From a virus: a stretch of DNA of 64,000 bases. The notes beneath the pieces were generated by a model. That model was not told the origin of the DNA, searched no databases, and was given only the letters and a program-made list of their open reading frames with translations. Below, in pieces: positions 1 through 64,000 of the stretch (positions within the stretch are counted from its first letter, which is position 1; the number at the start of each line of letters is the position of its first letter). Where the stretch lies: IMG/VR virus record IMGVR_UViG_3300042452_000781, positions 1 through 64,000 of that record. The stretch is one strand, 5' to 3'. Made by a program: the position numbers and the translations under genes.

Positions 1-1521
1 GGTAGATGATATGCCAGAAGACGTAGCATAACCAGAAGTCGTGGAAATTCCCGCATTTTGTGCATAGGTTGCAATTCCTGCAACAACTGCATAGGGGGAA
101 TTGGTAGAGATACCCGTTATTTGTGAACCATTTCCTATAAAACTTGTGGCGGATACAATTCCCACAATAAGATTAGGTGTTCCAGTAAGACCTTGGGATA
201 TAGTTGAAATTCCAGAAGTTACTGCATATGTTGCAGTGGTTGCAATACCCGCCGAGGATGAATAACCAGATATTGTTGAAATTCCAGAAGAAGTGGAGTA
301 ACCTGAAATGGTTGCAATTCCGGCTATATTTGCATAGGGTGAGTTGGTAGAAATTCCAGTTATTTGTGAACCATTTCCTATAAAACTTGTTGCAGTAACA
401 ATTCCTGCAACAATATTGGGAGTACCAGCAAGTCCTTGAGAAACTGTTGCAATCCCAGATGTATTTGAGTAGGTAGAAACTCCCGCAACACTTGAATATG
501 GAGAATTGGTAGAAATTCCGGTTAATTGAGAACCATCGCCTACAAATCTCGTTGCCGTAATAAATCCAACAATAAGATTAGGCGTTCCAGTAAGACCTTG
601 AGCTGCGGTTGAAACCCCAGATATAGTAGAATATGTTGAGACTGTTGCTATACCAGCCGTGGATGAATAGCCGGAAATAGTTGCATAGCCCGCAGCAGTA
701 GAAATGCCGGAAACATTTGAATATGTTGAAATTCCCGAAGATATGGCATAACTTGAAATTGTTGATATTCCAGAAGAAGTAGAGTAACCTGAGATGTATG
801 TATAAGTTGCAATTCCAGCATTATTCGCATAAGGGGAATTAGTGGAAATACCAGTTAAATTGGAACCATCACCCAAGAAACTTGTGGCGGTAACGATACC
901 TACAATAAGATTTGGAGTACCGGTTAGTCCTCGGGCAACTGTGGAAATTCCTGCTGTTGCTGCATATGTTGCAATACCGGCATTAATTGCATAAGATGGA
1001 ATACCTACATTAATTCCAGTTAGTTGTGATCCATCTCCAAAGAATCTTGTGGCAGTGACAATTCCTGCAATTATGTTATTTGTAATGAAATTATCTAAAA
1101 CTGTTACGTTTCCTTTAAATTCAGTATTAGTACCAGCAAAACTGACGACTGTATCACCAGACGAGGATAAAATGCTGTTACCACCTAGGCGTATTTTTCC
1201 GCTAAATGAGGTAATTCCAACAGTAGAACCATTGCCAATATAAAAAGAGGTTGGAGCATAAATTAGACGATCTGGACTAATCTGTATGCTACTTCCAATT
1301 GATAAATTCCCAATTAAGGGATTATATGATAGACCATAATTTGTATATACTATCTCTTTTGAAGCTGGAGTGTTATTTGAATTAACTAAAGTTAGATATA
1401 AGGTAACATCAGAAGTGGTGCTCTGGGTGTAGATGTAGTAGGCACTATCAGCCATTGGGTCTTGAACTGTACTGACCCGGTAAACTCCTGGACCTAATCT
1501 AATCCTAGATTTATCAATCAT
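1..1521 (-). CDS. Repeat-rich tail fibre-like structural protein, C-terminus beyond the window edge
   Basis: The reading frame starts with an ATG overlapping the TGA of the upstream gene (ATGA) and stays open for 507 codons to position 1, so the gene is cut by the window edge. After a unique N-terminal part of roughly 150 residues (start MIDKSRIRLGPGVYRVSTVQ), the protein consists of repeats. Five blocks of the form G-[IF]-[IV]-[TS]-A-T-x-F-x-G-[DN]-G-S-x-[LI]-T-G-I are separated by short units such as AGIATxSGYST and SGIST, and by the phrase GLTGTPNLIVG. This low-complexity Gly/Ser/Thr/Ile pattern is typical of cyanophage fibre and adhesin proteins. It is the last gene of a fibre cassette read after the portal gene. 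Role in host recognition is inferred from family and context. Confidence 0.8.
   Translation of the reverse strand, partial: MIDKSRIRLGPGVYRVSTVQDPMADSAYYIYTQSTTSDVTLYLTLVNSNNTPASKEIVYTNYGLSYNPLIGNLSIGSSIQISPDRLIYAPTSFYIGNGSTVGITSFSGKIRLGGNSILSSSGDTVVSFAGTNTEFKGNVTVLDNFITNNIIAGIVTATRFFGDGSQLTGINVGIPSYAINAGIATYAATAGISTVARGLTGTPNLIVGIVTATSFLGDGSNLTGISTNSPYANNAGIATYTYISGYSTSSGISTISSYAISSGISTYSNVSGISTAAGYATISGYSSTAGIATVSTYSTISGVSTAAQGLTGTPNLIVGFITATRFVGDGSQLTGISTNSPYSSVAGVSTYSNTSGIATVSQGLAGTPNIVAGIVTATSFIGNGSQITGISTNSPYANIAGIATISGYSTSSGISTISGYSSSAGIATTATYAVTSGISTISQGLTGTPNLIVGIVSATSFIGNGSQITGISTNSPYAVVAGIATYAQNAGISTTSGYATSSGISST
90..1075 (-). repeat. Five coding long repeats in the fibre-like gene
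   Basis: Blocks translating as G-[IF]-[IV]-[TS]-A-T-x-F-x-G-[DN]-G-S-x-[LI]-T-G-I lie near 1065-1015, 905-850, 575-520, 405-350 and 165-105. Between them are variable numbers of 8-residue units with the pattern [AS]-G-[IVY]-[AS]-T. The nucleotide copies are close enough (for instance around 105-180 and 345-420) to recombine. Confidence 0.8.
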
Positions 1522-1850
1522 AGAGATGCAGTATCCTCCACTATTAGAGAACCCTTAACCAGCTTAAACGTCTCATATTGATTTGTGATGATAATATCGA
1601 AATAATTTCTCCCAACGGATAATTGTTGTGTTATCTCCTTTTGCATACTTATATTAACATAACCGGTTTCACCTAAAACAGTAGCAACAAAAGATTTAAA
1701 AGACGTTGAAGATGGATACTTTCTTATCTTGGCAACTGCAGTATAATCGCTAATATTTAACGGATTTCCATCAAAAGAGTCAATCAAAAAAGATACAGAA
1801 AAATCTGTACCCTTTTCAATAGTGATTCCAGTGATTTCTTGTGTTGCCAT
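1518..1850 (-). CDS. Small virion protein of the fibre cassette (110 aa), unrecognised
   Basis: An ORF of 110 codons starting MATQEITGITIEKGTDFSVS, six bases after the upstream gene and overlapping the next start by ATGA. The sequence is mixed polar and beta-rich (alternating hydrophobic stretches such as FDIIITNQYETFKLVKGSLIVED), like small accessory or adaptor proteins found beside cyanophage fibres. I recognise no catalytic motif and infer a structural role only from position. Confidence 0.75.
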   Translation of the reverse strand: MATQEITGITIEKGTDFSVSFLIDSFDGNPLNISDYTAVAKIRKYPSSTSFKSFVATVLGETGYVNISMQKEITQQLSVGRNYFDIIITNQYETFKLVKGSLIVEDTASL

Positions 1851-1856
1851 TTTATA

Positions 1857-2123
1857 TTAGTTAGTAAATCCTACTTTATTGGCCTTAATCGCTGCACTTG
1901 TAAAAATGACATCTGTGGATAGTTTTTGTAAAAATTCTACGCTATAGCGTGGAATAGTAAAAGAATTTGAAGTGCTTGCTCCAACAGATGTTGAAATGCT
2001 GACTACGATTTCTCCGCCAGTATCATTACAAATTCTAACGCAAGTTGCAGAGTTGAGGGTTATTGCGGTTCCTGTTGTGGTGGGCGTTGAAACTTGTGTT
2101 TCAATCAGCTTTGTAATTTGCAT
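1857..2123 (-). CDS. Small structural protein (88 aa), unrecognised
   Basis: Starts MQITKLIETQVSTPTTTGTA. It is rich in Thr, Ser and Val with predicted beta strands (EIVVSISTSVG, FTIPRYSVEFL) and ends KANKVGFTN. No motif of known function. It sits directly downstream of a tandemly duplicated promoter-like segment and just before the 110-aa gene, so it is probably a virion component of the fibre cassette. The opposite-strand ORF over this region is a shadow. Confidence 0.75.
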   Translation of the reverse strand: MQITKLIETQVSTPTTTGTAITLNSATCVRICNDTGGEIVVSISTSVGASTSNSFTIPRYSVEFLQKLSTDVIFTSAAIKANKVGFTN

Positions 2124-2124
2124 T

Positions 2125-2176
2125 ATTATACTTCAATCTTATGTTTATTTATTATACTTCAATCTTATGTTTATTT
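2125..2176 (-). repeat. Perfect 26-bp tandem duplication with an ATAAATA motif in each copy
   Basis: Positions 2125-2150 and 2151-2176 are identical. Read on the minus strand, each unit contains AATAAACATAAG, and the junctions create late-promoter-like AATAAATA strings. The duplication lies immediately upstream of the 88-aa gene and at the end of the 409-aa gene, so it plausibly duplicates a late promoter. Confidence 0.85.
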
Positions 2177-3404
2177 ACCTACTTATCTCCTCCCAATCTA
2201 AAGAGCAGTGAATATTAGAATTTGTAACACTAGCCACTGCTGCCAGTGTCAATTCAAATGGAGTGTTATTTAAAGTGTTTCTTTCGAGTTGAAACTTAAA
2301 TAGGGACTCTTTTAAAATATCAACATTACTATTGAATTGATTAGAGGCGCTAAAATAACCTGAAGCCAGAATTCTACCACCGGTTATTAGCGTGCCGTTA
2401 ATGTTATACTCTACGGATGATTCGTTACCTGTATCAATCCATGTTCCACCAGACGTTGTTCCCCTAGAAACAACTTTCCAATTATAATTAGAATTATTGG
2501 TAATTCCCATAATAGAAAGTGCAGTAAGAATAACGATAGCATCCATTCTATTGGGTGTGGTTTTAAGGCGAATTGAAATTAACGGATAGAGTGTTCCGGC
2601 TACTGGCATAGTAACAGGTGTAGTTATCTGAGTGCCAACAGCTTGCTGAAGACCTCTTAGCTCGTAGCCACCTTCTGAAATAACAGTTGAACAAACCTGC
2701 TTTAGTGTACTAGAGCTTGTTGTTACTCCAACATTAGTTATTTCATATCTTATAGGTAGACTTGCGGTTGTCATATAAGTTGTCTCAATTCTATTGGCAT
2801 GATGGAAATAGTGTGCCGGAATTATTTTACCATCTATGATAAAACCGGCTCTTACAGTCCCCTCTCCTAGCCATTCAATATCTGTCCAAAATATCTGAGC
2901 CTTGGAAATATTCAATTTTATTCCAGTAGGATTTGATACACCAACTCCGGTTAAAGTGTCTACGTTCCATTGGGTTTGTGGAACTCTTGTTTCTGAAACT
3001 ATACCACTAGTAATGCTTCTTTCTACAATATTGACTGCATCACCATCTTGTTCAAAATATATCCCATTATCAATTCCGAAATAACCAATTCTTTGCCTGA
3101 GGTTTGGTTTAGGTGGATTCATAATGCCAGTATTGTTAATGCTCAATCCTTTGCCTGGTTGATAAGCGAATACTTTTGTCGTTTCTCGTATAATCTGGCA
3201 AGTTGCTCCGGTTCCAACAGTTAGTTCAACCAACCCCTGATGGGGATTAAAAGAATATGTGCTTCCAGCTCCAACAACTAAAGTTGACCAAAGATCATTA
3301 TCTCTATAACGATGACTAGAATCAAATAGTGTTAATGGATTTGAAGACTTTAACCTCCCAAAGGCATCATATATATTTTTACTCGGCTCGTATAAGTGTG
3401 ACAT
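2175..3404 (-). CDS. Virion structural protein (409 aa), possible fibre or adhesin component
   Basis: I place the start at the ATG at 3404, which overlaps the TAA of the upstream gene (TAATG), rather than five codons upstream. The protein begins MSHLYEPSKNIYDAFGRLKS and is beta-rich, with no transmembrane segments. A segment EHxx-like IIPAHYFHHANRIETTYMTT lies near the middle. It resembles conserved phage structural proteins with an N-terminal virion-anchoring part followed by a beta domain, but I cannot name a family with certainty. Its place in the fibre cassette downstream of gp20 supports a virion role. Confidence 0.75.
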   Translation of the reverse strand: MSHLYEPSKNIYDAFGRLKSSNPLTLFDSSHRYRDNDLWSTLVVGAGSTYSFNPHQGLVELTVGTGATCQIIRETTKVFAYQPGKGLSINNTGIMNPPKPNLRQRIGYFGIDNGIYFEQDGDAVNIVERSITSGIVSETRVPQTQWNVDTLTGVGVSNPTGIKLNISKAQIFWTDIEWLGEGTVRAGFIIDGKIIPAHYFHHANRIETTYMTTASLPIRYEITNVGVTTSSSTLKQVCSTVISEGGYELRGLQQAVGTQITTPVTMPVAGTLYPLISIRLKTTPNRMDAIVILTALSIMGITNNSNYNWKVVSRGTTSGGTWIDTGNESSVEYNINGTLITGGRILASGYFSASNQFNSNVDILKESLFKFQLERNTLNNTPFELTLAAVASVTNSNIHCSLDWEEISR

Positions 3405-4168
3405 TAGACTACTCTCCACCCATTATTGTAAATGATAGTTATTGAACCATAATCAAAAGCTATAGTAACCGCAGGCTTTCCATCAATAGTATCAGAACCG
3501 GATGAAATAATTTGAATATAACGGTTAGCTCCATTTGAAGCCTGACCTAATTCATCTTTGATTACATAACATGTTCCATTTGTTGAACTGTCAGGAAGTG
3601 TTATTGTAACCGCTCCTTGAAAATTTACTCCGATATAATAATCAGTTGTTTTTATTGTATAAGAATTTGTGGATACAGTCGTCGTGGAATATTGCATTCC
3701 ACTGCTACCCGGATCTGCACCTTCCCATTTTTTATTGGTGGTATTATAGCGAAGAAACTTATTATTAACTTTAGCTGAATTTCTATCTACATCATCTAAA
3801 AATTCTAAACGAGTTTCACCGCCTCCACCTATAATTGAGAGTTGTTGCTGTATTCTTGATAAAAAAGACTGGTAATGCTTCTGAAAGGCATCAACAGTCA
3901 AAAAGTTCTGATCTAAAGGGGTTAGCGGATCCTGGTTTTTTGTAGATGTAGGTTCAGCGAGAAGTCCTAAGGATTTCTCCAACAGGGAATGATCCTCTTT
4001 AATAAATTTAGTTTTTGTGCTCTTATCTCTTTTTTTCGGTTTAGTCTCCTCAATTAGAGGTTTAATAAAAAAATCATCAAAAGAAGTGGAAATTAATTCC
4101 TCCACTTCTTCCTGCTGTATCTTCTTTTCTTTACTTACTGCCTCAAAAAATTCTTTGAGGTCTCCCAT
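3404..4168 (-). CDS. Structural protein (254 aa) with coiled acidic N-terminus and beta C-terminus
   Basis: Begins MGDLKEFFEAVSKEKKIQQE and has a charged helical N-terminal half (residues 1-110) with Lys- and Glu-rich stretches. A glycine run (IIGGGGETRLEFLDDV) follows, then a beta-rich C-terminal part containing the phrase ITLPDSSTNGTCYVIKDELG, a pattern common in phage tail-fibre tip and knob modules. Start and stop overlap the neighbouring genes (TAATG on both sides), so translation is probably coupled to the small gene upstream and the 409-aa gene downstream. A fibre or adaptor role is inferred. Confidence 0.75.
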   Translation of the reverse strand: MGDLKEFFEAVSKEKKIQQEEVEELISTSFDDFFIKPLIEETKPKKRDKSTKTKFIKEDHSLLEKSLGLLAEPTSTKNQDPLTPLDQNFLTVDAFQKHYQSFLSRIQQQLSIIGGGGETRLEFLDDVDRNSAKVNNKFLRYNTTNKKWEGADPGSSGMQYSTTTVSTNSYTIKTTDYYIGVNFQGAVTITLPDSSTNGTCYVIKDELGQASNGANRYIQIISSGSDTIDGKPAVTIAFDYGSITIIYNNGWRVV

Positions 4169-4326
4169 TAATCTTTAGAACCATTAAATAAGGCTGCAGA
4201 TACTTCAGGCACCAATTCATCAATCTTTTCTAGAGCCTTCCCAGATAGAATATCTTTAATTCTATCACTAATTTGAGCCTGCGAATCATCGGCTGCAATT
4301 AAATCAAGTAAATCTTGTTCGTCCAT
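4168..4326 (-). CDS. Small protein (52 aa), prohead-core-like
   Basis: A short ORF read from the ATG at 4326: it begins MDEQDLLDLIAADDSQAQIS and ends EVSAALFNGSKD, with its TAA overlapping the next ATG. The central ISDRIKDILSGKALEKIDEL resembles the helical ALxxKalekIdelkpevA pattern of small T4-type prohead core proteins (gp67/gp68 relatives), which normally follow gene 20. That position match plus the pattern is the only evidence; the length is shorter than T4 gp67. Confidence 0.55.
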   Translation of the reverse strand: MDEQDLLDLIAADDSQAQISDRIKDILSGKALEKIDELVPEVSAALFNGSKD

Positions 4327-4347
4327 TTTGTTATATAATAACTAAGT

Positions 4348-4356
4348 CTATTTAGA
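4348..4356 (-). promoter_or_regulatory. Late promoter-like TCTAAATAG upstream of the 52-aa gene
   Basis: A CTAAATA element on the minus strand about 20 bases before the ATG at 4326, overlapping the stop codon of gp20. It matches the T4-type late promoter core (TATAAATA) except for its first two bases. Confidence 0.4.
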
Positions 4357-6502
4357 TTTCTCCACCCTTGGGCATTTTAGGTTCAACCGGAACTTTACCA
4401 GATTGACCATTTATGTTATTTGCAGCCTGAGAGGCCGCTACAGGGGCTTCTGGGGTGCCTGTGGGGGGTTCTTGGGGTGCCATATTGGGATCTAACGGTA
4501 AACCCGTTTCTGGGTCAACTGGGGCATTTGGATCAGGAATAGTTCCATCCTTTATTTCCTTTTCAATCAGCCCATCTTGCTCAATAATTTCTTCATCAGT
4601 CTGGCGGAGAATTTTTCTGCGTAGATAGTCCTGAGAGAAATATCTGCCGACATATGGTTCAGCCATTGTTACCATATTCAAACGTTCGGTAAATAGCTCA
4701 GATTCTTTAAGTTCGGCAAAGTGATTATCATATAGGAAATCAAACTGAATATGTTCAGCCATTTTTTTCCAATCTTCGGGTGTCACAATATTCTTTAGTT
4801 GAAGTTGGGTTCCCAATAGATCAATAAAAAGTTGAGAAAACCTTTTGCGCAATCTTCCTACAAATTTGGTAAACTTAACTTCATCTCTTAAGATTTCAGT
4901 TGAACGGCCTAGATTGAAACCGCTATCTCCACCGATTCTAGTTTCGGGCACGTTTAGTGACTTATAGAGATTTCTTTTGAAATATTCCAAATCAGTTAAT
5001 TCGCCTAAATTACTGTTTTTGGTATAGATTCCACAGGAAAGAGCAAAAGTGTGATAGTTATGAATAGACTCATCAGAATCAATTGTTAAAGTTCCCACTT
5101 CAATTTCATCAATTAGATATTCAATATTTGTGATTGCTATATTTTCTTTTTTATGAAGGGGAATCATACTCTGTCCTACAGACAAATCCTTTGCCTCAAC
5201 AAAGCCAATATCATAAATTGGGAATTTGTGGTCGTAGGTACAAATGATGCTCTCACCATTATCAAGAGTAATTCTCATAACCTTAGCACTCTTTTGAGTA
5301 ACCCCCGCCCAAGAAATTAAGCCAGGTGCAAACTCACCAGTTGTTGGATGACAAGAATAAGTCCAAAGTTTCTTACCATCTTTCATTTCAGACTCAATCT
5401 CTGAAATTGTTAGTTCTCGTCCGTCTAGTAAAGATACTTTTGTATCCATTGCTAGACATCCCGCAGGTAAGGTATCAACTTCAGTACCTCTACCACCTTC
5501 ACGTCTAGCAAACCAATAATCTTCCATAAGACTCATAAACTTACGGGAAGTATCAACTTCGCCCGTAATATTATTGTAGTTCATCTTATTGCGATACCTT
5601 AGCATAACTTCGCGTAGGTATTGTTCAGCCTTAGGCTTCGGCATACTGCCAACATCAATATAGAAAATTCTCTTTTCTGTGCTTCGGCTAAGACGATAAA
5701 TTACGATACTATCTTCAATCATTCTAAGTTGATTGAGAATTTTAATTGCCTTATTGAGATAAGAGAGTGTGGTTCCTTTATTGCGATCAACTAATCCCGA
5801 TGTGCAATATGCAATAGATTCTTTCGTGAATCTAATTCCCTTTTCAGCACCGGCTGACATATCGGCAGAACCAACTGGATAGGATTGTTTGGGGCTGTAG
5901 ACAAAATATTCGTCCAGTTCTGGGAATGCCATTTCATTTGGATTTTGATCTTCATATAATTTTGGAGACATATTATCACGCTTTTGCTTTTTCGCTTGTC
6001 TTACAAAGCGAATTTTCATAGAATCCACATACCTAAGATCTTGAATTCCCGCATGGGGATTCTTGAAGTCAATTAGCTTATGATAATGTAGTCTACCATC
6101 AATATACCAATTTCTAAATATCTCGTGAGACTTTTTATCAAAATCTAGCATCTCAAGAATATACTTAAATTCTCTGCGAATTGAATCTTTTATACCATCA
6201 CTGGCACTAAGATTTGATAATTCAATTTCAACCGGGGAATCATTAGTATCCGAAACAATCGCCTCATTTACAATATCTTCAATTGCAGTATCAACTTCGT
6301 GATGAAGTGACATTTCACGATACCGCTTAATTAAGTCAAATTCAGTTCGGTAAACACCTTCAATGTCTACATAAGAACCAAAAAAGCCAGTGGTCAAATA
6401 ATGATCAGAGCCGTCATCATTATTTGGTGGTACTGGCGATAGTAGGTCTTTTGTTAATTTCTTAGATTCATCTTCAATAGAAAAACCAAATAATTTAGCC
6501 AT
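4352..6502 (-). CDS. gp20: Portal vertex protein gp20, interrupted by a mini-intein
   Basis: 716 codons, of which residues 349-496 are an intein, leaving a 568-residue portal protein (T4 gp20 is about 520). Extein signatures include the N-terminal YREMSLHHEVDTAIEDIVNE, the RLHYHKLIDFKNP segment, and TEVDTLPAG joining to SNLGELTDLEYFKRNLYKSL after excision, which reproduces the conserved T4-type portal core. The portal dodecamer forms the DNA entry channel at one capsid vertex and docks the gp17 motor. The gene follows gp19 as in T4. The C-terminus is Pro-rich (DPNAPVDPETGLPLDPN), as in cyanophage homologues. Without splicing the protein would carry a foreign domain in its core. Confidence 0.95.
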   Translation of the reverse strand: MAKLFGFSIEDESKKLTKDLLSPVPPNNDDGSDHYLTTGFFGSYVDIEGVYRTEFDLIKRYREMSLHHEVDTAIEDIVNEAIVSDTNDSPVEIELSNLSASDGIKDSIRREFKYILEMLDFDKKSHEIFRNWYIDGRLHYHKLIDFKNPHAGIQDLRYVDSMKIRFVRQAKKQKRDNMSPKLYEDQNPNEMAFPELDEYFVYSPKQSYPVGSADMSAGAEKGIRFTKESIAYCTSGLVDRNKGTTLSYLNKAIKILNQLRMIEDSIVIYRLSRSTEKRIFYIDVGSMPKPKAEQYLREVMLRYRNKMNYNNITGEVDTSRKFMSLMEDYWFARREGGRGTEVDTLPAGCLAMDTKVSLLDGRELTISEIESEMKDGKKLWTYSCHPTTGEFAPGLISWAGVTQKSAKVMRITLDNGESIICTYDHKFPIYDIGFVEAKDLSVGQSMIPLHKKENIAITNIEYLIDEIEVGTLTIDSDESIHNYHTFALSCGIYTKNSNLGELTDLEYFKRNLYKSLNVPETRIGGDSGFNLGRSTEILRDEVKFTKFVGRLRKRFSQLFIDLLGTQLQLKNIVTPEDWKKMAEHIQFDFLYDNHFAELKESELFTERLNMVTMAEPYVGRYFSQDYLRRKILRQTDEEIIEQDGLIEKEIKDGTIPDPNAPVDPETGLPLDPNMAPQEPPTGTPEAPVAASQAANNINGQSGKVPVEPKMPKGGEI
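5015..5458 (-). mobile_element. Mini-intein in gp20 (148 aa, no endonuclease)
   Basis: Residues 349-496 of the gp20 ORF. Block A starts with Cys1 (CLAMDTKVSLLDG). Block B is GESIICTYDHKFPI with the TxxH motif. Block F/G is DSDESIHNYHTFALSCGIY ending TKN, followed by Ser+1. The terminal Asn and the Ser nucleophile are present, but the usual penultimate His is Lys. No LAGLIDADG or HNH motif exists between the blocks, so it is a splicing-only mini-intein of class 1. It sits in the conserved TLPAG/SNLGEL motif of the portal. Confidence 0.93.
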
Positions 6503-6525
6503 TATTAATTAATAATTTTAACTGA

Positions 6526-6534
6526 CCTATTTAG
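6526..6534 (-). promoter_or_regulatory. Late promoter-like GCTAAATAG upstream of gp20
   Basis: CTAAATA on the minus strand about 25 bases before the gp20 ATG at 6502, close to the spacing expected for a T4-type late promoter. It overlaps the extreme 3' end region of gp19. Confidence 0.45.
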
Positions 6535-6535
6535 C

Positions 6536-7162
6536 TTAGGTAATTGGAGAATTTACCTGATCGGTGATTCCGGTTGCATTTCCTGCGGTCCAGTGAGTCA
6601 TATGAAACTCTACAGTAAAAGTTTGAATCTGATCAGTAGAATCCCAGCTCAAATCAATCGGGCTCAGATTTGATGGCCAGGCATTATGAAGAACATATGT
6701 GCGAATGGGTTTAAAAGTTGAGCCGCTAGTTGCATTGGAGATGGTTGAGGATTCAATACCAGTATCATAACCACGGCCAAATTGTTGAACGTGAATAGCA
6801 TTTGCCATATAAGAATCTGGCCGAGTTACACCGGTTCCAGTTTCCATACGGTTGATTGCATTTGACCATGCCTCAAATGCAGTACGATTTTTGAAATTTT
6901 CGTCGTTGATAATTGTAACAGTCCAAGGGTCGTAAGTTCTATCTCCTGGGACTTTGAGGATTCTACCTCTAAAATTGACATCCACTGGATTTACATTAGA
7001 TGCCGGAATTGCACCACCTTTAGCCATAAATGTAAAGGTTTCATTATCCCAACCTGGAACAATCGTGGGGAATGCTGGAATACTAAGTTCAAATAAATTA
7101 GCTCGGGCGCCGCCGCCTGCTAGTTTAGATTTAAATGCGGTAATCGTTTTTAGTGTTGCCAT
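6536..7162 (-). CDS. gp19: Tail tube protein gp19
   Basis: 208 residues starting MATLKTITAFKSKLAGGGAR. It contains the T4-like phrases NLFELSIPAFPTIVPGW and RTYDPWTVTIINDENFKNRT, and ends in WDSTDQIQTFTVEFHMTHW, which fit the tube fold shared with cyanophage gp19. It polymerises into the inner tail tube through which DNA passes. It lies directly between sheath gp18 and portal gp20, the canonical T4 order. Length is somewhat greater than T4 gp19 (about 163 aa) but normal for cyanophages. Confidence 0.93.
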   Translation of the reverse strand: MATLKTITAFKSKLAGGGARANLFELSIPAFPTIVPGWDNETFTFMAKGGAIPASNVNPVDVNFRGRILKVPGDRTYDPWTVTIINDENFKNRTAFEAWSNAINRMETGTGVTRPDSYMANAIHVQQFGRGYDTGIESSTISNATSGSTFKPIRTYVLHNAWPSNLSPIDLSWDSTDQIQTFTVEFHMTHWTAGNATGITDQVNSPIT

Positions 7163-7202
7163 TTTAGTTCTTAAACCTCTGTGTTAATGTTGTATTGATA
7201 AA

Positions 7203-9368
7203 TCAGGCTCGGCCAATCACTTCATCAAAGCTTACTCCATTGCGGGTTGCAACAAAAGTAAGAGTGACATAATTGATTGATTTAACCGGTTTCAGGTAAA
7301 TATCAGCTCTGAACTCGTTATTATCAATTACTGCATCGGTATTGTTACTGGTATCACAGATAACCCGGAAATCATAAACACCACCTTTAGCCTGAATGTC
7401 TCTTAAGTATGGTTCAACAATATTGATAAAGTTTGAGCGGGTTTGTTCAGTATTGTTTTCAAATAGAGTTGCATTGGCTGTAGAACCAAGAGCCTGTTCA
7501 ACCGTAAGAAAGAGTCTGCGAACGTTAATTCTATCAAAAGCAGAGGCATAACCAAGAGCGGTTTTGTCGCCCCATAATGTAGGCCCAAAACCTGGAAGAT
7601 TTACAATGGCATTCACACGGGCCGGATATAGACGATCTCTTTGGTTGTTATCGGGACTGTAAGCTAGATTGATTGCTCCATTGAGAACTCCACGTTGCTG
7701 ACCAGCGGGAGAGTTCCAGGGATATGCAATAATACTAGTACGAATCATTAGACCAGCAATATCTGGATTACAGGGAATATAACGATAGCGATTATTGAAA
7801 CGGTCAAAGACATACTTATAACCAGAATCAAACACCGCAAAAGAAGAGCTTGAAAGTGAGGTGAAGAATTCAATGACATTATTGGTCTGAGCTTCAGTGT
7901 CAGTTAAACCAACAACATCAGTTCTATGTGGAGAAATTGTTGCAATACAATCTTTTCTTTGATTTGCAAGAGAAATGAGTTGATTAGCCTTGGCCTGCGA
8001 GTCAACTTTATTAATATAGCCAGGACCCATAATTAGATAATCCAGGGGGTACTTGTCTCTATTAGAGAAAAGTTGATAACCTGAAATAATTTCAGCTAGA
8101 GTTGGCAACATGCCACCATTAATTCCATAATCTTTACCACCTAAAAGTGAAAAGACTGCATTACCAATAGAACTAAAAGTTTTACTCTGAGTGGATCCAT
8201 TCCACAATCCTTCCGCGACCGTCAGCTTTGTGAATCCGGTGCTAAAGCCAGTTGGATATACGGTTTCATTATTGCTATTATCGGACGGGTTATCGCCAAC
8301 ATAGACATAAGAAGAATTGGTTGCAATATAATCCTTCCAGAAGATACTTTGAGGAGCATTTACAGTTGAGCGGGCATCATTAGCCTTGGAAAGATTTAAA
8401 TGCTTCTCAAGTAAATTGCCTTGAATACCTGTAATGTTGCCAGTGTCGTCAACAACTACAACGTGAATTGCATCATTTCTACTATTTCTATCGAAAGAAT
8501 ATTGATTAGTAGACGGCTTAGCTGCAATAGACTTCCAGTAAATTGTGCTGTTAGTGAGAGGAATCACCTGCTCATTATACCAATCTTTGGCATCAGTAAC
8601 AGTGGCAGTTGTAACATTGGCACCACTATTGTTTATAATTCTGACAACGTTTGTGGCTAAAAATGAGCGTAGTTGAGAGCGTTCTGCATAGTTTACTTTG
8701 GTTTCAACGTTGGCCGAATCGACAACGGAAACAATTTTTACATCAACCGTACTATTTCCAATACCAGTAACAATTGACTTGAGGTAACCGTTGAAAAGGG
8801 TAGTGGAACCGATACCAGCAGATGGCTGATTTACTAGAGGTGTGGTAATACCAAATCCAGCAACAACTTGAGTGGCCGCAGCACCAACCGTAAGAATTTG
8901 ATCAGCCTTATCGTCAATAATTGCAACCTTTAGATTATTTGCCCATTCACCTGGAGTCTTAGCGGCAAAAATATAAGTCTTTACGTCATCGGTGTGGTTG
9001 AGACTATAATCTTGAAAGTTTTTGATTTTTAGATCAACCTGACCTACTGTTGAAACCCCGACATTATCCCGTCTAGCATTGGCATTGACTAGATTGCTAC
9101 CATTGCTCCTAACTACGTTTAAAGTTCCACCGTAAGAAAGAAAAGAAGATGCAGATAACCAATACTCATATTGTGCATCAGTATTTTGGGGTTTACCAAA
9201 AACGTTGATTAATTCTTGTTCGGTTCTGATATTTACGGCTTCCTCTACCGGGCCGATACTAAATGGACCGACGATTGCTCCAATATTGTCAACAATATTA
9301 TCTACCCGTCCAACTGTTTGATCAACCTCTCTAATGATAAAACCGGGAGATAGTTGCGGAGTCGCCAT
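7203..9368 (-). CDS. gp18: Contractile tail sheath protein gp18
   Basis: 721 residues beginning MATPQLSPGFIIREVDQTVG. The N-terminal SPGFxxxExD start is the sheath hallmark. Further signatures are GPFSIGPVEEAVNIRTEQEL, the central SLANQRKDCIATISPHRTD region, and the C-terminal VNAIVNLPGFGPTLWGDKT followed by NVRRLFLTVEQALGSTANAT, typical of T4-type sheath domain IV. It forms the contractile outer tail layer around gp19. A consensus TATAAATA late promoter lies about 30 bases upstream. Confidence 0.95.
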   Translation of the reverse strand: MATPQLSPGFIIREVDQTVGRVDNIVDNIGAIVGPFSIGPVEEAVNIRTEQELINVFGKPQNTDAQYEYWLSASSFLSYGGTLNVVRSNGSNLVNANARRDNVGVSTVGQVDLKIKNFQDYSLNHTDDVKTYIFAAKTPGEWANNLKVAIIDDKADQILTVGAAATQVVAGFGITTPLVNQPSAGIGSTTLFNGYLKSIVTGIGNSTVDVKIVSVVDSANVETKVNYAERSQLRSFLATNVVRIINNSGANVTTATVTDAKDWYNEQVIPLTNSTIYWKSIAAKPSTNQYSFDRNSRNDAIHVVVVDDTGNITGIQGNLLEKHLNLSKANDARSTVNAPQSIFWKDYIATNSSYVYVGDNPSDNSNNETVYPTGFSTGFTKLTVAEGLWNGSTQSKTFSSIGNAVFSLLGGKDYGINGGMLPTLAEIISGYQLFSNRDKYPLDYLIMGPGYINKVDSQAKANQLISLANQRKDCIATISPHRTDVVGLTDTEAQTNNVIEFFTSLSSSSFAVFDSGYKYVFDRFNNRYRYIPCNPDIAGLMIRTSIIAYPWNSPAGQQRGVLNGAINLAYSPDNNQRDRLYPARVNAIVNLPGFGPTLWGDKTALGYASAFDRINVRRLFLTVEQALGSTANATLFENNTEQTRSNFINIVEPYLRDIQAKGGVYDFRVICDTSNNTDAVIDNNEFRADIYLKPVKSINYVTLTFVATRNGVSFDEVIGRA

Positions 9369-9397
9369 ATTTTATGCCTTTCATTAAGTCTTATTAG

Positions 9398-9405
9398 TAT
9401 TTATA
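9398..9405 (-). promoter_or_regulatory. Late promoter TATAAATA upstream of gp18
   Basis: An exact TATAAATA octamer on the minus strand 30 bases before the gp18 ATG. It matches the T4 late promoter consensus, which is recognised by the phage gp55-type sigma factor. Confidence 0.7.
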
Positions 9406-9427
9406 ATAATGGGCATTTAAGAGTGAA

Positions 9428-12103
9428 TTAATAGTTATATTCCCAAAAATAAGAAGCGGCATCATCATTATCGGCGGAAAACCATACATTCCCGTCTTGA
9501 TCAGTTGTTCCATCTTTTGCAAGAGAAAGGTATCTTTCGGTTATTTCGGGTAAAAGTTCAACAGTTGGTGCAAATCCGAAGGGTAGACCTTCATTTTCTT
9601 CCATTTCCTTTTCATGTTCTTCTCTTATATGCTTACGAATATCAGTCTCGGTCATTTCCTTGAAATATTCTTGAGTAATAATCCACGAGAATAGAACCAG
9701 GCAGGAAACTAGATCATCGTTTTTGCCTTCTTCTGCACTGAAGCTGTTATATCTGGAAACATACGTCGTAAGCTCTCCGTAAATATCAAAATCCCTAATA
9801 ATCAATTTATCTTCTTCGATAAACTGCTTAAGATTCATACAACCTTTACTTTTCGCTGGCTTTGACATCTTGATGCCGTATTTGACACCTTTACCCGAGA
9901 AATTTTGACCAGCAATTTGACCTCCCCTGCCCAAAGTTTTAGTTTGAATTACGTTCGGATAGCCATACTCATTATGTAAAATATCGGCAACATGTGCATC
10001 ATTATTAACTTCACAAAGAACATAGGCATCGTTATATGCTCTTGCAACTGGTTCAATAACGTCTGGAAATCTTAGAGCCGGAATGTTATTATTTCTATAC
10101 TTAGCAACAACTTTATATGGTATTTGTGTGGCATCAAAAACGACAAAGGCCGAATAGTCCAATTCAACACCTTGGGCAATATCTACCGTTATTACATAGA
10201 TTCTATCGGGTTGGGGTTCATCATATACATCTAATAATTCTTGACTTCTTATTGGCGTATCTATAACCATATTGGATAGTTTTACGCCACTAATAAGAGT
10301 ATCTGAAGAGCCCAGAAAGTCGCATTCAAATTCGGCGTCCCATTTAGTTTGACCAATGTTGGCGATAGTTTCTTCTTTAAAGTGTTGGTCTCTTCCTGGA
10401 ACATCTTGCCAATAAACCCGAGTTGGAATGTATTTATTTTTTTGCTTTATTGCATCATCCCAGAGCTTATAGAATTGATTTAGGCCATTAGGCGTACTGA
10501 CAATGATAACCTTTGTGTCTTTACCTGAAGTAATAGTGGGATATACCGAACTCATAAAGTTATCTGCTACCTGTTGAGGCACGAAAGCGAATTCATCAAG
10601 AAAGATGATATTATAAGTTCCACCTCTAACCGATGACGCAGACGTGGAAGCTGCAATAATTTTGGAACCATTTTCAAGTTCCATTGATCCTTTATTCCAA
10701 GATGAAACCCCTTGCTGTAGCCACCGTGGTAGGTTTTCATATCCCGTTTGTAGTCTATTGAGAATATCTCTAGCGGTACTTGCCTTGTTTGCAAGAACGG
10801 CAATATTTACATTATCATTGAAAATTGCATAATGTAAGAGAAATGCTACTGAAGTTGTAGAGTTGTGTGTTGGAATAAATGATTTTCCGCATAAAAATAA
10901 ATGGTCATCACTGTTAACTTGAATGCAAGCAACTGGCACACTAGATACCTTTTCAATAGAATGAATATAATGTCTTTTATCTTGCGGGCGAGTTTTTTTA
11001 GTTTTATTGATTACTTCTATTTTTCTGGGTAGATTGAAAATTATTTCCTCGGTTGTAAAAGAAACAGTATAATATTCAACACCTTTAATATCTTTACTTC
11101 TTATATTTGATTTAATGCCCATAGTGGAAAGGAGTTCCACAAATTGTATAATAATTTTGTAGCTTTTTTGATAAAATTCAAAGGCTCTACTGTCACGTTT
11201 CACAGAACCATCAGAATCCATTAATCCACGAAGAAGATTTAATCTATCTTCATGTGAAGATCTCAAATAATCTTGAGGAATATGTTTATTTTTTATTAAA
11301 TTGTATTCCTTTAGTTTGGGTTGTAGGTCTTTAATTCTAAAAATTATACAATTATTGATCTCTTTTTCCGTTTCTACTTCTAAATTCGTTTTATAAAAAT
11401 TGTAGTCATCTTTATGTGATACAATTCTACTGGTATGAGAATATCCATCTCCCAACCAAAGACCTAAAAGATATGGATCTATTTTTAAATCCTTTTTTGG
11501 TAAATTGATGGAATTTGCGCTTTCAATGTATAAAGAGCCTTGGACGCCTTTACCTCTTTTATTTTCGGTTCTTCTAGCATAAATTTCACTTATTTCTCCG
11601 GTTGTAATGACTTTTTTTCCGGCACTCCAATATGAACAATTTACTTCCCATAAATGGTCGGTTGAAGATATGATCTTTTCGCCAGTATCAAAGGTAATCT
11701 CATAACAATCGTGGTCATACATCGTTTCAGTTTTAGAAATAACAGAAACAATATTTCCAGATTGTGAAAAAACTTTGTCGCCAAGTTTAATTTCACCCAT
11801 TGTCGTCCAACCATTTACGGTTGGAATAGGTGTATCTAGAGAAAATGGCTTACCACTTTGGCGAGGGAGTAGGCATATATTAAAACGGTTATTCTGAAAG
11901 GACTGCATCATCCTCTCTTGAAAAGGAAACATTGCAAAAGGCTGTAACCCGTGGTCAAGGGTTACAATTTTCATATAATTCTTTGCAAAATAAACCGGAT
12001 CAACACTACATTTTGCCAGTTCTAGATATTGCTCTTCTGTTAAGTTAACTTTGGTATATTCTTTTTTTAAAAGGGGATTACCAAGATAATGTTCTTCAGC
12101 CAT
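9428..12103 (-). CDS. gp17: Terminase large subunit gp17, interrupted by an intein
   Basis: 891 codons; residues 86-414 are an intein, leaving a 562-residue terminase. The ATPase part has Walker A LLPRQSGK joined to STTS after splicing, Walker B NIIFLDEFAF (D503, E504 in the precursor) and the coupling motif IVSTPNGLNQFYKLW. The C-terminal nuclease has the acidic residues in VITVDIAQGVELDYSAFVVF, VLCEVNNDA and KNDDLVSCLVLF. It is the motor that translocates and cuts concatemeric DNA while docked on gp20. The gene lies between the 515-aa structural gene and gp18. The unspliced protein has no intact P-loop, so ATPase activity should depend on splicing. Confidence 0.96.
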   Translation of the reverse strand: MAEEHYLGNPLLKKEYTKVNLTEEQYLELAKCSVDPVYFAKNYMKIVTLDHGLQPFAMFPFQERMMQSFQNNRFNICLLPRQSGKPFSLDTPIPTVNGWTTMGEIKLGDKVFSQSGNIVSVISKTETMYDHDCYEITFDTGEKIISSTDHLWEVNCSYWSAGKKVITTGEISEIYARRTENKRGKGVQGSLYIESANSINLPKKDLKIDPYLLGLWLGDGYSHTSRIVSHKDDYNFYKTNLEVETEKEINNCIIFRIKDLQPKLKEYNLIKNKHIPQDYLRSSHEDRLNLLRGLMDSDGSVKRDSRAFEFYQKSYKIIIQFVELLSTMGIKSNIRSKDIKGVEYYTVSFTTEEIIFNLPRKIEVINKTKKTRPQDKRHYIHSIEKVSSVPVACIQVNSDDHLFLCGKSFIPTHNSTTSVAFLLHYAIFNDNVNIAVLANKASTARDILNRLQTGYENLPRWLQQGVSSWNKGSMELENGSKIIAASTSASSVRGGTYNIIFLDEFAFVPQQVADNFMSSVYPTITSGKDTKVIIVSTPNGLNQFYKLWDDAIKQKNKYIPTRVYWQDVPGRDQHFKEETIANIGQTKWDAEFECDFLGSSDTLISGVKLSNMVIDTPIRSQELLDVYDEPQPDRIYVITVDIAQGVELDYSAFVVFDATQIPYKVVAKYRNNNIPALRFPDVIEPVARAYNDAYVLCEVNNDAHVADILHNEYGYPNVIQTKTLGRGGQIAGQNFSGKGVKYGIKMSKPAKSKGCMNLKQFIEEDKLIIRDFDIYGELTTYVSRYNSFSAEEGKNDDLVSCLVLFSWIITQEYFKEMTETDIRKHIREEHEKEMEENEGLPFGFAPTVELLPEITERYLSLAKDGTTDQDGNVWFSADNDDAASYFWEYNY
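10862..11848 (-). mobile_element. LAGLIDADG intein in the gp17 P-loop, class 3 features
   Basis: Residues 86-414 (329 aa). The element begins with Pro (PFSLDTPIPTVNGWTTMGEI), not Cys, Ser or Thr. Block B is STDHLWEV, with Trp152 two residues after His150; block F is VACIQVNSDDHLFL with Cys393; block G is SFIPTHN with Thr412 and terminal Asn414, followed by Ser+1. The Trp-Cys-Thr set is the hallmark of class 3 inteins, which use the block F Cys as first nucleophile. Two LAGLIDADG motifs (YLLGLWLGDG at 211-220 and LLRGLMDSDG at 290-299) mark a homing endonuclease domain. Insertion is between Lys and Ser of the Walker A GKS. Confidence 0.93.
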
Positions 12104-12124
12104 AATGTGTGGAATATTGCAGGC

Positions 12125-12132
12125 TATTTATC
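12125..12132 (-). promoter_or_regulatory. Late promoter-like GATAAATA upstream of gp17
   Basis: On the minus strand 22 bases before the gp17 ATG and overlapping the stop codon of the preceding gene. One mismatch to TATAAATA. Confidence 0.5.
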
Positions 12133-13654
12133 AACACTTCCAACGGCGTCTTGCTGCCAATCCACGCTCACCATCCCAACTTCTAGAACGACTGCAAAAG
12201 TTTTTGCGACGTTTCGCAGCTTTACTTCCCGGTTCAACATCTCCAGTCACTGGAGCCTTAAGATTTGATCCAGTTGCTCTATTATAACGGTCCCGTCCTT
12301 TTTGGGTTAATCCCCCGCCTCTTGAGATGGGAAGCTTTTCACCTCTACCTACAGATAGACTCGGCCCCTCTTCCCTTAAACTATTACGTTTTTTGTCAAA
12401 AAACTTATCTTGATTTCTTATCGTAACTAAGGTTTCGTGATCCCTCCAAGGACAAGGTTTATCTTTTGGCTCTTCTGTTTCTTCAGGTTTAGCCTTTTCT
12501 GGTGTGACCTTAGACATCTTAAATTTTTCAATTCTCTCTTTTCTCTTATTAGTCTCTTGATCTACTCGCCTTTTGTTTAGGTTATCTCTAATTCCATCTA
12601 ATAGCCCCTCGTCAAAAACATCAACGTCTTCACCGATGGTTTTATTGTTGAGTAGATAATTTTTTGAATGGCTATTTGGAACTTGAATTAATGGTTGTCC
12701 AACATTTTGACTACCTAATTTATAGTTTAATACCTTTGCATCTGGATAAACTTTAATGATAGCATCTGTAACTTCTCTACGATTAGGAACTCTAACTTGT
12801 GGAAAGAATAATTGTGAAGACATCATCTTTCCTCTCCAGGAAAAAAGAATCTGCATTACTTGGCCATTTTGAACCGGTAGCACGGCTTCTTTAACACAAT
12901 TTGGGACAGTTTTGCCACTCTTTTTCTTGGTCCCAATCATTTCGTAGCCATCCCAACATGGATCCTTTTTCATTTTCTTGGCTTCAGAAATGAAATCAAA
13001 CTGAGTATCACCCAAAAGATCTGCAACTATAGTGGATTCAGATTGGGTATTCTCCACTTTTTTTAGCCGGCTATAATAATCGGGCTTCTCCGCAAGATGT
13101 TGAAGAGCAATTCCTTCAGCTTCTTCTTTGTTGTTGGTATGTTCTTTCTCAATTTTAATCCCCATCTTTAATTGCTTCTGAATTTTTGCAACAGAAACAC
13201 CGTGTTTTTCGGCAATTTTTTCAACACTTCTTACGGGCTTTGATCCTGTTTCCTTTTCGCTAGGATCGTTCTCATCGCAAGCACAGTCTTCTTCGGACAG
13301 TGATTTTAATATTTTATCAACGACTGACTCCTTAGTAAATTTAGGTAGAAGTGGTGTATTTTTTGTCACTTTACTAATATTGGGAACAGAAGATAGCTTA
13401 CTTGTTGGAATATTTCTGACCGCCTTTGTACCTGGCTTGGGTTTGGAGTTTTTATGTTCTTCTGGATTAATTTTAAAGGAGGATTCCTCTATGGGTCCAC
13501 CTGTATTCATATATTGAGCGGCATCGGTTGTATAATCTGCTGCTCTGGTAATTTTGGATTGAATCCAGGCGGGAATTTGTTGATCTTTGGACTTAATTTT
13601 GGATTTTAATAGTCTAATATTTTTCTCAATCGTTTCTAATTCAACATTAGACAT
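12131..13654 (-). CDS. Mosaic structural protein between gp16 and gp17, with an internal prohead-protease-type site
   Basis: The ORF opens at 13678, but the ATG at 13654 (MSNVELETIEKNIRLLKSKI) has AAGGAT just upstream and is preferred; the upstream ATG has no visible ribosome site. Counting from 13678, modules are: charged N-terminus; a DUF5661-like segment near 151-210 (EKHGVSVAKIQKQLKMGIKI, EHT and PDYYSRL); FDFISEA at 228-233 followed by KKDPCWDGYEMIGTKKKSG; a beta domain near 270-350; and a basic C-terminus (GGLTQKGRDRYNRATGSNLK, GSKAAKRRKNFCSR) like DUF6321. I-S-E/A matches the T4 gp21 cleavage rule. Probably a head component; function unknown. Confidence 0.8.
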   Translation of the reverse strand: MSNVELETIEKNIRLLKSKIKSKDQQIPAWIQSKITRAADYTTDAAQYMNTGGPIEESSFKINPEEHKNSKPKPGTKAVRNIPTSKLSSVPNISKVTKNTPLLPKFTKESVVDKILKSLSEEDCACDENDPSEKETGSKPVRSVEKIAEKHGVSVAKIQKQLKMGIKIEKEHTNNKEEAEGIALQHLAEKPDYYSRLKKVENTQSESTIVADLLGDTQFDFISEAKKMKKDPCWDGYEMIGTKKKSGKTVPNCVKEAVLPVQNGQVMQILFSWRGKMMSSQLFFPQVRVPNRREVTDAIIKVYPDAKVLNYKLGSQNVGQPLIQVPNSHSKNYLLNNKTIGEDVDVFDEGLLDGIRDNLNKRRVDQETNKRKERIEKFKMSKVTPEKAKPEETEEPKDKPCPWRDHETLVTIRNQDKFFDKKRNSLREEGPSLSVGRGEKLPISRGGGLTQKGRDRYNRATGSNLKAPVTGDVEPGSKAAKRRKNFCSRSRSWDGERGLAARRRWKC

Positions 13655-13709
13655 ATATCCTTCTGTATCTTTCTTCATTTAATTTGAGTATTAGAGAACT
13701 TTTTAGTAT

Positions 13710-14138
13710 TTATGTTTCTTCGCTAAATTGTTTCTTTATTAGCTTTAATGCTTCTGCAGTAGTTCCGGTAAATACTACATTATTTGTAGTAACACTTGAT
13801 GGGCCTTTGGGTCTAGTGTCTTCAATATCCTTCATTTTTTGTTGTAGATTGATCAATTTGTCAGCAGCATCTGAAACACTCTTAATAAGATGGCCAACAA
13901 CCTCATAGCCCCTGGCGGTATCAAGTTCTTGAGCTAGTTCTAGCGCATTTTGAATAGCCTCTTGACCCTTTTCTATAATAGTGTAATAATTTTCTCTAGA
14001 ATACTTATAATCAGTTTCAACATCATTAACTATTGGCTTTGCAACGGGCTCAGCTTTGACGATCTCTACATCAACATCAACGGTATTTGCTATATTGAAG
14101 GTATCATTCAATTTGGTAAATTTTTGTGTTCTAGTCAT
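13710..14138 (-). CDS. gp16: Terminase small subunit gp16
   Basis: 142 residues starting MTRTQKFTKLNDTFNIANTV, with AGGAG ahead of the ATG. The core YTIIEKGQEAIQNALELAQE followed by ARGYEVVGHLIKSVSDAADK and INLQQKMKDIED is the helical coiled-coil region of T4-type gp16. It recognises DNA and regulates the gp17 motor. Position between gp15 and the gp17 region is canonical. Size is near T4 gp16 (164 aa). Confidence 0.9.
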   Translation of the reverse strand: MTRTQKFTKLNDTFNIANTVDVDVEIVKAEPVAKPIVNDVETDYKYSRENYYTIIEKGQEAIQNALELAQELDTARGYEVVGHLIKSVSDAADKLINLQQKMKDIEDTRPKGPSSVTTNNVVFTGTTAEALKLIKKQFSEET

Positions 14139-14150
14139 TGTTTATGCTCC

Positions 14151-15155
14151 TCAAATATTATTAAATGTAAATCCAAAACTATCATCATAAGGTATTAGAG
14201 AATTGTCTTCTATAGTAATTCTTTTAACCTCAGAACCATTTGGGTGAACCTTTATTTTAGTTTTATCTTGACCACGCTTAACTCTTATTTTATTATTATC
14301 TTTACTTTCAACCAGTAATTCTTCATCACCAATGTCAATATAGGAATTTACAACTATATTACTGGAATTTGCAACCTCAATAACCGTATCGGTTGCGGAA
14401 ACTTCTTTTGTTAGGGTTGTTTCAACGATACCTGTATAATTTTGAATTGCTCTGGGGGTACTCTCTAAAACTGCATCCCGTGTTGGTGCTGTAGATAATT
14501 CACCGGCAACAAGACCAATAGAAACTTTCTTGATAATTTGAGAGTCTAATGATTTAGATGAAACTGGACCAAAAATATAAGTTTTTACTGTAAACTTTAA
14601 AGTATAAATGAGGGCTCGTCTTTCTCTAAAATCTCCCTCATATGTGTCGGAGGTTGAGATATTATCTAAAACAATATCTAAGTCCCTTTTCTCTGCTATT
14701 GAATCTAGTAGTGTAACACTAACCTTTAAGTTTGGTTGAAAATAAGGTAGAATCTGCTCAACAATTTGGAGCATATCATCACTATGTTGTGTCATTATGC
14801 TCAGCTCAAAGTTAATATTATATGGAGCTGGCATAAATGTCATTCTCATTGCATTGTTGTTAATGTCCTTAGCACAAAAGGAAGTGGTTGTGGTTACTTT
14901 CCTAGTGGGATCATAACTTATACCAATCATTTCATATGACATCCTGGGTAGTGTAATTTGAATAGGCTTATTGAGATCTGGTACTTCTCTTAATCTGGCT
15001 AGAAACTTTTGAGTTGGTCCATATGCAATTGGAACCTTTCCTTTGAAGAAAATTCTACCTTCCTTATTTTTTTGCTGTATCTGAATATTATTAAAGAGTG
15101 ATCCGAAAATTATAACAGCTTTACGGATGGATTCGTTGTAGAAATATTCAAACAT
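14151..15155 (-). CDS. gp15: Tail sheath stabiliser / tail completion protein gp15
   Basis: 334 residues starting MFEYFYNESIRKAVIIFGSL; the phrases GSLFNNIQIQQKN and VPIAYGPTQKFLARL plus MSYEMIGISYDPTRK identify T4-type gp15. It caps the tail tube and sheath and joins the tail to the neck. The ATG overlaps the gp14 stop (TAATG). The C-terminal 100 residues (from about 230) extend beyond T4 length and carry the module VIEVANSSNIVVNSYIDIGD, a beta unit that also recurs in other structural proteins of this phage. Confidence 0.93.
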   Translation of the reverse strand: MFEYFYNESIRKAVIIFGSLFNNIQIQQKNKEGRIFFKGKVPIAYGPTQKFLARLREVPDLNKPIQITLPRMSYEMIGISYDPTRKVTTTTSFCAKDINNNAMRMTFMPAPYNINFELSIMTQHSDDMLQIVEQILPYFQPNLKVSVTLLDSIAEKRDLDIVLDNISTSDTYEGDFRERRALIYTLKFTVKTYIFGPVSSKSLDSQIIKKVSIGLVAGELSTAPTRDAVLESTPRAIQNYTGIVETTLTKEVSATDTVIEVANSSNIVVNSYIDIGDEELLVESKDNNKIRVKRGQDKTKIKVHPNGSEVKRITIEDNSLIPYDDSFGFTFNNI

Positions 15156-16534
15156 TAGAATTCACCGAATGGATTTTTAATTGTATAATCAATTATATTC
15201 TTAGATTCTTCTTCAATATTTATGTTATCTGCATATGTATCCTCAATATTATCGCCATAACTTGGGATCTCAATTTTATAAGTGGCACCACTTTCTTGGC
15301 CAATTATCGTCTCGCCCTGGCCAAAAGTTCCAGTTGGATTAGATAATTGTAGAATACCTGAAGGCATATCCCAACTCTTGACTCTTGCAGTTATACTAGA
15401 TGCACTACCAGCAACAACTTCGTTGTATATGTAAGTTCCGTAACCAACAAATACTGGATCTGATATTGTAACTATAGGTGCAGTGGTATAACCTAGACCA
15501 GAATTTACTAACTGAATTGATTCAATGGAACCATTTTTAACTACCGCTCGTGCTACTGCTGGCTGTGAAGAAATTCCAACGAATGAAACTGTAACTATTC
15601 CAACATATCCACTTCCACCATCTGAAATATTAATAGAATTAAGAACACCATTACCCAATGATGCTAATGCCTCAACTCCAGAACCTCCACCCCCATTAAA
15701 TATCACAGAAGGTGGCGTAGTATATCCAAATCCCGAATTTGTTATATTAACTGCCTGGACTCTTAATTTATCTGGATCTGGGCCACATATGTCAACAATA
15801 CCTCCAATCATTTCGGCAACACCTGTTGCGGTTTGGCCATTAGCTGGGGCTGTACTAAATGTTACAGTTGGTGCAGTAGTAAATCCATATCCACGGTTTA
15901 ACATTGTCACAAATCTGACTCCACCATTTACTACATTTGCCGTTGCTATTGCGCTTGAACCCGATCCAACCATCACATAAGATTGAATAAATCCCTCATC
16001 CTCAACATTATCATCAATAATATCAATGCTCGTATCAATAACCTCATTTTGATAACGAAATAGCTCACAATTGAGGCTATATGTATATGTTTTTCCTAAC
16101 TGATAAAAAGGCTTTTCGTGTTCAACAAATTTAATCTCAAAGATTCTATCTCCCAATGGAAAATATATTAAATCTCCTTCTTTGGGTCGGGTTGACAACT
16201 CAACATTTGGAAGTCTTTTTATTAATGGTGCAATATAGGTCTCAAATCGTTCTCTGGAGATTGTAATAGTTAGGTCATTCATCGGCTGGATGCCGAATTT
16301 AGTCATTAATGTACCAGCACCCTCATAACCATCATAAGTTTCAACATATGCCTCTATAGGATAAGCATTATTAAATTCAGATTCAATAACCTCGCGAATC
16401 ACCCGCTTTTTAGTGAGGTAAAATCTCGGAAGATAGAAAACATCTACACCATAGATTTTAATGGACTCATTAATTAAATCCTGAAGAAATCCCTGTTCTA
16501 CCTTTGAATCGTTATGAAAAAATGGATTGAGCAT
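15155..16534 (-). CDS. gp14: Neck protein gp14 with inserted GxGY beta-repeats
   Basis: 459 residues against about 256 in T4. The N-terminus MLNPFFHNDSKVEQGFLQDL and IYGVDVFYLPRFYLTKKRVI are gp14 signatures, as are PKEGDLIYFPLGDRIFEIKF and the C-terminal NIIDYTIKNPFGEF. Inserted between them (about 190-390) are repeated beta units such as NRGYGFTTAPTVTFS, NSGFGYTTPPSVIF and NSGLGYTTAPIVTIS. gp14 forms the neck with gp13 that seals the DNA-filled head and attaches the tail. It overlaps gp15 and follows gp13 by two bases. Confidence 0.93.
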   Translation of the reverse strand: MLNPFFHNDSKVEQGFLQDLINESIKIYGVDVFYLPRFYLTKKRVIREVIESEFNNAYPIEAYVETYDGYEGAGTLMTKFGIQPMNDLTITISRERFETYIAPLIKRLPNVELSTRPKEGDLIYFPLGDRIFEIKFVEHEKPFYQLGKTYTYSLNCELFRYQNEVIDTSIDIIDDNVEDEGFIQSYVMVGSGSSAIATANVVNGGVRFVTMLNRGYGFTTAPTVTFSTAPANGQTATGVAEMIGGIVDICGPDPDKLRVQAVNITNSGFGYTTPPSVIFNGGGGSGVEALASLGNGVLNSINISDGGSGYVGIVTVSFVGISSQPAVARAVVKNGSIESIQLVNSGLGYTTAPIVTISDPVFVGYGTYIYNEVVAGSASSITARVKSWDMPSGILQLSNPTGTFGQGETIIGQESGATYKIEIPSYGDNIEDTYADNINIEEESKNIIDYTIKNPFGEF

Positions 16535-16536
16535 AA

Positions 16537-17343
16537 TTATCCAATTAAATCAAAGGGGGGCATTTCATAATCGTAGGTCATTCTTTCTTCTATGTGAACA
16601 ATCTCTCTTTGAGCATCATCGTAAATTTGACGACCATTAAATTCCACGCCACCGGGAAGTTTCATTCCTTGATACTTAATTAAGTTTTGCCCCCATTGAC
16701 GCTTAATAATAGCCGTGGCATAACGTTTAAGAAATGAATCATTCCACACCTTATCCGATTCCGAAGGATCCATTGCTCTATAGCAATCAATAACAATATA
16801 ATTTCCAACCTCAACATCAGACCAATTCATATCAATATACAATTTATCTCCTCTTTTATTAAACCTAACAACTTTCTCGGGATTTAAAATCCAGTTAATA
16901 TCTTCAAGATACCTTTGAACCATTGTATATGAAAGGAGTTCCATTGAACCCCAGTAATATAAATCATTCAAAAATAGCTGGTATTTAATATTGAAAAGAC
17001 CACTAGAGAGTGTACTCCCCATAGAGAAATTAAATATTTTATTGACTCCAATTACATGGGGAGGAATCTTGATATAATTTGCAGTCTCGGAAAAATTATA
17101 ACCATCAATTGAAGTTGTTGCAATCCCAACCGGTCCTTTAGATCTATCAATATCTTCTTGTCTTATCTGATATTTGAGGTATGTTTGCATAACACCATCA
17201 AAATGACGCTCTTGAAACAACTGTAAAGCATCATCAATTAAATCATCTAGCTGTTCATCTGCAATAGCAATGTTTATCACCGGAGCACCCAATTGGCGCA
17301 AACAATAATCAATTAGTTGTTGACGAGAAGCAGGTTTAGCCAT
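16537..17343 (-). CDS. gp13: Neck protein gp13
   Basis: 268 residues. The start MAKPASRQQLIDYCLRQLGA with PVINIAIADEQLDDLIDDAL and LFQERHFDGVMQTYLKYQI is diagnostic for T4-type gp13. Later phrases KRYATAIIKRQWGQNLIKYQ and LPGGVEFNGRQIYDDAQREI are also conserved. It forms the head-completion ring with gp14. The gene is followed by gp14 within two bases, as in T4 and cyanophages. Confidence 0.95.
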   Translation of the reverse strand: MAKPASRQQLIDYCLRQLGAPVINIAIADEQLDDLIDDALQLFQERHFDGVMQTYLKYQIRQEDIDRSKGPVGIATTSIDGYNFSETANYIKIPPHVIGVNKIFNFSMGSTLSSGLFNIKYQLFLNDLYYWGSMELLSYTMVQRYLEDINWILNPEKVVRFNKRGDKLYIDMNWSDVEVGNYIVIDCYRAMDPSESDKVWNDSFLKRYATAIIKRQWGQNLIKYQGMKLPGGVEFNGRQIYDDAQREIVHIEERMTYDYEMPPFDLIG

Positions 17344-17382
17344 TATTTATTTTAGATTAAGCACTACTACTATGTATAAAGG

Positions 17383-17610
17383 TTATTGAAATTTACCTAA
17401 GACCGTTTTTAGAATATCTTTTATTTCGGCCATATCTTCTTTTAGGGTATCAAGTTCTTCTTCAATTTTTTCAACTTTATTTTTTTGAAGTTTTTTAATT
17501 TGCGCCGATATTAAGTATTTTTCATACTCGCTTTTGTTGTTATTTAATACCGCATTAGTTTTTACATCCCGAATTAAATCCGGGTGGCCATCTATTTTAG
17601 TGTGTTTCAT
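17383..17610 (-). CDS. Small conserved cyanophage protein (75 aa) with coiled coil
   Basis: MKHTKIDGHPDLIRDVKTNA leads into a stretch with Asn-rich AVLNNNKSEYEKYL and a C-terminal coiled coil (EKIEEELDTLKEDMAEIKDI). The ATG overlaps the stop of the 835-aa gene (TAATG). Proteins with the HPxLxRDxxTxAVxN start occur in cyanophage structural clusters next to gp13, but I know no demonstrated function. A virion assembly role is inferred. Confidence 0.8.
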   Translation of the reverse strand: MKHTKIDGHPDLIRDVKTNAVLNNNKSEYEKYLISAQIKKLQKNKVEKIEEELDTLKEDMAEIKDILKTVLGKFQ

Positions 17611-20117
17611 TAATAAGAGCCAGCTAGGGCAACAACTCGTAGATTTTTAATTCTCGGTGGATACGCCTGATTAGTTGAGGTCCCAACTAATTTAATGCTA
17701 TAATACCTAAATGACGGTAAATTATCAACCGTAAATGTGTATTCCCTGTAATTAACTTTGGAACCTTCAAATCCTAGAGCGTCATCTTTAACTATTTTAG
17801 AGTCAGATAAACCACTATTTTTAGATGAGTCAATGGTTTTATTGAATGAGTTTATATTATCGTAACCAGGGAAAGGGAAATAAACTAAGGCTGCATCTTT
17901 GGTATTTGATACTGAATATAAACATTTGATTTCACTGAATACGTTAATATGTCCGGTTAAGTAAATTTTAATTGCATTTGCCGGTAGTTCAAGCTCAATT
18001 GGAATATTTGCATAAACAAAAGCTGATGGATCGCCCTTTAGAGTAGAAACACGGTCGTCTAGAGCAAAATCGGTAATTAAATTGTCAACTCTATTAGTGG
18101 TAAAGCTCATTGCAACTCTTTGAAGGTCAATCGCGGGTGACACATAAGAATTTTGTGTATTTAATTCCATGTTGAGCGTTAACGATTTGTTTCCAATAAG
18201 TGAATTTAAATTCTGTTTCTCGTTAACTTTGGCTGCCACAATTCGTGTGGAGTTTAGAAAATTATTTTCATTTAAACTGATTTCAGTAAACCCGGAATCA
18301 ACATATGATAATTCCCCACCACTAATGCTCGTTCCAGTTATAGTCCTTAATTTTGAAGACAGATTTGTTTGTGGTAAAACGATGGCATCAACCAGAGGAT
18401 GAACTATCTCAAAGGCAATATTTTGAGTGGCCTGAATGGTGGTTCCGCCAGTTGATTTTTCCTGATTAAAGAAAAGTCGCCCTAAAGGTGATCCTGAACT
18501 CCTATCGGATATTCCTTGTGGTAAATTTGGATTATTTGTGGTATTTGTAAAATTTATTTTAATTTTATAATAATCTAAACCAATTGAATTTGTTTCAGTT
18601 GAATCGCTGAGAGTGTGTTCTTTATTAATTCTTCGCAAAGAGACGCCATTCAACTCATACTTCATTACTGTAGTGTGCATTGAATAATAGCCTGCTAAAG
18701 TTTGATCAATTTGACGAGTAATGCCGGTTAAATTATTACCCGAAATGCCCGTATAAGCTATGATTTCCTGTCCTATTAGAATATAGCCAGGATTAGCTGC
18801 AGATACAGTTACGTTTTCAAATATAGTAAAATCAGATGAATCCTGAATCGCAATATTGCCTGTTGCAGTATTTGAATAATCAGCGGTTAATTTTGTAACA
18901 TTTACATCACTAGAAACATTTCTTAATACTACCTTATTAACGCTAGAGTGCATTCCATGGTTTTTATGATTTACTTTAATATGTTCACCATTTTTATTTG
19001 TTACCAAGCTATTGGGGAATGCTTTTGATAAATGTGAAAAATAAATATCACTGGTTATACCAGAGTTGTTAACATAAGTTAAAGTTTTAGAAGAATCGCC
19101 AGATGAGAATTCCCCTTGAACATTATTAACTATGAGTTCATTTATTCCTGCAACATTTTGAACCGAAAGTTGTAAATTTAATCCTAGGCTAGATGCGCCA
19201 ATTTGTGGTGCAGTTAAAACATCTCCAATTAAATACCCATTTCCTCCTGTGCTAATTGTTGCACCAATTGAACTAACAGAACCATTCAAAACCGTAATAT
19301 TTGCAGTTGCATTTCTACCATTTCCAGTTAAAGATATTAGAGGCACATTATTAAATGTGAATGAACCCATTGAGGGCGTATAACCTATGCCAGAATTAAT
19401 AACATTAAGAGTAGAGGTAGCTGAACCGGCAAAGCCAACGTAAATACCTTTACCCGTAGAATTGACTTGAGTTATTCTGTTTCCCGGTGTGAGGTTAGAT
19501 GACAAGACTGTTGAACCCAACCCTATTCTAATTTCTCTGGCATTTATCTCTAATGGGTTATTAATAAGATTTGCAATTTGATGGTTTCCAACTGAAAGTT
19601 CTGAATTGTAAAAATTAATGTCCCCAGACGATGATTTAAAATTTGCCCTATAAAGAGTAAATTTTAAATCATCACTTTGTATTGGAGTCCAGGTTGTTCC
19701 ATTTTGGGATTTAAAAAGAGAACCCGAAAGGGGCTGCTTTGTTACAAAAACCACACTATTAGAATTAGCTGCTAAATCCTTTTCCGATAATCTTGAGATG
19801 TGAACGAGATATTGATCAGAATTTGATAGTAAGCATATGCAATGAAATTCACCACCTTTAAGATAAACGGGTGATTCAAATGTTACTCTAGTTGCTAGAG
19901 TTCCATCATTAGAGGTTGAAATTTTATCAGGCGATAGAACCACTTCGGCGTGGCGATAAACAGAATCTGTCGGTATTCCGTACTGCAAAGAGCGTAATTG
20001 TACTGTTACCGGCAATTCTGCATCCTTACTATAGAAAAATAAATCCAAAGAAGTTACAAAGTATCCACTATTTGGATTAACAAAAAATGATTGTGCAATC
20101 GGATCTACTAACTTCAT
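17610..20117 (-). CDS. Large cyanophage virion structural protein (835 aa)
   Basis: Starts MKLVDPIAQSFFVNPNSGYF, followed by VTSLDLFFYSKDAELPVTVQ. The DPIAQSF...G.F.TS.DLFF...D...PV..QLR phrase is a conserved opening of large cyanophage structural proteins located between gp8 and gp13. The middle carries GxGY-type beta-repeats (NSGIGYTPSMGSFTF, STGGNGYLIGDVLT). The C-terminus (VDNLPSFRYYSIKLVGTST) looks like a beta-sandwich. It probably replaces the T4 gp9-gp12 peripheral baseplate or fibre set, which is absent here; that is inference from position. Confidence 0.85.
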   Translation of the reverse strand: MKLVDPIAQSFFVNPNSGYFVTSLDLFFYSKDAELPVTVQLRSLQYGIPTDSVYRHAEVVLSPDKISTSNDGTLATRVTFESPVYLKGGEFHCICLLSNSDQYLVHISRLSEKDLAANSNSVVFVTKQPLSGSLFKSQNGTTWTPIQSDDLKFTLYRANFKSSSGDINFYNSELSVGNHQIANLINNPLEINAREIRIGLGSTVLSSNLTPGNRITQVNSTGKGIYVGFAGSATSTLNVINSGIGYTPSMGSFTFNNVPLISLTGNGRNATANITVLNGSVSSIGATISTGGNGYLIGDVLTAPQIGASSLGLNLQLSVQNVAGINELIVNNVQGEFSSGDSSKTLTYVNNSGITSDIYFSHLSKAFPNSLVTNKNGEHIKVNHKNHGMHSSVNKVVLRNVSSDVNVTKLTADYSNTATGNIAIQDSSDFTIFENVTVSAANPGYILIGQEIIAYTGISGNNLTGITRQIDQTLAGYYSMHTTVMKYELNGVSLRRINKEHTLSDSTETNSIGLDYYKIKINFTNTTNNPNLPQGISDRSSGSPLGRLFFNQEKSTGGTTIQATQNIAFEIVHPLVDAIVLPQTNLSSKLRTITGTSISGGELSYVDSGFTEISLNENNFLNSTRIVAAKVNEKQNLNSLIGNKSLTLNMELNTQNSYVSPAIDLQRVAMSFTTNRVDNLITDFALDDRVSTLKGDPSAFVYANIPIELELPANAIKIYLTGHINVFSEIKCLYSVSNTKDAALVYFPFPGYDNINSFNKTIDSSKNSGLSDSKIVKDDALGFEGSKVNYREYTFTVDNLPSFRYYSIKLVGTSTNQAYPPRIKNLRVVALAGSY

Positions 20118-20146
20118 TTATTTTTCTAATTTGATATACTATTTAT

Positions 20147-23100
20147 TTACCGACCAGCAAGAGTCCTGGCTACATTATTTAATTGATTGAGATCGGAAAC
20201 ACTATTAATATTTTTAATTCCAGCTTCATTCCTTAGTTGTTCTACCGTGAATGATGTGCCATTTTTTGCATTAATACTATCAACCAATCTTTGTCCCTCA
20301 GCGGAAGCTGTAATTTTACTACTGCGGAGATCAATAACCCCATTTGACCAGGGGGTTGGTACTTGTACTGCCGGCGCTGGAGGTGGACTGGCTACTACGG
20401 CTGCAGGCGGGGAATAATATTCGGGTACACTTGGGGGCGTATAAACTGGAGGAGTATAAACTGGAGGAGTATAATAAACCGGAGTAGCTGGTTCATTAAC
20501 AACTGGGGGTGAATAATAATTTGTATCATTTTGAGGTGGATAATAAATTGGTGTAATTGGAGGTGTGGGTGTTTGAGGGGGCTCATTTCTAACTATATTT
20601 TGTTCAATTGAGTCTAGTCTACCTGACGAGTAGTATTTTTCCTCAGAAAATGTTGTAGCCGCTCCATCAATTGAAGAATTTGTCGGGCTATTGGTTAATC
20701 TAAAAACTCTTGTTCCACTTTCAAATGAAGGATTTTCATTGATATTTCTATCTGGGATAAAAAAGCAACCAATTAAATCACCTGAACTATCTGTTACTAA
20801 CTTAATATTAGAATTAATTATAGCTTCAGCTCCTGAGGTTTGCCCCTTAAGAGTCATTCCACTATCAATATAACCACCAAAATCACCCTGAACCATATTA
20901 GCCAGACTATAGGTATCAACATTTAAAATGGTAGTTGTTGATGAATAAAATTCAGGAATGGTTTTATCTGATGAATATGGATTTTGTTTGTATGTTACTG
21001 TTGGTGCATTATATGGCCCAAATTTGTGGTTACTGGATGCACATCTAAATTTAATTTTTGCAGAGGTATTACTGTTTGTTCCAACTATAACTTCGCCAGA
21101 ACTAAATGTTCCACTAACCATTGATATTTCTATTAGTTTGGGTACTATAAATTTATCAAAAGATCTTCCATCAAAATAAGGATATAATCTAGTTAAAGTC
21201 TTCATTCTTTTGGCAGTAAATTCAACATTTCTAGAGCGAAGATATGGAATAACTTGACTACTAAGAATACTATTGCCACTAGACCATATGCTAGATATGG
21301 AATCCCATAGAACTGGATTAAAGCCGGCTTGCGGGTCAAGACCAAGTGCTGAGATCTGTTGTGGGGAAGGTGTATAATTTGAGGCTACCGTAACATTTTT
21401 TGTAGAAACTGTTACTTGGTCGGCCCATACATCTGAAGATGGATAGAGTATGATAGTGCCGCTAAATGTATTATTGCGATAAGAAGCAACATTGTCAACC
21501 CTAGTTGAATAGGGTTGAACAATTTCTACAACTTCATCATAATCTAATGTTAGTAGCTCTCCGGTTTTCTTTACATTTGATCCGATTAAATCATTTGAAT
21601 ATTTTAGGTCTACAAGAGTATCTGCAACTGTTCCTATTCCTACAATGGAATTTGATGCAATAATTAAATCTAATTCGGTTGTATAGTGGCTAGGGCGAAG
21701 TTCACTGTTGGTAATATCAATACTGTTTTTTATGATTGTATCTTTTTGTTGAGTGGTTGATGAATTAAAATTATCAACAAAGAAGCCTGACTTAAATCTA
21801 TTTAATCCTGAAGTGTCTGGAATGAATAGATTGGCCGTATCTGTCTCAAGTAGAGTCAAAGACGTGTAATATTCTAAATTATAAATTCGGTCTTCAAGAT
21901 TTTTAATATCTTCCATTCTGTATCTTTTATGAGATACAAGTTGTATATTTACATCATCAGTATTGCAGAGATATGCTGGCAGATAAATTGAGGCAATTTC
22001 TAGTGCATTATCGATAGAATTTGGTGGTTGTGGAGATTCCGCTGGAACTCCTACTACTAATTGAATTTGACTATTTTTTGTTAAAAATAGCTTATCATAC
22101 CTAGGTAGATAAAAAGAATAATCAAGATTAATGGATTCATCGGATGCTAAAATATTTTTAGGATTGGATGAGCTATTTGAAAAATCTCTGCCTAAAAATT
22201 CAAAAGGAGATCTTGAGTTCTCTAATACGTTATATTGTGATACCCTCGGCCTTACATCTATAATATCTGTTAATGAAATTCCATCTACTTTGCCCAGTTC
22301 ACAGTAATCAAAATTCCTATAGGAATTTGAGGTCACAATATCTCCAACATCTGAATTTAAATAATTAGCAGACTCAAATATTACCGTTATTCTTTTATTT
22401 GGTTCCCTTGCAGTTGGATTTCTGGAAATTTTTGAATAATCATAGATTGTGGATTTTTGACCAGAATCAAATGAAAAATGTGAAGTAATGTCAGAATCCC
22501 CGTTTTCACTTGCTGATATAGTTGCAGTAACCCCGGTTTCCTGGAAGGTTATAGATTCATTTATATTAAAATTAGCAGAATTTAAATAAACAAAATTAAT
22601 ACTAAGATCATTAACTGGCCTAATGAGAACCCCAACCGCATTTGAGATCGTTCCAATAAACTTTTCTCCAATAAGAAGATCTCCAGTTTTATTTGTCTGA
22701 CCATTAATCATGGAAAGATTTAGTTTGGGTAGGGTCGCAGAATTTACCGTGGATGATTCAAACACGCCATAAATTTTAGTAACATCTGGAGTGAGTAAAC
22801 AAATGTCATTATCTTGAACCCGTGATCCATATGGATAATTCCCATAAACAAGCCCGTCATTTAATGTGGTAGTGCCTATACCAGATGCACTGTATTTTGA
22901 CTTATCAAACGTAACAATATTGATTCTATTTTTGTATTTTACTTTCTCGTTAATGTTTACTTTTCTTAGAGTTGCAATAAGTTTTGCATTTGAATTATTA
23001 CCAAGGCCGCTTATAGTTAAAGTTGAAGAGCCATTCCCAAATGTAAATTTGTCTGGAGATAATACTTCAGTTGTTCCATCTTCTCTGATTAAAACGTAAC

Positions 23101-25288
23101 GTTCTTCATCAAATGGTAGGAAAGTTTCGTTTGAATCTGCTGAAATTGGACCAACGGCGTTTGAGGTTATAGTAACATTGAACTGTTTTCGGATTACTAA
23201 ACTAGAATTCGAAAGATTTACATTTGATACTTTATCTTTTGGTATTTTTGTATATAGCGTATTATCCTGAGATTTTGCAAATTGTGAAGAAAGAATAGTA
23301 AAATCTGAGGGATTAATTGTAGTTGTAGGTAGTTTACCATCACAGATACCCGCTACAGAAGTTACTCCAACTATTGTTAGATTTTTAGGGTTGACTTTAG
23401 TTACTCTTGCAAATGTGCTGGTTGTTAAGCCGGGAGACGAAAAAGCTACAATATTTCCAACGTTGACGTTTCCAACAAACGTATCCGAGGTTCGGGTTAC
23501 GGTTGAAATTCCACTTCCAGAATCAACGGGGCTTATATTTACTTGACCAATTTGTAAATTATTATATTGTTTGACATCTGCCGTGAATGTGTATGCAGTC
23601 CCGACCACACCATATACAGACTTTACATCATTTAAAGAATAAGAAGTAACGGCTGTGGATACTCTAGTATTTTCAATACCATTAAAGGCGAGTTTTTCGC
23701 CTACAGCGAACGTGCCCCTAATATCATAAACAGTTGTAATTCCGCTATTTCTTGAATCATAACGCAGAAACCCTGTTGCTCCACTTGATTTTCCTAGAAC
23801 TTGGCATGGTATATTGTAGAGCGTGTTGCTATCTAAATTCTGATTGAGAGTTATTTCAGTATATACCTGAACATCAAATAAAGAAATATCCCACTCATTT
23901 AGGTTGGGGTTAGATGAAGAATATGAACCAGATTCTAGAGCAAAGTCATACACCCGTGCTAGACCTATTTCTTTTCCGGCTGCTACAGTTTGAACATTAT
24001 CTATTCTTGAGTCCCTAAGACTTAAAGTATAGTTTGTTGAAATGCCAATGTTAGGAGTTCCATAAACTCTGTTCAGAGTTAGGCTAGAGCCGGTATAATA
24101 TACAAGCTCTTGCTTTTCTAACAATTTAGTTGTTCTTGGTTTTAGAAAATCAATAAAAGATGGGCTTATCGTTTTTGACTCGTATCCCTGAACATATGCC
24201 TTTACTGGCGATATGTGATAAATACCTAATTCTTCGCTAGGTGTATTTCCACTATAGGTTACATCTGAAGAATTGTAAATACCATTATTACCCAAAAGGT
24301 TATTTAAGGATTCACTAATTGATACTACAGGTGGGCTTATATAATAATTTCCAGATTCATCAAATGTTCTTTTAGCAAATTCCTGCTCTAAAATATTATA
24401 TGATGAAACTTCTTGAGTATCTATTAGGTTTCCATTTTTAATTTCTAAAAGTTGAACGAAATTGCTAGGCTTATCTTCATTTGTTCCGTATTTTGTTAGA
24501 ATTAACTGAATGGATAGCCTGTCGGCGCCGGGTGCAGTATAGTTTGGTGATCCATTGGCATTATCAAGGAGTTCAATTTTATTAAAAGAATTAATGATTG
24601 ATTCCTCAACAAAGAACCCCACCTTATATGATGGCGTGTTAGTATATTGACTTAATAGTAGAGTTTGCTTATAAACGTTTACGAAATTTCCCCTAATAAA
24701 ATAAACACCATCTGAAACTGTAACTGAGGATGCAATAGAATTGCAATTGCTTGTGATAGTGGCTGCAAAAGTTTCACCTGCCGTGAAAACAACGGTCTCT
24801 CCAGTCGAAATTGTTACATTGACAGAAGTGTCCAGTGTAATCTCTTCTCCATCTGTAAAAAGTTCGGCGGTTCCATTTGTAGAATCGGAACCAATATATT
24901 TCAGATAAAGAGAAGCATTCCCTCTTAGTGATTCGTTTTGCGTTCTAACTAATATTAATTTTGCCCTAATACCACTCGTTTTGCCTATAATAGTTTTACC
25001 AACTAATAGTGGAATGTAGGTAGATACACTAATTCCGTTATAAGAATTTTGAAGCTCTACTACTTGTAAATTATTATCGTAATCAATATTACCCGGAATT
25101 ACAATAGAACCTTCTTTGAAAACATGACTTCCAAATTTTTCAATTTGATCTTGTAAGATTGATTGTAAATTATTAACTTCTCTTGCCTGGACTGGCTTTG
25201 ATGGCTTAAAAAGAACACGATGATAATTATCCTTAGGATCAAAATCATCGTTATATGGAGTAATATTTAAATTTGTTTCCTGGGGCAT
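20147..25288 (-). CDS. Giant structural protein (1713 aa), DUF4815-like
   Basis: The N-terminus YNDDFDPKDNYHRVLFKPSK and VQAREVNNLQSILQDQIEKFG match the start of DUF4815 proteins, common in T4-like cyanophages beside baseplate genes. The body is long and beta-rich. Around residues 1560-1640 is a Pro/Tyr-rich linker with units like YYTPP and VYTPP, followed by a compact C-terminal helical tail (GTSFTVEQLRNEAGIKNINS). Four bases separate it from gp8. It is likely a peripheral baseplate or fibre-anchoring protein; exact role unknown. Confidence 0.85.
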   Translation of the reverse strand: MPQETNLNITPYNDDFDPKDNYHRVLFKPSKPVQAREVNNLQSILQDQIEKFGSHVFKEGSIVIPGNIDYDNNLQVVELQNSYNGISVSTYIPLLVGKTIIGKTSGIRAKLILVRTQNESLRGNASLYLKYIGSDSTNGTAELFTDGEEITLDTSVNVTISTGETVVFTAGETFAATITSNCNSIASSVTVSDGVYFIRGNFVNVYKQTLLLSQYTNTPSYKVGFFVEESIINSFNKIELLDNANGSPNYTAPGADRLSIQLILTKYGTNEDKPSNFVQLLEIKNGNLIDTQEVSSYNILEQEFAKRTFDESGNYYISPPVVSISESLNNLLGNNGIYNSSDVTYSGNTPSEELGIYHISPVKAYVQGYESKTISPSFIDFLKPRTTKLLEKQELVYYTGSSLTLNRVYGTPNIGISTNYTLSLRDSRIDNVQTVAAGKEIGLARVYDFALESGSYSSSNPNLNEWDISLFDVQVYTEITLNQNLDSNTLYNIPCQVLGKSSGATGFLRYDSRNSGITTVYDIRGTFAVGEKLAFNGIENTRVSTAVTSYSLNDVKSVYGVVGTAYTFTADVKQYNNLQIGQVNISPVDSGSGISTVTRTSDTFVGNVNVGNIVAFSSPGLTTSTFARVTKVNPKNLTIVGVTSVAGICDGKLPTTTINPSDFTILSSQFAKSQDNTLYTKIPKDKVSNVNLSNSSLVIRKQFNVTITSNAVGPISADSNETFLPFDEERYVLIREDGTTEVLSPDKFTFGNGSSTLTISGLGNNSNAKLIATLRKVNINEKVKYKNRINIVTFDKSKYSASGIGTTTLNDGLVYGNYPYGSRVQDNDICLLTPDVTKIYGVFESSTVNSATLPKLNLSMINGQTNKTGDLLIGEKFIGTISNAVGVLIRPVNDLSINFVYLNSANFNINESITFQETGVTATISASENGDSDITSHFSFDSGQKSTIYDYSKISRNPTAREPNKRITVIFESANYLNSDVGDIVTSNSYRNFDYCELGKVDGISLTDIIDVRPRVSQYNVLENSRSPFEFLGRDFSNSSSNPKNILASDESINLDYSFYLPRYDKLFLTKNSQIQLVVGVPAESPQPPNSIDNALEIASIYLPAYLCNTDDVNIQLVSHKRYRMEDIKNLEDRIYNLEYYTSLTLLETDTANLFIPDTSGLNRFKSGFFVDNFNSSTTQQKDTIIKNSIDITNSELRPSHYTTELDLIIASNSIVGIGTVADTLVDLKYSNDLIGSNVKKTGELLTLDYDEVVEIVQPYSTRVDNVASYRNNTFSGTIILYPSSDVWADQVTVSTKNVTVASNYTPSPQQISALGLDPQAGFNPVLWDSISSIWSSGNSILSSQVIPYLRSRNVEFTAKRMKTLTRLYPYFDGRSFDKFIVPKLIEISMVSGTFSSGEVIVGTNSNTSAKIKFRCASSNHKFGPYNAPTVTYKQNPYSSDKTIPEFYSSTTTILNVDTYSLANMVQGDFGGYIDSGMTLKGQTSGAEAIINSNIKLVTDSSGDLIGCFFIPDRNINENPSFESGTRVFRLTNSPTNSSIDGAATTFSEEKYYSSGRLDSIEQNIVRNEPPQTPTPPITPIYYPPQNDTNYYSPPVVNEPATPVYYTPPVYTPPVYTPPSVPEYYSPPAAVVASPPPAPAVQVPTPWSNGVIDLRSSKITASAEGQRLVDSINAKNGTSFTVEQLRNEAGIKNINSVSDLNQLNNVARTLAGR

Positions 25289-25294
25289 TGGGAG

Positions 25295-26842
25295 TTAGAA
25301 TAGCAAAATTACTTTAACGTCTTCTTGTTGATTGATAGACCTTGGTGTAGATGGCCGGTTGTCAACATGAATAATATCTCCAGAATATTTCTTTACTTCG
25401 GGATTTGATATACCATTTGTAAAGTTTTGCCCCAGATAATTATTATTTATTGTATTATAGTCGCCGTTAAAAGTATTGTCAATCGGTACAACACTAGAAT
25501 TACAAATTAGATTAAGTGAACCGTCTTGGGTGGGGGTGCTAGTGAAGTTGTTTAAGTTAAAACCATAAGTTGGGGATGAATTTTGGGAACCATCTCGATT
25601 AAACCCAGCTAGAGAACGGTCTTGCCAGTACCTTAAAACATTATTCGTGTAATCAAATGATGCAACTCTTCCAATAGCCGTTGCCCCCACTCCAATAGTC
25701 TGAGTAAAAGTTGAATTTGCCGGAAATGTACCAGAATTCAAATTTGTCCCTGAAACTTTAATTGCGGATAATGCACTGGCTCGGTCAGTATTTAATAAGG
25801 TTGTTGAGCCAAATGTTTGGGCATTTTTCACTATTCCAAATCTTGCGGTTTGATTTCCTGTAATAAAATCAGGATTTGTTGGGTCATTCTCAAATCTAGC
25901 ATATAGCATCACCTTTGATGCACCAAGCTCTCGGTAAATATCGTAACCATGACCACCCTTTGGCGGAATGATTACATTAAACACTGGAGTCAAAGTTCCA
26001 ACTTGAATATTGACAGAACTCAAATCAACTGTACCATAGGTATAACCAGTTCCACCTTTAGTCACGGTTATAGAATCAACTTTTGAATCATTGTTGACGA
26101 CAACTGTTGCTTCTGCACCATAACCATCTCCTACAATTTTAACTTTGCTGTAGGCAGTGTTTGGGGCACCAACGGACACTCCTCTATTCGCAATAGTGAT
26201 AATTTTTATTTGTCCCCCATTGATGGCATTATTTCTTATTGGAGAGTATTCTGCATTTGTTTCCCAGTCCGATGGGACTGGAATATAATTTGCAGTAACA
26301 AACTTAATAATATCACTAGGTTTAATTGTATAAAGGTATTTCCATATGTACCCATCTCCACCATCTCCTGCACCTCTTGGTTCCAAATCTGTAAAAGTGG
26401 GCTCATTTAATGATGGTCTACCATTAGGATTTTCGGGGTCAGCTCCATTGAAAAGACAAATATAAACTTTATAGTCCTCATTGACTACATAATATCCCGA
26501 AGCATAAAGGCTAGTTGCACCAGACGGTCTAGAAACATTAGTTCTGGTAATGTCATTACGATACATATCATAAATTGTACCAGATGCCCATGTTGAGTTT
26601 TTAATTATAAGTCTAACATTATTCGTATATATTTTTTTAAGTGCGATCATTGTATCCCAATAATCGTTCTCTTGGTCAAAACTGTCTTTCGGGGCGGGCG
26701 GATTTGCATTCCAGGTGGATTGATACTCCGTTGCATTCGGAAGGCCAATAAAAGTATAATAGGTGTCTCTACCAGTAGACACAGAATTTACAAAGTTCTT
26801 TGCCAGTGATATTCTATGTTGTTCAGTGACTATTGCAGACAT
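25295..26842 (-). CDS. gp8: Baseplate wedge protein gp8
   Basis: 515 residues starting MSAIVTEQHRISLAKNFVNS. The phrases YTFIGLPNATEY, WDTMIALKKIYTNNVRLII and GDGYIWKYLYTIKPSDIIKF are characteristic of cyanophage gp8, which bridges baseplate wedge components. A GxGY beta-repeat (VTKGGTGYTYGTVDLS) is inserted near residue 270, which partly explains the greater length than T4 gp8 (334 aa). It lies immediately after gp7, as in T4. Confidence 0.9.
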   Translation of the reverse strand: MSAIVTEQHRISLAKNFVNSVSTGRDTYYTFIGLPNATEYQSTWNANPPAPKDSFDQENDYWDTMIALKKIYTNNVRLIIKNSTWASGTIYDMYRNDITRTNVSRPSGATSLYASGYYVVNEDYKVYICLFNGADPENPNGRPSLNEPTFTDLEPRGAGDGGDGYIWKYLYTIKPSDIIKFVTANYIPVPSDWETNAEYSPIRNNAINGGQIKIITIANRGVSVGAPNTAYSKVKIVGDGYGAEATVVVNNDSKVDSITVTKGGTGYTYGTVDLSSVNIQVGTLTPVFNVIIPPKGGHGYDIYRELGASKVMLYARFENDPTNPDFITGNQTARFGIVKNAQTFGSTTLLNTDRASALSAIKVSGTNLNSGTFPANSTFTQTIGVGATAIGRVASFDYTNNVLRYWQDRSLAGFNRDGSQNSSPTYGFNLNNFTSTPTQDGSLNLICNSSVVPIDNTFNGDYNTINNNYLGQNFTNGISNPEVKKYSGDIIHVDNRPSTPRSINQQEDVKVILLF

Positions 26843-26856
26843 ATTATTCTTTTTAG

Positions 26857-26865
26857 CTATTTATG
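26857..26865 (-). promoter_or_regulatory. Late promoter-like CATAAATAG upstream of gp8
   Basis: ATAAATA on the minus strand about 17 bases before the gp8 ATG, overlapping the last codons of the gp7-like gene. Confidence 0.5.
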
Positions 26866-29800
26866 TGTAATTTTTATATTTGAGGGGATTAATTCTTTTG
26901 ATTATGGGTGATGTATTTATTCCAGAAATTCCATTAGTATAAACTGTAAATTTGTCGGATGAAACTCCATCAGGAATTGTAATTCTACCCCAACTATAAG
27001 TCCCATAAAAATTTGTCGCGGCAATACCAATATTGTTATTTTCCACTGATGTTATAACTCTAGCAATAGAGGTTGTTCCAATTCCCGAAACAACTGTACT
27101 GGCAATTGAAACTGAGGAAACTCTATAGACATTATCGAGATAGGTTGTTCCGGTTGAAATTAAAGAGCCGTTTTCATCTAACGATTTGATCCCATTGCCA
27201 AGGTGGGAATTTTTAACCACGAAATAGTATCCGGTTTGAATACCACTAACTGTAATTGCAGTGCCCACAATATTTGAATTTCTAAGGAATGAATCTTGCG
27301 GTATAAAGAGATCAAATATGAGAGCCGTTGATGCAATTCCAACTGAAGAAGTACCTATGCCTGAAATTAACCCGAAATCACCAGTATAGTTGCCGGCAGT
27401 TACGTCCTCGAAAATATTCTTAGGATTTTCAATCATAACTTGCGGCAGGGAAGTGAAAGTATAACCTACTCCGGGGGAGTTTATGGTTATTGAACTTATT
27501 GAACCTGATGAAATAAATGCAGTAGCATATGCTCTTGATGCAGTTGTAAATCCAACCGGAATCGGAAATGAAATTGCAGGAGAAGTAGCATAACCTTTCC
27601 CACCATCTATTGGTGTTGCAGAAACGATGGAACCTAAATTTGATACGGTTACAGTGGCAATAGCAACTCTAACTTCATCTTGAGAAACTATTCTCAATTT
27701 GTTTCTATAATCCAGAACGGTATTTTCCCGCTCATCATCAAATATGGTTCTAACATTCTCAACGAATAGTATATTTGTATTAATACCAACCGTTTTGATA
27801 ATATTTGTTGTTGGTTCTATAATATCCTCATAGATTTCTCTATTTTTGGTAACTTCAGTTTGATTTATGAAGAGATCTTCAGTCTGCTTCCTCCATCTTA
27901 TTGGTCTAGTATAAGATTCATCTTCGGCCACTCCGGCTCCACTGTATGTGATAGTGTTAACTGTATCAGATGAGGGTACGCCCGTAACTAACCTATCAGT
28001 TTCGGCATAATAAAAATCATCTTCCAATCTAACTAAATCTCCAGGTTTTACTGTTTCCACAACATCAACATCAATAACGTCGTTTGACCCAGAACCTCGA
28101 TAAAATAGAATTGCACATGAATAATTTTCTCTGGGGGGCTCGCTAAATGTTATAAAACTGCTACCGGTAATGGAATAACTCTCACCTGGGATTTGGAGAA
28201 TACCATTTATAAAAACAAGAAAAATGGTGTTGATGTCAATTAGTGAATTATAACCAGCCCGAATACTTCTTAATTCTTCATCAATTTTGAGGGGGAAGGA
28301 ACGTCTATTTCCATCAAATAGAATTTCAATTGAGTCAATAAGTTGTAATTGACCAAAAGACCACCCGGAAAATTCATTATTATAAATCTCATCCACTAGA
28401 ATTTTAAAATCAGAATATTGTGGTCCGGCTGGTGGATCATCTTCGGTAGTAGTGATAGTAATTGTACCACCACTTTGCCTCGATAAAGGATCTGTCTTGA
28501 CATTCGTAAAGGATGAATAGCGAAGTGTTCCAAGTTTATTTGATGCACCAAAGACTATATTATAGGTGCTACTGTTTAGTGTATTTTGATTCCCGCCATC
28601 AGAAACCCCCGGGGTAGAAGAGGTAGATTCGTTGATATATTGTGCAGTGCCAGTATTGGTTGCAGTGAACAATGAAACTGCATTATTTACGCCACAAAAA
28701 CTTTCTGTACCATCAAGATAAAACGAACCAAAAATAAGTTCAAAACGATTGGCCCAATTATGAACCTGGGCCAATCCCGAGGTGCCACCAGTAGAACTAG
28801 ATGTAGCTGTATCAAAGTAATAATCAAATCTTTGTTCGCCTAATACACCTGTAGATTGGCCTAATGGTATCCAATTGCCTACAGGAGCATAATTGCCAAC
28901 CAAACCTGTGTAGATAAAGTTTCTTCTGTTGGGAATAGCTCCAGTATTCATTGCCCCACCTGCGGGGTTAAACTGCATTGGTCTAGTATTAGATATTAAA
29001 TCTGGAACTGGCACATATGTAGCCCCAGAAGCGGTGAAAGTAAAGGTGATCGCACTACCAACCAGTGGAGGTGGAATTAGAGAAGATGGAATTCCTACAG
29101 TACCTCCAATAGCTACAGTTAAAATATCACCCTTTTTATAACCAAACCCACGATTAACAATTTCAACATCCACAACACTAGAGTTGATACCAACAGTAAG
29201 ATTAGCTCTTGCTCCAGTTCCAATTCCAGAAGATAATAGTGGTATATTTACATAAGGAAGTGGTGCATCAAATCTTATTGTGGGTGGATTTGTAAATGTA
29301 AACCCAGCCCCCGGATTAGTCAGATTAACGGAAACTACGTTTCCATTTAGAACGGAAGCTATACCAACATTTTGGAAAGTAGATAAACCGGCGATTGGAG
29401 AATAAGCACTAATCATTACGGTTTGGAGACCAGATCTATAACCGGATCCCGCATTATTGATGGTTATAGATGTAATCGTCCCGGCTAAAGAAACGTTAGC
29501 AGTACCTCCGGCAGAAACTAGCGGTTGTATCCCATACCCACGACTATACCCGATAGAAACGATTACTCCCCCTATTGGTAGCCCGGATCCATTTACGTCA
29601 TTCACCTGTGTTGCGGGGGCTCCTAGGAACCTTATAGACGATATTCCAGCGGTCTGTGAAATAGTGTAACTGTTGTATGCTCGGTTAAATCCGGTCAATT
29701 CGGAAGGAACTTGAAAAACTTCATTAATTAGTATTGAACCAGTATCTGTAGCAATTCCAGTAATATTTTGTGAATTACTTTTTAGAGTAAAAGTTGAAGA

Positions 29801-32800
29801 AATTCCGTTAAACCCACTAGAAATATCATCTAAAACAAAATTGGTATAATACGCATCATTTGGAGTATTTTTGATACCATTTCTCGTGAAAACTCTACCA
29901 TTAAAATTGAGAAACGATGTAATGCCGACATAATCAACATCTTCGGGTGAGCCCCCAACTGTTCCCATTGGCGATGGTCCTTTAGGTGGCTCTACAAAAT
30001 GTATAGTATTGTCAACAATATTGTAATTGCCTTGTATTTTATAAACTGTGGAATTTGCAGCATGGGTTGCGATACCGGTCCCAACCCAGGCTCGGTTAAC
30101 TGCAACGCTATTGGTTGATGCAATTCCAACAGAAATTACTTTTACAATTTCATCATCAATTTTTGCATAATCGCCACTAGCGAAATCCCCAATGCCCTGG
30201 AAGGAAATTGTCGTAGAACCTAGCCCGACAAATGAATTAATTGTAGTTGAGGTAGCGGTCGCCACAATTGGAGATTGAATGATACCACCTAGAGTTATGA
30301 TAGCCTTACTGTTTTGGTTAGTTGATTTTAATATGTGTGTACTACCAATTCCAACACTTGAGAGAATGAGAGGTATTGGTTTACTTTTGATGGCATTTTC
30401 TGCACTACTAGCTAATGCTATTTCAGATTCGCTGTATTTTACGACATATAAATTTGAGGGTAATTTGTCAGTAACACCGATTCCCGCGATATTAGTGCTT
30501 TGTATTCCTATTGGACCGCCGCTATAAGAATATGTAACTTTCTCACCATCAGCGAAGTAATGATTTGGTATTTTTATAATGTTATTTTGAATTTCAACAA
30601 CAGATTGACTACTACCATCAAAATTTCTAAGAAAAATATTTCTATTACGACTGGTTAGGTCAAACTGGCGGGTAATTCCGTCAAATTTTGGACTAATATC
30701 ATCAATAACTAGAACTCTATTTCCTACTACTAAAGAATAATCTTGTAATATTTTATTCTTAAAATAAATTTGATTAGATGCAAGATCCGTTCCAACTTTA
30801 AAATTATTTTCTGTGCCTAAATCATAATCAACAATAGCATTTAAGTCAACTTCTGAAATGCTGGATATATTGAGATTAAAAAGGGAATCATTTTGATCAG
30901 TATTGATACCACTTGACGGGGTGGATTCTACGATAAAATCTCCAAATTTTTTAAATCCAGCAATATGTGTTAGGCTACTGACCGGATTTTTCCAGGTGCC
31001 ATAGTCAATTTTAGATTTTAATGAATATGCAAAGGATTGATAATAATCACCGTCCTGGATTCTCTGAAATTCATTATCAAAAAATCCCTTTTCAGTATTC
31101 CAACCTTTTTTTACAATAGAGGATGAATTTGTGTTATATTTTGATTTAAAGTTATAGATTTTACTAACAGTCCCAAGCGAAAGGGAATCTGAGCCTGAAA
31201 TTAATGCCCCAGGGTACAAATCATCGGTCGAAGAAAGTGTCAAGAGTTCATTATCTTCGTTCCAAAATTGGACGATTCCTGTGAAATTATTTGAGGTAAC
31301 AATTTCGTCTTTTAGAAAAGAATTCTTGGTTAAATCAATTGTAAATTGTGGAAAGAATTTTTCTGGAACTACTGTCCCAGATAAAACCGATGTATTGAAT
31401 ATTCCGGGGTATTCGCCCGCCGATAATTTGTCGGCCATGCTATAAGTAATAGAGCCATTAGATCCACCGATATTTGGATTAATTTGTGTAATAGTGAATC
31501 TTGAATACTCATAAGAATATGAGTTATAACCTTTGGCCCCTGGATCTGTAATAATCGCAACATTTTCAATTAATACTTTATCTCCAACCATAAAGGGGAA
31601 ATCCGAAAGATTACTATACCCCTGATATAGAAATACTGTTACGTCTTTTGTGATAAAATTATATGTAATTGAATTTATTTGAATCCCATTTGAATTGTTT
31701 GTTGGAATAATTATGGGATCAACATTATTGATTCCCCTACTATTTTTAAATATCGTGACATCGCTATCTCCCAGTTCATATCTTAGGTCTACATCTGGAA
31801 CCCTTTTTAGTGTTAGACCATCCAATAAAACTAATGATGGAGGGAAAATATAATTTTTACCTTGAGACGCAATACCAACACTTTTCAATGTCGTTTGAGG
31901 CTCTACCTTAAGAACTAATGGAGTTTGAGTTAATGGGCTCAAAGTCAAATCTGCTGGATAGTCATAGCCTATATCGTTTATTTTTACACTGTTTATTCTC
32001 CCGATTGAACTACTAACAATCTCAAATATTGCATTAGATCCATTCTTGGTAATAACCGAACTGATTCCAGGGAGAAACTGGTATCCACCTCCACCTGAAG
32101 TGACAGTAATTCTGTCAATAGGTCCAGTTGCACTACTGGAATTTGTGATGTAGTTTACATTTCCATTATAGCTAGATTTTTCTGGAATATTTGGTATCGT
32201 ATAAGAGAACGCAGTGGTGCCCACTCCGCTAACCACATAAGACCCAGAATAAGAACTTTCAACAAAGTTAATTTTGTTGTAATTGTTATTATATTCTTTA
32301 TCAGTATAAACTGTTTGGCCTGTTTTAGAAATTAAGTTATAATATAGCTCGTTTGGTAAATTGCCATCATTCGTTAGAGTAACCTTTGCTACGGGGTCTA
32401 TACCAATTTTTCCATTTTTGGTTAGGTTAAATGTGCTAGTTTCATATGTCGTGTAGAATTTATTGGCGAAATGGTAATCTGTAAAAATATCAAAATCAAA
32501 TGAAGAGACTGTTTCAAATCCATTAAATTCGGAAAGAGAATGATCCGACAAGTCAAATATTATAGAATTACCACCAATAACATCAATACTTGGATTGATT
32601 TCTGAGAAAGCCCCCGGAGTGCTACCACTCAGTTCTACAAATTCCCTAGCTATTACTGCGCCATAGTAAGATCTACTCAGTCCAATTTTATCCGAATTGA
32701 CGACAATTGTATAATAAATTCCATTATTTTCTAGTCCAATTGTTGGAGAATTTGAAGTATAGATTATCTTTTTACCACTATAATACCTATGATTTTTAAT

Positions 32801-35800
32801 GGTGATAAAATTATCAACAACATCTATAGATGCAAAAGTTCTAGGATTTATAAGAAGCCTTTGAGTTTCTTTACTATATAAAACCTTAATAATTTGGTCT
32901 TCTTGTGGTTGCACATCTACGATAATTTGGTCATTTGGGAGCAATTCCGAAACTGATTCAGTGAAAACTGAGACTAAATTTTTATCAACTTGACCGCTAG
33001 TTGATTCATAAGAGGTCAAAAGACTATGCTTCTTCCCTGTGCCGGTGTTGTTATAGTATAGAATTTTCGCAGCACTTGTAGTATTATATCCGACATAATT
33101 TCCAGTGGAACCTACTCCAACCTTTTCAGTGGAAAGGCCAACAAAATCGCCAGAATATGCCACCGCATATAATATTGAACCGTCTGCCAGTGGATAAGTT
33201 AAGGGGCCGCTCGTTACGCTAAAGGATGAGCCCCCATTGTTTTTATAGATTAACTCCTCTCCTGTTGTTAGTGCATGTTCAGGAATGTATATTGATCTTG
33301 TAGGGACATAAACACTCGTAGGGCCGATTCCTGGATTTGAAAAGAAGATCGTAGTTCCAATACCGACACCCACAGATTCTGTCGGGTTGAAGTAAATTTC
33401 TTTATTAATAGGAGAATTTGTAAATCCCTGTCTCCCTGTGGGTATGAAGAATTTTCTAGGAATTTCTACTATTTCTGTACCTGCAATATGAGAAGTTCCT
33501 AAAGTTCCTGCATATTGTCGCTCTACTAATAATCTTGAAGATTTCAGATCAACATTCAATACTTTTATCTTTTCATCTTCTATTTGGAGTATATCATTTT
33601 CTCTAATATTTGGATAATTTAAATTTCCATATAGGTTAAGATATGTTATAGTTCCAGTAAAAAATGGAGCATCTAAGTTTGTATTTAATGTAAACTTTCG
33701 CCCTTCAACTGAGATTCTAAAGACTCTTTGTAACTGAGACTGATTGTGAGATAAATTTGAAATGCCTACTACATCATTATTTTGAAACAGGTGGGGCTCT
33801 TTGCAGAATCCTATAATTCCATATTGTGCATTTGGTGTAAATTCAACATCATAATATGAAGTGGAGGCAATGCTAATTGAGGAAACATTTTTCCCAATTA
33901 TTGACGACACTTCTGCTGCCGCATTTATACCACCTGAAATATCACTATTGAATAATAATTTGTCTCCAATTTTATAATTATCTCCACCCTCGGAAACTAT
34001 AATCGCCTCAACCGAACCTGGAAGTATGCTCGTTATTGTTGAGGTTTGTTCATATTGGCTGAAAGGTTGAACGAGATATTTGTAGAAACTATTTTTGGAA
34101 TTAAATGCAAACGGGGTTACATTTCTCAACCAACCAGTGCCATTTAAATCAATTAAATCTTGATTTGACGAGTAAATAAAATTAAAATCTACAACTTTTG
34201 AATGGTATGTATTTCCTATAAAATATGGAAAGGCCGGCTTAAAATAATTTGCAAATGCCCCAACAGTTTCATATGCACTGTTAGAAATCGTTGAAAAATA
34301 CGCATATGTTCCATTAGGAAATTCTGGTGTCACACAATAACGGCCATTGTGCTCATCTAAATCGCCTGTATTTTTGAATTGGTAATCGTCAACAAAAAAT
34401 CCTTGGGGATATAGAGTTAGGTTCGGTCTGTTTGCGTCTATTACAATTTGATAAGAACTTTCTATACATTTTACGGCACCGCCTGTCTGTCTTTCATAAC
34501 CATATGGTCCGTAAATTGGGCTTCCATCATATGCCCATCCTAAAATTGGGGAGTGAGAATCTGATACCTTTTCTGTTCCATTTACGAACTGTAAATCAGG
34601 TTGATATGTTAAATTACCTGCAATATATTTCGATGCCGATAGGATTCCCCTCAACTTTCTTGGGGCATAACCATGAGTATATTGTAACCCGTAGTCTGAA
34701 TTTATACTCTTTGAGATAATTCCATCATCATCTACAATTTTATTTGTCTGAAATAGTCTTTCAATATTGTTAACAGTCCATCTTTTTATATTGGCCCTAA
34801 TTTTGGCACCATAACCGGCGGGGGTTACTGTTAAGTAAGTATTTCTTGGATCATAATCATAACCGGAATTGATAACTTTTACTTCCTTTATCTCACCATT
34901 TTCAATAATGGGGGTTAATCTTGCACCTCTACCGGAACCAACAATAGTAATGTCTGGAGGAGAGTTGTATCCTACACCAGAATTGATTACTAATACTTGG
35001 GTTATTTTCCCACCGGTTACAATTGCCTGTAATTGTGCCGATTCGCCACTCTTGAAGTTAATCGTTGGTTGCCTATTGTAATTTAAAATGTCTTCTTGGC
35101 CATATTTTTTCCCGCCATTTTCAACTAATACTGAAGTAATTTCACCTCGGAAAATTGGCTGAATTTTGGCTGAAAAGTGAGTGCCAATTCCAGAAATTCC
35201 ATCAATAGTTACAATAATAGGTTCATAGTTGAAATAATGTGTTCCAGTGCCTGAATTTGTAAGAGTTACGAATTGGCCAGTCTTAAAATAATAATCTGGA
35301 ACCTTTGGTGCAACTTCTGACAATTTGAAGCTATTTTCATTTATTGCCGTAACGTAGTAACTCCTATTTGTGGCTAGTCCTGAAATTGGAGCGTCAGTAT
35401 AACCTTCATAAACAATCAACTCACCAGTCTTAAAGTTATGCTCACCTTTATTGATTATATTTGTTTCAATACTAATTCCCCTATAGTCAACGGAAACTTT
35501 ACGATTTTTATAGCCTTCTCCTGGATCAACTATATTAACGGATGAAACCTTTGTTTTAGGTGAAGCTGAAACGATTCTATGGTTAGCTATTCCACTTGGA
35601 ATTAAGGTAATAGTGTTGATGCCCGAAATTGCATCAGAATAAATCTTATGCAATTTGATACTCTGGGCATCCACCGTAGATGTAAAATATTGAGAATTTG
35701 TTGTTATACCAGTAACTTTGGTTAAACCATCTGGCTTGAAGATTACCTTTTCTGCATTGTTAAATCCGTGAAATGTACTAAATCCGATGACATTATTTAC

Positions 35801-38131
35801 AATTGAGGTAGACTCAAAACTAGCAGAGTGCTCAAAAAGACTAATTTCGGCCCTGGCCCTGGCATTTTTACCATTACCGCCTGAAATAGTGATGGATGGC
35901 TCAGAATTAAAATTAAGACCTGGATTTAAGATTCTAATTTCCTTTAAAGATCCGGTCACTTCACAGTTGGCTAGAGCCTCAGAACCCGTTTCATCGGTAA
36001 TCTCAATTAGTGGGGGATTGATAACATCATAATCCGATCCAGGAGAGATGACGACAATGGAATCTATAGGTCCATAGAATACAGCATCCTGTGATTTATA
36101 GTTTAAAATTTCAACACCGTTGTTCAGAATACCAGTATTTCCAATCGGCGTCGGTGTAGGTGTTACTGTTGGAATTGGTTTTGTGATTTTTCTGAAAAGC
36201 TTTTGATGGTTTAAAGTTTTACCGAAAAAATCATTATACGAAAGAGTGTTGTTCGTTACGGTTCCCCGAACACTAACGAAAACCCCAGCTTTTAAATTTG
36301 TTCTACTTGTCGCTAATGATATGGAGTCTTTTGTGACTTTCTTGGCATAATAGATACCTTTTGCGATTCCGAGATTGCTAGAAGTATAATCGTAAATTAC
36401 CACATCGCCAGTATAGAATCCATGATTTGTATAGTTTATTACGGTTCCATTAAAGGTGCCATTTAAAATAATCCCCCGAGCATTTACTTCCAATGGCTCT
36501 TGAAAATAACCCGGAATGGATGGCGTGGAAACGTAATAGTTTTCAGAAGAATCAACATAAACATTTTGAACATTCGCCAGATAATTGCTAACATCTGGAA
36601 AATTTGTGGCTGCTGCCCTAGTAATTTCTCTCTCAATATAGTCAATATTTGAGAAAACGAGTTCACCCTGCCCCTGGACAATAAACGTATTGAAATTTAT
36701 TTTAGAATAGATTGGGGTTCGTATAATTGTTCCATTTTTATAGAAAATTTTTATTATATCGCCAGCATTTAGGGAATTTTCATCAATCGTTTTAACTTCA
36801 TATTGTCCCGTTAGCGAATCCAATAGCCTTATTGATTCTAAAATGTAGCAGCTTGGAATATTGTATTGCCAAGTTTTTGACCGAATATCATTACTCAATT
36901 TCCCTAAAGATTTTGGCCTTATATCATCCCCAACATTTAATTGGTAGGCATTAACGATTTCTTCAAAATCACCAATAACTCCAGTTACACGAACACTCAC
37001 AACATCTGAGGTATTCTGGCCGCTGTAACCATATGCAAAGGCATTTACCGCAACTGTATCGCCGGCATTTAGATTAAATGAAATGCCAGAACATCCGAAA
37101 AACTGGTTTATAGATTTTGAGGTATAGTTTAGAACTGAATTGTCGCTCAATAGCAAAGAACCTGCCTGTGGAAATCCAACTGTAGAATCTACATCTAAGG
37201 TTGTGGAACCAATAGGCGCAGAGCTTGTCAGTTGAGTTTTAGGATGAATTGAAAATTCTCCGATTTCACTCGTATTTCGGTTAAAATCATAATCTAGACT
37301 AATAATATAGTAGGTTTTGTCTCCGCGATTTATTTTCTCTACCTTACTAATCGATCCAGTAGCTTTATTATAATACTCTGTTTCATCTTGAAATAATGTT
37401 CTGTTCTCCAGAAGAGTCGGGTCGCCAAAGATAGACTCAACAACTAAATCTTTTGATACTCTATATTCGGCATCAGATGGGGTAAAAAGATAATCCCTTG
37501 GCTTTAGTACTTGTACGGGTTCACCGTAAAGAGCCCCAAAAAGTATCTCAAATGCCTTATCTGTACCCTTGGTGGCATAGAAATCTTTTGACCTTTGAAT
37601 GAAAGTTGTCTGGTTTAATTCATCAGTGAATTCTCTACCCTCAAACCCTGGAATAAGCTGCTTCTTGAGCTTTTCTAAGAATCTGTTAAGGAAAAGAACG
37701 CTAAGATTTTCTACAATAGCATTGTCTAGATGACTAGAAGATTCTGTTGTTGAAAATTCTAAATTATAATTCGATGTACCACAAAACCCTCTTACACAAT
37801 CGTTGAAAGTCGTATCAGTTTTTGAAGTATATGTAATAATTTCGGAATCAATTTTTAATAGCCCATATGATTCTGGAAAACCTTTAGTTGAGGTTACTGT
37901 AATAACGGTATCAGTAAATGAAATATCTGTAGTTAAGAATGATGATTGTATATTGTTTGTTAGATTTTCTAATTTTGTATATTGATCAATATTAGGAATT
38001 AAATCAAACGGTCCACCTTTATATTCACCTGAAACAAAATATTGGCGCATAAAATCCACCAATAGTGGTGATTCTTCTCTTAGAAAAGAAGGAATCTGGC
38101 TTCCAACGATAGAGCTTATTTTAACTTTCAT
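26861..38131 (-). CDS. gp7: Giant gp7-like baseplate wedge initiator (3756 aa) with YHYH-like domain
   Basis: By far the largest gene. The N-terminus (SSIVGSQIPSFLREESPLLV, DFMRQYFVSGEYKGGPFDLI) and KDFYATKGTDKAFEILFGAL match the wedge-initiator gp7 of cyanophages, which is expanded several-fold relative to T4 gp7 (1032 aa). Near residue 1200 the phrase LGWAYDGSPIYGPYGYERQ marks a YHYH-like domain. Most of the rest is repeated beta units, including SGGDNYKIGDKL and NSGYDYDPRN. It lies between gp6 and gp8 as expected. The expansion may make it both wedge scaffold and peripheral adhesive structure; that is inference. Confidence 0.9.
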   Translation of the reverse strand: MKVKISSIVGSQIPSFLREESPLLVDFMRQYFVSGEYKGGPFDLIPNIDQYTKLENLTNNIQSSFLTTDISFTDTVITVTSTKGFPESYGLLKIDSEIITYTSKTDTTFNDCVRGFCGTSNYNLEFSTTESSSHLDNAIVENLSVLFLNRFLEKLKKQLIPGFEGREFTDELNQTTFIQRSKDFYATKGTDKAFEILFGALYGEPVQVLKPRDYLFTPSDAEYRVSKDLVVESIFGDPTLLENRTLFQDETEYYNKATGSISKVEKINRGDKTYYIISLDYDFNRNTSEIGEFSIHPKTQLTSSAPIGSTTLDVDSTVGFPQAGSLLLSDNSVLNYTSKSINQFFGCSGISFNLNAGDTVAVNAFAYGYSGQNTSDVVSVRVTGVIGDFEEIVNAYQLNVGDDIRPKSLGKLSNDIRSKTWQYNIPSCYILESIRLLDSLTGQYEVKTIDENSLNAGDIIKIFYKNGTIIRTPIYSKINFNTFIVQGQGELVFSNIDYIEREITRAAATNFPDVSNYLANVQNVYVDSSENYYVSTPSIPGYFQEPLEVNARGIILNGTFNGTVINYTNHGFYTGDVVIYDYTSSNLGIAKGIYYAKKVTKDSISLATSRTNLKAGVFVSVRGTVTNNTLSYNDFFGKTLNHQKLFRKITKPIPTVTPTPTPIGNTGILNNGVEILNYKSQDAVFYGPIDSIVVISPGSDYDVINPPLIEITDETGSEALANCEVTGSLKEIRILNPGLNFNSEPSITISGGNGKNARARAEISLFEHSASFESTSIVNNVIGFSTFHGFNNAEKVIFKPDGLTKVTGITTNSQYFTSTVDAQSIKLHKIYSDAISGINTITLIPSGIANHRIVSASPKTKVSSVNIVDPGEGYKNRKVSVDYRGISIETNIINKGEHNFKTGELIVYEGYTDAPISGLATNRSYYVTAINENSFKLSEVAPKVPDYYFKTGQFVTLTNSGTGTHYFNYEPIIVTIDGISGIGTHFSAKIQPIFRGEITSVLVENGGKKYGQEDILNYNRQPTINFKSGESAQLQAIVTGGKITQVLVINSGVGYNSPPDITIVGSGRGARLTPIIENGEIKEVKVINSGYDYDPRNTYLTVTPAGYGAKIRANIKRWTVNNIERLFQTNKIVDDDGIISKSINSDYGLQYTHGYAPRKLRGILSASKYIAGNLTYQPDLQFVNGTEKVSDSHSPILGWAYDGSPIYGPYGYERQTGGAVKCIESSYQIVIDANRPNLTLYPQGFFVDDYQFKNTGDLDEHNGRYCVTPEFPNGTYAYFSTISNSAYETVGAFANYFKPAFPYFIGNTYHSKVVDFNFIYSSNQDLIDLNGTGWLRNVTPFAFNSKNSFYKYLVQPFSQYEQTSTITSILPGSVEAIIVSEGGDNYKIGDKLLFNSDISGGINAAAEVSSIIGKNVSSISIASTSYYDVEFTPNAQYGIIGFCKEPHLFQNNDVVGISNLSHNQSQLQRVFRISVEGRKFTLNTNLDAPFFTGTITYLNLYGNLNYPNIRENDILQIEDEKIKVLNVDLKSSRLLVERQYAGTLGTSHIAGTEIVEIPRKFFIPTGRQGFTNSPINKEIYFNPTESVGVGIGTTIFFSNPGIGPTSVYVPTRSIYIPEHALTTGEELIYKNNGGSSFSVTSGPLTYPLADGSILYAVAYSGDFVGLSTEKVGVGSTGNYVGYNTTSAAKILYYNNTGTGKKHSLLTSYESTSGQVDKNLVSVFTESVSELLPNDQIIVDVQPQEDQIIKVLYSKETQRLLINPRTFASIDVVDNFITIKNHRYYSGKKIIYTSNSPTIGLENNGIYYTIVVNSDKIGLSRSYYGAVIAREFVELSGSTPGAFSEINPSIDVIGGNSIIFDLSDHSLSEFNGFETVSSFDFDIFTDYHFANKFYTTYETSTFNLTKNGKIGIDPVAKVTLTNDGNLPNELYYNLISKTGQTVYTDKEYNNNYNKINFVESSYSGSYVVSGVGTTAFSYTIPNIPEKSSYNGNVNYITNSSSATGPIDRITVTSGGGGYQFLPGISSVITKNGSNAIFEIVSSSIGRINSVKINDIGYDYPADLTLSPLTQTPLVLKVEPQTTLKSVGIASQGKNYIFPPSLVLLDGLTLKRVPDVDLRYELGDSDVTIFKNSRGINNVDPIIIPTNNSNGIQINSITYNFITKDVTVFLYQGYSNLSDFPFMVGDKVLIENVAIITDPGAKGYNSYSYEYSRFTITQINPNIGGSNGSITYSMADKLSAGEYPGIFNTSVLSGTVVPEKFFPQFTIDLTKNSFLKDEIVTSNNFTGIVQFWNEDNELLTLSSTDDLYPGALISGSDSLSLGTVSKIYNFKSKYNTNSSSIVKKGWNTEKGFFDNEFQRIQDGDYYQSFAYSLKSKIDYGTWKNPVSSLTHIAGFKKFGDFIVESTPSSGINTDQNDSLFNLNISSISEVDLNAIVDYDLGTENNFKVGTDLASNQIYFKNKILQDYSLVVGNRVLVIDDISPKFDGITRQFDLTSRNRNIFLRNFDGSSQSVVEIQNNIIKIPNHYFADGEKVTYSYSGGPIGIQSTNIAGIGVTDKLPSNLYVVKYSESEIALASSAENAIKSKPIPLILSSVGIGSTHILKSTNQNSKAIITLGGIIQSPIVATATSTTINSFVGLGSTTISFQGIGDFASGDYAKIDDEIVKVISVGIASTNSVAVNRAWVGTGIATHAANSTVYKIQGNYNIVDNTIHFVEPPKGPSPMGTVGGSPEDVDYVGITSFLNFNGRVFTRNGIKNTPNDAYYTNFVLDDISSGFNGISSTFTLKSNSQNITGIATDTGSILINEVFQVPSELTGFNRAYNSYTISQTAGISSIRFLGAPATQVNDVNGSGLPIGGVIVSIGYSRGYGIQPLVSAGGTANVSLAGTITSITINNAGSGYRSGLQTVMISAYSPIAGLSTFQNVGIASVLNGNVVSVNLTNPGAGFTFTNPPTIRFDAPLPYVNIPLLSSGIGTGARANLTVGINSSVVDVEIVNRGFGYKKGDILTVAIGGTVGIPSSLIPPPLVGSAITFTFTASGATYVPVPDLISNTRPMQFNPAGGAMNTGAIPNRRNFIYTGLVGNYAPVGNWIPLGQSTGVLGEQRFDYYFDTATSSSTGGTSGLAQVHNWANRFELIFGSFYLDGTESFCGVNNAVSLFTATNTGTAQYINESTSSTPGVSDGGNQNTLNSSTYNIVFGASNKLGTLRYSSFTNVKTDPLSRQSGGTITITTTEDDPPAGPQYSDFKILVDEIYNNEFSGWSFGQLQLIDSIEILFDGNRRSFPLKIDEELRSIRAGYNSLIDINTIFLVFINGILQIPGESYSITGSSFITFSEPPRENYSCAILFYRGSGSNDVIDVDVVETVKPGDLVRLEDDFYYAETDRLVTGVPSSDTVNTITYSGAGVAEDESYTRPIRWRKQTEDLFINQTEVTKNREIYEDIIEPTTNIIKTVGINTNILFVENVRTIFDDERENTVLDYRNKLRIVSQDEVRVAIATVTVSNLGSIVSATPIDGGKGYATSPAISFPIPVGFTTASRAYATAFISSGSISSITINSPGVGYTFTSLPQVMIENPKNIFEDVTAGNYTGDFGLISGIGTSSVGIASTALIFDLFIPQDSFLRNSNIVGTAITVSGIQTGYYFVVKNSHLGNGIKSLDENGSLISTGTTYLDNVYRVSSVSIASTVVSGIGTTSIARVITSVENNNIGIAATNFYGTYSWGRITIPDGVSSDKFTVYTNGISGINTSPIIKRINPLKYKNYT

Positions 38132-38134
38132 TTT

Positions 38135-40033
38135 TTATCGCGTTGAATTTCCATTTAGATAACTTGAAGATGTAATATAGCTTGAACCTGATATATCACC
38201 ACCTGAAGATATATCATCTGAAACCATATTTATCGTAGAATAATTGAGATCCATTTGAAGATATAGGTCTTGTAAACCTATAACATCGTTTGATTTCGGA
38301 ATTACTGAAATTTCAATGATATTATTTTTAATGGTTGATAAAATATTTATTGAACTTATTTTAATCTCTCCTGTTGAGTAATCAATGGTCCCAACATTAT
38401 TTCTGATGACTAGTGGAGCATCTTTATTGGTGAATAGAAATAGCGTGCCCGTATATTCATCCGATGGTCTATCGGATATGTAAACGGTGTCGGAAATACC
38501 GCTGACCGTAAATCCAGACGACTTTATGTTGTAGCCATTGATATTTTTAATATGAAATGAATTTCCGAAGCAAGTTTCATAATTTGCAAAAGTGTTCAGA
38601 ACTACTCTTACATCCCGTCTTAATTGAATTTTTGTTATGTTAGATGTTACAGATGCATGACTGTCATCAATCAATTTTTGAAATCTACTATACTTAAATC
38701 TAGACCCAAATCCGTTTAGTTCATATGATTTTGAATAGCTCTGGATGTTATCCGATACTATACTTTTAACATATTCAGGGGATGGAGCAAGATTTGGATT
38801 ATAATATACGTTACTGAATATTTCAATAAAGAGATATTTTAGATCAATAATCTCGGGAACTATTCCGCTTACCGCATAATGCTTTAACTTATTTTTGAGA
38901 TTATCTTTAATGCTATTTGGCACAAAATTACCATAAAATGGTTTGATAGTAATGAATACTTTACCATATTGAGGTGGTGATAAAGTTTCTCCACCATATG
39001 CTGTCACACTTTCGGCCTCTGGATAAATTCTGGGGATGATAGCTTCATAATCCTCGGGAGTTACACACCTACCTTGAGCTGCATAGTTTTTAGGTGCAAG
39101 TTTTTTAATTGAATTGATAGATTCAATTTCTTTGCCGCCACTTGATGCAATGTTTGTCGTAATTACAGAAACACCAGATGTCACAGAACTGTTGTTATTA
39201 TCTACAAGTCTCCCAATAAACGAAAAAGAAGATACACCATTAGCAGCAGAATCATTAGTTGTAACATAAGAAACCTCAATATAATTTTGGCTGTTTAGGC
39301 TAACCCCAAATATACCATCTCCAAAAATGAGTTCATATCTTTGATCTTCAATTTCTTGAATGAAAAATATTTTTGAGGTAGAATTTACATTAAAAAGATT
39401 GTCGGCAAAAGTGAACTTATTTGAGGTTGATGTAGAGATACTATCTCTTACGGTTACTCTTATGGTTGAAGTATCAATTTTTGGATTATCTAAAATATAT
39501 CTTTGTGGTGGTGCTGGATTCAAAGATTCAACGGTAAAGTTATTAATTACGAACGAACCCTCAATTATCTCGATAGACTCAAATAGTGCAATATCATTGA
39601 CAACGGGTACTGTTATATCGTTGGCAACCGAAAAGGTATAAGATTCATTTCCGAACGCCAGAGAAGAGCACACCAGGCCCTTCTTTAGGGTCAATGAGAT
39701 TGGCTTATTTGAAAAAGAGGAAGTATCAACAAAAAACGAAATATTAGCCCGCGCCGCTGTAGAACTCCTCGGCAAGTAGCCGATTTCTCTGGCAGCGGAA
39801 ACGACATTTTCTCTTAAAGTCGCACTATCAAGAAATGCCTCATTGGAAAGCATATTTCCAATGAAGGCATTTGTGTATGTATTATATGCAAGAACGTCTA
39901 TAATTACCGATAGATTTGAACCCTCAAAATCATAATCGGTAAAGTTTGAATTAGACCTTAGATACTCTTTAAGAGCTACCCTAATCTGGTCGTAATCCAA
40001 TGTGGTAAAGTTGACTATGGGTGATGTAGCCAT
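38135..40033 (-). CDS. gp6: Baseplate wedge protein gp6
   Basis: 632 residues, close to T4 gp6 (660). Signatures are the N-terminal NFTTLDYDQIRVALKEYLRS, NFTDYDFEGSNLSVIIDVLA, and YNTYTNAFIGNMLSNEAFLD with SAAREIGYLPRSSTAARANI, plus CVTPEDYEAIIPRIYPEAES. It forms the dimeric core of each wedge and the ring around the hub. The ATG overlaps the gp25 stop codon region, and the gene is followed within two bases by gp7. Confidence 0.95.
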   Translation of the reverse strand: MATSPIVNFTTLDYDQIRVALKEYLRSNSNFTDYDFEGSNLSVIIDVLAYNTYTNAFIGNMLSNEAFLDSATLRENVVSAAREIGYLPRSSTAARANISFFVDTSSFSNKPISLTLKKGLVCSSLAFGNESYTFSVANDITVPVVNDIALFESIEIIEGSFVINNFTVESLNPAPPQRYILDNPKIDTSTIRVTVRDSISTSTSNKFTFADNLFNVNSTSKIFFIQEIEDQRYELIFGDGIFGVSLNSQNYIEVSYVTTNDSAANGVSSFSFIGRLVDNNNSSVTSGVSVITTNIASSGGKEIESINSIKKLAPKNYAAQGRCVTPEDYEAIIPRIYPEAESVTAYGGETLSPPQYGKVFITIKPFYGNFVPNSIKDNLKNKLKHYAVSGIVPEIIDLKYLFIEIFSNVYYNPNLAPSPEYVKSIVSDNIQSYSKSYELNGFGSRFKYSRFQKLIDDSHASVTSNITKIQLRRDVRVVLNTFANYETCFGNSFHIKNINGYNIKSSGFTVSGISDTVYISDRPSDEYTGTLFLFTNKDAPLVIRNNVGTIDYSTGEIKISSINILSTIKNNIIEISVIPKSNDVIGLQDLYLQMDLNYSTINMVSDDISSGGDISGSSYITSSSYLNGNSTR

Positions 40034-40434
40034 TAACGTGTCGGCTGAAGAGCAAAGGATAATTGTTGAGGCTGGGCATCAATTCCGATAATATTGTATC
40101 TTATGACAACATCGTAGGCATTTTCATCATAATTAGGATTTACGTCAACAGATGATAATGATACCCTGGGTTCATAGTTCCTGATTGTATTATCAATTTC
40201 ACTTTGAATATTAGAGGCAGTTGAATCTGTTAGATTTTCAAATAAGCTTCTAGATACACTACAACCAAGATTACTTTGGAAAAATCTTTCACCTTGTAAT
40301 GTATAGACTAAATTACGAATAGAGCGGGATATTGCTGTTTCATTTTTTAGAGCAATAATATCAAACGTTAAAGGGCTAACCTTAAAGGAAGAAGAAAGGT
40401 CTTTGAAAGATTGACTTATTCGCTCTAATGCCAT
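40033..40434 (-). CDS. gp25: Baseplate wedge protein gp25
   Basis: 133 residues, the normal length for gp25 (132 in T4). Diagnostic are FDIIALKNETAISRSIRNLV and YTLQGERFFQSNLGCSVSRS, followed by EIDNTIRNYEPRVSLSSVDV, the GPW/gp25 fold. It initiates sheath assembly on the baseplate. It is the first gene of the baseplate run here; a late promoter-like AATAAATAG precedes it. Confidence 0.95.
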   Translation of the reverse strand: MALERISQSFKDLSSSFKVSPLTFDIIALKNETAISRSIRNLVYTLQGERFFQSNLGCSVSRSLFENLTDSTASNIQSEIDNTIRNYEPRVSLSSVDVNPNYDENAYDVVIRYNIIGIDAQPQQLSFALQPTR

Positions 40435-40457
40435 TATTATAAAACAATCGTTATAAT

Positions 40458-40466
40458 CTATTTATT
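40458..40466 (-). promoter_or_regulatory. Late promoter-like AATAAATAG upstream of gp25
   Basis: ATAAATA on the minus strand 25 bases before the gp25 ATG, overlapping the stop codon of the 41-aa gene. Confidence 0.5.
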
Positions 40467-40590
40467 AGCCAAGTAGAACTTTTTCTCTATCTTTAGTTTC
40501 TTTGCGTTCAAATAACTCTGTTTCTTCTTCTAGAGAAGATTCCATGAATTCTTCACTATCCACTTCTCGGATTAATTTTGGTTGTTCCAT
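40465..40590 (-). CDS. Small acidic protein (41 aa), unrecognised
   Basis: An ORF of 42 codons from the ATG at 40590 (MEQPKLIREVDSEEFMESSL) ending in a TAA at 40465. Highly charged, with Glu runs and a basic tail (KETKDREKVLLG). It lies between a divergent late promoter and gp25, which supports it being real, but it has no family I can name. Confidence 0.55.
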   Translation of the reverse strand: MEQPKLIREVDSEEFMESSLEEETELFERKETKDREKVLLG

Positions 40591-40611
40591 TGTATTATCA
40601 ATTGACTGATC

Positions 40612-40628
40612 CTATTTAGCTAAATAAT
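40612..40628. promoter_or_regulatory. Divergent late promoter pair sharing a palindrome
   Basis: The palindrome ATTTAGCTAAAT (40614-40625) creates CTAAATAGG reading left toward the 41-aa gene and gp25, and CTAAATAATG reading right toward the plus-strand gene at 40648. It sits exactly between divergent genes, 22-25 bases from each start. Confidence 0.55.
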
Positions 40629-40647
40629 GTTACATTGATAAACTAAA

Positions 40648-41307
40648 ATGGAAAGCGTAGATTTTAAGGGTTTGTATGAATCTTATAGAAGTGTTTATAA
40701 TGAAGAAGTAGAGGAGCTTGATGAGATGAAAGAGGGCTATACCGATCCAAAATTCAATAGAAAAGAATATTTAGCCAAACTCTCAAAACGGGGTGGCATG
40801 GGGATGGGCACGAAAGAAGATCCTCATGGTTATAGAGACCCTAAAATGGCTAAAGTTGGTGCAGAATTTGTAAAAAGGACAACTGCACGATCCAAGTCAA
40901 AAAAGTCTGGAGAGCCTGATGAATATAAAACTGAAAAGGAATCACAATCAAAACTGAGATCTACCAATGAATCCACCGATCTATATGATCTAGTTCTAGA
41001 ATATCTTCTTGATGAAGGTCTTTGCGAATCAGTTGAAAATGCTGAGATTATGATGGCTCATATGAGCGAGGGTTGGGTTGATGCTATTGTTGAAGAAAAG
41101 AAAGTTGTGATGAGCGTCACTTCACCTACCGGGAAGAATCGGCAACTAAATACAACTCGCGCAACGAGTCCAGCAAAAAATCTATCAGGTCAGGATCGCC
41201 TTGCTGCCGCGAAAGATTTGAGGCAGAAAAAAGTAGACAAGCGTGCGTACCAAATTAGCGCAAAACTAAAACGTAGGTATGGACTTAGAAGTAGTGATTT
41301 AGATTGA
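40648..41307 (+). CDS. Cyanophage protein (219 aa) with shared C-terminal EGL-MSEGW motif
   Basis: Begins MESVDFKGLYESYRSVYNEE. The N-terminal LYESYRSVY motif is a recurrent opening of small cyanophage proteins. Near residue 115 it has YLLDEGLCESVENAEIMMAH followed by MSEGWVDAIVEEKK, a motif shared with the genes at 42566 and 44180. The C-terminus is basic (QKKVDKRAYQISAKLKRRYG). It is expressed from the late divergent promoter and ends at a strong terminator. Possibly a head-associated protein; function unknown. Confidence 0.75.
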   Translation: MESVDFKGLYESYRSVYNEEVEELDEMKEGYTDPKFNRKEYLAKLSKRGGMGMGTKEDPHGYRDPKMAKVGAEFVKRTTARSKSKKSGEPDEYKTEKESQSKLRSTNESTDLYDLVLEYLLDEGLCESVENAEIMMAHMSEGWVDAIVEEKKVVMSVTSPTGKNRQLNTTRATSPAKNLSGQDRLAAAKDLRQKKVDKRAYQISAKLKRRYGLRSSDLD

Positions 41308-41330
41308 GATTTTTAATTGTTGATTGCAGC

Positions 41331-41358
41331 AAAAAGCCCCCAAATCGGGGGCTTTTTT
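41331..41358. terminator. Bidirectional terminator between convergent genes
   Basis: AAAAAGCCCCC, loop AAAT, GGGGGCTTTTTT: a perfect GC stem with an A-run on one side and a T-run on the other. It can end both the plus gene finishing at 41307 and the minus gene finishing at 41363. Confidence 0.9.
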
Positions 41359-41362
41359 AATG

Positions 41363-41497
41363 TCAACCTTGACCTCGATAACGCTTTCGGGCCTTATTTG
41401 AGCTAGTAGAAGCATATTTTGTATGCTTTCCATCGCCTTGTCTGGACTTCTTTGGTCTAGATTGAATGTCGCTTGAACTCTTTGTCTTTGCTGCCAT
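41363..41497 (-). CDS. Small basic protein (44 aa)
   Basis: ATG at 41497 with AGGAG seven bases upstream. It begins MAAKTKSSSDIQSRPKKSRQ and ends SNKARKRYRGQG. The run RQGDGKHTKYASTSSNKAR is familiar from small conserved proteins of T4-like cyanophages, but no function is known to me. Strongly basic, so nucleic-acid or capsid association is possible. Its ribosome site overlaps the stop codon of the upstream 46-aa gene, suggesting coupled translation. Confidence 0.7.
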   Translation of the reverse strand: MAAKTKSSSDIQSRPKKSRQGDGKHTKYASTSSNKARKRYRGQG

Positions 41498-41507
41498 GGT
41501 TTTTCTC

Positions 41508-41648
41508 CTAAACGTAATTAAAATCTACTTTGTCTTCGTCAATTTCGCCTTTATAGGCTTTTTCGGCTAATTCAACTAAAATAACAAGAGATTCTTCTTC
41601 TGTTACTTGTTTATGAATTACTTTCCCGTCGTATAGAATGTTAATCAT
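41508..41648 (-). CDS. Small acidic protein (46 aa), unrecognised
   Basis: ATG at 41648, starting MINILYDGKVIHKQVTEEES and ending KVDFNYV. The composition is a short beta hairpin followed by an acidic helix. It lies two bases after the glycosyltransferase gene and its TAG is part of the ribosome site of the next gene, so the three form one transcription unit ending at the terminator at 41331. Confidence 0.6.
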   Translation of the reverse strand: MINILYDGKVIHKQVTEEESLVILVELAEKAYKGEIDEDKVDFNYV

Positions 41649-41650
41649 TT

Positions 41651-42487
41651 TCAAATTGCGAACGTCTTTTCGTGGCCAACTCTAATTCGTGGATCTACCC
41701 ACACCGGAATCCCTTTTTCTTTTGCGGTCAAGCAGAAGCCAACGTCTTCACCGCAATAATCAACAATCTCACCATTATTAAAGGTCTGGAGCAACGGCGG
41801 CCACCAGGGATATTCCATACTCTCAAATACACCTTTTTGAACCATCAGCCAGCCCCCACCAACATAATCACAAGTAAATGGCTTCTTGCGCGATAGCATT
41901 GTTTCAATCTTTTCCATATTCATCATCCCTTTGTTCTTGACAAATTCATCTGATTCTAACCAAAATGCACAGGCAGTATGTTCACGATCCTCGGTTGAAT
42001 ACCAACCAGATGCAATTGCCCTAGTCTTAGATTGATCAATATGTTGATGTAATCCTAGTAGTTTACCATCATCATCTCGCACCTCATCGTATGTAACCGC
42101 CTCATCTGGTAGAGCAAGATCACATAATTGCCAAAAATTCTCCGGTGTGAATGCAATATCGCTATCAATCCACATTTGATAATCATATTCTATTTGGCCC
42201 TGCCAGGGAACCTGATGTGGACCAGCGAGTACATTAGCCCCGAGAACCTTACAACGAGCAAAATTTACCATACTGCTATAATCTTGCTGAATATGCAATT
42301 GCATATTATTCTGGGCAATTTGAAAACACAACTGCACGAAATTTTTCAGAAAGTTATAAGAGCAACCTCTTCCAGGTAGACATAAAACTATAGATTTCCC
42401 CTGCATCTTTTGCTTGATCTTATTATAATCCCATTCAGGCTCAACTACAGTTGGTTGCCTCTCTTTAATTTGAAACCCCTTGGCCAT
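41651..42487 (-). CDS. Putative glycosyltransferase
   Basis: From the ATG at 42487 (MAKGFQIKERQPTVVEPEWD) the protein has 278 residues; a TTG at 42532 would add 15. A GT-A-like fold is suggested by IVLCLPGRGCSYNFLKNFVQ near the N-terminus, the acidic DxD motif in YDYQMWIDSDIAFTPENFWQ, and the late GEDVGFCLTAKEKGIPVWVD. The DxD would bind the divalent metal and nucleotide sugar. Similar proteins occur in T4-like cyanophages, where the acceptor (phage DNA, virion protein or host glycan) is unknown. It heads a three-gene minus-strand unit. Confidence 0.8.
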   Translation of the reverse strand: MAKGFQIKERQPTVVEPEWDYNKIKQKMQGKSIVLCLPGRGCSYNFLKNFVQLCFQIAQNNMQLHIQQDYSSMVNFARCKVLGANVLAGPHQVPWQGQIEYDYQMWIDSDIAFTPENFWQLCDLALPDEAVTYDEVRDDDGKLLGLHQHIDQSKTRAIASGWYSTEDREHTACAFWLESDEFVKNKGMMNMEKIETMLSRKKPFTCDYVGGGWLMVQKGVFESMEYPWWPPLLQTFNNGEIVDYCGEDVGFCLTAKEKGIPVWVDPRIRVGHEKTFAI

Positions 42488-42533
42488 ATTGTTCGCTTTT
42501 GCAATAATGCGTCCTATATAGGTGCTCTCCAAT

Positions 42534-42541
42534 CATAAATA
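42534..42541 (+). promoter_or_regulatory. Late promoter-like CATAAATA for the plus-strand cluster
   Basis: ATAAATA on the plus strand 25 bases before the ATG at 42566. Confidence 0.5.
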
Positions 42542-42565
42542 ATTTGAAGAACTAAGAGTGTTTGA

Positions 42566-42841
42566 ATGCCTATTGATACCGCCGAGTTAAAGAGACTCAT
42601 TGCCAAGAAGTCTGCCAAATTGAGCAAACCACCCTCGTATGGAAAGACTAATAGAACGCAGACTGATGAGGCGGAAAAGGAATTTAAGAATGAGCGTGAT
42701 AAGCTGATGAAAGAGTATAAAGAAATCATTGCAGACATTTTATTCAATGAAGGATTGGTTGATTCTCAAGAATCCTTGAAAGTAATTCTTGGTGTTATGA
42801 GTGAGAGTTTTATTGAAAAAGTAGCTAGAAATTCCAAATGA
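42566..42841 (+). CDS. Small helical protein (91 aa) with the shared EGLVDSQES...MSE motif
   Basis: Begins MPIDTAELKRLIAKKSAKLS. The C-terminal half ILFNEGLVDSQESLKVILGV followed by MSESFIEKVA matches the motif in the genes at 40648 and 44180. It is translationally coupled (ATGA) to the basic protein at 42838. It is first in a four-gene plus-strand operon that may be packaged into the head; function unknown. Confidence 0.75.
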   Translation: MPIDTAELKRLIAKKSAKLSKPPSYGKTNRTQTDEAEKEFKNERDKLMKEYKEIIADILFNEGLVDSQESLKVILGVMSESFIEKVARNSK

Positions 42842-43476
42842 AAACTTTTGACCAGTTTATAAACGAGGCTAAGCACGGCCCCCGTAGCTCAAAGGAACGA
42901 AGACAGCAAAGAGGCGAGAATTTATCAAAAATTCTAAAACGGAGAATGGGAACTAGAGCCAAAATTCGTGGTGGAAGCGATGAACATATTCACACCACTT
43001 CAGATCCTGATGATGTTTCAATAGAAATTAGAAAATATAAAAATCCAGCACATTATGCTGCAGGTGAAACCCCAAAGGTCAATACTATTAATGGAAAAAA
43101 TGTAGTCGTTAAAAACTCAGAAAGAGCGTTTAAGGCAAATCAGCTAAGAAAACAAATAACCAAAAATCGTAGAAACCCGAAAGGAACCGTATTCACTACT
43201 GATATTGTCCCAAATTTAGAAAGAGGACATGGTGATTTTGAGAACATTAAAAAGAGAACTCAAAATCTTAAAAAGGCTGTTGGAAATGTTCCAAGAGAAA
43301 TTAAAAAAGCCGGAGGAAAGTCTGGTGATGTTGTTATTGGAAAACCCGGTCAAACTCAAAGTGGCGGTCCAGAAAAAGCCGGAAGAAATTCCAGGGCTAA
43401 GTTATATAAAAAGCTACTTCCTAATGCCAGTAAAATGAACCCCGTTACAAATCGTATGATGGGTAAAGTAGAATGA
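42838..43476 (+). CDS. Basic candidate internal head protein with capsid-targeting-like N-terminus
   Basis: 212 residues. The N-terminus MKTFDQFINEAKHGPR closely resembles the capsid-targeting sequence of T4 internal proteins (MKTYQEFIAEA), and I-N-E/A fits the gp21 protease rule ([LI]-x-E before A/G), predicting removal of ten residues. The rest is very basic and Lys/Arg-rich (KERRQQRGENLSKILKRRMG), which suits packing with DNA. No enzyme motif is evident. It overlaps both neighbours by ATGA. Packaging and injection with DNA are inferred by analogy. Confidence 0.78.
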   Translation: MKTFDQFINEAKHGPRSSKERRQQRGENLSKILKRRMGTRAKIRGGSDEHIHTTSDPDDVSIEIRKYKNPAHYAAGETPKVNTINGKNVVVKNSERAFKANQLRKQITKNRRNPKGTVFTTDIVPNLERGHGDFENIKKRTQNLKKAVGNVPREIKKAGGKSGDVVIGKPGQTQSGGPEKAGRNSRAKLYKKLLPNASKMNPVTNRMMGKVE

Positions 43477-43856
43477 AGACATTTGAAGAATTTCTGAATG
43501 AGGCAAATCAACCAAAATCCGATGCCCTAAAAACTATCAGTAAAAACTGGGAAAGAAGACCAAATTATAAGGGAGTCAACGTATATGCAACTCAAAATAA
43601 AGACCACATAAGAGTTCACGACTTATTTGTGCCGTCTCATTTGAGGGGCAAAGGTGTTGGTGGTAGAGTTATGAAAGGAGTTACAAGATTAGCAGATAAA
43701 CAGGGCTCCAAAGTATCTTTAAATCAGGCCCCGGCTCCAGGTTATAAGAAAAAGTTAGACACATTTTATAAGAATTTTGGTTTTAAGTCTAATAAAGGAA
43801 GAAATAAAGACTTTACAACAAGAGATACACATATCAGGCAACCAAAAGATAAATAA
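43473..43856 (+). CDS. GNAT-like acetyltransferase with capsid-targeting-like N-terminus
   Basis: 127 residues starting MKTFEEFLNEANQPK, again a T4 internal-protein-like leader with the gp21-type site L-N-E/A after residue 10. From about residue 35 it follows the GNAT pattern: a beta strand HIRVHDLFVPSHL, the acetyl-CoA loop RGKGVGGRVM ([RQ]-x-x-G-x-G), the helix KGVTRLADKQG, and a C-terminal YKNFGFK that resembles the GNAT FYxxxGF motif. It is short for the family but has the core. The sequence suggests an acetyltransferase delivered in the virion, comparable in logic to T4 Alt; the target is unknown. Confidence 0.8.
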   Translation: MKTFEEFLNEANQPKSDALKTISKNWERRPNYKGVNVYATQNKDHIRVHDLFVPSHLRGKGVGGRVMKGVTRLADKQGSKVSLNQAPAPGYKKKLDTFYKNFGFKSNKGRNKDFTTRDTHIRQPKDK

Positions 43857-43866
43857 AATAAAAAAG

Positions 43867-44151
43867 ATGCAACCAAACAAGACATTTGAAGAATTTCTTT
43901 CTGAGGCCATTGCAGCCACTAGAGCTACAACTAGAGGCAGAAAAATTCCAGGCGCGGCTCAGAAAATAACTGCCCAAAATGACCGCAGAGAAGAAGCCCG
44001 AGCACGCCAACGTGAAAGAGAGGCTCAAAGGCAGAGAGACATTGAATATGCTCAAGAGCGAAGAGCGAATCCAGAGCTTATTAAAAAAGAAGCAAGAAAA
44101 AGAACCCTTCCCAGTAGAATGGAAAGAGCCGCACAAAAGTTGGGTTTATGA
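43867..44151 (+). CDS. Small basic candidate internal head protein (94 aa)
   Basis: I choose the ATG at 43867 (MQPNKTFEEFLSEAIAAT) because the longer ORF starts inside the upstream gene. KTFEEFLSEA repeats the capsid-targeting-like leader with site L-S-E/A. The remainder is an Arg/Glu/Gln-rich helix (RREEARARQREREAQRQRD) with a basic tail (RKRTLPSRMERAAQKLGL). Third member of the leader-bearing set in this operon. Confidence 0.72.
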   Translation: MQPNKTFEEFLSEAIAATRATTRGRKIPGAAQKITAQNDRREEARARQREREAQRQRDIEYAQERRANPELIKKEARKRTLPSRMERAAQKLGL

Positions 44152-44158
44152 TAAATAG
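44150..44158 (+). promoter_or_regulatory. Late promoter-like GATAAATAG
   Basis: Plus strand, 22 bases before the ATG at 44180, overlapping the stop of the preceding gene. Confidence 0.5.
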
Positions 44159-44179
44159 ACTTAATAAGTAATTTGTGAA

Positions 44180-44578
44180 ATGGACATTAGAGAACTTTCT
44201 AATTTGTATGATTCTTATGTGGCCATTTACGAGATGAAGTCCACTCGTATTTCAAAGAGTAGAGAAGCTTATATTAATCCCGATCAAAGTAAAGACTGGA
44301 AGCATAATAAAGAATTAAATTGGGGCGAAACTCATCCTAAAGTACCTTCACATAAAGAAGCAATGGTCAAAAGACTAAAATTTGCCATTGGCACTCAAAG
44401 GCGTCAAGATAAAGAAACTGGTATGCGTGAACACGTCTTAGATTATCTTGTAAATGAAGGCTACGTTGATTCTTATGAGTCGGCTGAATGTGTTTTAGAG
44501 GCTATGAGTGATGAATGGTTGGAGAGTATCGTTGAGGCGAAGAAAGCTAAAATTATGGTTGACGTTAATAACCCATAA
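44180..44578 (+). CDS. Cyanophage protein (132 aa) with shared EGYVDSYES...MSDEW motif
   Basis: Begins MDIRELSNLYDSYVAIYEMK, again the LYxSYxxxY opening. The C-terminal YLVNEGYVDSYESAECVLEA and MSDEWLESIVEAKKAK match the motif of the genes at 40648 and 42566, and S-I-V-E/A would fit a gp21-type site. It has its own late promoter-like element and ends at a long hairpin. Function unknown. Confidence 0.75.
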   Translation: MDIRELSNLYDSYVAIYEMKSTRISKSREAYINPDQSKDWKHNKELNWGETHPKVPSHKEAMVKRLKFAIGTQRRQDKETGMREHVLDYLVNEGYVDSYESAECVLEAMSDEWLESIVEAKKAKIMVDVNNP

Positions 44579-44589
44579 GTGAAATTTTT

Positions 44590-44618
44590 AGGGGTTCTCT
44601 TAATAAAAGAGAACCCCT
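44590..44618. terminator. 11-bp perfect hairpin between convergent genes
   Basis: AGGGGTTCTCT, loop TAATAAA, AGAGAACCCCT. It lies between the plus gene ending at 44578 and the minus endonuclease gene ending at 44688. There is no strong T-run on its downstream side in either direction, so termination is likely but not certain. Confidence 0.5.
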
Positions 44619-44687
44619 TGTCAGGTTAACAGTGATAGTATGAATATACCGAAGAGTTCAAAGAATAGGAGGAGTTGGAGCATTTTG

Positions 44688-45488
44688 TTAATTGAGAGAA
44701 TTTAAAACTTTTTTCTTTCTTCCGCCCACTCCAGGACACTTTTTGCCTTTATTGGGCGGAACCTTACTTTTCATAGGATTTCTGTCCCCTTGCTTTGAGA
44801 AACGCCTGCAGCAAGTTTGTCCCATTTTTAATCCAGTAACTAGAACTTCTCTTTCTCCACCGCAATCACAATACACTTTAACTTTAGACCATTTTGTTAT
44901 TCTGGATGGAATGTAAACTACAGACAATCCTCTTCTTTGACATTCTTGTGCAATGTGTTCTCTCCAATACTTATCGCCATAAGATGTAGTTCTATTTTCT
45001 CGCAAAATTACTTTTGCTTGTTTTAATAATACCATAATTGAACCTTTTGATAGCCCAATCTTGTTTGCAATTTTGGTAATTGAAAGTTTTTCATTCTCAT
45101 AAAGATACTTTGCATAATCTCTATGTTGTTGATTTATACTTATTCCTCTGTTCCAACCACCTTCCACATAATCATTATTTGTTTTGTTAATGCAAAGTGG
45201 ATTGTTTTTTAAATTGTAAGTTTGAAGAACAATGGTCTCATAATCAACAGCATCTTTATCTGTTTCAAAAAATGCTATAGGATACAAAGTTCTTTTTAAG
45301 AGATTCCAATTACTATCAGAAGAACTTCCAAGATAACCATCGTTTAAATTATGAGTTGAATGCTTCCCGAAATAAAAGTAGTTCGGATTTTCTTCTGAAA
45401 CTACAACGTAAACAAAATGAAATTCACCAGTAGATTTACTTCTTACACTTTCTACCAGTAAATTTGAATACAATAAGTCCTTGTCCAT
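44688..45488 (-). CDS. GIY-YIG-like free-standing homing endonuclease
   Basis: 266 residues. Residues 25-60 contain FVYVVVSEENPNYFYFGKHS followed by DGYLGSS, a GIY-YIG variant as found in phage seg-like endonucleases. The middle has a helix-turn-helix (YENEKLSITKIANKIGLSKG). The C-terminus has Cys pairs (VYCDCGGE, QTCCRRF) and a NUMOD3-like GDRNPMKSKVPPNKGKK DNA-contact motif. It lies directly downstream of the psbA terminator. Free-standing endonucleases next to psbA are known in cyanophages (F-CphI of S-PM2 is one), so it may target psbA alleles; that is inference. Confidence 0.8.
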   Translation of the reverse strand: MDKDLLYSNLLVESVRSKSTGEFHFVYVVVSEENPNYFYFGKHSTHNLNDGYLGSSSDSNWNLLKRTLYPIAFFETDKDAVDYETIVLQTYNLKNNPLCINKTNNDYVEGGWNRGISINQQHRDYAKYLYENEKLSITKIANKIGLSKGSIMVLLKQAKVILRENRTTSYGDKYWREHIAQECQRRGLSVVYIPSRITKWSKVKVYCDCGGEREVLVTGLKMGQTCCRRFSKQGDRNPMKSKVPPNKGKKCPGVGGRKKKVLNSLN

Positions 45489-45530
45489 ACGGGTTCATAG
45501 TTTTAACGGCATTGCTATTTAGTGCGTATT

Positions 45531-45555
45531 AAAAAGGGAGAACCGAAGTTCTCCC
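45531..45555 (-). terminator. psbA terminator
   Basis: On the minus strand GGGAGAAC, UUCG-type loop, GUUCUCCC followed by TTTTT. A textbook intrinsic terminator about 40 bases after the psbA stop codon. Confidence 0.92.
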
Positions 45556-45593
45556 AATTTTGCCGATATGGTTCTATGAACCGTAACTATTTA

Positions 45594-45652
45594 TCAACCA
45601 ATAGTTGGGGCTTTTAGAGCAATTTCTTGAGTAGAAACTGCAGCCAAATCTA
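45594..45652 (-). CDS. psbA: psbA exon 5 (codons 341-359)
   Basis: Begins TA completing Leu341 and reads [18 protein letters not shown] to a TGA. A344 is the processed C-terminal residue in mature D1, so the last 15 residues would be removed by the host CtpA protease. Confidence 0.88.
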
Positions 45653-48097
45653 CACTTGGCCCATAAGTTTACCATTCTTATGGAGTGGACTATATCATCA
45701 CCATTGAAGGTGTCGGACGCTTATTCCTGTTATTAAGGGGACTAAACCCCTCAGGTAGTCTCTGAAGTTTCCTCAAGTGTACTTGAGGCTTACCTGCTGA
45801 TTGCCCAGTGTTTTGGAGGGTTTCCAGCAATTCATCCGATGTTTCATCTATCAATTACTTGATAGAGCCACTAGATTTTCTAATGGGAAGTTGTGGGCGT
45901 TTCTCTCATGTCGTTTGTTATCGTAAGAACTCTTTATTTCTTACTTCTTACTATCACTAGTAAGTCCAGACTATCTCTTCATCCGTTCTGGATGCTGGGC
46001 ATTCGTGGGTAGATTATTGTTGGAACTCACTACCTAGTCGTTAGACCTGCCGAAGAACCTATGTCCTCTTCGGATTGGTACGGGATTGTCTACTTGAGAG
46101 TTTCCCCGTTTAACCCAGTTTCGTCAAGGAATATTCCTATTCCAGGGTGACTACATTTAAGAAATCACTTCCATTCCAAGCCCAGCTTTGTTCAATACGT
46201 CCGACCAGGTATTAATTACCCGACCTTGACTATCTTGGATAGATTGATTGAAATTAAATCCGTTCAGGTTGAATGCCATAGTGCTAACACCAAGAGCAGT
46301 AAACCAGATGCCCACAACAGGCCATGCGGCGAGGAAGAAGTGCAGCGAACGGGAGTTATTAAAGGACGCATATTGGAAAATAAGACGACCGAAATACCCG
46401 TGAGCGGCAACAATTGAATAAGTTTCTTCCTCTTGGCCAAACTTATACCCATAATTTTGAGATTCATTTTCGGTTGTTTCACGAACAAGGCTGCTAGTGA
46501 CTAACGAGCCATGCATCGCTGAGAAAAGACTTCCTCCGAATACTCCCGCCACACCCAACATGTGAAAAGGATGTTGAAGGATATTGTGTTCTGCCTGGAA
46601 TACCAACCATTAGGCAGAACGGGGACCTATGTTTTCATAGGGATTGGACTATCTCATAATTAATAGAAATTTCTATTAATCTCGGGCGCTGATTCTGGTT
46701 ATTAAGAGGGCTATACCTCTCCAGTAGTCTCTACACTTTACATGAGTGTACTCAAGTCTTAGCACGGTATTGGCATATCTATAAGACTTAGCTTTCACCG
46801 TTTTCACCCGATTTATACTACACATTGGTTTAGTTTATGTAGTTAAAGGTTCCTGAAATGCCAAGGGGCATCGCATCTGAAAAAGAACCTTGACCGAAGG
46901 GATAGATTAGGAATACGGCAGTAGCAGCAGCAACGGGTGCGCTGTAAGCAACCATAATCCAAGGACGCATTCCGAGACGATAAGAAAGTTCCCATTCACG
47001 GCCCATGTAGCAGTAAATACCAATCAGGAAGTGAAATATGATGAGTTGAAATGGACCCCCATTATAGAGCCATTCATCAAGACTTGCAGCTTCCCAAATT
47101 GGATAAAAATGCAGCCCAATAGCATTAGAAGAAGGAACAACAGCACCAGAGATAATGTTGTTACCATACATTAGTGAACCAGCAACTGGTTCACGAATCC
47201 CGTCGCTTACATCTAACAAACAACCATATCAATAGACTTAGGTTGTTTCTGTTGGCGAATTCGATTTGCTCTTTTTGCGTTTTCAACTCTTCCACCGTTT
47301 TCTACCCACTCTTTCCAAGTTTGTAGATGAGAAATACATTCGGTTATTCTTTCCCCCCGTCTTACTCCCATATAAGGGAGTATTTTTTGTAGAATGAATA
47401 AGACCTTTTCTTTTTCTCCGATGTGAAGGGTATAAACTTGTTTCCCTGTTACCGTTTTTCTTGATGGAGAAAAGTAAGATTTATCTAAAAGTTTGCTCAA
47501 CCTTTGGATAATATCTTCATCAACCATAGAAATTTTGATAAAGGGTGCTGGTGGTGTTTTAGAAATTTCATAGCGGTCTTTGGAACGATCATCTATTCCA
47601 AAGTATCCTTCACCTTCTAATAAACCAGCAATCCAAGCAATATCAGTTTCAGTTAAATTTAACATTTTGGTTTGCGTCTTCTGTATTATTTATACAGCAT
47701 TAGCAACAAAAAGTCAACAGTAGATGTGTGGACTATATCTTCACCCTTTATAGAAGGGGCTGGGCACTTAAACCTGTTATTAAGGGGACTAAACCCCTCA
47801 GGTAGTCTCTGAACCTTCCCCAAGTGTACTTGAGGCTTGGCTGCTGATTGCCTTTCGGTTTCCAGCAATTCACCCAGTTTCGTCAATACTCTTACGAGTA
47901 AGGGACACCGATTAGTTAATGTCTACAGGAGGTGCGCCAATAAAAGCGATAATAAAAACTGAAGTAGCAGCAAGAAGGCAAGGAATCATAAGAACTCCAA
48001 ACCATCCCACATATAAACGATTGTTCGTTGAAGTAACCCAGGAACAAAATTGCTCCCAGAGATTACCCCCCGAGCGTGTAGCAATTGAAGCGGTCAT
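45594..48097 (-). CDS. psbA: Photosystem II D1 protein, five exons split by four group I introns
   Basis: Joining 48097-47919, 47205-46837, 46607-46164, 45911-45883 and 45652-45594 gives 1080 nt, or 359 residues plus stop, the usual D1 length. At every junction the exon ends in T and the intron in G, as group I introns require. The product starts [20 protein letters not shown] and keeps the QEEET and [15 protein letters not shown] phrases. It retains the manganese-cluster ligands D170, E189, H332, E333, H337, D342 and A344, and H190 beside Tyr-Z. Phage D1 maintains host photosynthesis during infection. Oddities: Ile at the usual Met331 and Leu at 184. Confidence 0.93.
45653..45882 (-). ncRNA. 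psbA group I intron 4 (230 nt)
   Basis: Lies within the Leu341 codon (CCAT/TAGAT). The minus strand has the P7-like pair CAGAGACTA (near 45760) and GATATAGTCC (near 45690) and the stretch TTAAGxxGGGGTTTAGTCCCC-type P8. It lacks an ORF. The core is strikingly similar to that of intron 1. Confidence 0.88.
45883..45911 (-). CDS. psbA: psbA exon 4, 29-nt microexon (codons 331-341)
   Basis: Reads HERNAHNFP with partial flanking codons, i.e. D1 residues 331-341 including H332, E333 and H337. Found by matching the conserved D1 C-terminus; both ends agree with the U/G group I splice rule. Confidence 0.88.
45912..46163 (-). ncRNA. psbA group I intron 3 (252 nt)
   Basis: Splits codon 331 (GTGAT/ACATGAG). 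It has GACGAAACTGGGT near its 5' end and GAAGAGATAGTCTGG as the P7 3' strand. No ORF. The sequence between differs from introns 1, 2 and 4, so it is a separate group I lineage. Confidence 0.85.
46164..46607 (-). CDS. psbA: psbA exon 3 (codons 183-331)
   Basis: Starts with the G completing Met183, then [20 protein letters not shown], and runs to NKAGLGMEV. Contains E189 and H190, the H215 and H272 iron ligands ([10 protein letters not shown] and FFLAAWP regions) and the [17 protein letters not shown] phrase. Confidence 0.92.
46608..46836 (-). ncRNA. psbA group I intron 2 (229 nt)
   Basis: Splits codon 183 (TACAT/GTTGG). The core contains GTAGAGACTACTGGAGAGG and the P7 3' partner GAGATAGTCC. 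No ORF. Related in sequence to introns 1 and 4, but more diverged. Confidence 0.87.
46837..47205 (-). CDS. psbA: psbA exon 2 (codons 60-183)
   Basis: Starts with the C completing Ile60, then [20 protein letters not shown] and runs to GISGTFNY. Contains Tyr161 and D170 ([13 protein letters not shown] region) and H118 ([10 protein letters not shown]). Confidence 0.92.
47206..47918 (-). ncRNA. psbA group I intron 1 (713 nt) with endonuclease gene
   Basis: Splits codon 60 (GACAT/CGACGG). It begins TAACTAATCGGTG, has GACGAAACTGGGT, GAATTGCTGGAAACC, CAGAGACTACCTGAGG and the P7 3' strand GATATAGTCC near 47730. A LAGLIDADG ORF occupies its 3' part and stops seven bases before the splice site. Confidence 0.9.
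47213..47665 (-). CDS. Intron-encoded LAGLIDADG homing endonuclease
   Basis: 150 residues starting [34 protein letters not shown] is a single LAGLIDADG motif, so the enzyme would act as a homodimer. Later phrases [20 protein letters not shown] and [13 protein letters not shown] fit LAGLIDADG domains. It lies wholly within psbA intron 1, after the ribozyme core, and should drive intron homing into intronless psbA. Confidence 0.88.
47919..48097 (-). CDS. psbA: psbA exon 1 (codons 1-60)
   Basis: [20 protein letters not shown] through [10 protein letters not shown], the D1 N-terminus and first membrane helix ([19 protein letters not shown]). Reads into the intron and stops three codons later if unspliced. 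Confidence 0.93.
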
Positions 48098-48400
48098 ATT
48101 TGAAAAAAAGGTAACAAATATTCGCGGGGACGAATGTGATTATTATTTCTTCTCTCCCCCAGAGAAGATATGAGAGACGTATTTGATGTGCAAAGTCTCG
48201 GTAAGCACGGGAGCAAGTTAGGAATCCCTGACCTGCTTGTGTATGTATGGTAACACTTTTTGTGGATTAGTCAAGGGGTGTTGTGTCAGTTGAGGGAGTG
48301 ACCTCTTAGTTTAGTTTTGAATAATCAACTACCATATTCCATAAGGAGTATTGCCAGAGAACAGTCCGGGTCAATTCGGCTTCCGTGAAAACTATTATCC
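48098..48400 (-). promoter_or_regulatory. psbA upstream region with promoter and 5'-UTR hairpin
   Basis: No gene is visible here. On the minus strand TTGACT-N16-TACCAT (48246-48273) is a sigma-70-like promoter. The leader of about 140 nt contains an 8-bp hairpin TCTTCTCT, loop GGGGG, AGAGAAGA (48148-48168). No clear Shine-Dalgarno precedes the ATG. Confidence 0.5.
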
Positions 48401-48637
48401 CTAGATGTCTGGTCTGTTGAAGTTTGGCCGATGTATATACAAGGTAAATACAAGTCCTAGCCAGCCAAATAATACACTTGTGACGGAGAGAAAACTTACT
48501 GGGGCATGGACTCCAAGTGCTATCGCCAAGCAAGAAACTGTGCATTGTATTGAATAGACTGCTGCCTGCATTAAGGTTGGTGTGTTATCACGGTAGTTTC
48601 GAATTACCAGATTACAGCTACGAAAAAACTTGCACAT
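48401..48637 (-). CDS. Small putative membrane protein (78 aa)
   Basis: The ATG at 48637 overlaps the TAA of the RHH gene (TAATG), which argues that this ORF is real. It has two hydrophobic stretches, AAVYSIQCTVSCLAIALGV and VSFLSVTSVLFGWLGLVFTL, consistent with two transmembrane helices and a short Asn/Arg-rich tail. No family recognised. It closes the operon that starts with the LRV gene. Confidence 0.55.
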   Translation of the reverse strand: MCKFFRSCNLVIRNYRDNTPTLMQAAVYSIQCTVSCLAIALGVHAPVSFLSVTSVLFGWLGLVFTLYIHRPNFNRPDI

Positions 48638-48816
48638 TAGGGTTTCGGTACGAACACAAATCCCTTTCCTTCGCGATCTGCGGCTACCATCAGCTCAAGG
48701 GTATCAATTGCGGCTCTAATTACCTCCTCTTTCGGTACTTTCATGCTTGCTGATAGCTCTTCTAAGCGATCAACAAAATCTCTACTGGCATTAAATTGAA
48801 TCCGTTTTATTGTCAT
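48637..48816 (-). CDS. Small ribbon-helix-helix DNA-binding protein (59 aa)
   Basis: Found by translating between neighbours: MTIKRIQFNASRDFVDRLEE, then ELSASMKVPKEEVIRAAIDT. A short beta strand (IKRIQFNAS) followed by two helices is the RHH pattern of small repressors and antitoxins. The start overlaps the upstream stop (ATGA) and the stop overlaps the membrane protein start (TAATG). It may regulate this operon; an antitoxin role beside the membrane protein is possible but unsupported by any toxin motif. Confidence 0.7.
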   Translation of the reverse strand: MTIKRIQFNASRDFVDRLEELSASMKVPKEEVIRAAIDTLELMVAADREGKGFVFVPKP

Positions 48817-49115
48817 AGCTTAAACATATCGGGAAACTCTTCTGGCTTCAACTCTACTACATTGCAACGGGAAACATCTTCATGTTCACCTAAACCAAAC
48901 TCCTCATAAAGAAAGTCGGCTATGTGCTCCGTAAAATAATCACGGAAAGCATTGGGCGTACTTAATTCATTACAATCGTCAATAGCTATATTAAACCCAA
49001 CATAAAAAGTAACCTTATAACATCTCATATCTTTACGAGATGCCATATGGATTTCAATGTCTGTTTGAAGTTGTTGCAGCTCCGCAAAAGAGAGTTTATT
49101 TAAATCAATTTTCAT
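48813..49115 (-). CDS. Hypothetical protein (100 aa)
   Basis: MKIDLNKLSFAELQQLQTDI opens with a helix rich in Leu and Gln, followed by an acidic C-terminal half (EHIADFLYEEFGLGEHEDVS). No family recognised. It overlaps the RHH gene by ATGA, so the two are probably co-translated. A TATACT hexamer lies 13 bases upstream of the ATG and may be an internal -10 element. Confidence 0.65.
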   Translation of the reverse strand: MKIDLNKLSFAELQQLQTDIEIHMASRKDMRCYKVTFYVGFNIAIDDCNELSTPNAFRDYFTEHIADFLYEEFGLGEHEDVSRCNVVELKPEEFPDMFKL

Positions 49116-49147
49116 CGTGAGTGGTCTCAGTATAATTTGGTTCTATA

Positions 49148-49279
49148 TTAAATAATTCTCTTAAATGCTTCACCGAGACTATGTTCTGCACCCTCGTAAA
49201 CATCCATGCCGGCTGGGCCAACATCCAATGACCATACATACTGGTCATTTTCGGGTCTGTACCATATTTCAATGTTCAT
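49148..49279 (-). CDS. Small hypothetical protein (43 aa)
   Basis: ATG at 49279 with GGAG upstream: MNIEIWYRPENDQYVWSLDV, ending EAFKRII. It is an intact paralogue of the broken gene at 49627-49809 (MNIKIEYRPE, ending SLGEAFERII). Overlap with the end of the preceding gene (TGAAATG) suggests coupling. Function unknown. Confidence 0.65.
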   Translation of the reverse strand: MNIEIWYRPENDQYVWSLDVGPAGMDVYEGAEHSLGEAFKRII

Positions 49280-49280
49280 T

Positions 49281-49457
49281 TCATTCTCCTTTAATATTTT
49301 CAGAATAAACTTTGGCTGCGGTCTTGGCTATTTCAAAGTATTCATTGAATAAAGTTTCCTGATCTTCGGAATTCCATTCACGAACAACACGATAAGAAAC
49401 CTGCTCCGCTATAAGTTTGATATAAATCCGTGCCAAAACATCTAAATTAATATTCAT
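49281..49457 (-). CDS. Small hypothetical protein (58 aa)
   Basis: I choose the ATG at 49457 (MNINLDVLARIYIKLIAEQV) preceded by GGAG, instead of a TTG 12 bases upstream. Helical, acidic C-terminus (EYFEIAKTAAKVYSENIKGE). Coupled to the small gene at 49279. No family recognised. Confidence 0.6.
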   Translation of the reverse strand: MNINLDVLARIYIKLIAEQVSYRVVREWNSEDQETLFNEYFEIAKTAAKVYSENIKGE

Positions 49458-49458
49458 T

Positions 49459-49634
49459 TCAGTCTCCAAAACAAGGGTCTGACGGGTTCCACTGATAGCA
49501 CCAATTCAATTTAGAATTAACTGCTTCAGGCTTTCCCTGTAAATGGCATTTTGTTATCTTTCTTACTGTAATAAGAATGGGGGGGGTCTGGTTCTCGAAT
49601 AAAGGCAGTTGTGACATCTTTGTGGTTCATTCAT
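49459..49634 (-). pseudogene. Cys-rich small gene with frameshift at a run of eight C
   Basis: From the ATG at 49634: MNEPQRCHNCLYSRTRPPP in one frame. After the C8 run (49579-49586) the coherent continuation ILITVRKITKCHLQGK ... CYQWNPSDPCFGD lies in the -1 frame and ends in TGA at 49459. Together they form a compact Cys-x2-Cys protein with five or more Cys. The total is 176 nt, so one more C would restore a single 58-aa frame. Either a true frameshift, programmed slippage or a homopolymer read error. Confidence 0.6.
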
Positions 49635-49809
49635 CGTTAGGTGCCTCCCTATAACTCCTTCCAATTAGTGTCCTATTGTAAATAATTCTCTCAAATGCCT
49701 CGCCAAGACTATTCGCCTGTCCGCAATACTCATCAATACCATCAGGTCCATCATACAATACTCATTCATAAGAAACGGTTTCGGGTCTGTACTCAATTTT
49801 AATGTTCAT
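49627..49809 (-). pseudogene. Paralogue of the 43-aa gene broken by an in-frame TGA
   Basis: MNIKIEYRPETVSYE, then TGA (49762-49764), then VLYDGPDGIDEYCGQANSLG and EAFERIIYNRTLIGRSYREA to a final TGA. Alignment with the intact gene at 49148-49279 puts the TGA near a Trp codon position (QYVWSL), consistent with a single TGG to TGA change. The reading frame is otherwise intact over 61 codons. Confidence 0.7.
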
Positions 49810-50035
49810 TTAATTCCGGCCATGTATGGCCCAAAAGGTCAATTGAAAACCCGACTTTCCAAAAATAACAGAAGAAGCTGAGAAGCTGATTTCCACCCAT
49901 GCTTATCTGCCAATAGGGCCAGAGCGCGGGTTTAGTTTCATAATCAAAAGAAATTTGAATTAGTGTTCCCCAAGAAGTATGCAAAAATCCGAAAGAGTAA
50001 TCGTCGGCCTTATTAAAGGTGAATAGTTTAATCAT
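49799..50035 (-). CDS. Hypothetical protein (78 aa)
   Basis: The ATG at 50035 (MIKLFTFNKADDYSFGFLHT) is preferred to the TTG one codon earlier, and lies inside the stop region of the preceding gene. Aromatic-rich (WPYWQIS, FFCYFWKVGF). No family recognised. Its end overlaps the start of the broken paralogue by 11 bases. Confidence 0.6.
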   Translation of the reverse strand: MIKLFTFNKADDYSFGFLHTSWGTLIQISFDYETKPALWPYWQISMGGNQLLSFFCYFWKVGFSIDLLGHTWPELNEH

Positions 50036-50378
50036 CAATCAAATTCTCAAGATCATCAAAGAAATTTTCATCCAATGGAACACAGTCATCCAGATTAATG
50101 TTTGCGGTCATTTCCATCAAATCCTCTAAAAATTCTTTAGGATAGGTATCATCTTCATTCAAATCATACCAGAATGTTAAATAGCATTCTTCAAAGGGGT
50201 TATCCTCATCTTGAAGAGCATAATTCTTTTGATTTTCAGGAAACCATACAAGGTCCATCCAGGTATGAAAATTGTTATAAATGGATGTCCATCCTGTCAT
50301 CCAACAGTGTTCAATCCAATAATTCCACCAATTTAACTTGGTCTTGTCTGTTGCTAAAATAGGTCTTGAAACTGTCAT
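50028..50378 (-). CDS. Hypothetical acidic protein (116 aa)
   Basis: MTVSRPILATDKTKLNWWNY, unusually rich in Trp and Asp/Glu (WMTGWTSIYNNFHTWMDLVW; C-terminal NFFDDLENLIDD). Starts by ATGA overlap with the LRV gene. The acidic, Trp-rich character is reminiscent of DNA-mimic or inhibitor proteins, but that is speculation; no family recognised. Confidence 0.65.
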   Translation of the reverse strand: MTVSRPILATDKTKLNWWNYWIEHCWMTGWTSIYNNFHTWMDLVWFPENQKNYALQDEDNPFEECYLTFWYDLNEDDTYPKEFLEDLMEMTANINLDDCVPLDENFFDDLENLIDD

Positions 50379-50779
50379 AATGTTGGATGCTCCTTATAAA
50401 ACTCATAGGCTCTTACGGTTTGAATGATTTCTCTTGTTGCGTTTGGGTTTCTTTCAACTCTCCAGCGAACATTAAAGCTCTCATCTCGGGCAAGAATTGT
50501 TAGAGTTTCGGGTGGTGTGTTAGGATTGGATGCAACTCCACAGCGAACAGTCCAATCCTCATCTTGAGCAAGAATCGTTAGAGTTTCGGGTGGTGTGTTG
50601 GGGTTGTTTGCAACTCTCCAGCGAACATCAACATCCTCATCTCGGGCAAGAATTGTTAGAGTTTCAGATGAAGAAGTCATAACGAAATCAGTAGTGCAAC
50701 CACCTCCACTGCCTCTTACAACTACCATAATATCATCTGGAAACTCGCTCAAGGCTTCAATCAATTCGGCCTTTGTCAT
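50375..50779 (-). CDS. Leucine-rich-variant (LRV) repeat protein
   Basis: 134 residues: an N-terminal helix (MTKAELIEALSEFPDDIMVV), a Gly-rich turn, then three tandem repeats of about 26-30 residues of the form ETLTILAxDEDxxVRWRVANNPNTPP. This is the LRV pattern, a helical solenoid of unknown binding partner. It heads the overlapping operon that runs down to 48401. A remnant of the same repeat lies at 61045-61103 and a single related unit occurs in the gene at 56021. Confidence 0.78.
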   Translation of the reverse strand: MTKAELIEALSEFPDDIMVVVRGSGGGCTTDFVMTSSSETLTILARDEDVDVRWRVANNPNTPPETLTILAQDEDWTVRCGVASNPNTPPETLTILARDESFNVRWRVERNPNATREIIQTVRAYEFYKEHPTL

Positions 50780-51106
50780 TTTGGGTGGCGGAGAACTGTT
50801 TAGGTATTATGAACCAATTTCTGCATAATAGTGAAATGAGTGGACAGTTTTTCCTTTGACCCTTTTGGTGAAATTTTTTGGCGGGAAAATTTTTAATGGA
50901 TGAGGGGTGTCTTAAAACATATGGGACCCATTGACTTTTTATTTAAAACGCACTTGGGGGAATGGGTGGATGGGCGGTTCTTATCGCTAGGCCCAGGGGC
51001 CAGGCCCAGGGGCCAGGCCCCAATGGACGGCTAGGCTACTGTCCATAGTACACTTAGACTATAGTACAACTGTCCTATAAGACCTGCTTATCACCCAATA
51101 AACATA
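50780..51106. other. Gene-free gap with GC-rich tandem repeat
   Basis: No ORF with coding character is visible. It holds the upstream region of the LRV operon and, at 50989-51021, a 13-bp GC-rich repeat. A CATAATAC element 40 bases before the LRV start is a weak -10 candidate. Confidence 0.6.
50989..51021. repeat. 13-bp GC-rich tandem repeat, 2.5 copies
   Basis: AGGCCCAGGGGCC repeated at 50989-51001 and 51002-51014, then AGGCCCC. The unit can fold (GGGGCCAGGCCCC). Its GC content stands out sharply from the AT-rich surroundings. Confidence 0.9.
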
Positions 51107-51112
51107 AGAAAA

Positions 51113-51132
51113 GGCCCCCCAGATTGGAGGCC
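51113..51132 (-). terminator. Helicase gene terminator
   Basis: Minus strand GGCCTCC, AATCT, GGGGGGCC then TTTTCTT, 28 bases after the stop codon. Confidence 0.85.
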
Positions 51133-51159
51133 ATTAACTATAAGAACTGTCTTCAATAC

Positions 51160-52650
51160 TTATAGAGATTTAGGCGGAACATTCACCATGGTTAGGTGTT
51201 GTTTAGCGCGGGTAACTAGCACGTAGCATAGATTATCCTCCTGCCCAAGTTCCCACGGTTGCTTAGCCCATTTGCTAGGAGAATATGTGTTCATTCCTAG
51301 AGCAAACACTCTATTCCATTCTCTACCCTTTGCCTTATGAATTGTAGATAGCGTTAGAACTTGTTGTTTGCCGGTTTCGGTATCACCAAACAGCTCCCGA
51401 ATCTTACCAATTAATATATCCAAAGAATCCGAATCCTCGCACTGATATATAAAAACCTTAAGAGTTTCCGCCTGATCTTCTACAACCTGGCACCTAGAAT
51501 CGTTGCCCTTTTCTTTATGCTTGGCGATCTCTTTAGTCGCCCATTCTTCTAACCGAATCTCTAATTCTCCAACATTCTTTACAGTCTTCCAGCGCATGGC
51601 TAGTTTAATCAATCCCTCACCGATTGAACGGCCTTCTACTCTACAGGCAACCGAGTTACGGATCAATTTGTATGCTAACTCCACCAAAGGTTTAGTATTA
51701 CGACAGATGATAACATCCTGGGGTTTGGATATCTTAATAAGATCACCAATCTCACAAGCATCAACTATACCATCAGGTGCAGTTTCGTGAGCCTCAATAT
51801 GATTGACCCAACGATTGGCCACCTTAACTATATTCTTAGGGCACCGATAAGTGACCGTAAGAGGCAGAGTTTCTGCCTTGAATTCTGCCCGAATGTTATT
51901 CAGTGATTCGCTATCCGCCCCAGTAAATCCATAAATCGCCTGGCAAGGATCGCCTACAGCGATTAACCTACCATTAGGCTTTAACATCATTTTAACTAGA
52001 GCACGTCTGGAGGCATTAGTATCTTGCGCCTCATCTAACAAAATATAATCATACTGCCAAATCTTCATTCTATTAAGAATAGGAAGATATATCATATCAC
52101 TAAAGTCTACAATTTGTGTCAGTGAATTGCTCACCTTAAGAAGATATTGTGCAGCATCTATTCCTTGTTCTTCACTTATATTGTTGGGGAGCGTTTCTGC
52201 TATATTATAATGATTTAACATCTCTAGCCAATTATCTAGATTATTCTCCAATACTGCTCCTATTCCACACTCTTTAGCCATTGCGGCTGCGGATATAACA
52301 AACGACTGTAGAGTTTCATATTCACCAGTGAATTCTCTACGGGCAAGTTCCCGTAGTTTGTTGCCGTCAACCTTAACGCGACTTACGGCCCTACGAATAG
52401 CACCAAAACCGAAACTATGAAGTGTTCCTACCTTAATAGGAAGATTAAATGGGGCAATTTTAGATTCTATCTCAGTTGCGATTGACTTGTTAAATGCACA
52501 GAATGCCCCGTTGCCTTGAGCAACTTTAGACATTTCAATCAAGGTTGTTGTTTTGCCGGCACCAGCTACCGCTTCCAGAACGAGATTGGCGCGGGAAGAT
52601 GTAACAAATTGAACAGCGGCGGTTTGCTGGGAGGAGAGTGAGCGAGCCAT
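51160..52650 (-). CDS. UvrD/Dda-like superfamily 1 DNA helicase
   Basis: 496 residues. Motifs in order: Q-motif SLSSQQTAAVQF; I LEAVAGAGKTTTL; Ia near KVGTLHSFGFGA; II YDYILLDEAQDT; III LIAVGDPCQAIYGFTGAD; IV LTVTYRCPKNIV; V LTLSTIHKAKGREWNRVFAL; VI LCYVLVTRAKQHLTM. Such 3'-5' or 5'-3' SF1 helicases act in phage replication and recombination. It is longer than T4 Dda (439 aa) and nearer to bacterial UvrD-like stand-alone helicases. It has two candidate promoters in a leader that carries an inverted copy of the dispersed repeat, and its own terminator. Confidence 0.92.
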   Translation of the reverse strand: MARSLSSQQTAAVQFVTSSRANLVLEAVAGAGKTTTLIEMSKVAQGNGAFCAFNKSIATEIESKIAPFNLPIKVGTLHSFGFGAIRRAVSRVKVDGNKLRELARREFTGEYETLQSFVISAAAMAKECGIGAVLENNLDNWLEMLNHYNIAETLPNNISEEQGIDAAQYLLKVSNSLTQIVDFSDMIYLPILNRMKIWQYDYILLDEAQDTNASRRALVKMMLKPNGRLIAVGDPCQAIYGFTGADSESLNNIRAEFKAETLPLTVTYRCPKNIVKVANRWVNHIEAHETAPDGIVDACEIGDLIKISKPQDVIICRNTKPLVELAYKLIRNSVACRVEGRSIGEGLIKLAMRWKTVKNVGELEIRLEEWATKEIAKHKEKGNDSRCQVVEDQAETLKVFIYQCEDSDSLDILIGKIRELFGDTETGKQQVLTLSTIHKAKGREWNRVFALGMNTYSPSKWAKQPWELGQEDNLCYVLVTRAKQHLTMVNVPPKSL

Positions 52651-52664
52651 AGGGGTTTCCCTGG

Positions 52665-52692
52665 ATTACTCAGACATTCTAGCACACTGGCA
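52665..52692 (-). promoter_or_regulatory. Second helicase promoter candidate TTGCGG-N17-TAGAAT
   Basis: Minus strand, just upstream of the helicase ATG (coordinates approximate). Sigma-70-like with correct spacing. Confidence 0.45.
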
Positions 52693-52735
52693 GCGGAACC
52701 GCAACATTTTCTTAAATTATATTAAAAGGCAGGGT

Positions 52736-52773
52736 TAGCGTGCCGTTTTGTATAAACGCGATTCGTTCGCTTC
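52736..52773 (-). repeat. Dispersed 48-nt repeat, inverted copy
   Basis: Read on the minus strand it gives AGCGAACGAATCGCGTTT and TACAAAACGGCACGC, i.e. the opposite orientation to all other copies. It lies in the helicase leader downstream of the promoter at 52792. Confidence 0.8.
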
Positions 52774-52791
52774 TATTCTGTTGTCTAATCT

Positions 52792-52821
52792 ATTCTAGCA
52801 ACTGCCGGTGGAATATGTCAA
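52792..52821 (-). promoter_or_regulatory. Helicase promoter TTGACA-N18-TAGAAT
   Basis: Minus strand TTGACA, 18-base spacer, TAGAAT. It would give a leader of about 140 nt before the helicase ATG. Confidence 0.65.
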
Positions 52822-52868
52822 GCCTTCTAACCATTAGGATTGCTTATCACCCAATAAACATAATAAAA

Positions 52869-52887
52869 GGCCCCCAATAAGGAGGCC
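52869..52887 (-). terminator. Terminator of the 78-aa gene
   Basis: Minus strand GGCCTCC, TTATT, GGGGGCC then TTTTATTAT. Confidence 0.8.
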
Positions 52888-52899
52888 CATTAACTATAC

Positions 52900-53136
52900 T
52901 CACATATTCTGAATATCAATATCAAGAGCTAAAGTAGTGTTAGGCTGCTTAAGTCTAATAATATCCCCCATAACTTCGCGCCGGCAAACTACACCAGTCC
53001 AACCCATAATTGACTTCGAGAGTCTAACAATTTGTATATCAGTTAGACAATCTGTTCTGATAATCTCCTGCCTGCTATAGCAGTCGTTAACACTGTTATC
53101 AATAAGGCCGACTTTTTCAACTATAATCTTAATCAT
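52900..53136 (-). CDS. Hypothetical protein (78 aa)
   Basis: MIKIIVEKVGLIDNSVNDCY leads a mixed alpha/beta protein ending PNTTLALDIDIQNM. No motif recognised. Single gene with its own terminator; upstream sequence TTGTAG-N17-GATATG is only a weak promoter candidate. The GGCCGG before the ATG (ACCCCGGCCATG) is shared with the gene at 53791. Confidence 0.6.
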   Translation of the reverse strand: MIKIIVEKVGLIDNSVNDCYSRQEIIRTDCLTDIQIVRLSKSIMGWTGVVCRREVMGDIIRLKQPNTTLALDIDIQNM

Positions 53137-53290
53137 GGCCGGGGTGTTGCTTTGGGACCTTCATATCCTACATCATCGGATGCCCTACAACCGACCAACC
53201 ATTGATGATCTTATCTTATGTGTCCGATAAGCAACGCTAATGTTCCAAACTGCTCCAACCATGCTAGGATAGTTTCAAGAACAAAATAAG

Positions 53291-53340
53291 AGCGAACGAC
53301 TCGCGTTTATAGAAAATGCCACGCTAATCCTGCTCTTAAC
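53291..53340 (+). repeat. Dispersed 48-nt repeat copy
   Basis: AGCGAACGACTCGCGTTT, then ATAGAAAATGCCACGC and TAATCCTGCTCTTA. Contains the hairpin GCGA-ACGAC-TCGC. Located between a terminator and the next leader. Confidence 0.9.
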
Positions 53341-53365
53341 TAATAATATAAAGATATAATAAAAG

Positions 53366-53383
53366 GCCCCCCAATAAGGGGGC
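53366..53383 (-). terminator. Terminator of the 133-aa gene
   Basis: Minus strand GCCCCC, TTATT, GGGGGGC then TTTTATTATA. Confidence 0.82.
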
Positions 53384-53389
53384 AATTAA

Positions 53390-53791
53390 CTATGCAAGAT
53401 CGCTCACAACTTCTGTACCATCCAGATAATGTGGAACACCGGCAATATAATCAATCGGCTCAAAGTTTCCGACTACATCCCACGTTTCGGTGGTGAGAAA
53501 ATTGTTTAGGGCAAACTCTGCAAACTTCATTGCGCCATCATTAGTCTTGAACTGCCCCAGATAATAATTGCATTCAGTAGTTGGGCCATCTGAAGTCATC
53601 TCAACCTTTACAAATAAGATTCCTAATTCTCTACCAGAACCTACCGTAAAGTTGATATAATACTGGAAGTCGTCAAATGCTGTTCGTATCGTATTGCTGT
53701 AAATGCCCCCTACAATCTGTTCTTGATTGTTTAGATAATTCCATACCAAACTTTGGTCTAGACCGATAGCCATAAACTTGTTGTTAATCAT
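53390..53791 (-). CDS. Hypothetical protein (133 aa)
   Basis: MINNKFMAIGLDQSLVWNYL; a soluble alpha/beta protein with TVGSGRELGILFVKVEMTSD and a helical segment AMKFAEFALNNFL. No family recognised. It is the first right-hand gene with a complete type A promoter cassette (53821-53875) and its own terminator, so it is probably expressed early and alone. Confidence 0.65.
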   Translation of the reverse strand: MINNKFMAIGLDQSLVWNYLNNQEQIVGGIYSNTIRTAFDDFQYYINFTVGSGRELGILFVKVEMTSDGPTTECNYYLGQFKTNDGAMKFAEFALNNFLTTETWDVVGNFEPIDYIAGVPHYLDGTEVVSDLA

Positions 53792-53820
53792 GGCCGGGGG
53801 TGTTGCTTTGGGACTCTTTA

Positions 53821-53875
53821 AGAATAAACCGGTTTGGCTAGTCTGTCAAGCCTTGACCGATAAGCGTTTCTTATC
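53821..53875 (-). promoter_or_regulatory. Type A promoter cassette for the gene at 53390
   Basis: TTGACA (53849-53844), 17-base spacer, TATTCT (53826-53821). Nine bases upstream is the inverted repeat GATAAG-N5-CTTATC at 53859-53875. Confidence 0.8.
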
Positions 53876-53895
53876 GTTGAATAAACATAAGAAAA

Positions 53896-53914
53896 GGCCC
53901 CCGATTGGAGGACC
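53896..53914 (-). terminator. Terminator of the AbrB-like gene
   Basis: Minus strand GGTCCTCC, AATC, GGGGGCC then TTTTCTTATG; one mismatch in the stem. Confidence 0.7.
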
Positions 53915-53929
53915 TTAACTATACCGAAA

Positions 53930-54544
53930 TCATCCAGGGAATTGTGTAGACAAGAAAGGAACTTCCGTCCAGATTCCTATAACCTTTGTATCATCCTGAA
54001 AGGGTTTAACTATAGACCAAACTTTATTGCGACTGAATAGATTACAGCCACAAAAATGCATAAGAATTCTGTTTAACCTTTCCTTAGTAGATTTGGGACC
54101 TCCACTTACACGCAGAATTACAACTTTACGCTTGAAATCTACTGCTGCGAACAGCTTTTTCTGGTGGTAAATGTTTAGAGCATCTTCACTACATTTGTGA
54201 TTGAAGTTTCTACCCGTTAGCACTACAGCATCGGTACGGTAGTTATAGTAATTCTGATGCCGGATTGCCTCAATCAGACTGCGAATGGCTGGAGATTTAG
54301 AAGGATAATTATTGGCATCATTAAATATATCAATCATTGCTTGATATTGTTTAGCCACTAAAATGGCCTCATAATAAGCAGTAAAGGCTACCTCGCCTGT
54401 TTTTTTGACTCTAGTATATCCTGCTGCCCTAATAAGTTCTGCACGGGAAGCATAATCGCTTCCTTTCTTGTTGTGCTCAAGTAGAGCTAATCCCGTAAGT
54501 CTTTCTTGTGTTGTGTAGTCAATAACAAGCTGTTGGCTGGTCAT
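53930..54544 (-). CDS. Protein (204 aa) with an AbrB-like N-terminus
   Basis: I choose the ATG at 54544 (MTSQQLVIDYTTQERLTGLA). The ORF extends 37 codons further, but that part lies in the shared intergenic leader. Residues 12-65 (GLALLEHNKKGSDYASRAEL, IRAAGYTRVKKTGEVAFTAY, YEAI) resemble the cyanobacterial AbrB-like (CalA) regulator domain: GKALL...K.EL...CGY....G.....FY.A. The rest, with a Cys-containing LMHFCGCNLFSRNKVWSIVK, is unrecognised. A regulator borrowed from the host is possible. Confidence 0.6.
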   Translation of the reverse strand: MTSQQLVIDYTTQERLTGLALLEHNKKGSDYASRAELIRAAGYTRVKKTGEVAFTAYYEAILVAKQYQAMIDIFNDANNYPSKSPAIRSLIEAIRHQNYYNYRTDAVVLTGRNFNHKCSEDALNIYHQKKLFAAVDFKRKVVILRVSGGPKSTKERLNRILMHFCGCNLFSRNKVWSIVKPFQDDTKVIGIWTEVPFLSTQFPG

Positions 54545-54584
54545 TTGTTTACTGGCAACCTGCCAGTGATTGGTTGACTTGCTT

Positions 54585-54690
54585 AGTATAGGGGCAGTTC
54601 TGGCTGATACTGGCTGCTGGTGTGCCAGTTGTAGAAGTGTCTGAGAGGCACCCACAAGCGTCTACAATGGCCTTAGAATACTCTTAACAA
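54585..54690 (-). repeat. Type B leader copy
   Basis: Minus strand contains ACACTTCTACAACTGGCACA, then CAGCCAGAACTGCCCC and TATACT (54590-54585) followed by a GCAAGTCAACC stretch. Conserved with 57363, 57955 and 58520. Confidence 0.8.
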
Positions 54691-54698
54691 CCTAGGAC

Positions 54699-54744
54699 AG
54701 CGAACGACTCGCGTTTATAGAAAATGCCACGCTAATCCTGCTTG
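54699..54744 (+). repeat. Dispersed 48-nt repeat copy
   Basis: AGCGAACGACTCGCGTTT, ATAGAAAATGCCACGC, TAATCCTGCT; hairpin GCGA-ACGAC-TCGC. Confidence 0.9.
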
Positions 54745-54772
54745 TTTATAAAAATATAAGAATATAAGAAAA

Positions 54773-54788
54773 GGCTCCCGAAAGAGCC
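54773..54788 (-). terminator. Terminator of the 89-aa gene
   Basis: Minus strand GGCTC, TTTCGG, GAGCC then TTTTCTT. Confidence 0.82.
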
Positions 54789-54796
54789 TCTATAAG

Positions 54797-55066
54797 TTAT
54801 GCTAATGCTCCAAGATTGCCTAACTGTATGGCTATCTTATGGGCGGCAATTCGTCGGTCGTTTAACATAAAAGTTGTCCGACCTTTGGAGATCCTACAAC
54901 TAATTTTAATATCAGTAAATCGCCCCTCTCCGGCATAACCTTGGCAGTGTAAGTCTGCCTCGCCTATAGCCCTTCCAGGCAAACCCATATTAGAAAGGGC
55001 TAACGTTTCAACATCCTTTCGCCGTTGGAAGTTCTGATCAAAGCTGGCGAGAGTGTAGGAAGCCAT
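54797..55066 (-). CDS. Hypothetical protein (89 aa)
   Basis: MASYTLASFDQNFQRRKDVE; a basic alpha/beta protein with GRFTDIKISCRISKGRTTFM and a C-terminal helix (RRIAAHKIAIQLGNLGALA). No family recognised. Single-gene unit between a type B leader and a terminator. Confidence 0.65.
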   Translation of the reverse strand: MASYTLASFDQNFQRRKDVETLALSNMGLPGRAIGEADLHCQGYAGEGRFTDIKISCRISKGRTTFMLNDRRIAAHKIAIQLGNLGALA

Positions 55067-55204
55067 TAGACTTGAGCGGTTGACTTGTTTATCCTAGAGG
55101 CAGTTCTGGCCGTTACTAGCTGCTGGTGTGCCGGTTGTAGAAGTGTCTGGAAGGGGCCTAGAAGAGCCTGCAAGGTGCTTAGAATACTCTTATCACCATA
55201 AGAC

Positions 55205-55249
55205 AGCGAACGACTCGCGTTTATAGAAAATGCCACGCTAATCCTGCTT
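55205..55249 (+). repeat. Dispersed 48-nt repeat copy
   Basis: Same sequence as the copy at 54699, followed by the terminator of the upstream gene. Confidence 0.9.
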
Positions 55250-55270
55250 GTTTATAAAAATATACAAAAA

Positions 55271-55294
55271 AAGAAGAGAACCGAATCTCTTCTT
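55271..55294 (-). terminator. Terminator of the 103-aa gene
   Basis: Minus strand AAGAAGAGA, TTCGGT, TCTCTTCTT then TTTTTG. Confidence 0.85.
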
Positions 55295-55305
55295 ATATCT
55301 TTATA

Positions 55306-55617
55306 TCAGTGCTTAGAACTCCAGGCTATAATCTTATTGGCTGCTACTTCAATAGAATCTGTATTACATTTACGAAACTTTTCTGTTTCAGACCTATTGA
55401 ATTGTTCAATCTTACCTGCTCCGATATGAAACATAGCATATCGGGAATTATGATAAATCCCGTTAATCCACTGTTCCATTGGATCTAACGAAACCTTGAC
55501 GATTAGACTGGCATTTTCTTCTCCACCTAGAGTGGATCTTTCCACATAATAATAAGGAAAGATTCCACTCAATAGTTCAATCAATTTGGTCTCGTCTTCG
55601 GTGGATGGGATGAACAT
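55306..55617 (-). CDS. Hypothetical protein (103 aa)
   Basis: MFIPSTEDETKLIELLSGIF; alpha/beta with a strand-rich centre (ENASLIVKVSLDPMEQWING) and a C-terminal helix (SIEVAANKIIAWSS). No family recognised. Served by a type A promoter cassette. Confidence 0.65.
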   Translation of the reverse strand: MFIPSTEDETKLIELLSGIFPYYYVERSTLGGEENASLIVKVSLDPMEQWINGIYHNSRYAMFHIGAGKIEQFNRSETEKFRKCNTDSIEVAANKIIAWSSKH

Positions 55618-55641
55618 TTGTATGGTTCTGGTGACTTTCTA

Positions 55642-55697
55642 AGAATAACAGGCTTGACCGTGGTTGTCAAGCCCCTGAACGATAAGCGTTTCTTATG
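55642..55697 (-). promoter_or_regulatory. Type A promoter cassette for the gene at 55306
   Basis: TTGACA (55670-55665), N17, TATTCT (55647-55642). Inverted repeat GATAAG-N5-CTTATG at 55681-55697; the stop codon TAA of the upstream gene is inside its CATAAG arm. Confidence 0.8.
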
Positions 55698-55881
55698 CCA
55701 AGCAGAAGTCAATAGTAGTTTTTACTCCATTGTTTACTTCAATCAACTTTAATGGTCCATCTTTTTTATCTAAGAAAGACCTAGCCTTTTCATAGGTCTT
55801 AAACTTACCTAAACAAGTGTCAAGAGTTGGGCCGAATTGATTGAAAGATGACCCTGGTCTTACTACTTCATAGGTTGACAT
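55693..55881 (-). CDS. Hypothetical protein (62 aa)
   Basis: The ATG at 55881 (MSTYEVVRPGSSFNQFGPTL) has GAGG upstream and is preferred to the TTG two codons earlier. Contains CLGKFKTYEKARSFLDKKDG, a short alpha/beta unit resembling small domains that read KTYxEArxFL; no function known. Confidence 0.6.
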   Translation of the reverse strand: MSTYEVVRPGSSFNQFGPTLDTCLGKFKTYEKARSFLDKKDGPLKLIEVNNGVKTTIDFCLA

Positions 55882-55911
55882 AATCAATCCTCAGTGGTGG
55901 TTGACTTTTTA

Positions 55912-55966
55912 AGAATAAACCATCTGCAAGGGTATGTCAAGCCTTGAATGATAAGCATTGCTGATG
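55912..55966 (-). promoter_or_regulatory. Type A promoter cassette for the gene at 55693
   Basis: TTGACA (55940-55935), N17, TATTCT (55917-55912). Degenerate inverted repeat GATAAG-N5-CTGATG at 55950-55966. Confidence 0.78.
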
Positions 55967-55990
55967 GCCCGAAGGCTTGACATACATTAA

Positions 55991-56010
55991 GAGGTAGAAT
56001 AATCTACCTC
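55991..56010 (-). terminator. Hairpin at the 3' end of the gene at 56021
   Basis: GAGGTAGA, ATAA, TCTACCTC: perfect 8-bp stem, weak T-run (TTAATGTA), so a moderate terminator. Confidence 0.6.
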
Positions 56011-56020
56011 TTATTAGTTT

Positions 56021-56497
56021 TTATTGAAATTTACCCCTTGCAACCTGTAGTTCAAGAATAAACTTATCAAGTTCTTCTTTTTTGTAGAAGTATATATTAC
56101 AACTGCGGCCAGCATCATTCCAAACCTCAACGCTAACAATCGTTTGAACCCCTTCTGTAACCGGGTTGCCATTAGTTCCACCATATTCTCGCTTAATATA
56201 GTAAACTTCATAAGTATCTAAACCAGAGAGCGGAAGAATTGGCGTGTTATTGTAGATTTCTTCCCGTTCTTTGCGTCTCTGTTCTTTATAATCTTCTACT
56301 TGTTTGGCCACTTCTTCTACATTTTCGGTTATACCAACCTTTTTAATTGCACCATTAAGATCATGTTTGGGAAAATTAAATGCTGCAGCAGAGTGAACAC
56401 TAGTATCTGTATCTTGGGCCAGAAGCCTTAGGATACTTGTTGGGGTGTTTCCATTCTGGAGATCGATAATGTCCTGAATCTGTTCAGTGGTGGCCAT
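56021..56497 (-). CDS. Protein (158 aa) with one LRV-like unit
   Basis: MATTEQIQDIIDLQNGNTPT leads into SILRLLAQDTDTSVHSAAAF, which matches the repeat unit NTPPETLTILAQDEDxxVR of the LRV protein at 50375. A charged helix (EEVAKQVEDYKEQRRKEREE) and a beta-rich C-terminal domain (YEVYYIKREYGGTNGNPVTE, FYKKEELDKFILELQVARG) follow. Function unknown. Confidence 0.68.
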   Translation of the reverse strand: MATTEQIQDIIDLQNGNTPTSILRLLAQDTDTSVHSAAAFNFPKHDLNGAIKKVGITENVEEVAKQVEDYKEQRRKEREEIYNNTPILPLSGLDTYEVYYIKREYGGTNGNPVTEGVQTIVSVEVWNDAGRSCNIYFYKKEELDKFILELQVARGKFQ

Positions 56498-56524
56498 TTG
56501 ATCTTGTTGCTTTGGGACTTTTTA

Positions 56525-56579
56525 AGAATAAACCTTTTTAGTCAGCCTGTCAAGCCTTGAATGATAAGCACTGCTGATG
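56525..56579 (-). promoter_or_regulatory. Type A promoter cassette for the gene at 56021
   Basis: TTGACA (56553-56548), N17, TATTCT (56530-56525). Degenerate inverted repeat GATAAG-N5-CTGATG at 56563-56579. Confidence 0.78.
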
Positions 56580-56634
56580 GTCCGAAGGCTTGACATACTG
56601 ACTTCTCTGCTGCTATACTTTAAGAAAGAAAATA

Positions 56635-56682
56635 AGCGAACGACTCGCGTTTATAGAAAATGCCACGCTAATCCTGCTCTTA
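56635..56682 (+). repeat. Dispersed 48-nt repeat copy
   Basis: AGCGAACGACTCGCGTTT, ATAGAAAATGCCACGC, TAATCCTGCTCTTA. The only copy next to a type A cassette instead of a type B leader. Confidence 0.9.
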
Positions 56683-56709
56683 GATAAAAATATAAGAATA
56701 TAAGAAAAA

Positions 56710-56726
56710 GCCTCCAATAAGGAGGC
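56710..56726 (-). terminator. Terminator of the 97-aa gene
   Basis: Minus strand GCCTCC, TTATT, GGAGGC then TTTTTC. Confidence 0.85.
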
Positions 56727-56738
56727 ATAAGAATATGT

Positions 56739-57032
56739 TTATCGATCAATAATAAATCCTATTTTGTGTACCCCATCAGGAATTTCTCCAAGTATAACTT
56801 CATATTTGTAAATACCGTTATTTTCATTACTTACCTCGTGAAATGGAATCTCAACTTCTAATAATTCGTCGGGATCAATACAATCAATTCTAATATCATC
56901 TCCAAAATACTCGGCGGTTTCCTCCGGTAAGGAAACCTCCATTTCTTTACAAAATTGTAACACTTTAATGTGTTTTTGGTGCTCCAGATCTAAAGGTGAG
57001 CGAAAACCCTTTACACTGATTGACACTGACAT
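56739..57032 (-). CDS. Hypothetical protein (97 aa)
   Basis: MSVSISVKGFRSPLDLEHQK; acidic, with a helix KHIKVLQFCKEMEVSLPEET and a beta-rich acidic end (CIDPDELLEVEIPFHEVSNE, ILGEIPDGVHKIGFIIDR). No family recognised. Confidence 0.65.
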   Translation of the reverse strand: MSVSISVKGFRSPLDLEHQKHIKVLQFCKEMEVSLPEETAEYFGDDIRIDCIDPDELLEVEIPFHEVSNENNGIYKYEVILGEIPDGVHKIGFIIDR

Positions 57033-57058
57033 TGTTTTGATTGGTTGGGGACTTTTTA

Positions 57059-57113
57059 AGAATAACAGGAGTTTAGGCGGTTGTCAATGGTTGATTGATA
57101 AGAACTGCTTATC
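57059..57113 (-). promoter_or_regulatory. Type A promoter cassette for the gene at 56739
   Basis: TTGACA (57087-57082), N17, TATTCT (57064-57059). Perfect inverted repeat GATAAG-N5-CTTATC at 57097-57113. Confidence 0.8.
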
Positions 57114-57114
57114 G

Positions 57115-57336
57115 TTACCAATTCGCTGCAATTTCCTTGGCATTATCGCCAAGGAAACTATAACAAGCATCGGGAACTGGCCTACCCAAAATTTGACAAC
57201 AACGCACCAATTCATCGCCGTCTGCCTGTATCCTGACCATGCCGTAGCAATTTACATTTAACCATTTCTTGGGGTCTTCGCTGGGAGTGGCTGGAATGTA
57301 GGCCATGGCGCCATTCAAATCACGGGCAATTAACAT
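57115..57336 (-). CDS. Hypothetical protein (73 aa)
   Basis: MLIARDLNGAMAYIPATPSE; small alpha/beta protein with WLNVNCYGMVRIQADGDELV and RCCQILGRPVPDACY, four Cys in the second half. No family recognised. Ends two bases before the inverted repeat of the next cassette. Confidence 0.62.
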   Translation of the reverse strand: MLIARDLNGAMAYIPATPSEDPKKWLNVNCYGMVRIQADGDELVRCCQILGRPVPDACYSFLGDNAKEIAANW

Positions 57337-57362
57337 GGTTGCGGAGATCTGTTGACCTGTTC

Positions 57363-57476
57363 AGTATAGGGGCAGTTCTGGCTGATACCGGTTGGTGGTG
57401 TGCCAGTTGTAGAAGTGTCTGAGAGGCGTCTGGATGGGGCTGTAATGGCGTTAGAATACCTTTAACACCATAAGAC
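57363..57476 (-). repeat. Type B leader copy for the gene at 57115
   Basis: TATACT at 57368-57363 with the conserved upstream CAGAACTGCCCC and ACACTTCTACAACTGGCAC stretches. Nearly identical to the leader at 57955. Confidence 0.8.
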
Positions 57477-57523
57477 AGCGGGCGAACCGCGTTTATAGAA
57501 AATGCCACGCTAACCCTGCTCTT
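57477..57523 (+). repeat. Dispersed 48-nt repeat copy, stem variant
   Basis: Starts AGCGGGCGAACCGCGTTT: the hairpin is GCGG-GCGAA-CCGC, a compensatory change relative to GCGA/TCGC elsewhere. Confidence 0.9.
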
Positions 57524-57550
57524 AGATAAAAATATAAGAATATAAGAAAA

Positions 57551-57566
57551 GGCCCCCGAAGGAGCC
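57551..57566 (-). terminator. Terminator of the 103-aa gene at 57617
   Basis: Minus strand GGCTCC, TTCG, GGGGCC-type stem then TTTTCTT. Confidence 0.78.
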
Positions 57567-57616
57567 TTTATATTACCAATTATTACTAAACCTTATTTTA
57601 TATACACCAGACGAGA

Positions 57617-57928
57617 TCAAGATGGGCCGTGCAGGTTAGGCGTAAACCACGGGAACCACCCGTCAATAAAAAAGTTGTACGTGTGACATTTGAAATCTGG
57701 GCCTACAATAACCCAATGTCCGTCCGGATTACATCCTGGTAGCCCAATTTCAGTCCAATATATCCAGGCTCTCCTAGTTGTTCTCTTCGTGAATTCAGAT
57801 GGCTCTACACCTACCTTTACCATAACATCTTCGGTGGGTAAATCTGCAATCTGGGCCCATATGGGGCAACCAGTCTTTGGTGCGGATTCAATTGGCTCCA
57901 TTTTTTGGCCGTTAACGGTGATAGTCAT
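57617..57928 (-). CDS. Protein (103 aa) with a DUF551-like opening
   Basis: MTITVNGQKMEPIESAPKTG contains PIESAPKTG, typical of the phage and bacterial 'W-x-PIExAPKDG' family (DUF551-like), followed by the Trp-rich RRAWIYWTEIGLPGC and DGWFPWFTPN. Function of the family is unknown. Type B leader and own terminator. Confidence 0.65.
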   Translation of the reverse strand: MTITVNGQKMEPIESAPKTGCPIWAQIADLPTEDVMVKVGVEPSEFTKRTTRRAWIYWTEIGLPGCNPDGHWVIVGPDFKCHTYNFFIDGWFPWFTPNLHGPS

Positions 57929-57954
57929 GGTGGTTTGGATCGGTTGACTTGTTC

Positions 57955-58068
57955 AGTATAGGGGCAGTTCTGGCTGATACCGGTTGGTGGTGTGCCAGTT
58001 GTAGAAGTGTCCTAGAGGCGTCTGGATGGGGCTGTAATGGCGTTAGAATACTCTTAACAACCTGACAC
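57955..58068 (-). repeat. Type B leader copy for the gene at 57617
   Basis: TATACT at 57960-57955, followed by GAACAAGTCAACC and preceded by the conserved GGCACACCACCAACCGG block. Confidence 0.8.
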
Positions 58069-58115
58069 AGCGTAAGAAGCGCCTAAACACAAACGGGCAC
58101 GCTAATCCTGCTCTT
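58069..58115 (+). repeat. Dispersed 48-nt repeat copy, diverged
   Basis: AGCGTAAGAAGCGCCTAA, then ACAAACGGGCACGC and TAATCCTGCTCTT. The stem becomes GCGT-AAGAA-GCGC (one G.U wobble). Confidence 0.85.
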
Positions 58116-58142
58116 TTTAAGAATATAAATAATACCAAAAAA

Positions 58143-58157
58143 CCTCCAATAAGGAGG
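58143..58157 (-). terminator. Terminator of the 108-aa gene
   Basis: Minus strand CCTCC, TTATT, GGAGG then TTTTTTGG. Confidence 0.8.
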
Positions 58158-58164
58158 CTATTGT

Positions 58165-58491
58165 TTATACTGACTGTAAGAACTGTAAAGACTTAACTAA
58201 ATCTCTTTTTACCCATGTTGGTAGATTATTATACTGATCACTTTCAATAATATCTTCATGGATGATTAGACATCCTTTGATATAACAATTACCTTTCCGA
58301 CCTTTCATTTCATTTACATTATTTACGGTTATTGCGGCTTGCATATTCCAAAAGAAAGACGAAACATTGTCGGCTAATTTCTGGCTGTTACTACCCTTAA
58401 GGTTTAGCCTATTAGCTAGTCTCCTGCCCGTCATTGTTGAAAAATGACGTAGAAACGGGATCTGTTCATTGGTGGGGAAGGGGCAGATCAT
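58165..58491 (-). CDS. Hypothetical protein (108 aa)
   Basis: MICPFPTNEQIPFLRHFSTM, basic, with GRRLANRLNLKGSNSQKLAD and a C-terminal helix (TWVKRDLVKSLQFLQSV). No family recognised. Type B leader upstream. Confidence 0.63.
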   Translation of the reverse strand: MICPFPTNEQIPFLRHFSTMTGRRLANRLNLKGSNSQKLADNVSSFFWNMQAAITVNNVNEMKGRKGNCYIKGCLIIHEDIIESDQYNNLPTWVKRDLVKSLQFLQSV

Positions 58492-58519
58492 CGGCTTGCC
58501 TGGGGTGGTTGACTTGTTT

Positions 58520-58634
58520 AGTATAGGGGCAGTTCTGGCCGTTACTGATTGGTGGTGTGCCAGTCTTAGAAGTGTCCTAGAGGCACGTCTGAAGCGTCTG
58601 CAATGGCCTTAGAATACTCTTAACAACCTAGGAC
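58520..58634 (-). repeat. Type B leader copy for the gene at 58165
   Basis: TATACT at 58525-58520 followed by AAACAAGTCAACC. Confidence 0.8.
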
Positions 58635-58681
58635 AGCGAACGACTCGCGTTTATACAAAACGGCACGCTAATTCTGCTCTT
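58635..58681 (+). repeat. Dispersed 48-nt repeat copy
   Basis: AGCGAACGACTCGCGTTT, then ATACAAAACGGCACGC and TAATTCTGCTCTT; closest to the inverted copy at 52736. Confidence 0.9.
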
Positions 58682-58710
58682 AACTAATAATATAAAGATA
58701 TAAAAAAAGA

Positions 58711-58722
58711 CTCCCGAAGGAG
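58711..58722 (-). terminator. Terminator of the 139-aa gene at 58737
   Basis: Minus strand CTCC, TTCG, GGAG with flanking pairs, then TCTTTTTTT. Confidence 0.75.
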
Positions 58723-58736
58723 CCTTATTAAATCAA

Positions 58737-59156
58737 TCAACAAGAAGGTTGAAAGTATATCTTATCGGTTGGAGTCATAATTGTAGTAATAACTCCATCA
58801 TCACTTACTGTAGTCTTTTCCTCTAACCAATAAAATGCAGTTTCAAGTCTGCCACCCTTTCGTATAAGTTCTCTTTCCTCTTCAGTTAGATTATCCCACT
58901 TGTTTAATACTTTACGACCATCCAGGCCGATTGTAAGTAATAGGGTGTGCTTATCAAGCATTGATTGCCATTTAGCATAAGCATAAGACGTTAATGCCTC
59001 TTGCTTATATTTTGGGAGCCTCTTAAAGGCTGGCTCCGCGTATAGATTATTAAGGCCATCTTTGGCATGGTTTAGATTTTGTCTGTAACTTACTGCCGCA
59101 GATATGGCTCCATTGATTCTGGCCTGATAGTTTGAATAAACATCGGTGGTGGCCAT
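58737..59156 (-). CDS. Hypothetical protein (139 aa)
   Basis: MATTDVYSNYQARINGAISA; mostly helical (QEALTSYAYAKWQSMLDKHT, NLTEEERELIRKGGRLETAF) with a short beta end. No family recognised. Type A cassette upstream, own terminator. Confidence 0.66.
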   Translation of the reverse strand: MATTDVYSNYQARINGAISAAVSYRQNLNHAKDGLNNLYAEPAFKRLPKYKQEALTSYAYAKWQSMLDKHTLLLTIGLDGRKVLNKWDNLTEEERELIRKGGRLETAFYWLEEKTTVSDDGVITTIMTPTDKIYFQPSC

Positions 59157-59185
59157 GGTGGTTTGTGGGGCTGGGGGACTTTTTA

Positions 59186-59241
59186 AGAATATCAGGAGCT
59201 TGAGAGGTTGTCAAGCCCCTGAACGATAAGCAGTTCTTATC
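59186..59241 (-). promoter_or_regulatory. Type A promoter cassette for the gene at 58737
   Basis: TTGACA (59214-59209), N17, TATTCT-position hexamer (59191-59186). Perfect inverted repeat GATAAG-N5-CTTATC at 59225-59241, overlapping the TGA of the upstream gene. Confidence 0.8.
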
Positions 59242-59686
59242 AGTATACAAAGGGTAGAATCTTATCACGTAGGGCATAAATTTCATCGTCTAATTCTTTG
59301 ATTTTATTAATTGTGGCTTCAACTTCATCTAGTGTGTATTCTGTATATTCTTTCGGTTCTTTAAGACTGCTAAGATCATCAAAATTAATCCTTGCAATAT
59401 CGAAATGTTTAGTTGCTCTTTCGGTTCTGTGTTCTGATACTGAATACCTATAAGAAACTTCTGCAGATATACTACAAGAATAAAAGTGAAATATAATAGA
59501 ACACCCGTAACCAGCTCTGAGAATGTCCATCTCATCACTGATCTTCTTAATAAAAGTTCTATAAGGAGTGGTCTTGATTACCTTCTTACCGATATAGGGT
59601 TCTAGAATTGTGTTTATCTTATCGTTAATTTCCCTGGCCAGTCTGTTGACTAAATTGGTGGCTTCAACTTTGGCAGCGAGTGTCAT
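59240..59686 (-). CDS. Hypothetical protein (148 aa)
   Basis: The ATG at 59686 (MTLAAKVEATNLVNRLAREI) is chosen because the longer ORF runs through the upstream promoter cassette. Helical N-terminus, then a beta core (GCSIIFHFYSCSISAEVSYR) and a C-terminal coiled coil (YTLDEVEATINKIKELDDEI). No family recognised. Confidence 0.65.
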   Translation of the reverse strand: MTLAAKVEATNLVNRLAREINDKINTILEPYIGKKVIKTTPYRTFIKKISDEMDILRAGYGCSIIFHFYSCSISAEVSYRYSVSEHRTERATKHFDIARINFDDLSSLKEPKEYTEYTLDEVEATINKIKELDDEIYALRDKILPFVY

Positions 59687-59717
59687 GGTGGTGTGGTTGT
59701 GGGCAGTTGACTTTTTA

Positions 59718-59773
59718 AGAATATCAGGAGCTTGAGAGATTGTCAAGCCCCTGAACGATAAGCATTTCTTATC
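59718..59773 (-). promoter_or_regulatory. Type A promoter cassette for the gene at 59240
   Basis: TTGACA (59746-59741), N17, TATTCT (59723-59718). Perfect inverted repeat GATAAG-N5-CTTATC at 59757-59773, overlapping the upstream TGA. Confidence 0.8.
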
Positions 59774-60080
59774 ATTCAAAAATGATGTTTTCGTCTAAAG
59801 AATTAAACCCGGTTAATTCCTTAAAAGAATTCTTAAGATACTTAATGAGTGTAGTGATATTTTTACCCTTAAACTGTGCCAGATCAATTATATCATCGCC
59901 ATACTCAATCTCATCGGGAATCTCTAGAATTTTGATCTTACCTGTTACAATATGAATAGGATAGAAATACCATCTGCTACCCATAAACTCGCTTCGGTTT
60001 TGAGCATCTGAAACTGTAGGGAATTCCCCTTCAGTTACCTTTTCACCGTCAAGAGCGAGACAGACAAGTTTGTAAGACAT
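59772..60080 (-). CDS. Hypothetical protein (102 aa)
   Basis: MSYKLVCLALDGEKVTEGEF; opens with a beta hairpin resembling small 'YKLVCLxxxG' domains, then GSRWYFYPIHIVTGKIKILE and a helix. No family recognised. Confidence 0.65.
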   Translation of the reverse strand: MSYKLVCLALDGEKVTEGEFPTVSDAQNRSEFMGSRWYFYPIHIVTGKIKILEIPDEIEYGDDIIDLAQFKGKNITTLIKYLKNSFKELTGFNSLDENIIFE

Positions 60081-60101
60081 TGTGGTGGAGTGGTTGACTT
60101 C

Positions 60102-60521
60102 TTAAGAATACCCGGTTTTTAAGGGCTTGTCAATGGTTGAATGATAAGCAGTTCTTATCCAATATGAAATATCAATTTCCTTTAGTGTTTCAAGAATATT
60201 ACCGGGAACTAATACTTCTACACTATCAGCATAAAATACCTTAAAGGCGCGATCTATTAGGGCAATTTCTAACGGCCCCATAAGATAGGGAGCACAACCA
60301 ATCATAACACCTTCACACTTATCTCTATGGCCACCGTCATAAAGAAACCTATAATCACTTGCAATGTAGGCTATATTTTTAGCCCTTTGTATTATGGGAA
60401 GCTCGCTAAGTGTAAGAAGTTTTCTAACCTCTTGGAGCATATCATCAATGTGAATATCAACAATTCCTGTGGCTATTTGTTCTGCGGTTGCATCGTGTTG
60501 AGTTAGATTGATAATGGCCAT
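60102..60521 (-). CDS. Hypothetical protein (139 aa) with NLTQHDAT opening
   Basis: MAIINLTQHDATAEQIATGI matches a phage and bacterial family that starts with NLTxHxATxEQ, function unknown to me. The rest includes CEGVMIGCAPYLMGPLEIAL. Its last 20 codons overlap the type A promoter of the next gene. It follows the zinc-ribbon gene by about 25 bases without its own promoter, so the pair is probably an operon. Confidence 0.7.
   Translation of the reverse strand: MAIINLTQHDATAEQIATGIVDIHIDDMLQEVRKLLTLSELPIIQRAKNIAYIASDYRFLYDGGHRDKCEGVMIGCAPYLMGPLEIALIDRAFKVFYADSVEVLVPGNILETLKEIDISYWIRTAYHSTIDKPLKTGYS
60105..60159 (-). promoter_or_regulatory. Type A promoter cassette for the gene at 59772, inside a coding end
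   Basis: TTGACA (60133-60128), N17, TATTCT (60110-60105). Perfect inverted repeat GATAAG-N5-CTTATC at 60143-60159, all within the 3' end of the gene at 60102. Confidence 0.8.
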
Positions 60522-60545
60522 TTGATTGGAGGTAAGTTTATAAAG

Positions 60546-60776
60546 TTACGGTAGTTCATCCTTAGTTTTGATAAGTTGATTCAGAATATAATTAAATGCT
60601 CGTTTCATATCTTCGGGTGATACCTCTACTTCCACTAACTTTTCTTCGGTATCAAAACAATAAGAACATGTATTACAAGAATACCGACGCACGGTTACAT
60701 CACCAGATTCTAAAAGCTTATGTGTTGTTAGAAGATGGTTACGGTCGTAACCATTACAGATTGGACATTGGGCCAT
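60546..60776 (-). CDS. Small zinc-ribbon protein (76 aa)
   Basis: MAQCPICNGYDRNHLLTTHK and YSCNTCSYCFDTEEKL give a Cys-x2-Cys ... Cys-x2-Cys pair for one zinc ion, arranged like the ribbon of NrdR-type or transcription-related proteins. The C-terminal half is an acidic helix. The partner is unknown. Confidence 0.72.
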   Translation of the reverse strand: MAQCPICNGYDRNHLLTTHKLLESGDVTVRRYSCNTCSYCFDTEEKLVEVEVSPEDMKRAFNYILNQLIKTKDELP

Positions 60777-60913
60777 TTGAGGCGGGGCAGGGGGACTTTT
60801 AATAATATACCATTTTCAGGTTCGCTGTTGTGGTGGTGGGTCAGTTGTAGAAGTGTCTGGAAGGCACCTAGAAGAGCCTGTAGGGGGCCTAGAATACCTT
60901 AGACAACCTAGGA

Positions 60914-60960
60914 CAGCGTAAGAAGCGCCTAAACATAAACCGGCACGCTAATCCTGGGCT
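60914..60960 (+). repeat. Dispersed 48-nt repeat copy, diverged
   Basis: AGCGTAAGAAGCGCCTAA, then ATAAACCGGCACGC and TAATCCTGGGCTCTT; partner of the copy at 58069. Confidence 0.85.
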
Positions 60961-60987
60961 CTTATAAAAATATAACGAATACAAAAT

Positions 60988-61013
60988 AAGACTCCCCCGA
61001 ATGAGAGAGTCTT
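60988..61013 (-). terminator. Terminator downstream of the LRV remnant
   Basis: Minus strand AAGACTC ... GAGTCTT with a 12-base interior, then TATTTTG. Confidence 0.7.
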
Positions 61014-61044
61014 ATCTTAATGGATTAGGGCATGTTGAGGGCCT

Positions 61045-61103
61045 CTTATTGATTGGGGGAAGCAAGAATTGTTAGAGTTTCTGATGGAGTGTTGTGAGTG
61101 GAT
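61045..61103 (-). pseudogene. LRV repeat remnant
   Basis: Minus-strand translation gives STHNTPSETLTILASPNQ then a stop. NTPSETLTILA matches the repeat unit of the protein at 50375. No start codon in frame and only one unit remains, between an intact promoter and terminator. Confidence 0.75.
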
Positions 61104-61135
61104 TAGAGCATGATGGGAACCTCTCTTTCTTCTTA

Positions 61136-61190
61136 AGAATAACAGGGGCTTGAGAGTTTGTCAAGCCCTTAATGATAAGTGTTTCTTATT
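61136..61190 (-). promoter_or_regulatory. Type A promoter cassette facing the LRV remnant
   Basis: TTGACA (61164-61159), N17, TATTCT (61141-61136). Inverted repeat GATAAG-N5-CTTATT at 61174-61190. Confidence 0.78.
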
Positions 61191-61494
61191 GGAGAAACAT
61201 TCCACTTTCAAAGGGAACATCTTTACCATTATCATTTACGAACCATTCAAAGTTCTTTTGAAAGATCCCCCAACCACGAGATTGAAGTATAGCATTTAGC
61301 CGGCTCTTTGTGGTTTTTGTTTGCCAGCCGCCATCAAAGATTTGGATAAAATTACCACCAATTTTGGCAATAAGATTGCCGTGGAGTAGAACTTTAATAA
61401 CTCCATCTTCGGTGATTACGGTAGTGTTACCACCGCCGAAGTTCCTGCCATTGGAGATGGCTTGATTCATCTTCTGTTCAATGATGCGGGTCAT
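61186..61494 (-). CDS. Phage protein (102 aa), 'GGWQTKTTKSRLNA' family
   Basis: The central IFDGGWQTKTTKSRLNAIL and the flanking beta strands (VIKVLLHGNLIAKIGGNFIQ) match a common small phage protein family found in many phages of diverse bacteria, function unknown. The C-terminus WGIFQKNFEWFVND is also typical. Type A cassette upstream. Confidence 0.75.
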   Translation of the reverse strand: MTRIIEQKMNQAISNGRNFGGGNTTVITEDGVIKVLLHGNLIAKIGGNFIQIFDGGWQTKTTKSRLNAILQSRGWGIFQKNFEWFVNDNGKDVPFESGMFLQ

Positions 61495-61520
61495 GTGTCT
61501 GGGGGGTGGTTGACTTTTTA

Positions 61521-61575
61521 AGAATAACAGGGGCCTGAATGAATGTCAAGCCCCGAATGATAAGAACTTCTTATT
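61521..61575 (-). promoter_or_regulatory. Type A promoter cassette for the gene at 61186
   Basis: TTGACA (61549-61544), N17, TATTCT (61526-61521). Inverted repeat GATAAG-N5-CTTATT at 61559-61575. Confidence 0.8.
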
Positions 61576-61577
61576 GG

Positions 61578-61727
61578 TCAATTATCTATTTCCAAAATGG
61601 GCCAAAGTAAACCGCCAATAATTCCAAAAGGAATGGCGAATAGGATAACACCTACGGGGCCAAGATAAAAACCAGAAAGACCACTAATAGTCATAACAAA
61701 CAGCAGATTGAAGTAATTGATTTTCAT
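61578..61727 (-). CDS. Small membrane protein (49 aa)
   Basis: The ATG at 61727 (MKINYFNLLFVMTISGLSGF) is preferred; the longer ORF runs through the promoter. Nearly all hydrophobic: two segments, FNLLFVMTISGLSGFYLG and VGVILFAIPFGIIGGLLW. No family recognised. A holin-like or inner-membrane role is conceivable but unsupported. Confidence 0.6.
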   Translation of the reverse strand: MKINYFNLLFVMTISGLSGFYLGPVGVILFAIPFGIIGGLLWPILEIDN

Positions 61728-61758
61728 GTTGATGGTTGCTTTGGTTGAGGACTTTTTA

Positions 61759-61814
61759 AGAATACCAGGTTTTTGTCGGGCTGTCAAGGGGTTGGATGAT
61801 AAGGAGTTCTTATG
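61759..61814 (-). promoter_or_regulatory. Type A promoter cassette for the gene at 61578
   Basis: TTGACA (61787-61782), N17, TATTCT-position hexamer (61764-61759). Inverted repeat GATAAG-N5-CTTATG at 61798-61814. The upstream gene's stop TGA is within TTGACA. Confidence 0.8.
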
Positions 61815-62032
61815 CTGACCCTGCCATCCCTCAACCATCTAACAACCGGCTTCAATGATTTTTGGTCTGGCCACTTATAATAGCCGTCATCTATTAAGTT
61901 TTTGCCTACATGTGTAACCTCAACCTCTTCATTATCCACGTTCAAATAAATCGAGGTGCCGAACTGGGCTGCGGCATCGGCACTGAAATAAGCATGGCGT
62001 GGGGTTTCATCCATGTTTTCAAGGGTAGTCAT
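61784..62032 (-). CDS. Hypothetical protein (82 aa)
   Basis: MTTLENMDETPRHAYFSADA; small acidic alpha/beta protein with TSIYLNVDNEEVEVTHVGKN and WLRDGRVSIRTPYHPTP. No family recognised. Its last codons overlap the promoter cassette of the next gene. Confidence 0.62.
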   Translation of the reverse strand: MTTLENMDETPRHAYFSADAAAQFGTSIYLNVDNEEVEVTHVGKNLIDDGYYKWPDQKSLKPVVRWLRDGRVSIRTPYHPTP

Positions 62033-62100
62033 TTGATTGGGTTTGGGACTTAACTATAATACCACATTTTGTGTGGTGTGGTGAATGTGTGTGCCAGTTC

Positions 62101-62313
62101 TTAAGGTGTCTCTTGAGCATAGACGAACTTAACGAATTCTCCTACTTTATTATCATCGTGATAGCAATCTTGCATTGATTCTAACTTACAATAAACATCA
62201 AGATAATGATCTCCTAGGTAATTCATAAGGAATTGACCATATCTTAGCCCTTTGCTATCGTGGCAGTATGCACTGTTGGCCTCTGCAAAGAACCTATCGG
62301 GGCAGAATGTCAT
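62101..62313 (-). CDS. Hypothetical protein (70 aa)
   Basis: The ATG at 62313 (MTFCPDRFFAEANSAYCHDS) is preferred over the ORF opening. GLRYGQFLMNYLGDHYLDVY and DCYHDDNKVGEFVKFVYAQE recall a family of small phage proteins with R..G..xMN.L and FYDD.K motifs; function unknown. It follows the next upstream gene closely, so the two are likely co-transcribed. Confidence 0.65.
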   Translation of the reverse strand: MTFCPDRFFAEANSAYCHDSKGLRYGQFLMNYLGDHYLDVYCKLESMQDCYHDDNKVGEFVKFVYAQETP

Positions 62314-62336
62314 TTGTTTGGGGTGTTGTGGAAGAA

Positions 62337-62600
62337 TCAATTAACAGAGTAGCCAATATAACCGTATGCTACTGTAATACCAGCAGCAACGGGAACCTTT
62401 AATGCCCGACATTTACAAGCCTGCCATAAAGGTTTTAATTTGGGTTCATAAATTAACACATGCCAATCTACTGCATCTGATAATGTCGGTAGACCGTCTA
62501 AATCCATTTCAAGACTATGACGTTTTACGAATCTTAGTGCAGATTCGTTTAGTCTCTCCTTATCGGATTCGGTGAATGAACGAATAATAGAAAGGGACAT
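62337..62600 (-). CDS. Hypothetical protein (87 aa)
   Basis: MSLSIIRSFTESDKERLNES; helical with KRHSLEMDLDGLPTLSDAVD and a hydrophobic C-terminus (VPVAAGITVAYGYIGYSVN) that could be a membrane anchor. No family recognised. TACAAT 32 bases upstream is a -10 candidate of the type B kind. Confidence 0.62.
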   Translation of the reverse strand: MSLSIIRSFTESDKERLNESALRFVKRHSLEMDLDGLPTLSDAVDWHVLIYEPKLKPLWQACKCRALKVPVAAGITVAYGYIGYSVN

Positions 62601-62794
62601 CGGTGGAATCGGTTGACCTTCTTATTGTAGTGGGCAGGCGTGGGACCGATGGGCGAGTGTGTGCCAGTTGTTGAGGTGGTTAGCTATATTTTGATATTTT
62701 CTTGCGTTTTTATTTGTGTGCATGGTGTTTAGGGTCTTACTGGCTAAGTCCACTAAGACGGGACACCTTCTAAGATACTTTAACTGCATTTAAT

Positions 62795-62864
62795 ACTCAA
62801 TAAGACCTTCCATTACTCAATAAGACCTTCCATTACTCAATAAGACCTTCCATTACTCAATAAG
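62795..62864. repeat. 20-bp direct repeats, 3.5 copies
   Basis: ACTCAATAAGACCTTCCATT at 62795-62814, 62815-62834 and 62835-62854, plus ACTCAATAAG to 62864. Further isolated CAATAAGACC copies follow near 62925. Confidence 0.95.
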
Positions 62865-62894
62865 CTTAATATGCTCAATATACTTAATAAGACC

Positions 62895-62970
62895 ATTCCT
62901 TTATGCTTTCATACGCATATCCATTCAATAAGACCTTAAAACTTATTCCTTTATGCTTTTAGACACATAT
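62895..62970. repeat. 26-bp direct repeat pair, 50 bp apart
   Basis: 62895-62920 and 62945-62970 share ATTCCTTTATGCTTT and end CATAT, with about four mismatches. Confidence 0.85.
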
Positions 62971-62998
62971 TTGTTTAAAATGATTAAAATACGTTTTT

Positions 62999-63409
62999 TT
63001 AATACTCATAGAGATTTTTTGAATAGTTTAATGGGACCATCTTCGCTCCACACGAATCTTTGCCTCTTGAATTGTGGGTGGGTGGCTTATGTTGCTCTAG
63101 TTGTTCTTTCAGTTTATTCAGTTGATCTTCGGTTTCTTGAATAGTCTGGAGCAGTTGTTGGGTATTAATTTGTTTTGGTGTGATTTTTAAGATGTCAAAT
63201 TGGCTAGAATGATATACCGACCACAAACCGGAACTTGTCCATGTGAGGCAAGCATCTAGAGAACTGTTATCCATATAAAATGGATACTTTTCGGATAACC
63301 AAGATGTCAACACAGAACTAGAATCCTCGATAATTCCGGTGCGAATTTCGCCATTTCGTAGCGTAACGGCTACTTCTTTGTTGAGAAAGTCAGCAAGATT
63401 GATGGTCAT
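62999..63409 (-). CDS. Sm-like-domain protein A (136 aa)
   Basis: MTINLADFLNKEVAVTLRNG then EIRTGIIEDSS, and SQFDILKITP: the L-x2-hydrophobic-x5-V-x-hydrophobic-R-x-G pattern of an Sm/Hfq-like small barrel. The middle has a coiled coil (TIQETEDQLNKLKEQLEQHK). Paralogue of the gene at 63533 in its first 20 residues. An RNA-binding role is suggested by the fold resemblance only. Confidence 0.62.
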   Translation of the reverse strand: MTINLADFLNKEVAVTLRNGEIRTGIIEDSSSVLTSWLSEKYPFYMDNSSLDACLTWTSSGLWSVYHSSQFDILKITPKQINTQQLLQTIQETEDQLNKLKEQLEQHKPPTHNSRGKDSCGAKMVPLNYSKNLYEY

Positions 63410-63438
63410 TTGGGGCTTTTGGTTCGGTTGACTAGATC

Positions 63439-63495
63439 AGTATAAGGGCAGTTCTGGTTGGTTTTGTTGGCCGTGTGCCAGTTGTTCAGGTGTCC
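63439..63495 (-). repeat. Type B leader, partial copy
   Basis: TATACT at 63444-63439, followed by GATCTAGTCAACC and preceded by CCAGAACTGCCC and an ACTGGCACAC stretch. Confidence 0.7.
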
Positions 63496-63532
63496 TCTGA
63501 GGATATATTATCTTCCAAGGGGAAACGTATCA

Positions 63533-63940
63533 CTATTCCCAAACTCCTTTATGATGAATACAACAAAACTTTGGTCCTGTTTTTAATGATGCAAACAATC
63601 CTTGGTCATCATCAGCCGTTGCAACAATTTCCACAAAGGAATCGCCAGCATTTCGTTTTTCGGATGCAGTTGTATTTGGAAAATCACAATACCCGTTTTC
63701 CCAATATTGACAAGATTCGCAATATCTCTCTGCCGGAGGAACATACTCTTCAATTTTTACAATATCCTGTGGGCATTTCATATTACCAACCCATTTGCCG
63801 TCTTGGTGGTATTCTTGGTCGTTTATTTGATAAGGATAATCTATAAATTTATTATATCTTACAGTTCCGAATTCTGTTGAACTATTGCGGGTTGTGATGG
63901 TTACAACCTTATTAACATAGTCTGCAAGATTGATGGTCAT
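63533..63940 (-). CDS. Sm-like-domain protein B (135 aa) with Cys cluster
   Basis: MTINLADYVNKVVTITTRNS and STEFGTVRYN mirror protein A; YPYQINDQEYHQDGKWVGN and CPQDIVKIEE complete the Sm-like pattern. The C-terminal half has Cys-x2-Cys-x6-Cys (YCESCQYWENGYCDF) and a final FCCIHHK, a likely metal site absent from protein A. Last complete gene in the window. Confidence 0.62.
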   Translation of the reverse strand: MTINLADYVNKVVTITTRNSSTEFGTVRYNKFIDYPYQINDQEYHQDGKWVGNMKCPQDIVKIEEYVPPAERYCESCQYWENGYCDFPNTTASEKRNAGDSFVEIVATADDDQGLFASLKTGPKFCCIHHKGVWE

Positions 63941-64000
63941 TTGTGCTTTTGGTTTGGGTGACTTTTGTATTCTAGAGGAAGAGGTGTTAGCGTGCCAGTT

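Follow-up and report, generated by a model that had tools for sequence, protein, structure and literature searches.

Inteins in the large terminase subunit (TerL) of phages have been described previously (PMC5050341, PMC5259590). In mycobacteriophages, TerL1-a to -e and TerL6-f lie in TerL ATPase domains, with TerL1-a inserted between the Lys and Thr of the P-loop and TerL1-c, -d, and -e placed in a class 3 tree, and endonuclease activity was shown for two mycobacteriophage TerL inteins (PMC5050341). The TerL inteins of the Klebsiella jumbo phages RaK2 and K64-1 have also been noted (PMC5259590). Class 3 inteins are defined by Trp at B:12, Cys at F:4, and Thr at G:5, i.e., the WCT set (PMC5222942), and 1,701 of them have been counted, 82.5% with LAGLIDADG motifs (PMC7891396).

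Here, we analyzed a stretch of 64,000 nucleotides (the window) of a viral source record of 64,581 bases, itself a fragment. A sequence-only reading had proposed a class 3 LAGLIDADG intein inside the Walker A loop of the terminase, and alignment, motif census, and structure comparison agreed on this assignment. The intein lies in a TerL ATPase domain like the mycobacteriophage inteins, although these belong to other TerL families (PMC5050341).

Borders, domains, and splicing class of the terminase intein

The minus strand of the window carries a T4-like structural block according to PHROG (portal, tail sheath, TerL, small terminase, sheath stabiliser, and head closure), and Synechococcus myoviruses were the nearest relatives of TerL and portal among the matches listed. 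The TerL C-extein was 55 to 57% identical to phage records (the 40 listed of 2,622 matches), with two records at 60 to 80%, and the portal matched that of phage B23 at 70% identity, the alignment falling into two pieces with a joint coverage of 79%. Judged from these sequences, the phage is T4-like and cyanophage-like. The window is mostly minus-strand coding, and a small GNAT-type acetyltransferase gene (Pfam, about 5e-6; positions 43473-43856, plus strand) sits in a short plus-strand cluster. A tRNA scan of the window gave no match. The features of the terminase gene are as follows.

9428-12103, minus strand: large terminase gene (TerL, T4 gp17 type), 891-aa precursor (ORF; Pfam Terminase_6N and Terminase_6C; PHROG terminase large subunit; T4 gp17 3ezk, E 1.2e-75)
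11849-12103, minus strand: N-extein, TerL residues 1-85, last residues RQSGK of Walker A (alignment to relatives)
10862-11848, minus strand: class 3 intein, 329 aa, Pro1-Asn329 (phmmer, alignment, motif census, predicted fold)
11624-11848, minus strand: N-terminal splicing domain, blocks A and B, intein residues 1-75 (ungapped phmmer match to 6rix/6bs8; alignment), with Cys48 (11705-11707), His65, and Trp67 (11648-11650)
10994-11497, minus strand: LAGLIDADG homing endonuclease domain, residues about 118-285 (Pfam LAGLIDADG_3; predicted fold aligned to PI-SceI)
10862-10975, minus strand: C-terminal splicing domain, blocks F and G, residues 292-329 (phmmer; alignment), with Cys308 (10925-10927), Thr327, His328, and Asn329
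9428-10861, minus strand: C-extein, first residue Ser+1, completing Walker A as S-T-T (alignment to relatives)

The intein splits the Walker A loop between Lys85 and Ser415, RQSGK/S (slashes mark insertion sites), and the junctions read LPRQSGK(85)/PFSLDTPIPT and FIPTHN(414)/STTSVAF. In a sequence alignment, TerL proteins of relatives without the insert were joined exactly at GK/ST, which rules out a misread junction. The sequence-only reading was therefore accurate as to the borders and as to the P-loop being cut between Lys and Ser; likewise, the first residue is Pro, and Trp152, Cys393, Thr412, and Asn414 of the precursor (intein residues 67, 308, 327, and 329) are each at the position given.

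A phmmer search of the intein against PDB sequences gave 7.9e-21 to the class 3 DnaB intein of 6rix, and mycobacterial class 3 DnaB inteins were the closest solved structures by sequence. The alignment to 6rix was gap-free over intein residues 3-70 and again over 295-329, so that positions 48, 65, and 67 coincide with the numbering of the mycobacterial class 3 DnaB intein. Trp67, Cys308, and Thr327 aligned to the WCT set of 6bs8/6rix; position 1 has no Cys, Ser, or Thr nucleophile (Pro1), and Ser+1, the block B His (His65), and a C-terminal His-Asn (His328-Asn329) are all present. No class 1 architecture was found in the alignment, a Cys or Ser nucleophile at position 1 being absent. The endonuclease domain contains two LAGLIDADG motifs, YLLGLWLGDG and LLRGLMDSDG, both with acidic residues, and matched Pfam LAGLIDADG_3 at E 6.5e-11 (whole protein). 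Among Pfam models, no Hint match was above the cut-off (Hint_2, E 0.12), and NCBIfam gave matches solely far under its cut-offs.

A HINT fold was seen in the predicted model alone. The AF2 model of the intein, built from 13 sequences, had a pLDDT of 93.4 and a pTM of 0.91, and its splicing half superimposed on class 3 6bs8 with Z 21.8 and an rmsd of 1.4 A over 127 of 127 residues, on 6rix with Z 21.2, on the fungal Prp8 inteins with Z 18.4 and 18.1, and on the class 1 gp41-1 intein with Z 17.5. The whole predicted intein aligned to PI-SceI with Z 26.3 over 316 residues. The class is decided by the motifs. Although the fold is consistent with class 3, the ranking by fold is not sufficient to assign the class, because the atypical class 3 AceL NrdHF intein (Z 14.9) scored below both Prp8 and gp41-1.

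Related inteins were found at 26 loci in IMG/VR, and 734 of 50,697 phage records matched the intein, 513 of them over at least 80% of its length. We aligned 32 sequences (the window, 14 from IMG/VR, and 17 from phage records, 4 near-duplicates having been dropped beforehand), in which Cys308, His65, and Asn329 were invariant, Thr327 and His328 were present in 31, and Trp67 was present in 29 (Asn in L123 and L125, Phe in L130); Cys48 was found in 24 of this set, part of which was fetched by a pattern containing Cys48. A census was therefore based on a bait alignment of the endonuclease and C-terminal half, avoiding selection by the N-terminal half, and on the best 80 loci each from IMG/VR and a genome collection, with column 48 blanked in the reading profile. 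Both splicing halves were seen in 152 of the 160 loci, and 8 were without one half. Trp, Cys, Thr, His65, and Asn occurred in all 152, although the 100% conservation of Trp, Cys, and Thr is partly circular, since Cys and Thr were in the bait and Trp was in the profile. Cys48, which was in neither, occurred in 124 of the 152 (51/78 viral and 73/74 from the genome collection). In the same column, the class 1 intein gp41-1 has Ser, and the portal intein of the window (see below) has Val by a weak alignment. The +1 residue was Ser in 82, Thr in 65, and Cys in 5, and 98 of the 152 relatives were inserted at GK/S or GK/T.

Further inteins at the Walker A site and in the portal

Four contigs (L016-L019, with three distinct TerL sequences) carried two class 3-type inteins in one open frame, at sites three codons apart and separated by Cys-Gly-Lys alone. 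In L016, the twin inteins are located as follows.

L016:3001-3441: upstream mini-intein, 147 aa, class 3-type, between Gln and Cys of RQ/CGK
L016:3451-4431: downstream endonuclease intein, at K/S

In a fifth contig, L015, which is cut at its end, the tail of the upstream intein adjoins the downstream one. The upstream mini-intein has the WCT set, and its penultimate His is replaced by Met or Ile. It was found alone in eight loci (L386 and L388-L394); examples of loci with only the downstream intein are the window, B23, and L136. Site states were tallied over 124 rows, 104 loci having been dropped for lacking both TerL flanks and some contigs being counted twice (L113 and L115 repeat that of L019): neither site was occupied in 61, the downstream class 3 site only in 41, both class 3 sites in 5, and the upstream site only in 5, with a class 1 split intein in 10, an unsplit class 1 intein in 1, and one other row (L118, ECD7, an alignment offset). 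All four site states exist; therefore, the upstream and downstream inteins are independent elements with exact borders. An AF2 prediction of the twin-intein stretch of L016, from four near-identical sequences, was of low confidence (pLDDT of 42.7 and pTM of 0.26) and was set aside. Closely spaced sites have been reported for TerL1-a and TerL1-b, which lie one residue apart (PMC5050341), and neighbouring MCM inteins have been described (PMC10643990).

Besides, more inteins were seen elsewhere in the same TerL genes, namely, in L011 and L016 (VVS/TPNG), L021 (before CEFLGS), and L026 (GKS/C), giving up to three inteins per terminase. The third intein of L016, in VVS/TPNG, starts with Cys and ends with Gln.

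The K/S site was also found to hold an intein of another class. L037 and L038 have an identical TerL core protein (248 residues) and exteins that are 94 to 98% identical in DNA, whereas the site is occupied by a class 3 intein in L037 and by a class 1-type split intein in L038. Sister-phage pairs with TerL C-extein proteins 97 to 98% identical differ at K/S, either as class 3 versus class 1 split or as class 3 versus empty, and such pairs constitute a natural experiment on homing elements competing for one site. The split inteins are as follows.

L038:1047-3000 (contig shared with L292): split intein, Cys1 and 38-aa N-part in one ORF, 115-aa C-part in another
L294-L302, L304, L305, L307, L308, L316, and L317: split inteins at GK/S or GK/T with a DUF559-type match between the halves

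Between the halves in L038 lies a TnpB-family gene (Pfam OrfB_IS605, 2.7e-26; Cas12f1-like_TNB, 1.7e-26), adjoined by a short remnant of the usual DUF559-type nuclease. A takeover of a homing element by TnpB is possible in L038. A search with the split-intein C-part yielded 29 loci, 18 of which show both halves beside the TerL N-flank; in 15 of these, the halves flank a stretch matching the L039 nuclease ORF (Pfam DUF559), one is the TnpB case, and two (L303 and L314) are unsplit or nearly so. The nuclease of L039 is presumably VSR-like, and TerL inteins whose halves flank a nuclease gene go by the name AceL-TerL.

A profile scan of the window's frames yielded a second hint-like match, in the portal gene.

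5015-5458, minus strand: second intein of the window phage, class 1-type mini-intein, 148 aa, Cys1...Lys-Asn/Ser, in portal gp20 (ORF 4352-6502) (gap in T4 gp20 alignment; match to bacterial intein-like domain)

There were 62 IMG/VR loci related to this portal intein; the sizes, available for 56 of them, were 438 to 459 nt in 22 and larger in 34 (mostly about 1.4 kb). For TerL, the state could be read at 14 of these loci and was mixed (6 empty, 4 class 3, and 4 class 1 split). Portal and TerL inteins are therefore gained and lost independently of each other, and this speaks somewhat against a joint gate on packaging.

Probable homing, mobility, and the proposed packaging gate

The insert is very probably a selfish homing intein of class 3 in the TerL of a T4-like, cyanophage-related phage: its anatomy, homology, and class signature point to this, as do the predicted fold, the intact motifs of the endonuclease, the exact empty sites of relatives, and the patchy distribution. 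We infer its splicing, cleavage, and kinetics as follows. The TerL gene would be translated as one inactive 891-aa precursor, in which the block F Cys308 would attack the Lys85-Pro1 bond, as Pro1 is incapable of doing so; the N-extein would then be passed to Ser+1, Asn329 would cyclise, and ligation of the exteins into RQSGKSTT would restore Walker A. This splicing reaction is probably constitutive and fast. At the level of DNA, an intein-free TerL gene would be cut at its P-loop codons by the LAGLIDADG domain, whereupon the intein would be copied in by recombination. An intein at this site, where the Walker A Lys of a large terminase is followed by Ser/Thr, is hard to lose, since any removal that is not exact would break the motor.

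The distribution fits such a homing cycle. The site was empty in 68 of 118 loci having both TerL flanks, although this figure is not a prevalence, as some contigs are counted twice and TerL and intein baits are mixed. Among 85 distinct TerL cores, 53 were empty, 31 had the class 3 intein, and 1 had the twin inteins, and occupancy required at least seven changes on this tree; the TerL trees are quick ones, without bootstrap and with long branches, and because the intein served in part as bait for collecting their tips, they likewise give no prevalence. The occupied L050 was placed among empty sisters, its C-extein DNA being 91.2% identical to that of the empty L052, and its intein was nearest those of L136 (75%) and L139 (74%) among 15 loci, the respective TerL cores being 73% and 64% identical. 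TerL and intein identities were correlated over the 105 pairs of these 15 loci (Spearman 0.45); thus, much of the inheritance may be vertical.

As judged from its motifs, the LAGLIDADG endonuclease looks intact. The endonuclease dN/dS was 0.12 to 0.20 in five pairs including the window (several with dS >1) and 0.12 to 0.22 in seven pairs without L014, but this is weak evidence of endonuclease selection, because L014, with its broken LAGLIDADG motifs, gave 0.17 to 0.18 in two pairs and because many dS values are near saturation. In L014 itself (L014:2133-3098), the splicing residues are intact and both motifs are broken (SDW and DLSG), which points to endonuclease decay; loss of the motifs with the splicing residues kept is what the homing cycle predicts.

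A dead insert that no longer splices and leaves the terminase broken is very improbable: the source record is a fragment, but the gene is one open frame of 891 codons with all catalytic residues kept, and the intein is 99.7 to 100% identical in three other contigs. It is just as hard to credit that class 1 or class 2 chemistry operates instead of class 3. The same-site relatives L004 and L011 do start with Ser, and Cys, Ser, or Thr was at position 1 in 6 of the 152 census relatives by a crude reading; against this, the same reading gave Ala (93) or Pro (25) in 118 of the 152, position 1 is Pro here, Cys308 is kept throughout both sequence sets (32/32 and 152/152), and the best-matching solved structures are of class 3. 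A class 1/2 assignment was thus rejected on the motifs and the sequence match.

It can be soundly inferred that the unspliced motor has no complete P-loop, and the precursor should not bind ATP properly. From this, the sequence-only reading had suggested that splicing could act as a posttranslational gate on packaging, an idea already published for the TerL of cyanophage Mic1 (PMC7156551). In such a scheme, splicing would be held until conditions permit, e.g., by a Cys48-Cys308 disulfide under oxidation, and motor assembly and packaging would wait. Indeed, Cys48 and Cys308 correspond in position to the Cys48-Cys118 pair of the M. smegmatis intein DnaBi1, whose disulfide forms on oxidation and stops splicing (PMC6195587), and Cys48 is frequent in the census. 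However, all DnaBi1 Cys48 mutants tested lost splicing (PMC6195587), so that conservation of Cys48 may reflect catalysis or fold; the residue is absent in 27 of 78 phage relatives and in 8 of the 32 sequences first aligned. In addition, close sister phages, like most of the TerL cores in the tree, are without the intein, and five terminase inteins "spliced readily" (PMC5050341). A regulatory gate is therefore very improbable, and nothing found here supports that step of the sequence-only reading. We give equally little credence to a wider version, in which inteins in TerL and in the portal, two parts that dock, keep the packaging machine inactive, the oxidative state licenses packaging via Cys48-Cys308, and the P-loop is a regulatory hot spot; inteins of unrelated kinds (class 3, class 1 split, and twin class 3) would then have entered it time and again because an interruption there is of use, and not only because it is hard to lose. 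Cys48 was termed "non-conserved" in the DnaBi1 paper (PMC6195587), and its wide presence in class 3 inteins makes the redox-switch idea testable beyond mycobacteria.

Comparison with known systems

The TerL intein of Synechococcus phage B23 (MN695335, gp267; family Kyanoviridae) was 62% identical over query residues 2-329 and, like that of the window, occupies a Walker A site (Lys/Thr) in a T4-like TerL. It differs in its first residue, Ala, and in its Walker A, RQCGK, and its feature table says "terminase" with no intein noted. The inteins in the gp17-type TerL of the Klebsiella jumbo phages RaK2 and K64-1 and of the Krischvirus coliphage ECD7 were 35 to 38% identical; those of RaK2 and ECD7 lie at RQxGK/T and have, like that of the window, the WCT set and LAGLIDADG motifs, with Met at position 48 in RaK2. 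The class 3 DnaB inteins of M. smegmatis (6bs8) and M. chimaera (6rix) share the WCT triplet, the His65/Trp67 numbering, Cys48, and the THN end, and in structural alignment they were 33 to 35% identical to the predicted splicing fold of the window (rmsd 1.4 to 1.9 A), whereas they are mini-inteins without endonuclease in another host protein, DnaB. The split TerL inteins of sister phages share the GK/S or GK/T site but differ by being split and by their Cys1 (class 1 type).

TerL inteins at GK/T are thus already known, and the window intein is a further example, ordinary for phage terminases. It provides an entry to a richer system, in which a short Walker A stretch of T4-like TerL has two class 3-type sites, and the greater novelty lies around it: the twin class 3-type sites, the class replacement at one site, the TnpB inside a split intein, and the portal intein.

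Follow-up and report, generated by a model that had tools for sequence, protein, structure and literature searches.

A 64,000-nucleotide stretch of viral DNA (positions 1 to 64,000 of IMG/VR record IMGVR_UViG_3300042452_000781; hereafter the window) carries a short open reading frame whose product, according to an initial annotation, is a GNAT acetyltransferase that is packaged in the phage head and acts on host proteins as soon as it is injected. The question raised by this locus is whether a phage might deliver such an enzyme to its host together with its genome. The following features of the window, and one of a related contig, bear on the answer.

42535–42541, + strand: late-promoter-like box ATAAATA, 24 bp upstream of the first gene of the operon
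42566–42841, + strand: first operon gene, 91 aa, without leader, overlapping the next start by 4 bp
42838–43476, + strand: 212-aa basic protein with leader MKTFDQFINEA, overlapping the GNAT start by 4 bp; its gene recurs as a conserved partner on related contigs
43473–43856, + strand: GNAT acetyltransferase ORF with capsid-targeting leader, ATG start, 127 aa
43473–43502, + strand: predicted capsid-targeting sequence (CTS) MKTFEEFLNE, residues 1–10, by homology to T4 ipII/ipIII
43644–43661, + strand: acetyl-CoA pyrophosphate loop R58-G-K-G61-V-G63, from an alignment of 62 relatives
43764–43814, + strand: motifs FYKNFGF (98–104, Y99 invariant) and NKGRNKDF (107–114), the latter a putative family signature
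43867–44151, + strand: 94-aa basic protein with leader NKTFEEFLSEA; box at 43849–43855, 11 bp upstream
44150/44151, + strand: junction; an extra gene lies here in sister contigs L007, L009 and L012 (blastn against the window)
L007:5675–6121: CTS-tagged ART-fold gene, 148 aa

The leader-bearing ORF is present exactly as first described and is a real gene, with a translation (43473–43856, + strand) that reads MKTFEEFLNEANQPKSDALKTISKNWERRP...RGKGVGG...FYKNFGFKSNKGRNKDF.... The two motifs singled out earlier, RGKGVG and YKNFGFK, occupy residues 58–63 and 99–105. Pfam model Acetyltransf_10 matches the ORF with an E value of 4.4e-6 (27.1 bits; cut-off 23.6), and Acetyltransf_7 and Acetyltransf_1 also score above their curated cut-offs. 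Among the 62 relatives, R58 and G61 of the acetyl-CoA loop are invariant and G63 is nearly so, in agreement with the R/Q-x-x-G-x-G/A loop of the GNAT superfamily. Alignment of solo and fused relatives likewise reveals that FYKNFGF and NKGRNKDF are nearly invariant. The gene is under strong purifying selection, as evident by dN/dS values of ~0.04–0.07 against close relatives (whole gene, dN 0.01–0.05 and dS 0.25–0.77; core, dN 0.00–0.05).

The predicted structure points in the same direction. An AlphaFold model built from 62 sequences (pLDDT 83.6) was compared with solved structures by Foldseek, and each of the 40 PDB matches at E ≤ 0.001 is either annotated as an acetyltransferase or known to have a GNAT fold, among them Naa50, Ard1, RimI, GCN5, TacT1 and AcrVA5. 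TM scores by query are only ~0.43–0.57; for AcrVA5, a compact anti-CRISPR acetyltransferase, the TM score by target is 0.70. Protein N-acetyltransferases rank best among the solved structures, and the best viral matches are segments within very large phage proteins. A GNAT fold had been set beforehand as a test of the proposal, and both the Pfam matches and the predicted fold bear it out.

The argument for packaging begins with the leader. Residues 1–11 (MKTFEEFLNEA) align without gaps to the start of T4 IPII and IPIII (MKTYQEFIAEA). For T4 IPIII, the first ten residues are enough for packaging, and mutations assign targeting to CTS residues 4 and 7 and processing to residues 8 and 10 (PMC9026906). 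The GNAT leader agrees with the T4 CTS at each of these four mapped positions, carrying an aromatic residue at position 4, F7, a hydrophobic residue at position 8 and E10, and gp21-type cleavage is predicted after residue 10 (LNE|A). A PHROG family of internal head proteins, phrog_2667, also matches residues 1–16 (E 0.017). The N-terminal pattern [TS][FYL]xxF[ILVMT]xE occurs in three consecutive genes among the window's 118 ATG ORFs, where shuffling of N-termini predicts 0.019; its presence there is not due to chance. Searched as degenerate DNA, the leader matches only ipII, ipIII and gp61.1 in T4, and its reversed control gave no match in 10 records. The third T4 gene (NC_000866 18966–19130, - strand; L086), gp61.1, encodes a 54-aa hypothetical protein that starts with the CTS-like leader MKTFKEFIKED.

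In a set of 61 distinct leader proteins encoded on related contigs, there is no variation at positions 2, 7 and 10, position 4 is F or Y (one L), position 8 is I, L or M, and position 11 is mostly A, while positions 5 and 9 and all from 12 onward vary freely; the set was chosen by a pattern spanning positions 3, 4, 7, 8 and 10, and therefore the fixed positions are partly circular. Similar leader conservation is seen in T4-like solo GNAT homologues with an intact frame, a set fetched by homology, and they retain the leader with cores that are only 36–58% identical to that of the window. Relatives were fetched with six peptide patterns, and because one of these is the leader itself the fetched set favours leader-bearing matches. 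Persistence of the leader could also reflect descent.

The leader genes lie on the + strand between a gp25-gp6-gp7 block on the - strand and psbA, and the genes starting at 42566, 42838 and 43473 overlap successively by 4 bp. The published late promoter of cyanomyoviruses is NATAAATA (PMC2984593). By consensus, the operon start bears the late-promoter box of structural genes, and [ACT]TAAATA occurs 8–32 bp upstream of 11 of 24 gene starts in the late region and operon, where 0.3 would be expected from random positions and 1.2 from shuffled upstream sequence. The signal is informative only in this relaxed form, placed upstream of gene starts. The strict T4 late promoter TATAAATA was rejected as a candidate, being rarer than chance in the window. 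In S-CRM01, a late box directly precedes an otherwise isolated GNAT homologue. Two further + strand genes with late boxes (40648–41307 and 44180–44578) share an N-terminal LYxSYxxxY and a LisH-like C-terminal stretch, and these possibly constitute another leader class.

Several other genes of the window carry insertions or domains of separate interest. The gp20 portal (4355–6502, - strand, 716 aa), which is nearest to those of B23 and marine Synechococcus myoviruses, has an intein-like insertion near residues 350–500 (Intein_splicing E 6e-8, slightly under the curated cut-off). The large terminase subunit gp17 (9431–12103, - strand, 891 aa) has a LAGLIDADG_3 domain at 288–345, and its insertion is probably an intein with a homing endonuclease. 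The psbA gene (44688–48097) is interrupted, and two intron-like insertions are suggested by a GIY-YIG-like ORF (44688–45488), a LAGLIDADG ORF (47213–47665) and a pair of similar short read-through peptides. A gp7-like baseplate protein (26861–38131, - strand, 3756 aa) has a YHYH domain at 1190–1285.

A T4-type prohead protease (Peptidase_S77) was found in all five near-complete leader-bearing records tested, and none was found in two records whose GNAT relative is without a CTS. The window contig, which appears to stop before gp21, gave no Peptidase_S77 match. The mature 117-aa GNAT protein has a pI of 10.5, compared with 9.6 for the T4 internal proteins, and CTS-bearing cores are more basic than the other cores.

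Relatives of the gene fall into solo and fused forms. In B23, the leader-bearing homologue gp252 adjoins gp25; in S-CRM01, g185 (annotated as an acetyltransferase) sits amid tRNAs and small genes outside the structural block, and T4 ipI is likewise near tRNAs. Among 80 IMG/VR loci, about two dozen (including near-copies) hold a solo form with the leader, and in most of the remainder the GNAT domain is part of a larger ORF, the longest being 2721 aa, where the core is without the CTS tag. Fusion partners include ART-PolyVal (L054, L056 and L058), LPD22 (L003), DarB-like and DNA methyltransferase modules (L041), and a portal-like domain (L064) that was matched by PHROG and that Pfam gave no confirmation of. 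The window protein matches phrog_10691 (E 8e-14), and its core aligns with domains of large ORFs. In a tree, the cyanophage CTS forms group together except for L037 (leader MKTLNQFITEN), which is placed among fused forms, and the CTS label requires two changes. As separate observations, the leader and the GNAT core of L014 and L016 lie in different frames, a frameshift that may be gene decay or assembly error, and L039 carries a second, diverged leader-bearing GNAT-like paralogue (5374–5724) directly 3′ of the GNAT gene.

A polyvalent GNAT family found beside ART domains was previously predicted to be injected, and was assigned to a RimI-like clade whose members are believed to act on proteins (Iyer et al., 2017; PMC5512222). 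The ART adjacency in L054, L056 and L058 points to this family, beside which we set the window core by description, and the fused relatives are predicted to belong to a packaged or injected class. Because the window ORF is solo and only 127 aa, not multidomain, we regard it as a solo relative of that family rather than a polyvalent protein. A scan of genome contigs with the single pattern NKGRNKDF returned only two homologues, both in metagenome-assembled genomes, and thus pointed to no cellular source.

Most related T4-like contigs carry, beside the GNAT gene, another CTS-tagged gene whose product has a predicted ART-superfamily (KptA/Tpt1-like) fold. An ART-like gene accompanies GNAT in 25 loci (several are near-copies or on the same contig), mostly with 280–680 bp between the matches, and these neighbours are likewise leader-bearing. 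In L007, L009 and L012 the gene encodes 148 aa; by blastn it is cleanly absent from the window. The YHGT family of such proteins resembles KptA weakly by sequence (E 0.0087; phrog_5470, E 7e-4). Its model (pLDDT 81) finds KptA/Tpt1 structures as the first 16 matches, with a best E value of 2.5e-3 and TM scores of 0.3–0.4, and so an ART fold is likely for this family, though not firm. The HYT family (L017, L022, L025 and L027) is related to the YHGT family, which alone was modelled. A tblastn search of the phage collection for the ART-fold neighbour of L020 gave no match, and PADLOC matched neither the GNAT nor the ART-fold proteins. Other leader-bearing cargoes include several basic proteins, an L121 protein in which sequence inspection shows a HELVH motif, and a P-loop protein resembling polynucleotide kinase (L013:5408–6034; AAA_33 E 5e-8) that replaces the ART-fold gene. 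In L105 (3001–4389), leader-ART, GNAT and an additional stretch share one frame of 462 aa, and in L123 (2164–3552) a frame of equal length contains a second, internal leader; assembly error is possible in both.

The explanation that we consider probable is that the gene product is an internal head protein of the T4 type with an active GNAT as its cargo, ejected into the host to acetylate one or more of its proteins early. Under this model, synthesis would be late and shared with the other two leader-bearing proteins; the 10-residue CTS would bring the protein into the core of the prohead, and a gp21-type prohead protease would trim it at LNE|A, as T4 homology predicts for both of these steps. 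The basic mature protein would stay with DNA in the head, enter the cyanobacterium along with the genome, and acetylate host proteins within the first minutes, most likely targets of defence or take-over. We infer packaging, cleavage, ejection, catalytic activity and a protein substrate from these comparisons. The head location proposed in the initial annotation is strongly supported at the sequence level by leader homology, the late promoter, the protease in relatives and basic charge, from which residence in the virion is deduced. Acetylation of host proteins is suggested by GNAT precedent.

Three other explanations need to be weighed. The protein might be packaged and yet use its GNAT fold merely as a binding module, either to block a nuclease of the host or to condense DNA. 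T4 internal proteins are diverse basic proteins with a like leader, IPI inhibits a restriction enzyme by binding, and both the pI of the mature protein and the greater basicity of CTS-bearing cores would suit such a role. This explanation is unlikely, however, given that R58, G61, G63 and Y99 are invariant or nearly so in 62 relatives and that the core has accumulated so few nonsynonymous changes. More doubtful again is a packaged GNAT that acts, in the manner of GNAT toxins, on aminoacyl-tRNA or a small molecule instead of a protein. TacT1 is indeed among the fold matches and the S-CRM01 copy lies amid phage tRNA genes, but among solved structures the closest fits are protein N-acetyltransferases, and the polyvalent GNATs were placed in a protein-modifying clade (Iyer et al., 2017; PMC5512222). 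Moreover, no ribbon-helix-helix antitoxin-like partner was found among the tested neighbours, on which basis membership in GNAT toxin-antitoxin systems was rejected.

The least probable of the three is an ordinary late enzyme with a merely CTS-like N-terminus, which would stay unpackaged and act in the producing cell, perhaps on proteins of phage or host. Phage GNATs that work within infected cells are known, such as Rac of phiKMV-like phages, which affects host RNA polymerase alpha. Yet the leader is common to unrelated neighbours (the 212-aa, 94-aa, ART-fold and kinase-like proteins), and its functional CTS positions are conserved, in contrast to the variable residues 5, 9 and those from 12 on. 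A common destination best explains why unrelated neighbours share a leader conserved in this way.

The proposed internal head protein can be compared with several known systems. Like T4 IPI, IPII and IPIII, it is small and basic, with a 10-residue N-terminal CTS and an IxE/LxE|A cleavage motif, and like them it belongs to a variable set of several genes. The T4 proteins are CTS-packaged and ejected, but none is a GNAT, whereas the window cargo is an acetyltransferase. With the polyvalent GNATs (Iyer et al., 2017; PMC5512222) the comparison is through large phage proteins that hold a homologous core with the NKGRNKDF signature; there, the domain is embedded in a large multidomain polypeptide, in contrast to the solo, CTS-bearing form of the window. 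AcrVA5, which acetylates Cas12a, has a compact GNAT fold of similar size and is 17–18% identical over aligned columns. We know of no report that AcrVA5 is packaged. The analogy to T4 Alt drawn in the initial annotation holds in part: Alt is likewise a head-packaged enzyme that modifies host proteins upon injection, so the logistics would correspond, but the chemistry does not, since Alt is an ADP-ribosyltransferase, and in relatives it is a neighbouring CTS-tagged gene that has the predicted ART fold. Membership in the Alt family was rejected because a GNAT domain is found in place of the ART catalytic domain.

It had also been stated that no packaged acetyltransferase is described for cyanophages. 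Literature searches found no description of cyanophage CTS proteins or of packaged cyanophage acetyltransferases, but injected polyvalent GNATs sharing this core had been predicted earlier. Each element taken singly (the CTS, injected GNATs, cargo diversity) had thus been known or predicted, and the novelty is their combination: for a solo CTS-tagged GNAT, paired in relatives with a tagged ART-fold gene, the literature searched holds no description.

Cyanomyoviruses are reported to be without Alt, ModA and ModB, which makes the tagged GNAT and ART-fold pair a candidate replacement. A broader proposal, on which we are evenly divided, is that the locus represents an unbundled polyvalent protein, in which separate and exchangeable CTS-tagged GNAT, ART-fold, kinase-like and metalloprotease-like genes are co-packed and co-injected in place of the missing Alt and Mod enzymes. 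If so, the joined leader-tagged neighbours of L105 and L123 would represent a route between solo genes and polyvalent proteins. The finding joins two literatures, those of T4 internal proteins and of polyvalent injected proteins, and a search for the leader offers a simple way to find more injected effectors in phages of marine and fresh waters. A packaged acetyltransferase and, in relatives, its tagged ART-fold partner would be concrete candidates for action on the host before phage gene expression.

Follow-up and report, generated by a model that had tools for sequence, protein, structure and literature searches.

The DNA analysed here (the window) comprises 64,000 of the 64,581 bases of the IMG/VR cyanophage record IMGVR_UViG_3300042452_000781. 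Its psbA gene lies on the minus strand, with the start codon at 48097 and the 3' end at 45594. A sequence-only reading had proposed that a 359-residue D1 is recovered only if four insertions (713, 229, 252 and 230 nt) are taken out. Two spliced aligners, one comparing nucleotides with the intronless S-CRM01 psbA and the other an independent protein-profile aligner, reproduced this exactly and returned identical intron lengths and junctions. The introns follow coding nt 179, 548, 992 and 1021, corresponding to codons 60, 183, 331 and 341, and at all four the exon ends in T and the intron in G, as had been read from the sequence. Both aligners have a slight built-in preference for such T/G junctions; when it was turned off, 41 of 48 junctions at 11 loci including the window still had this form and intron numbers were unchanged. 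Without splicing, the psbA frames are closed by stop codons inside the introns.

Spliced alignment divides the gene into five exons. Exon 1 (179 nt, 47919–48097), which matches Pfam Photo_RC, is separated by intron 1 (713 nt, 47206–47918) from exon 2 (369 nt, 46837–47205). Intron 2 (229 nt, 46608–46836) and exon 3 (444 nt, 46164–46607) follow; exons 2 and 3 were also identified with Pfam. Intron 3 (252 nt, 45912–46163) precedes the 29-nt exon 4 (45883–45911), which encodes residues 332–340 plus the split codons and contains H332 and E333. Intron 4 (230 nt, 45653–45882) and exon 5 (56 nt, or 59 with the stop codon, 45594–45652) complete the gene. All of these features are on the minus strand, as is an upstream PhotoRC-II RNA motif that lies within the leader of psbA (48135–48220; RF01717, 52.6 bits, cutoff 39). 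At the exon 3/exon 4 junction (exon 4, 45883–45911), I331 stands beside H332/E333; the phage relatives compared, S-SRM01 and the contig L137 described below, have M331, a difference that we count against the proposed splicing.

The Rfam group I model RF00028 matched each of the four insertions above its cutoff of 50, with 69.7, 74.2, 58.0 and 79.6 bits for introns 1 to 4 (E values from 1.3e-18 to 3.9e-12); the match to intron 1 runs from 47928 to 47707. No further group I match to this model was present in the 64-kb window up to an E value of 1. An insertion of about 33–40 nt after P7 was visible in the alignments to this model, which covers all group I introns. Every 5' exon ends in U and every intron in G, and the exon end can pair with an internal guide to form a P1 helix of 5, 7, 5 and 4 pairs for introns 1 to 4, with a U.G pair at the splice site. 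The Rfam matches, the splice junctions and the P1 pairing all bear out the earlier reading, according to which a single phage psbA carries four group I introns. We conclude that the psbA of this cyanophage almost certainly specifies a single pre-mRNA with four embedded group I ribozymes and five exons that yield a normal D1. In this scheme the internal guide of each ribozyme would pair with the last 4–7 bases of the preceding exon, guanosine would drive cleavage at the 5' splice site, and the freed exon would then be joined to the next one after the terminal G of the intron. The five joined exons would encode the ordinary 359-residue protein. For the psbA intron of S-PM2, Puxty et al. (2018, PMC5931967) describe efficient splicing during infection.

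Since the window encodes a portal protein, a terminase large subunit, a baseplate wedge and other virion proteins, it is phage and not plastid DNA, and chloroplast contamination is ruled out. A different concern is that the interruptions are assembly chimeras or mark a decaying pseudogene. The source is indeed a metagenome contig, and a broken psbA does exist among the relatives (L226, whose spliced frame is fragmented). However, a 13,068-base segment of the window (34022–47089), which spans introns 2–4 and excludes intron 1, recurs with 100% identity in a second record (IMGVR_UViG_3300020570_000102). Moreover, the 359-codon frame is intact. Comparison of the spliced psbA with that of S-SRM01 gave a dN of 0.110 and a dS of 1.566, i.e. 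a dN/dS of about 0.07, indicating purifying selection, with the reservation that synonymous sites are close to saturation or have reached it; the corresponding values against L137 were 0.104 and 1.513. The last 35 codons, a stretch that includes the two shortest exons, are less constrained (dN of 0.226 and 0.185). Many further contigs are occupied at the same sites, and psbA introns also occur in the isolates S-PM2, S-SRM01 and S-CBWM1. Taken together, these results make an artefact or a pseudogene exceedingly improbable.

Intron 1 contains an ORF of 150 aa (47213–47665, minus strand), which is located in L9, flanked by the P9 strands ACATCTA and TAGATGT. Its match to PF14528 (LAGLIDADG_3) had an E value of 2.9e-4 and, at 21.5 bits, was just under the cutoff of 22.5; a relative of the ORF in another contig (L109) scored 24.8 bits, above this cutoff. 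An AlphaFold model of the protein had a pLDDT of 76.2, and a Foldseek search with this model gave nine matches at E ≤ 0.001, to I-CvuI (E = 8.2e-5) and I-MsoI; I-CreI was matched as well. Because the predicted fold matches these enzymes, we take the ORF product to be a LAGLIDADG-type homing endonuclease with the single-motif fold that they share. Sequence identity to them was 10–22% in the Foldseek alignments; they are chloroplast enzymes, and their target genes are rRNA genes, unlike psbA. The PHROG family of the ORF is labelled HNH, an assignment that we reject because the predicted fold does not bear it out. Relatives of the enzyme were present at 25 or more IMG/VR loci, and the LAGLIDADG motif was unchanged in all 14 that were aligned, a stretch containing a stop codon (L105) having been left out. 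At L110:2826-4480, a psbA that is intronless and divergent (79% D1 identity) is closely followed by a free-standing relative of the enzyme, 89% identical.

The intron 1 enzyme would be expected to spread its intron by homing, cleaving intronless psbA in the vicinity of coding nt 179. Introns 2–4 contain no ORF, which rules out movement by endonucleases of their own; three of the four window ribozymes are therefore without an endonuclease and their mobility is not accounted for by the explanation that we favour, a point that we count against it. In these introns an endonuclease gene may have been lost or may never have been present, and they may travel by co-conversion or with the help of a neighbour's endonuclease, perhaps the one encoded just downstream of psbA. 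At that position lies a free-standing ORF of 266 aa (44688–45488, minus strand) that resembles homing endonucleases. It matched phrog_314 ('homing endonuclease') with an E value of 1.7e-6 and, below cutoff, GIY-YIG with an E value of 0.082; a search for relatives brought up a single one, in the identical record. The layout is similar to that of S-PM2, in which a psbA group I intron is accompanied by the free-standing endonuclease F-CphI downstream. The window's ORF may be a candidate for collaborative homing of the S-PM2 type, in which an intron blocks the psbA target of a free-standing endonuclease. F-CphI belongs to the Endo VII type, whereas the window's neighbour is weakly GIY-YIG-like. 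The single S-PM2 intron follows coding nt 1002, a site that is empty in the window.

The usual picture for group I introns in phage genes is one or two per gene. The sequence-only reading had set the window against a baseline of one known phage psbA intron, and this baseline proved too low. In S-CBWM1 the annotation itself places two group I introns in psbA, at nt 649 and 1011. Alignment and Rfam identified three in S-SRM01, at nt 276, 750 and 1002, which are unannotated as such; they scored 91.9, 81.5 and 39.0 bits, the third being below cutoff (E = 7.6e-7). Both isolates resemble the window in carrying several psbA introns, one of them with an endonuclease gene, and differ from it in that none lies at any of the window's four sites. 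The authors of S-SRM01 (PMC8557907) speak of partial ORFs for psbA and suspect a single intron; in practical terms, phage psbA genes are being annotated as fragments, as in S-SRM01.

We searched for psbA in four IMG/VR scans and three phage records. A D1 match was found at no fewer than 315 loci, 155 of which lacked one uninterrupted match. These 155 loci held at least 226 introns, with T/G junctions at 225 of the 226, the aligner slightly favouring this form. As the loci overlap, these numbers are redundant, and the cleaner count is at least 159 distinct introns at 17 sites among the matches listed, i.e. after nt 179, 230, 276, 317, 408, 499, 548, 556, 570, 645, 750, 890, 992, 1002, 1008, 1011 and 1021. 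Left out of these counts were a doubtful 'site' at codon 221 in L146 and the psbA at L226:207-3069, in which the D1 frame is fragmented besides its introns; the 17 also exclude the S-CBWM1 site at nt 649, which was identified at a later stage. Among the matches listed, 51 of the 159 distinct introns are at least 500 nt long and 108 are shorter than 400 nt. All 159 can form a P1 of four or more pairs, compared to about 60 expected from shuffled sequence. In 17 further loci with several introns, RF00028 gave 59 matches above cutoff, each on a different one of the 63 introns called there; the remaining four introns all carry an ORF. ORFs at sites other than that of the window's enzyme are of GIY-YIG type at nt 230, HNH by Pfam at nt 276 and 645, HNH by PHROG at nt 548 and 570, or unassigned.

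The largest number of introns among the matches listed was nine, in the psbA at L137:6653-11257 (L137 is IMGVR_UViG_3300042987_001812). Nine RF00028 matches coincide with these nine introns, eight above cutoff and one at 48.7 bits, and the ten exons, of which the shortest are 14 and 19 nt, join to encode a 359-residue D1. Four introns in one phage psbA is nevertheless rare: when 120 psbA stretches were drawn arbitrarily by exon pattern, nine contained any intron (95% interval 3.5 to 13.8%), two of the nine having two.

Such patchy presence bears on the idea that the introns are retained as light-responsive regulators of D1 synthesis and are not simply tolerated mobile elements. This idea draws on S-PM2, whose single psbA intron is spliced in a light-dependent manner according to Puxty et al. 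(2018, PMC5931967), who also describe psbA introns as widespread in marine metagenomic libraries. Besides the patchiness, the endonuclease genes and the mosaic introns described below suit mobile elements. The two readings are not mutually exclusive, but we regard retention for regulation as unlikely.

Introns at different psbA sites can be 90–97% alike over 180–190 nt; for example, introns at nt 548 and 645 share 96.7% identity over 182 nt. The first 30 nt instead follow the site. When cores were 0.6–0.7 alike, head identity averaged 0.68 for introns at the same site compared to 0.49 for introns at different sites with equal core identity. Intron triples showed blocks, with both ends resembling an intron at the same site and the core resembling an intron at another. 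Two of nine hand-picked triples were without signal (p = 0.41 and 0.58), and one 'same site' row of that set compared sites 1021 and 1011. Because two triples lacked signal, we used a systematic set, in which 26 of 46 triples were significant after Bonferroni correction and 20 were not; 23 of the 26 begin with a same-site block. Nearest-neighbour counts for head, core and tail were 82, 77 and 71 of 95, and 58, 37 and 44 of 84; they agree, but differ only mildly at the looser cut. Intron 4 of the window has a head like that of nt-1011 introns and a core segment like that of nt-890 introns, and CCCAT precedes both nt 1011 and nt 1021. We read these mosaics as the product of recombination between introns of one gene, in which catalytic cores would be swapped while the guide and the exon-pairing ends remain with the site.

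The sequence-only reading had also drawn a parallel to the four-intron psbA of the Chlamydomonas chloroplast. A chloroplast parallel is present, but four introns as in Chlamydomonas is too loose a description of it. Under the Mesostigma psbA numbering of Table 4 in PMC2442088, the chloroplast psbA of Oedogonium cardiacum has ten group I introns, after nt 179, 276, 384, 408, 525, 548, 570, 645, 754 and 898; the Oedogonium psbA introns belong to subgroup IA1. Six of these ten positions (nt 179, 276, 408, 548, 570 and 645) are among the 17 phage sites in the matches listed, and 384, 525, 754 and 898 were not seen there. Introns 1 and 2 of the window, after nt 179 and 548, are at Oedogonium sites, whereas introns 3 and 4, after nt 992 and 1021, have no counterpart in the table. 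The plastid psbA positions in Scherffelia (525, group I) and Tydemania (576, group II) do not coincide with any of the 17 phage sites in the matches listed.

The hypergeometric probability of six shared sites was 2.3e-9 when any position was allowed, and 2.3e-6, 1.2e-5 and 8.8e-5 for three sets restricted to T positions; the restricted values are only a guide because three shared sites fall outside the common-T positions of 43 intronless phage genes. The ORFs agree as well. The same source places a LAGLIDADG (1) ORF in L9 at nt 179 and HNH ORFs in L5 at nt 276 and 548. Among the phages, nt 179 has the LAGLIDADG ORF in L9 of the window, nt 276 an ORF starting in L5 (S-SRM01) whose family Pfam assigns to HNH (L132), and nt 548 an ORF starting in L5 (L098) that is HNH by PHROG only. 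The 3' ends of both L5 ORFs extend into the core.

Two explanations of the shared sites have to be weighed. One is that a single pool of mobile group I introns supplies both cyanophage and green-algal chloroplast psbA genes, so that the introns at the six shared positions would be homologous and moved by homing endonucleases, either directly or via cyanobacteria or a third carrier. The other is convergence, in which endonucleases and ribozymes of both worlds settled independently on the same codons of a highly conserved protein; all six shared positions do lie in residues that are fully conserved across the 43 phage genes compared. However, the null limited to conserved T positions still gave 1.2e-5, and convergence does not require that endonuclease type and host loop agree, as they do for the tested families at all three shared sites with an ORF on both sides. 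Same-site introns of ulvophyceans are also said in PMC5430533 always to bear the same type of endonuclease. Several points weigh against a common pool: four of the ten positions in Oedogonium and, in the matches listed, 11 of the 17 in phages are unshared, the comparison is one of positions on the published Mesostigma numbering, three shared sites fit the restricted nulls inexactly, and the nt-548 ORF is HNH by PHROG only. In addition, no relative of the window's endonuclease was found in 48 prokaryote pattern stretches of genome_contigs, a search of limited sensitivity. Position, enzyme type and loop lead us to consider a common pool probable, with some reservation, and convergence a possibility that we find rather doubtful. 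A common pool would extend the explanation given above for the window and does not oppose it. We are evenly divided on the broader proposal that psbA is one intron archipelago across viruses and plastids, in which site-specific, endonuclease-bearing introns are exchanged, phages accumulate up to nine per gene, and cores are swapped while ends are kept.

A search of open PubMed Central, which subscription papers are mostly outside, brought up no account of a phage psbA with four introns or more, of the exchange of cores among such introns or of sites shared with chloroplast psbA. The gene concerned is a host-derived photosynthesis gene, with four introns in the window and nine in a relative whose shortest exon is 14 nt. 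One short transcript would therefore have to run several ribozymes in order during lytic infection. The correspondence of site, endonuclease and loop offers a testable route to the origin of chloroplast psbA introns and to their movement among distant algae. The mosaics constitute a natural experiment on a ribozyme acquiring a new target, and if the archipelago proposal is true, a ribozyme core could reach new sites without evolving a new guide.

A 19-nt motif of the intron core was also found outside psbA, at 29 of 118 loci among the matches listed, the 29 being loci that lack psbA; an exact search with it gave no match in genome_contigs, a search of limited sensitivity. One of the 29, L117:9309-11502, has the motif flanked by a head scaffolding gene on one side and an SU10-type major capsid gene on the other, the capsid match being without the first 50 profile positions. 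On inspection by eye, the same flanking proteins were seen on at least one side of the motif in 27 further loci; L187 did not show them. Elsewhere in the window, an ORF at 50375–50779 contains tandem repeats of the type ETLTILARDE..WRVANNPNTPP.
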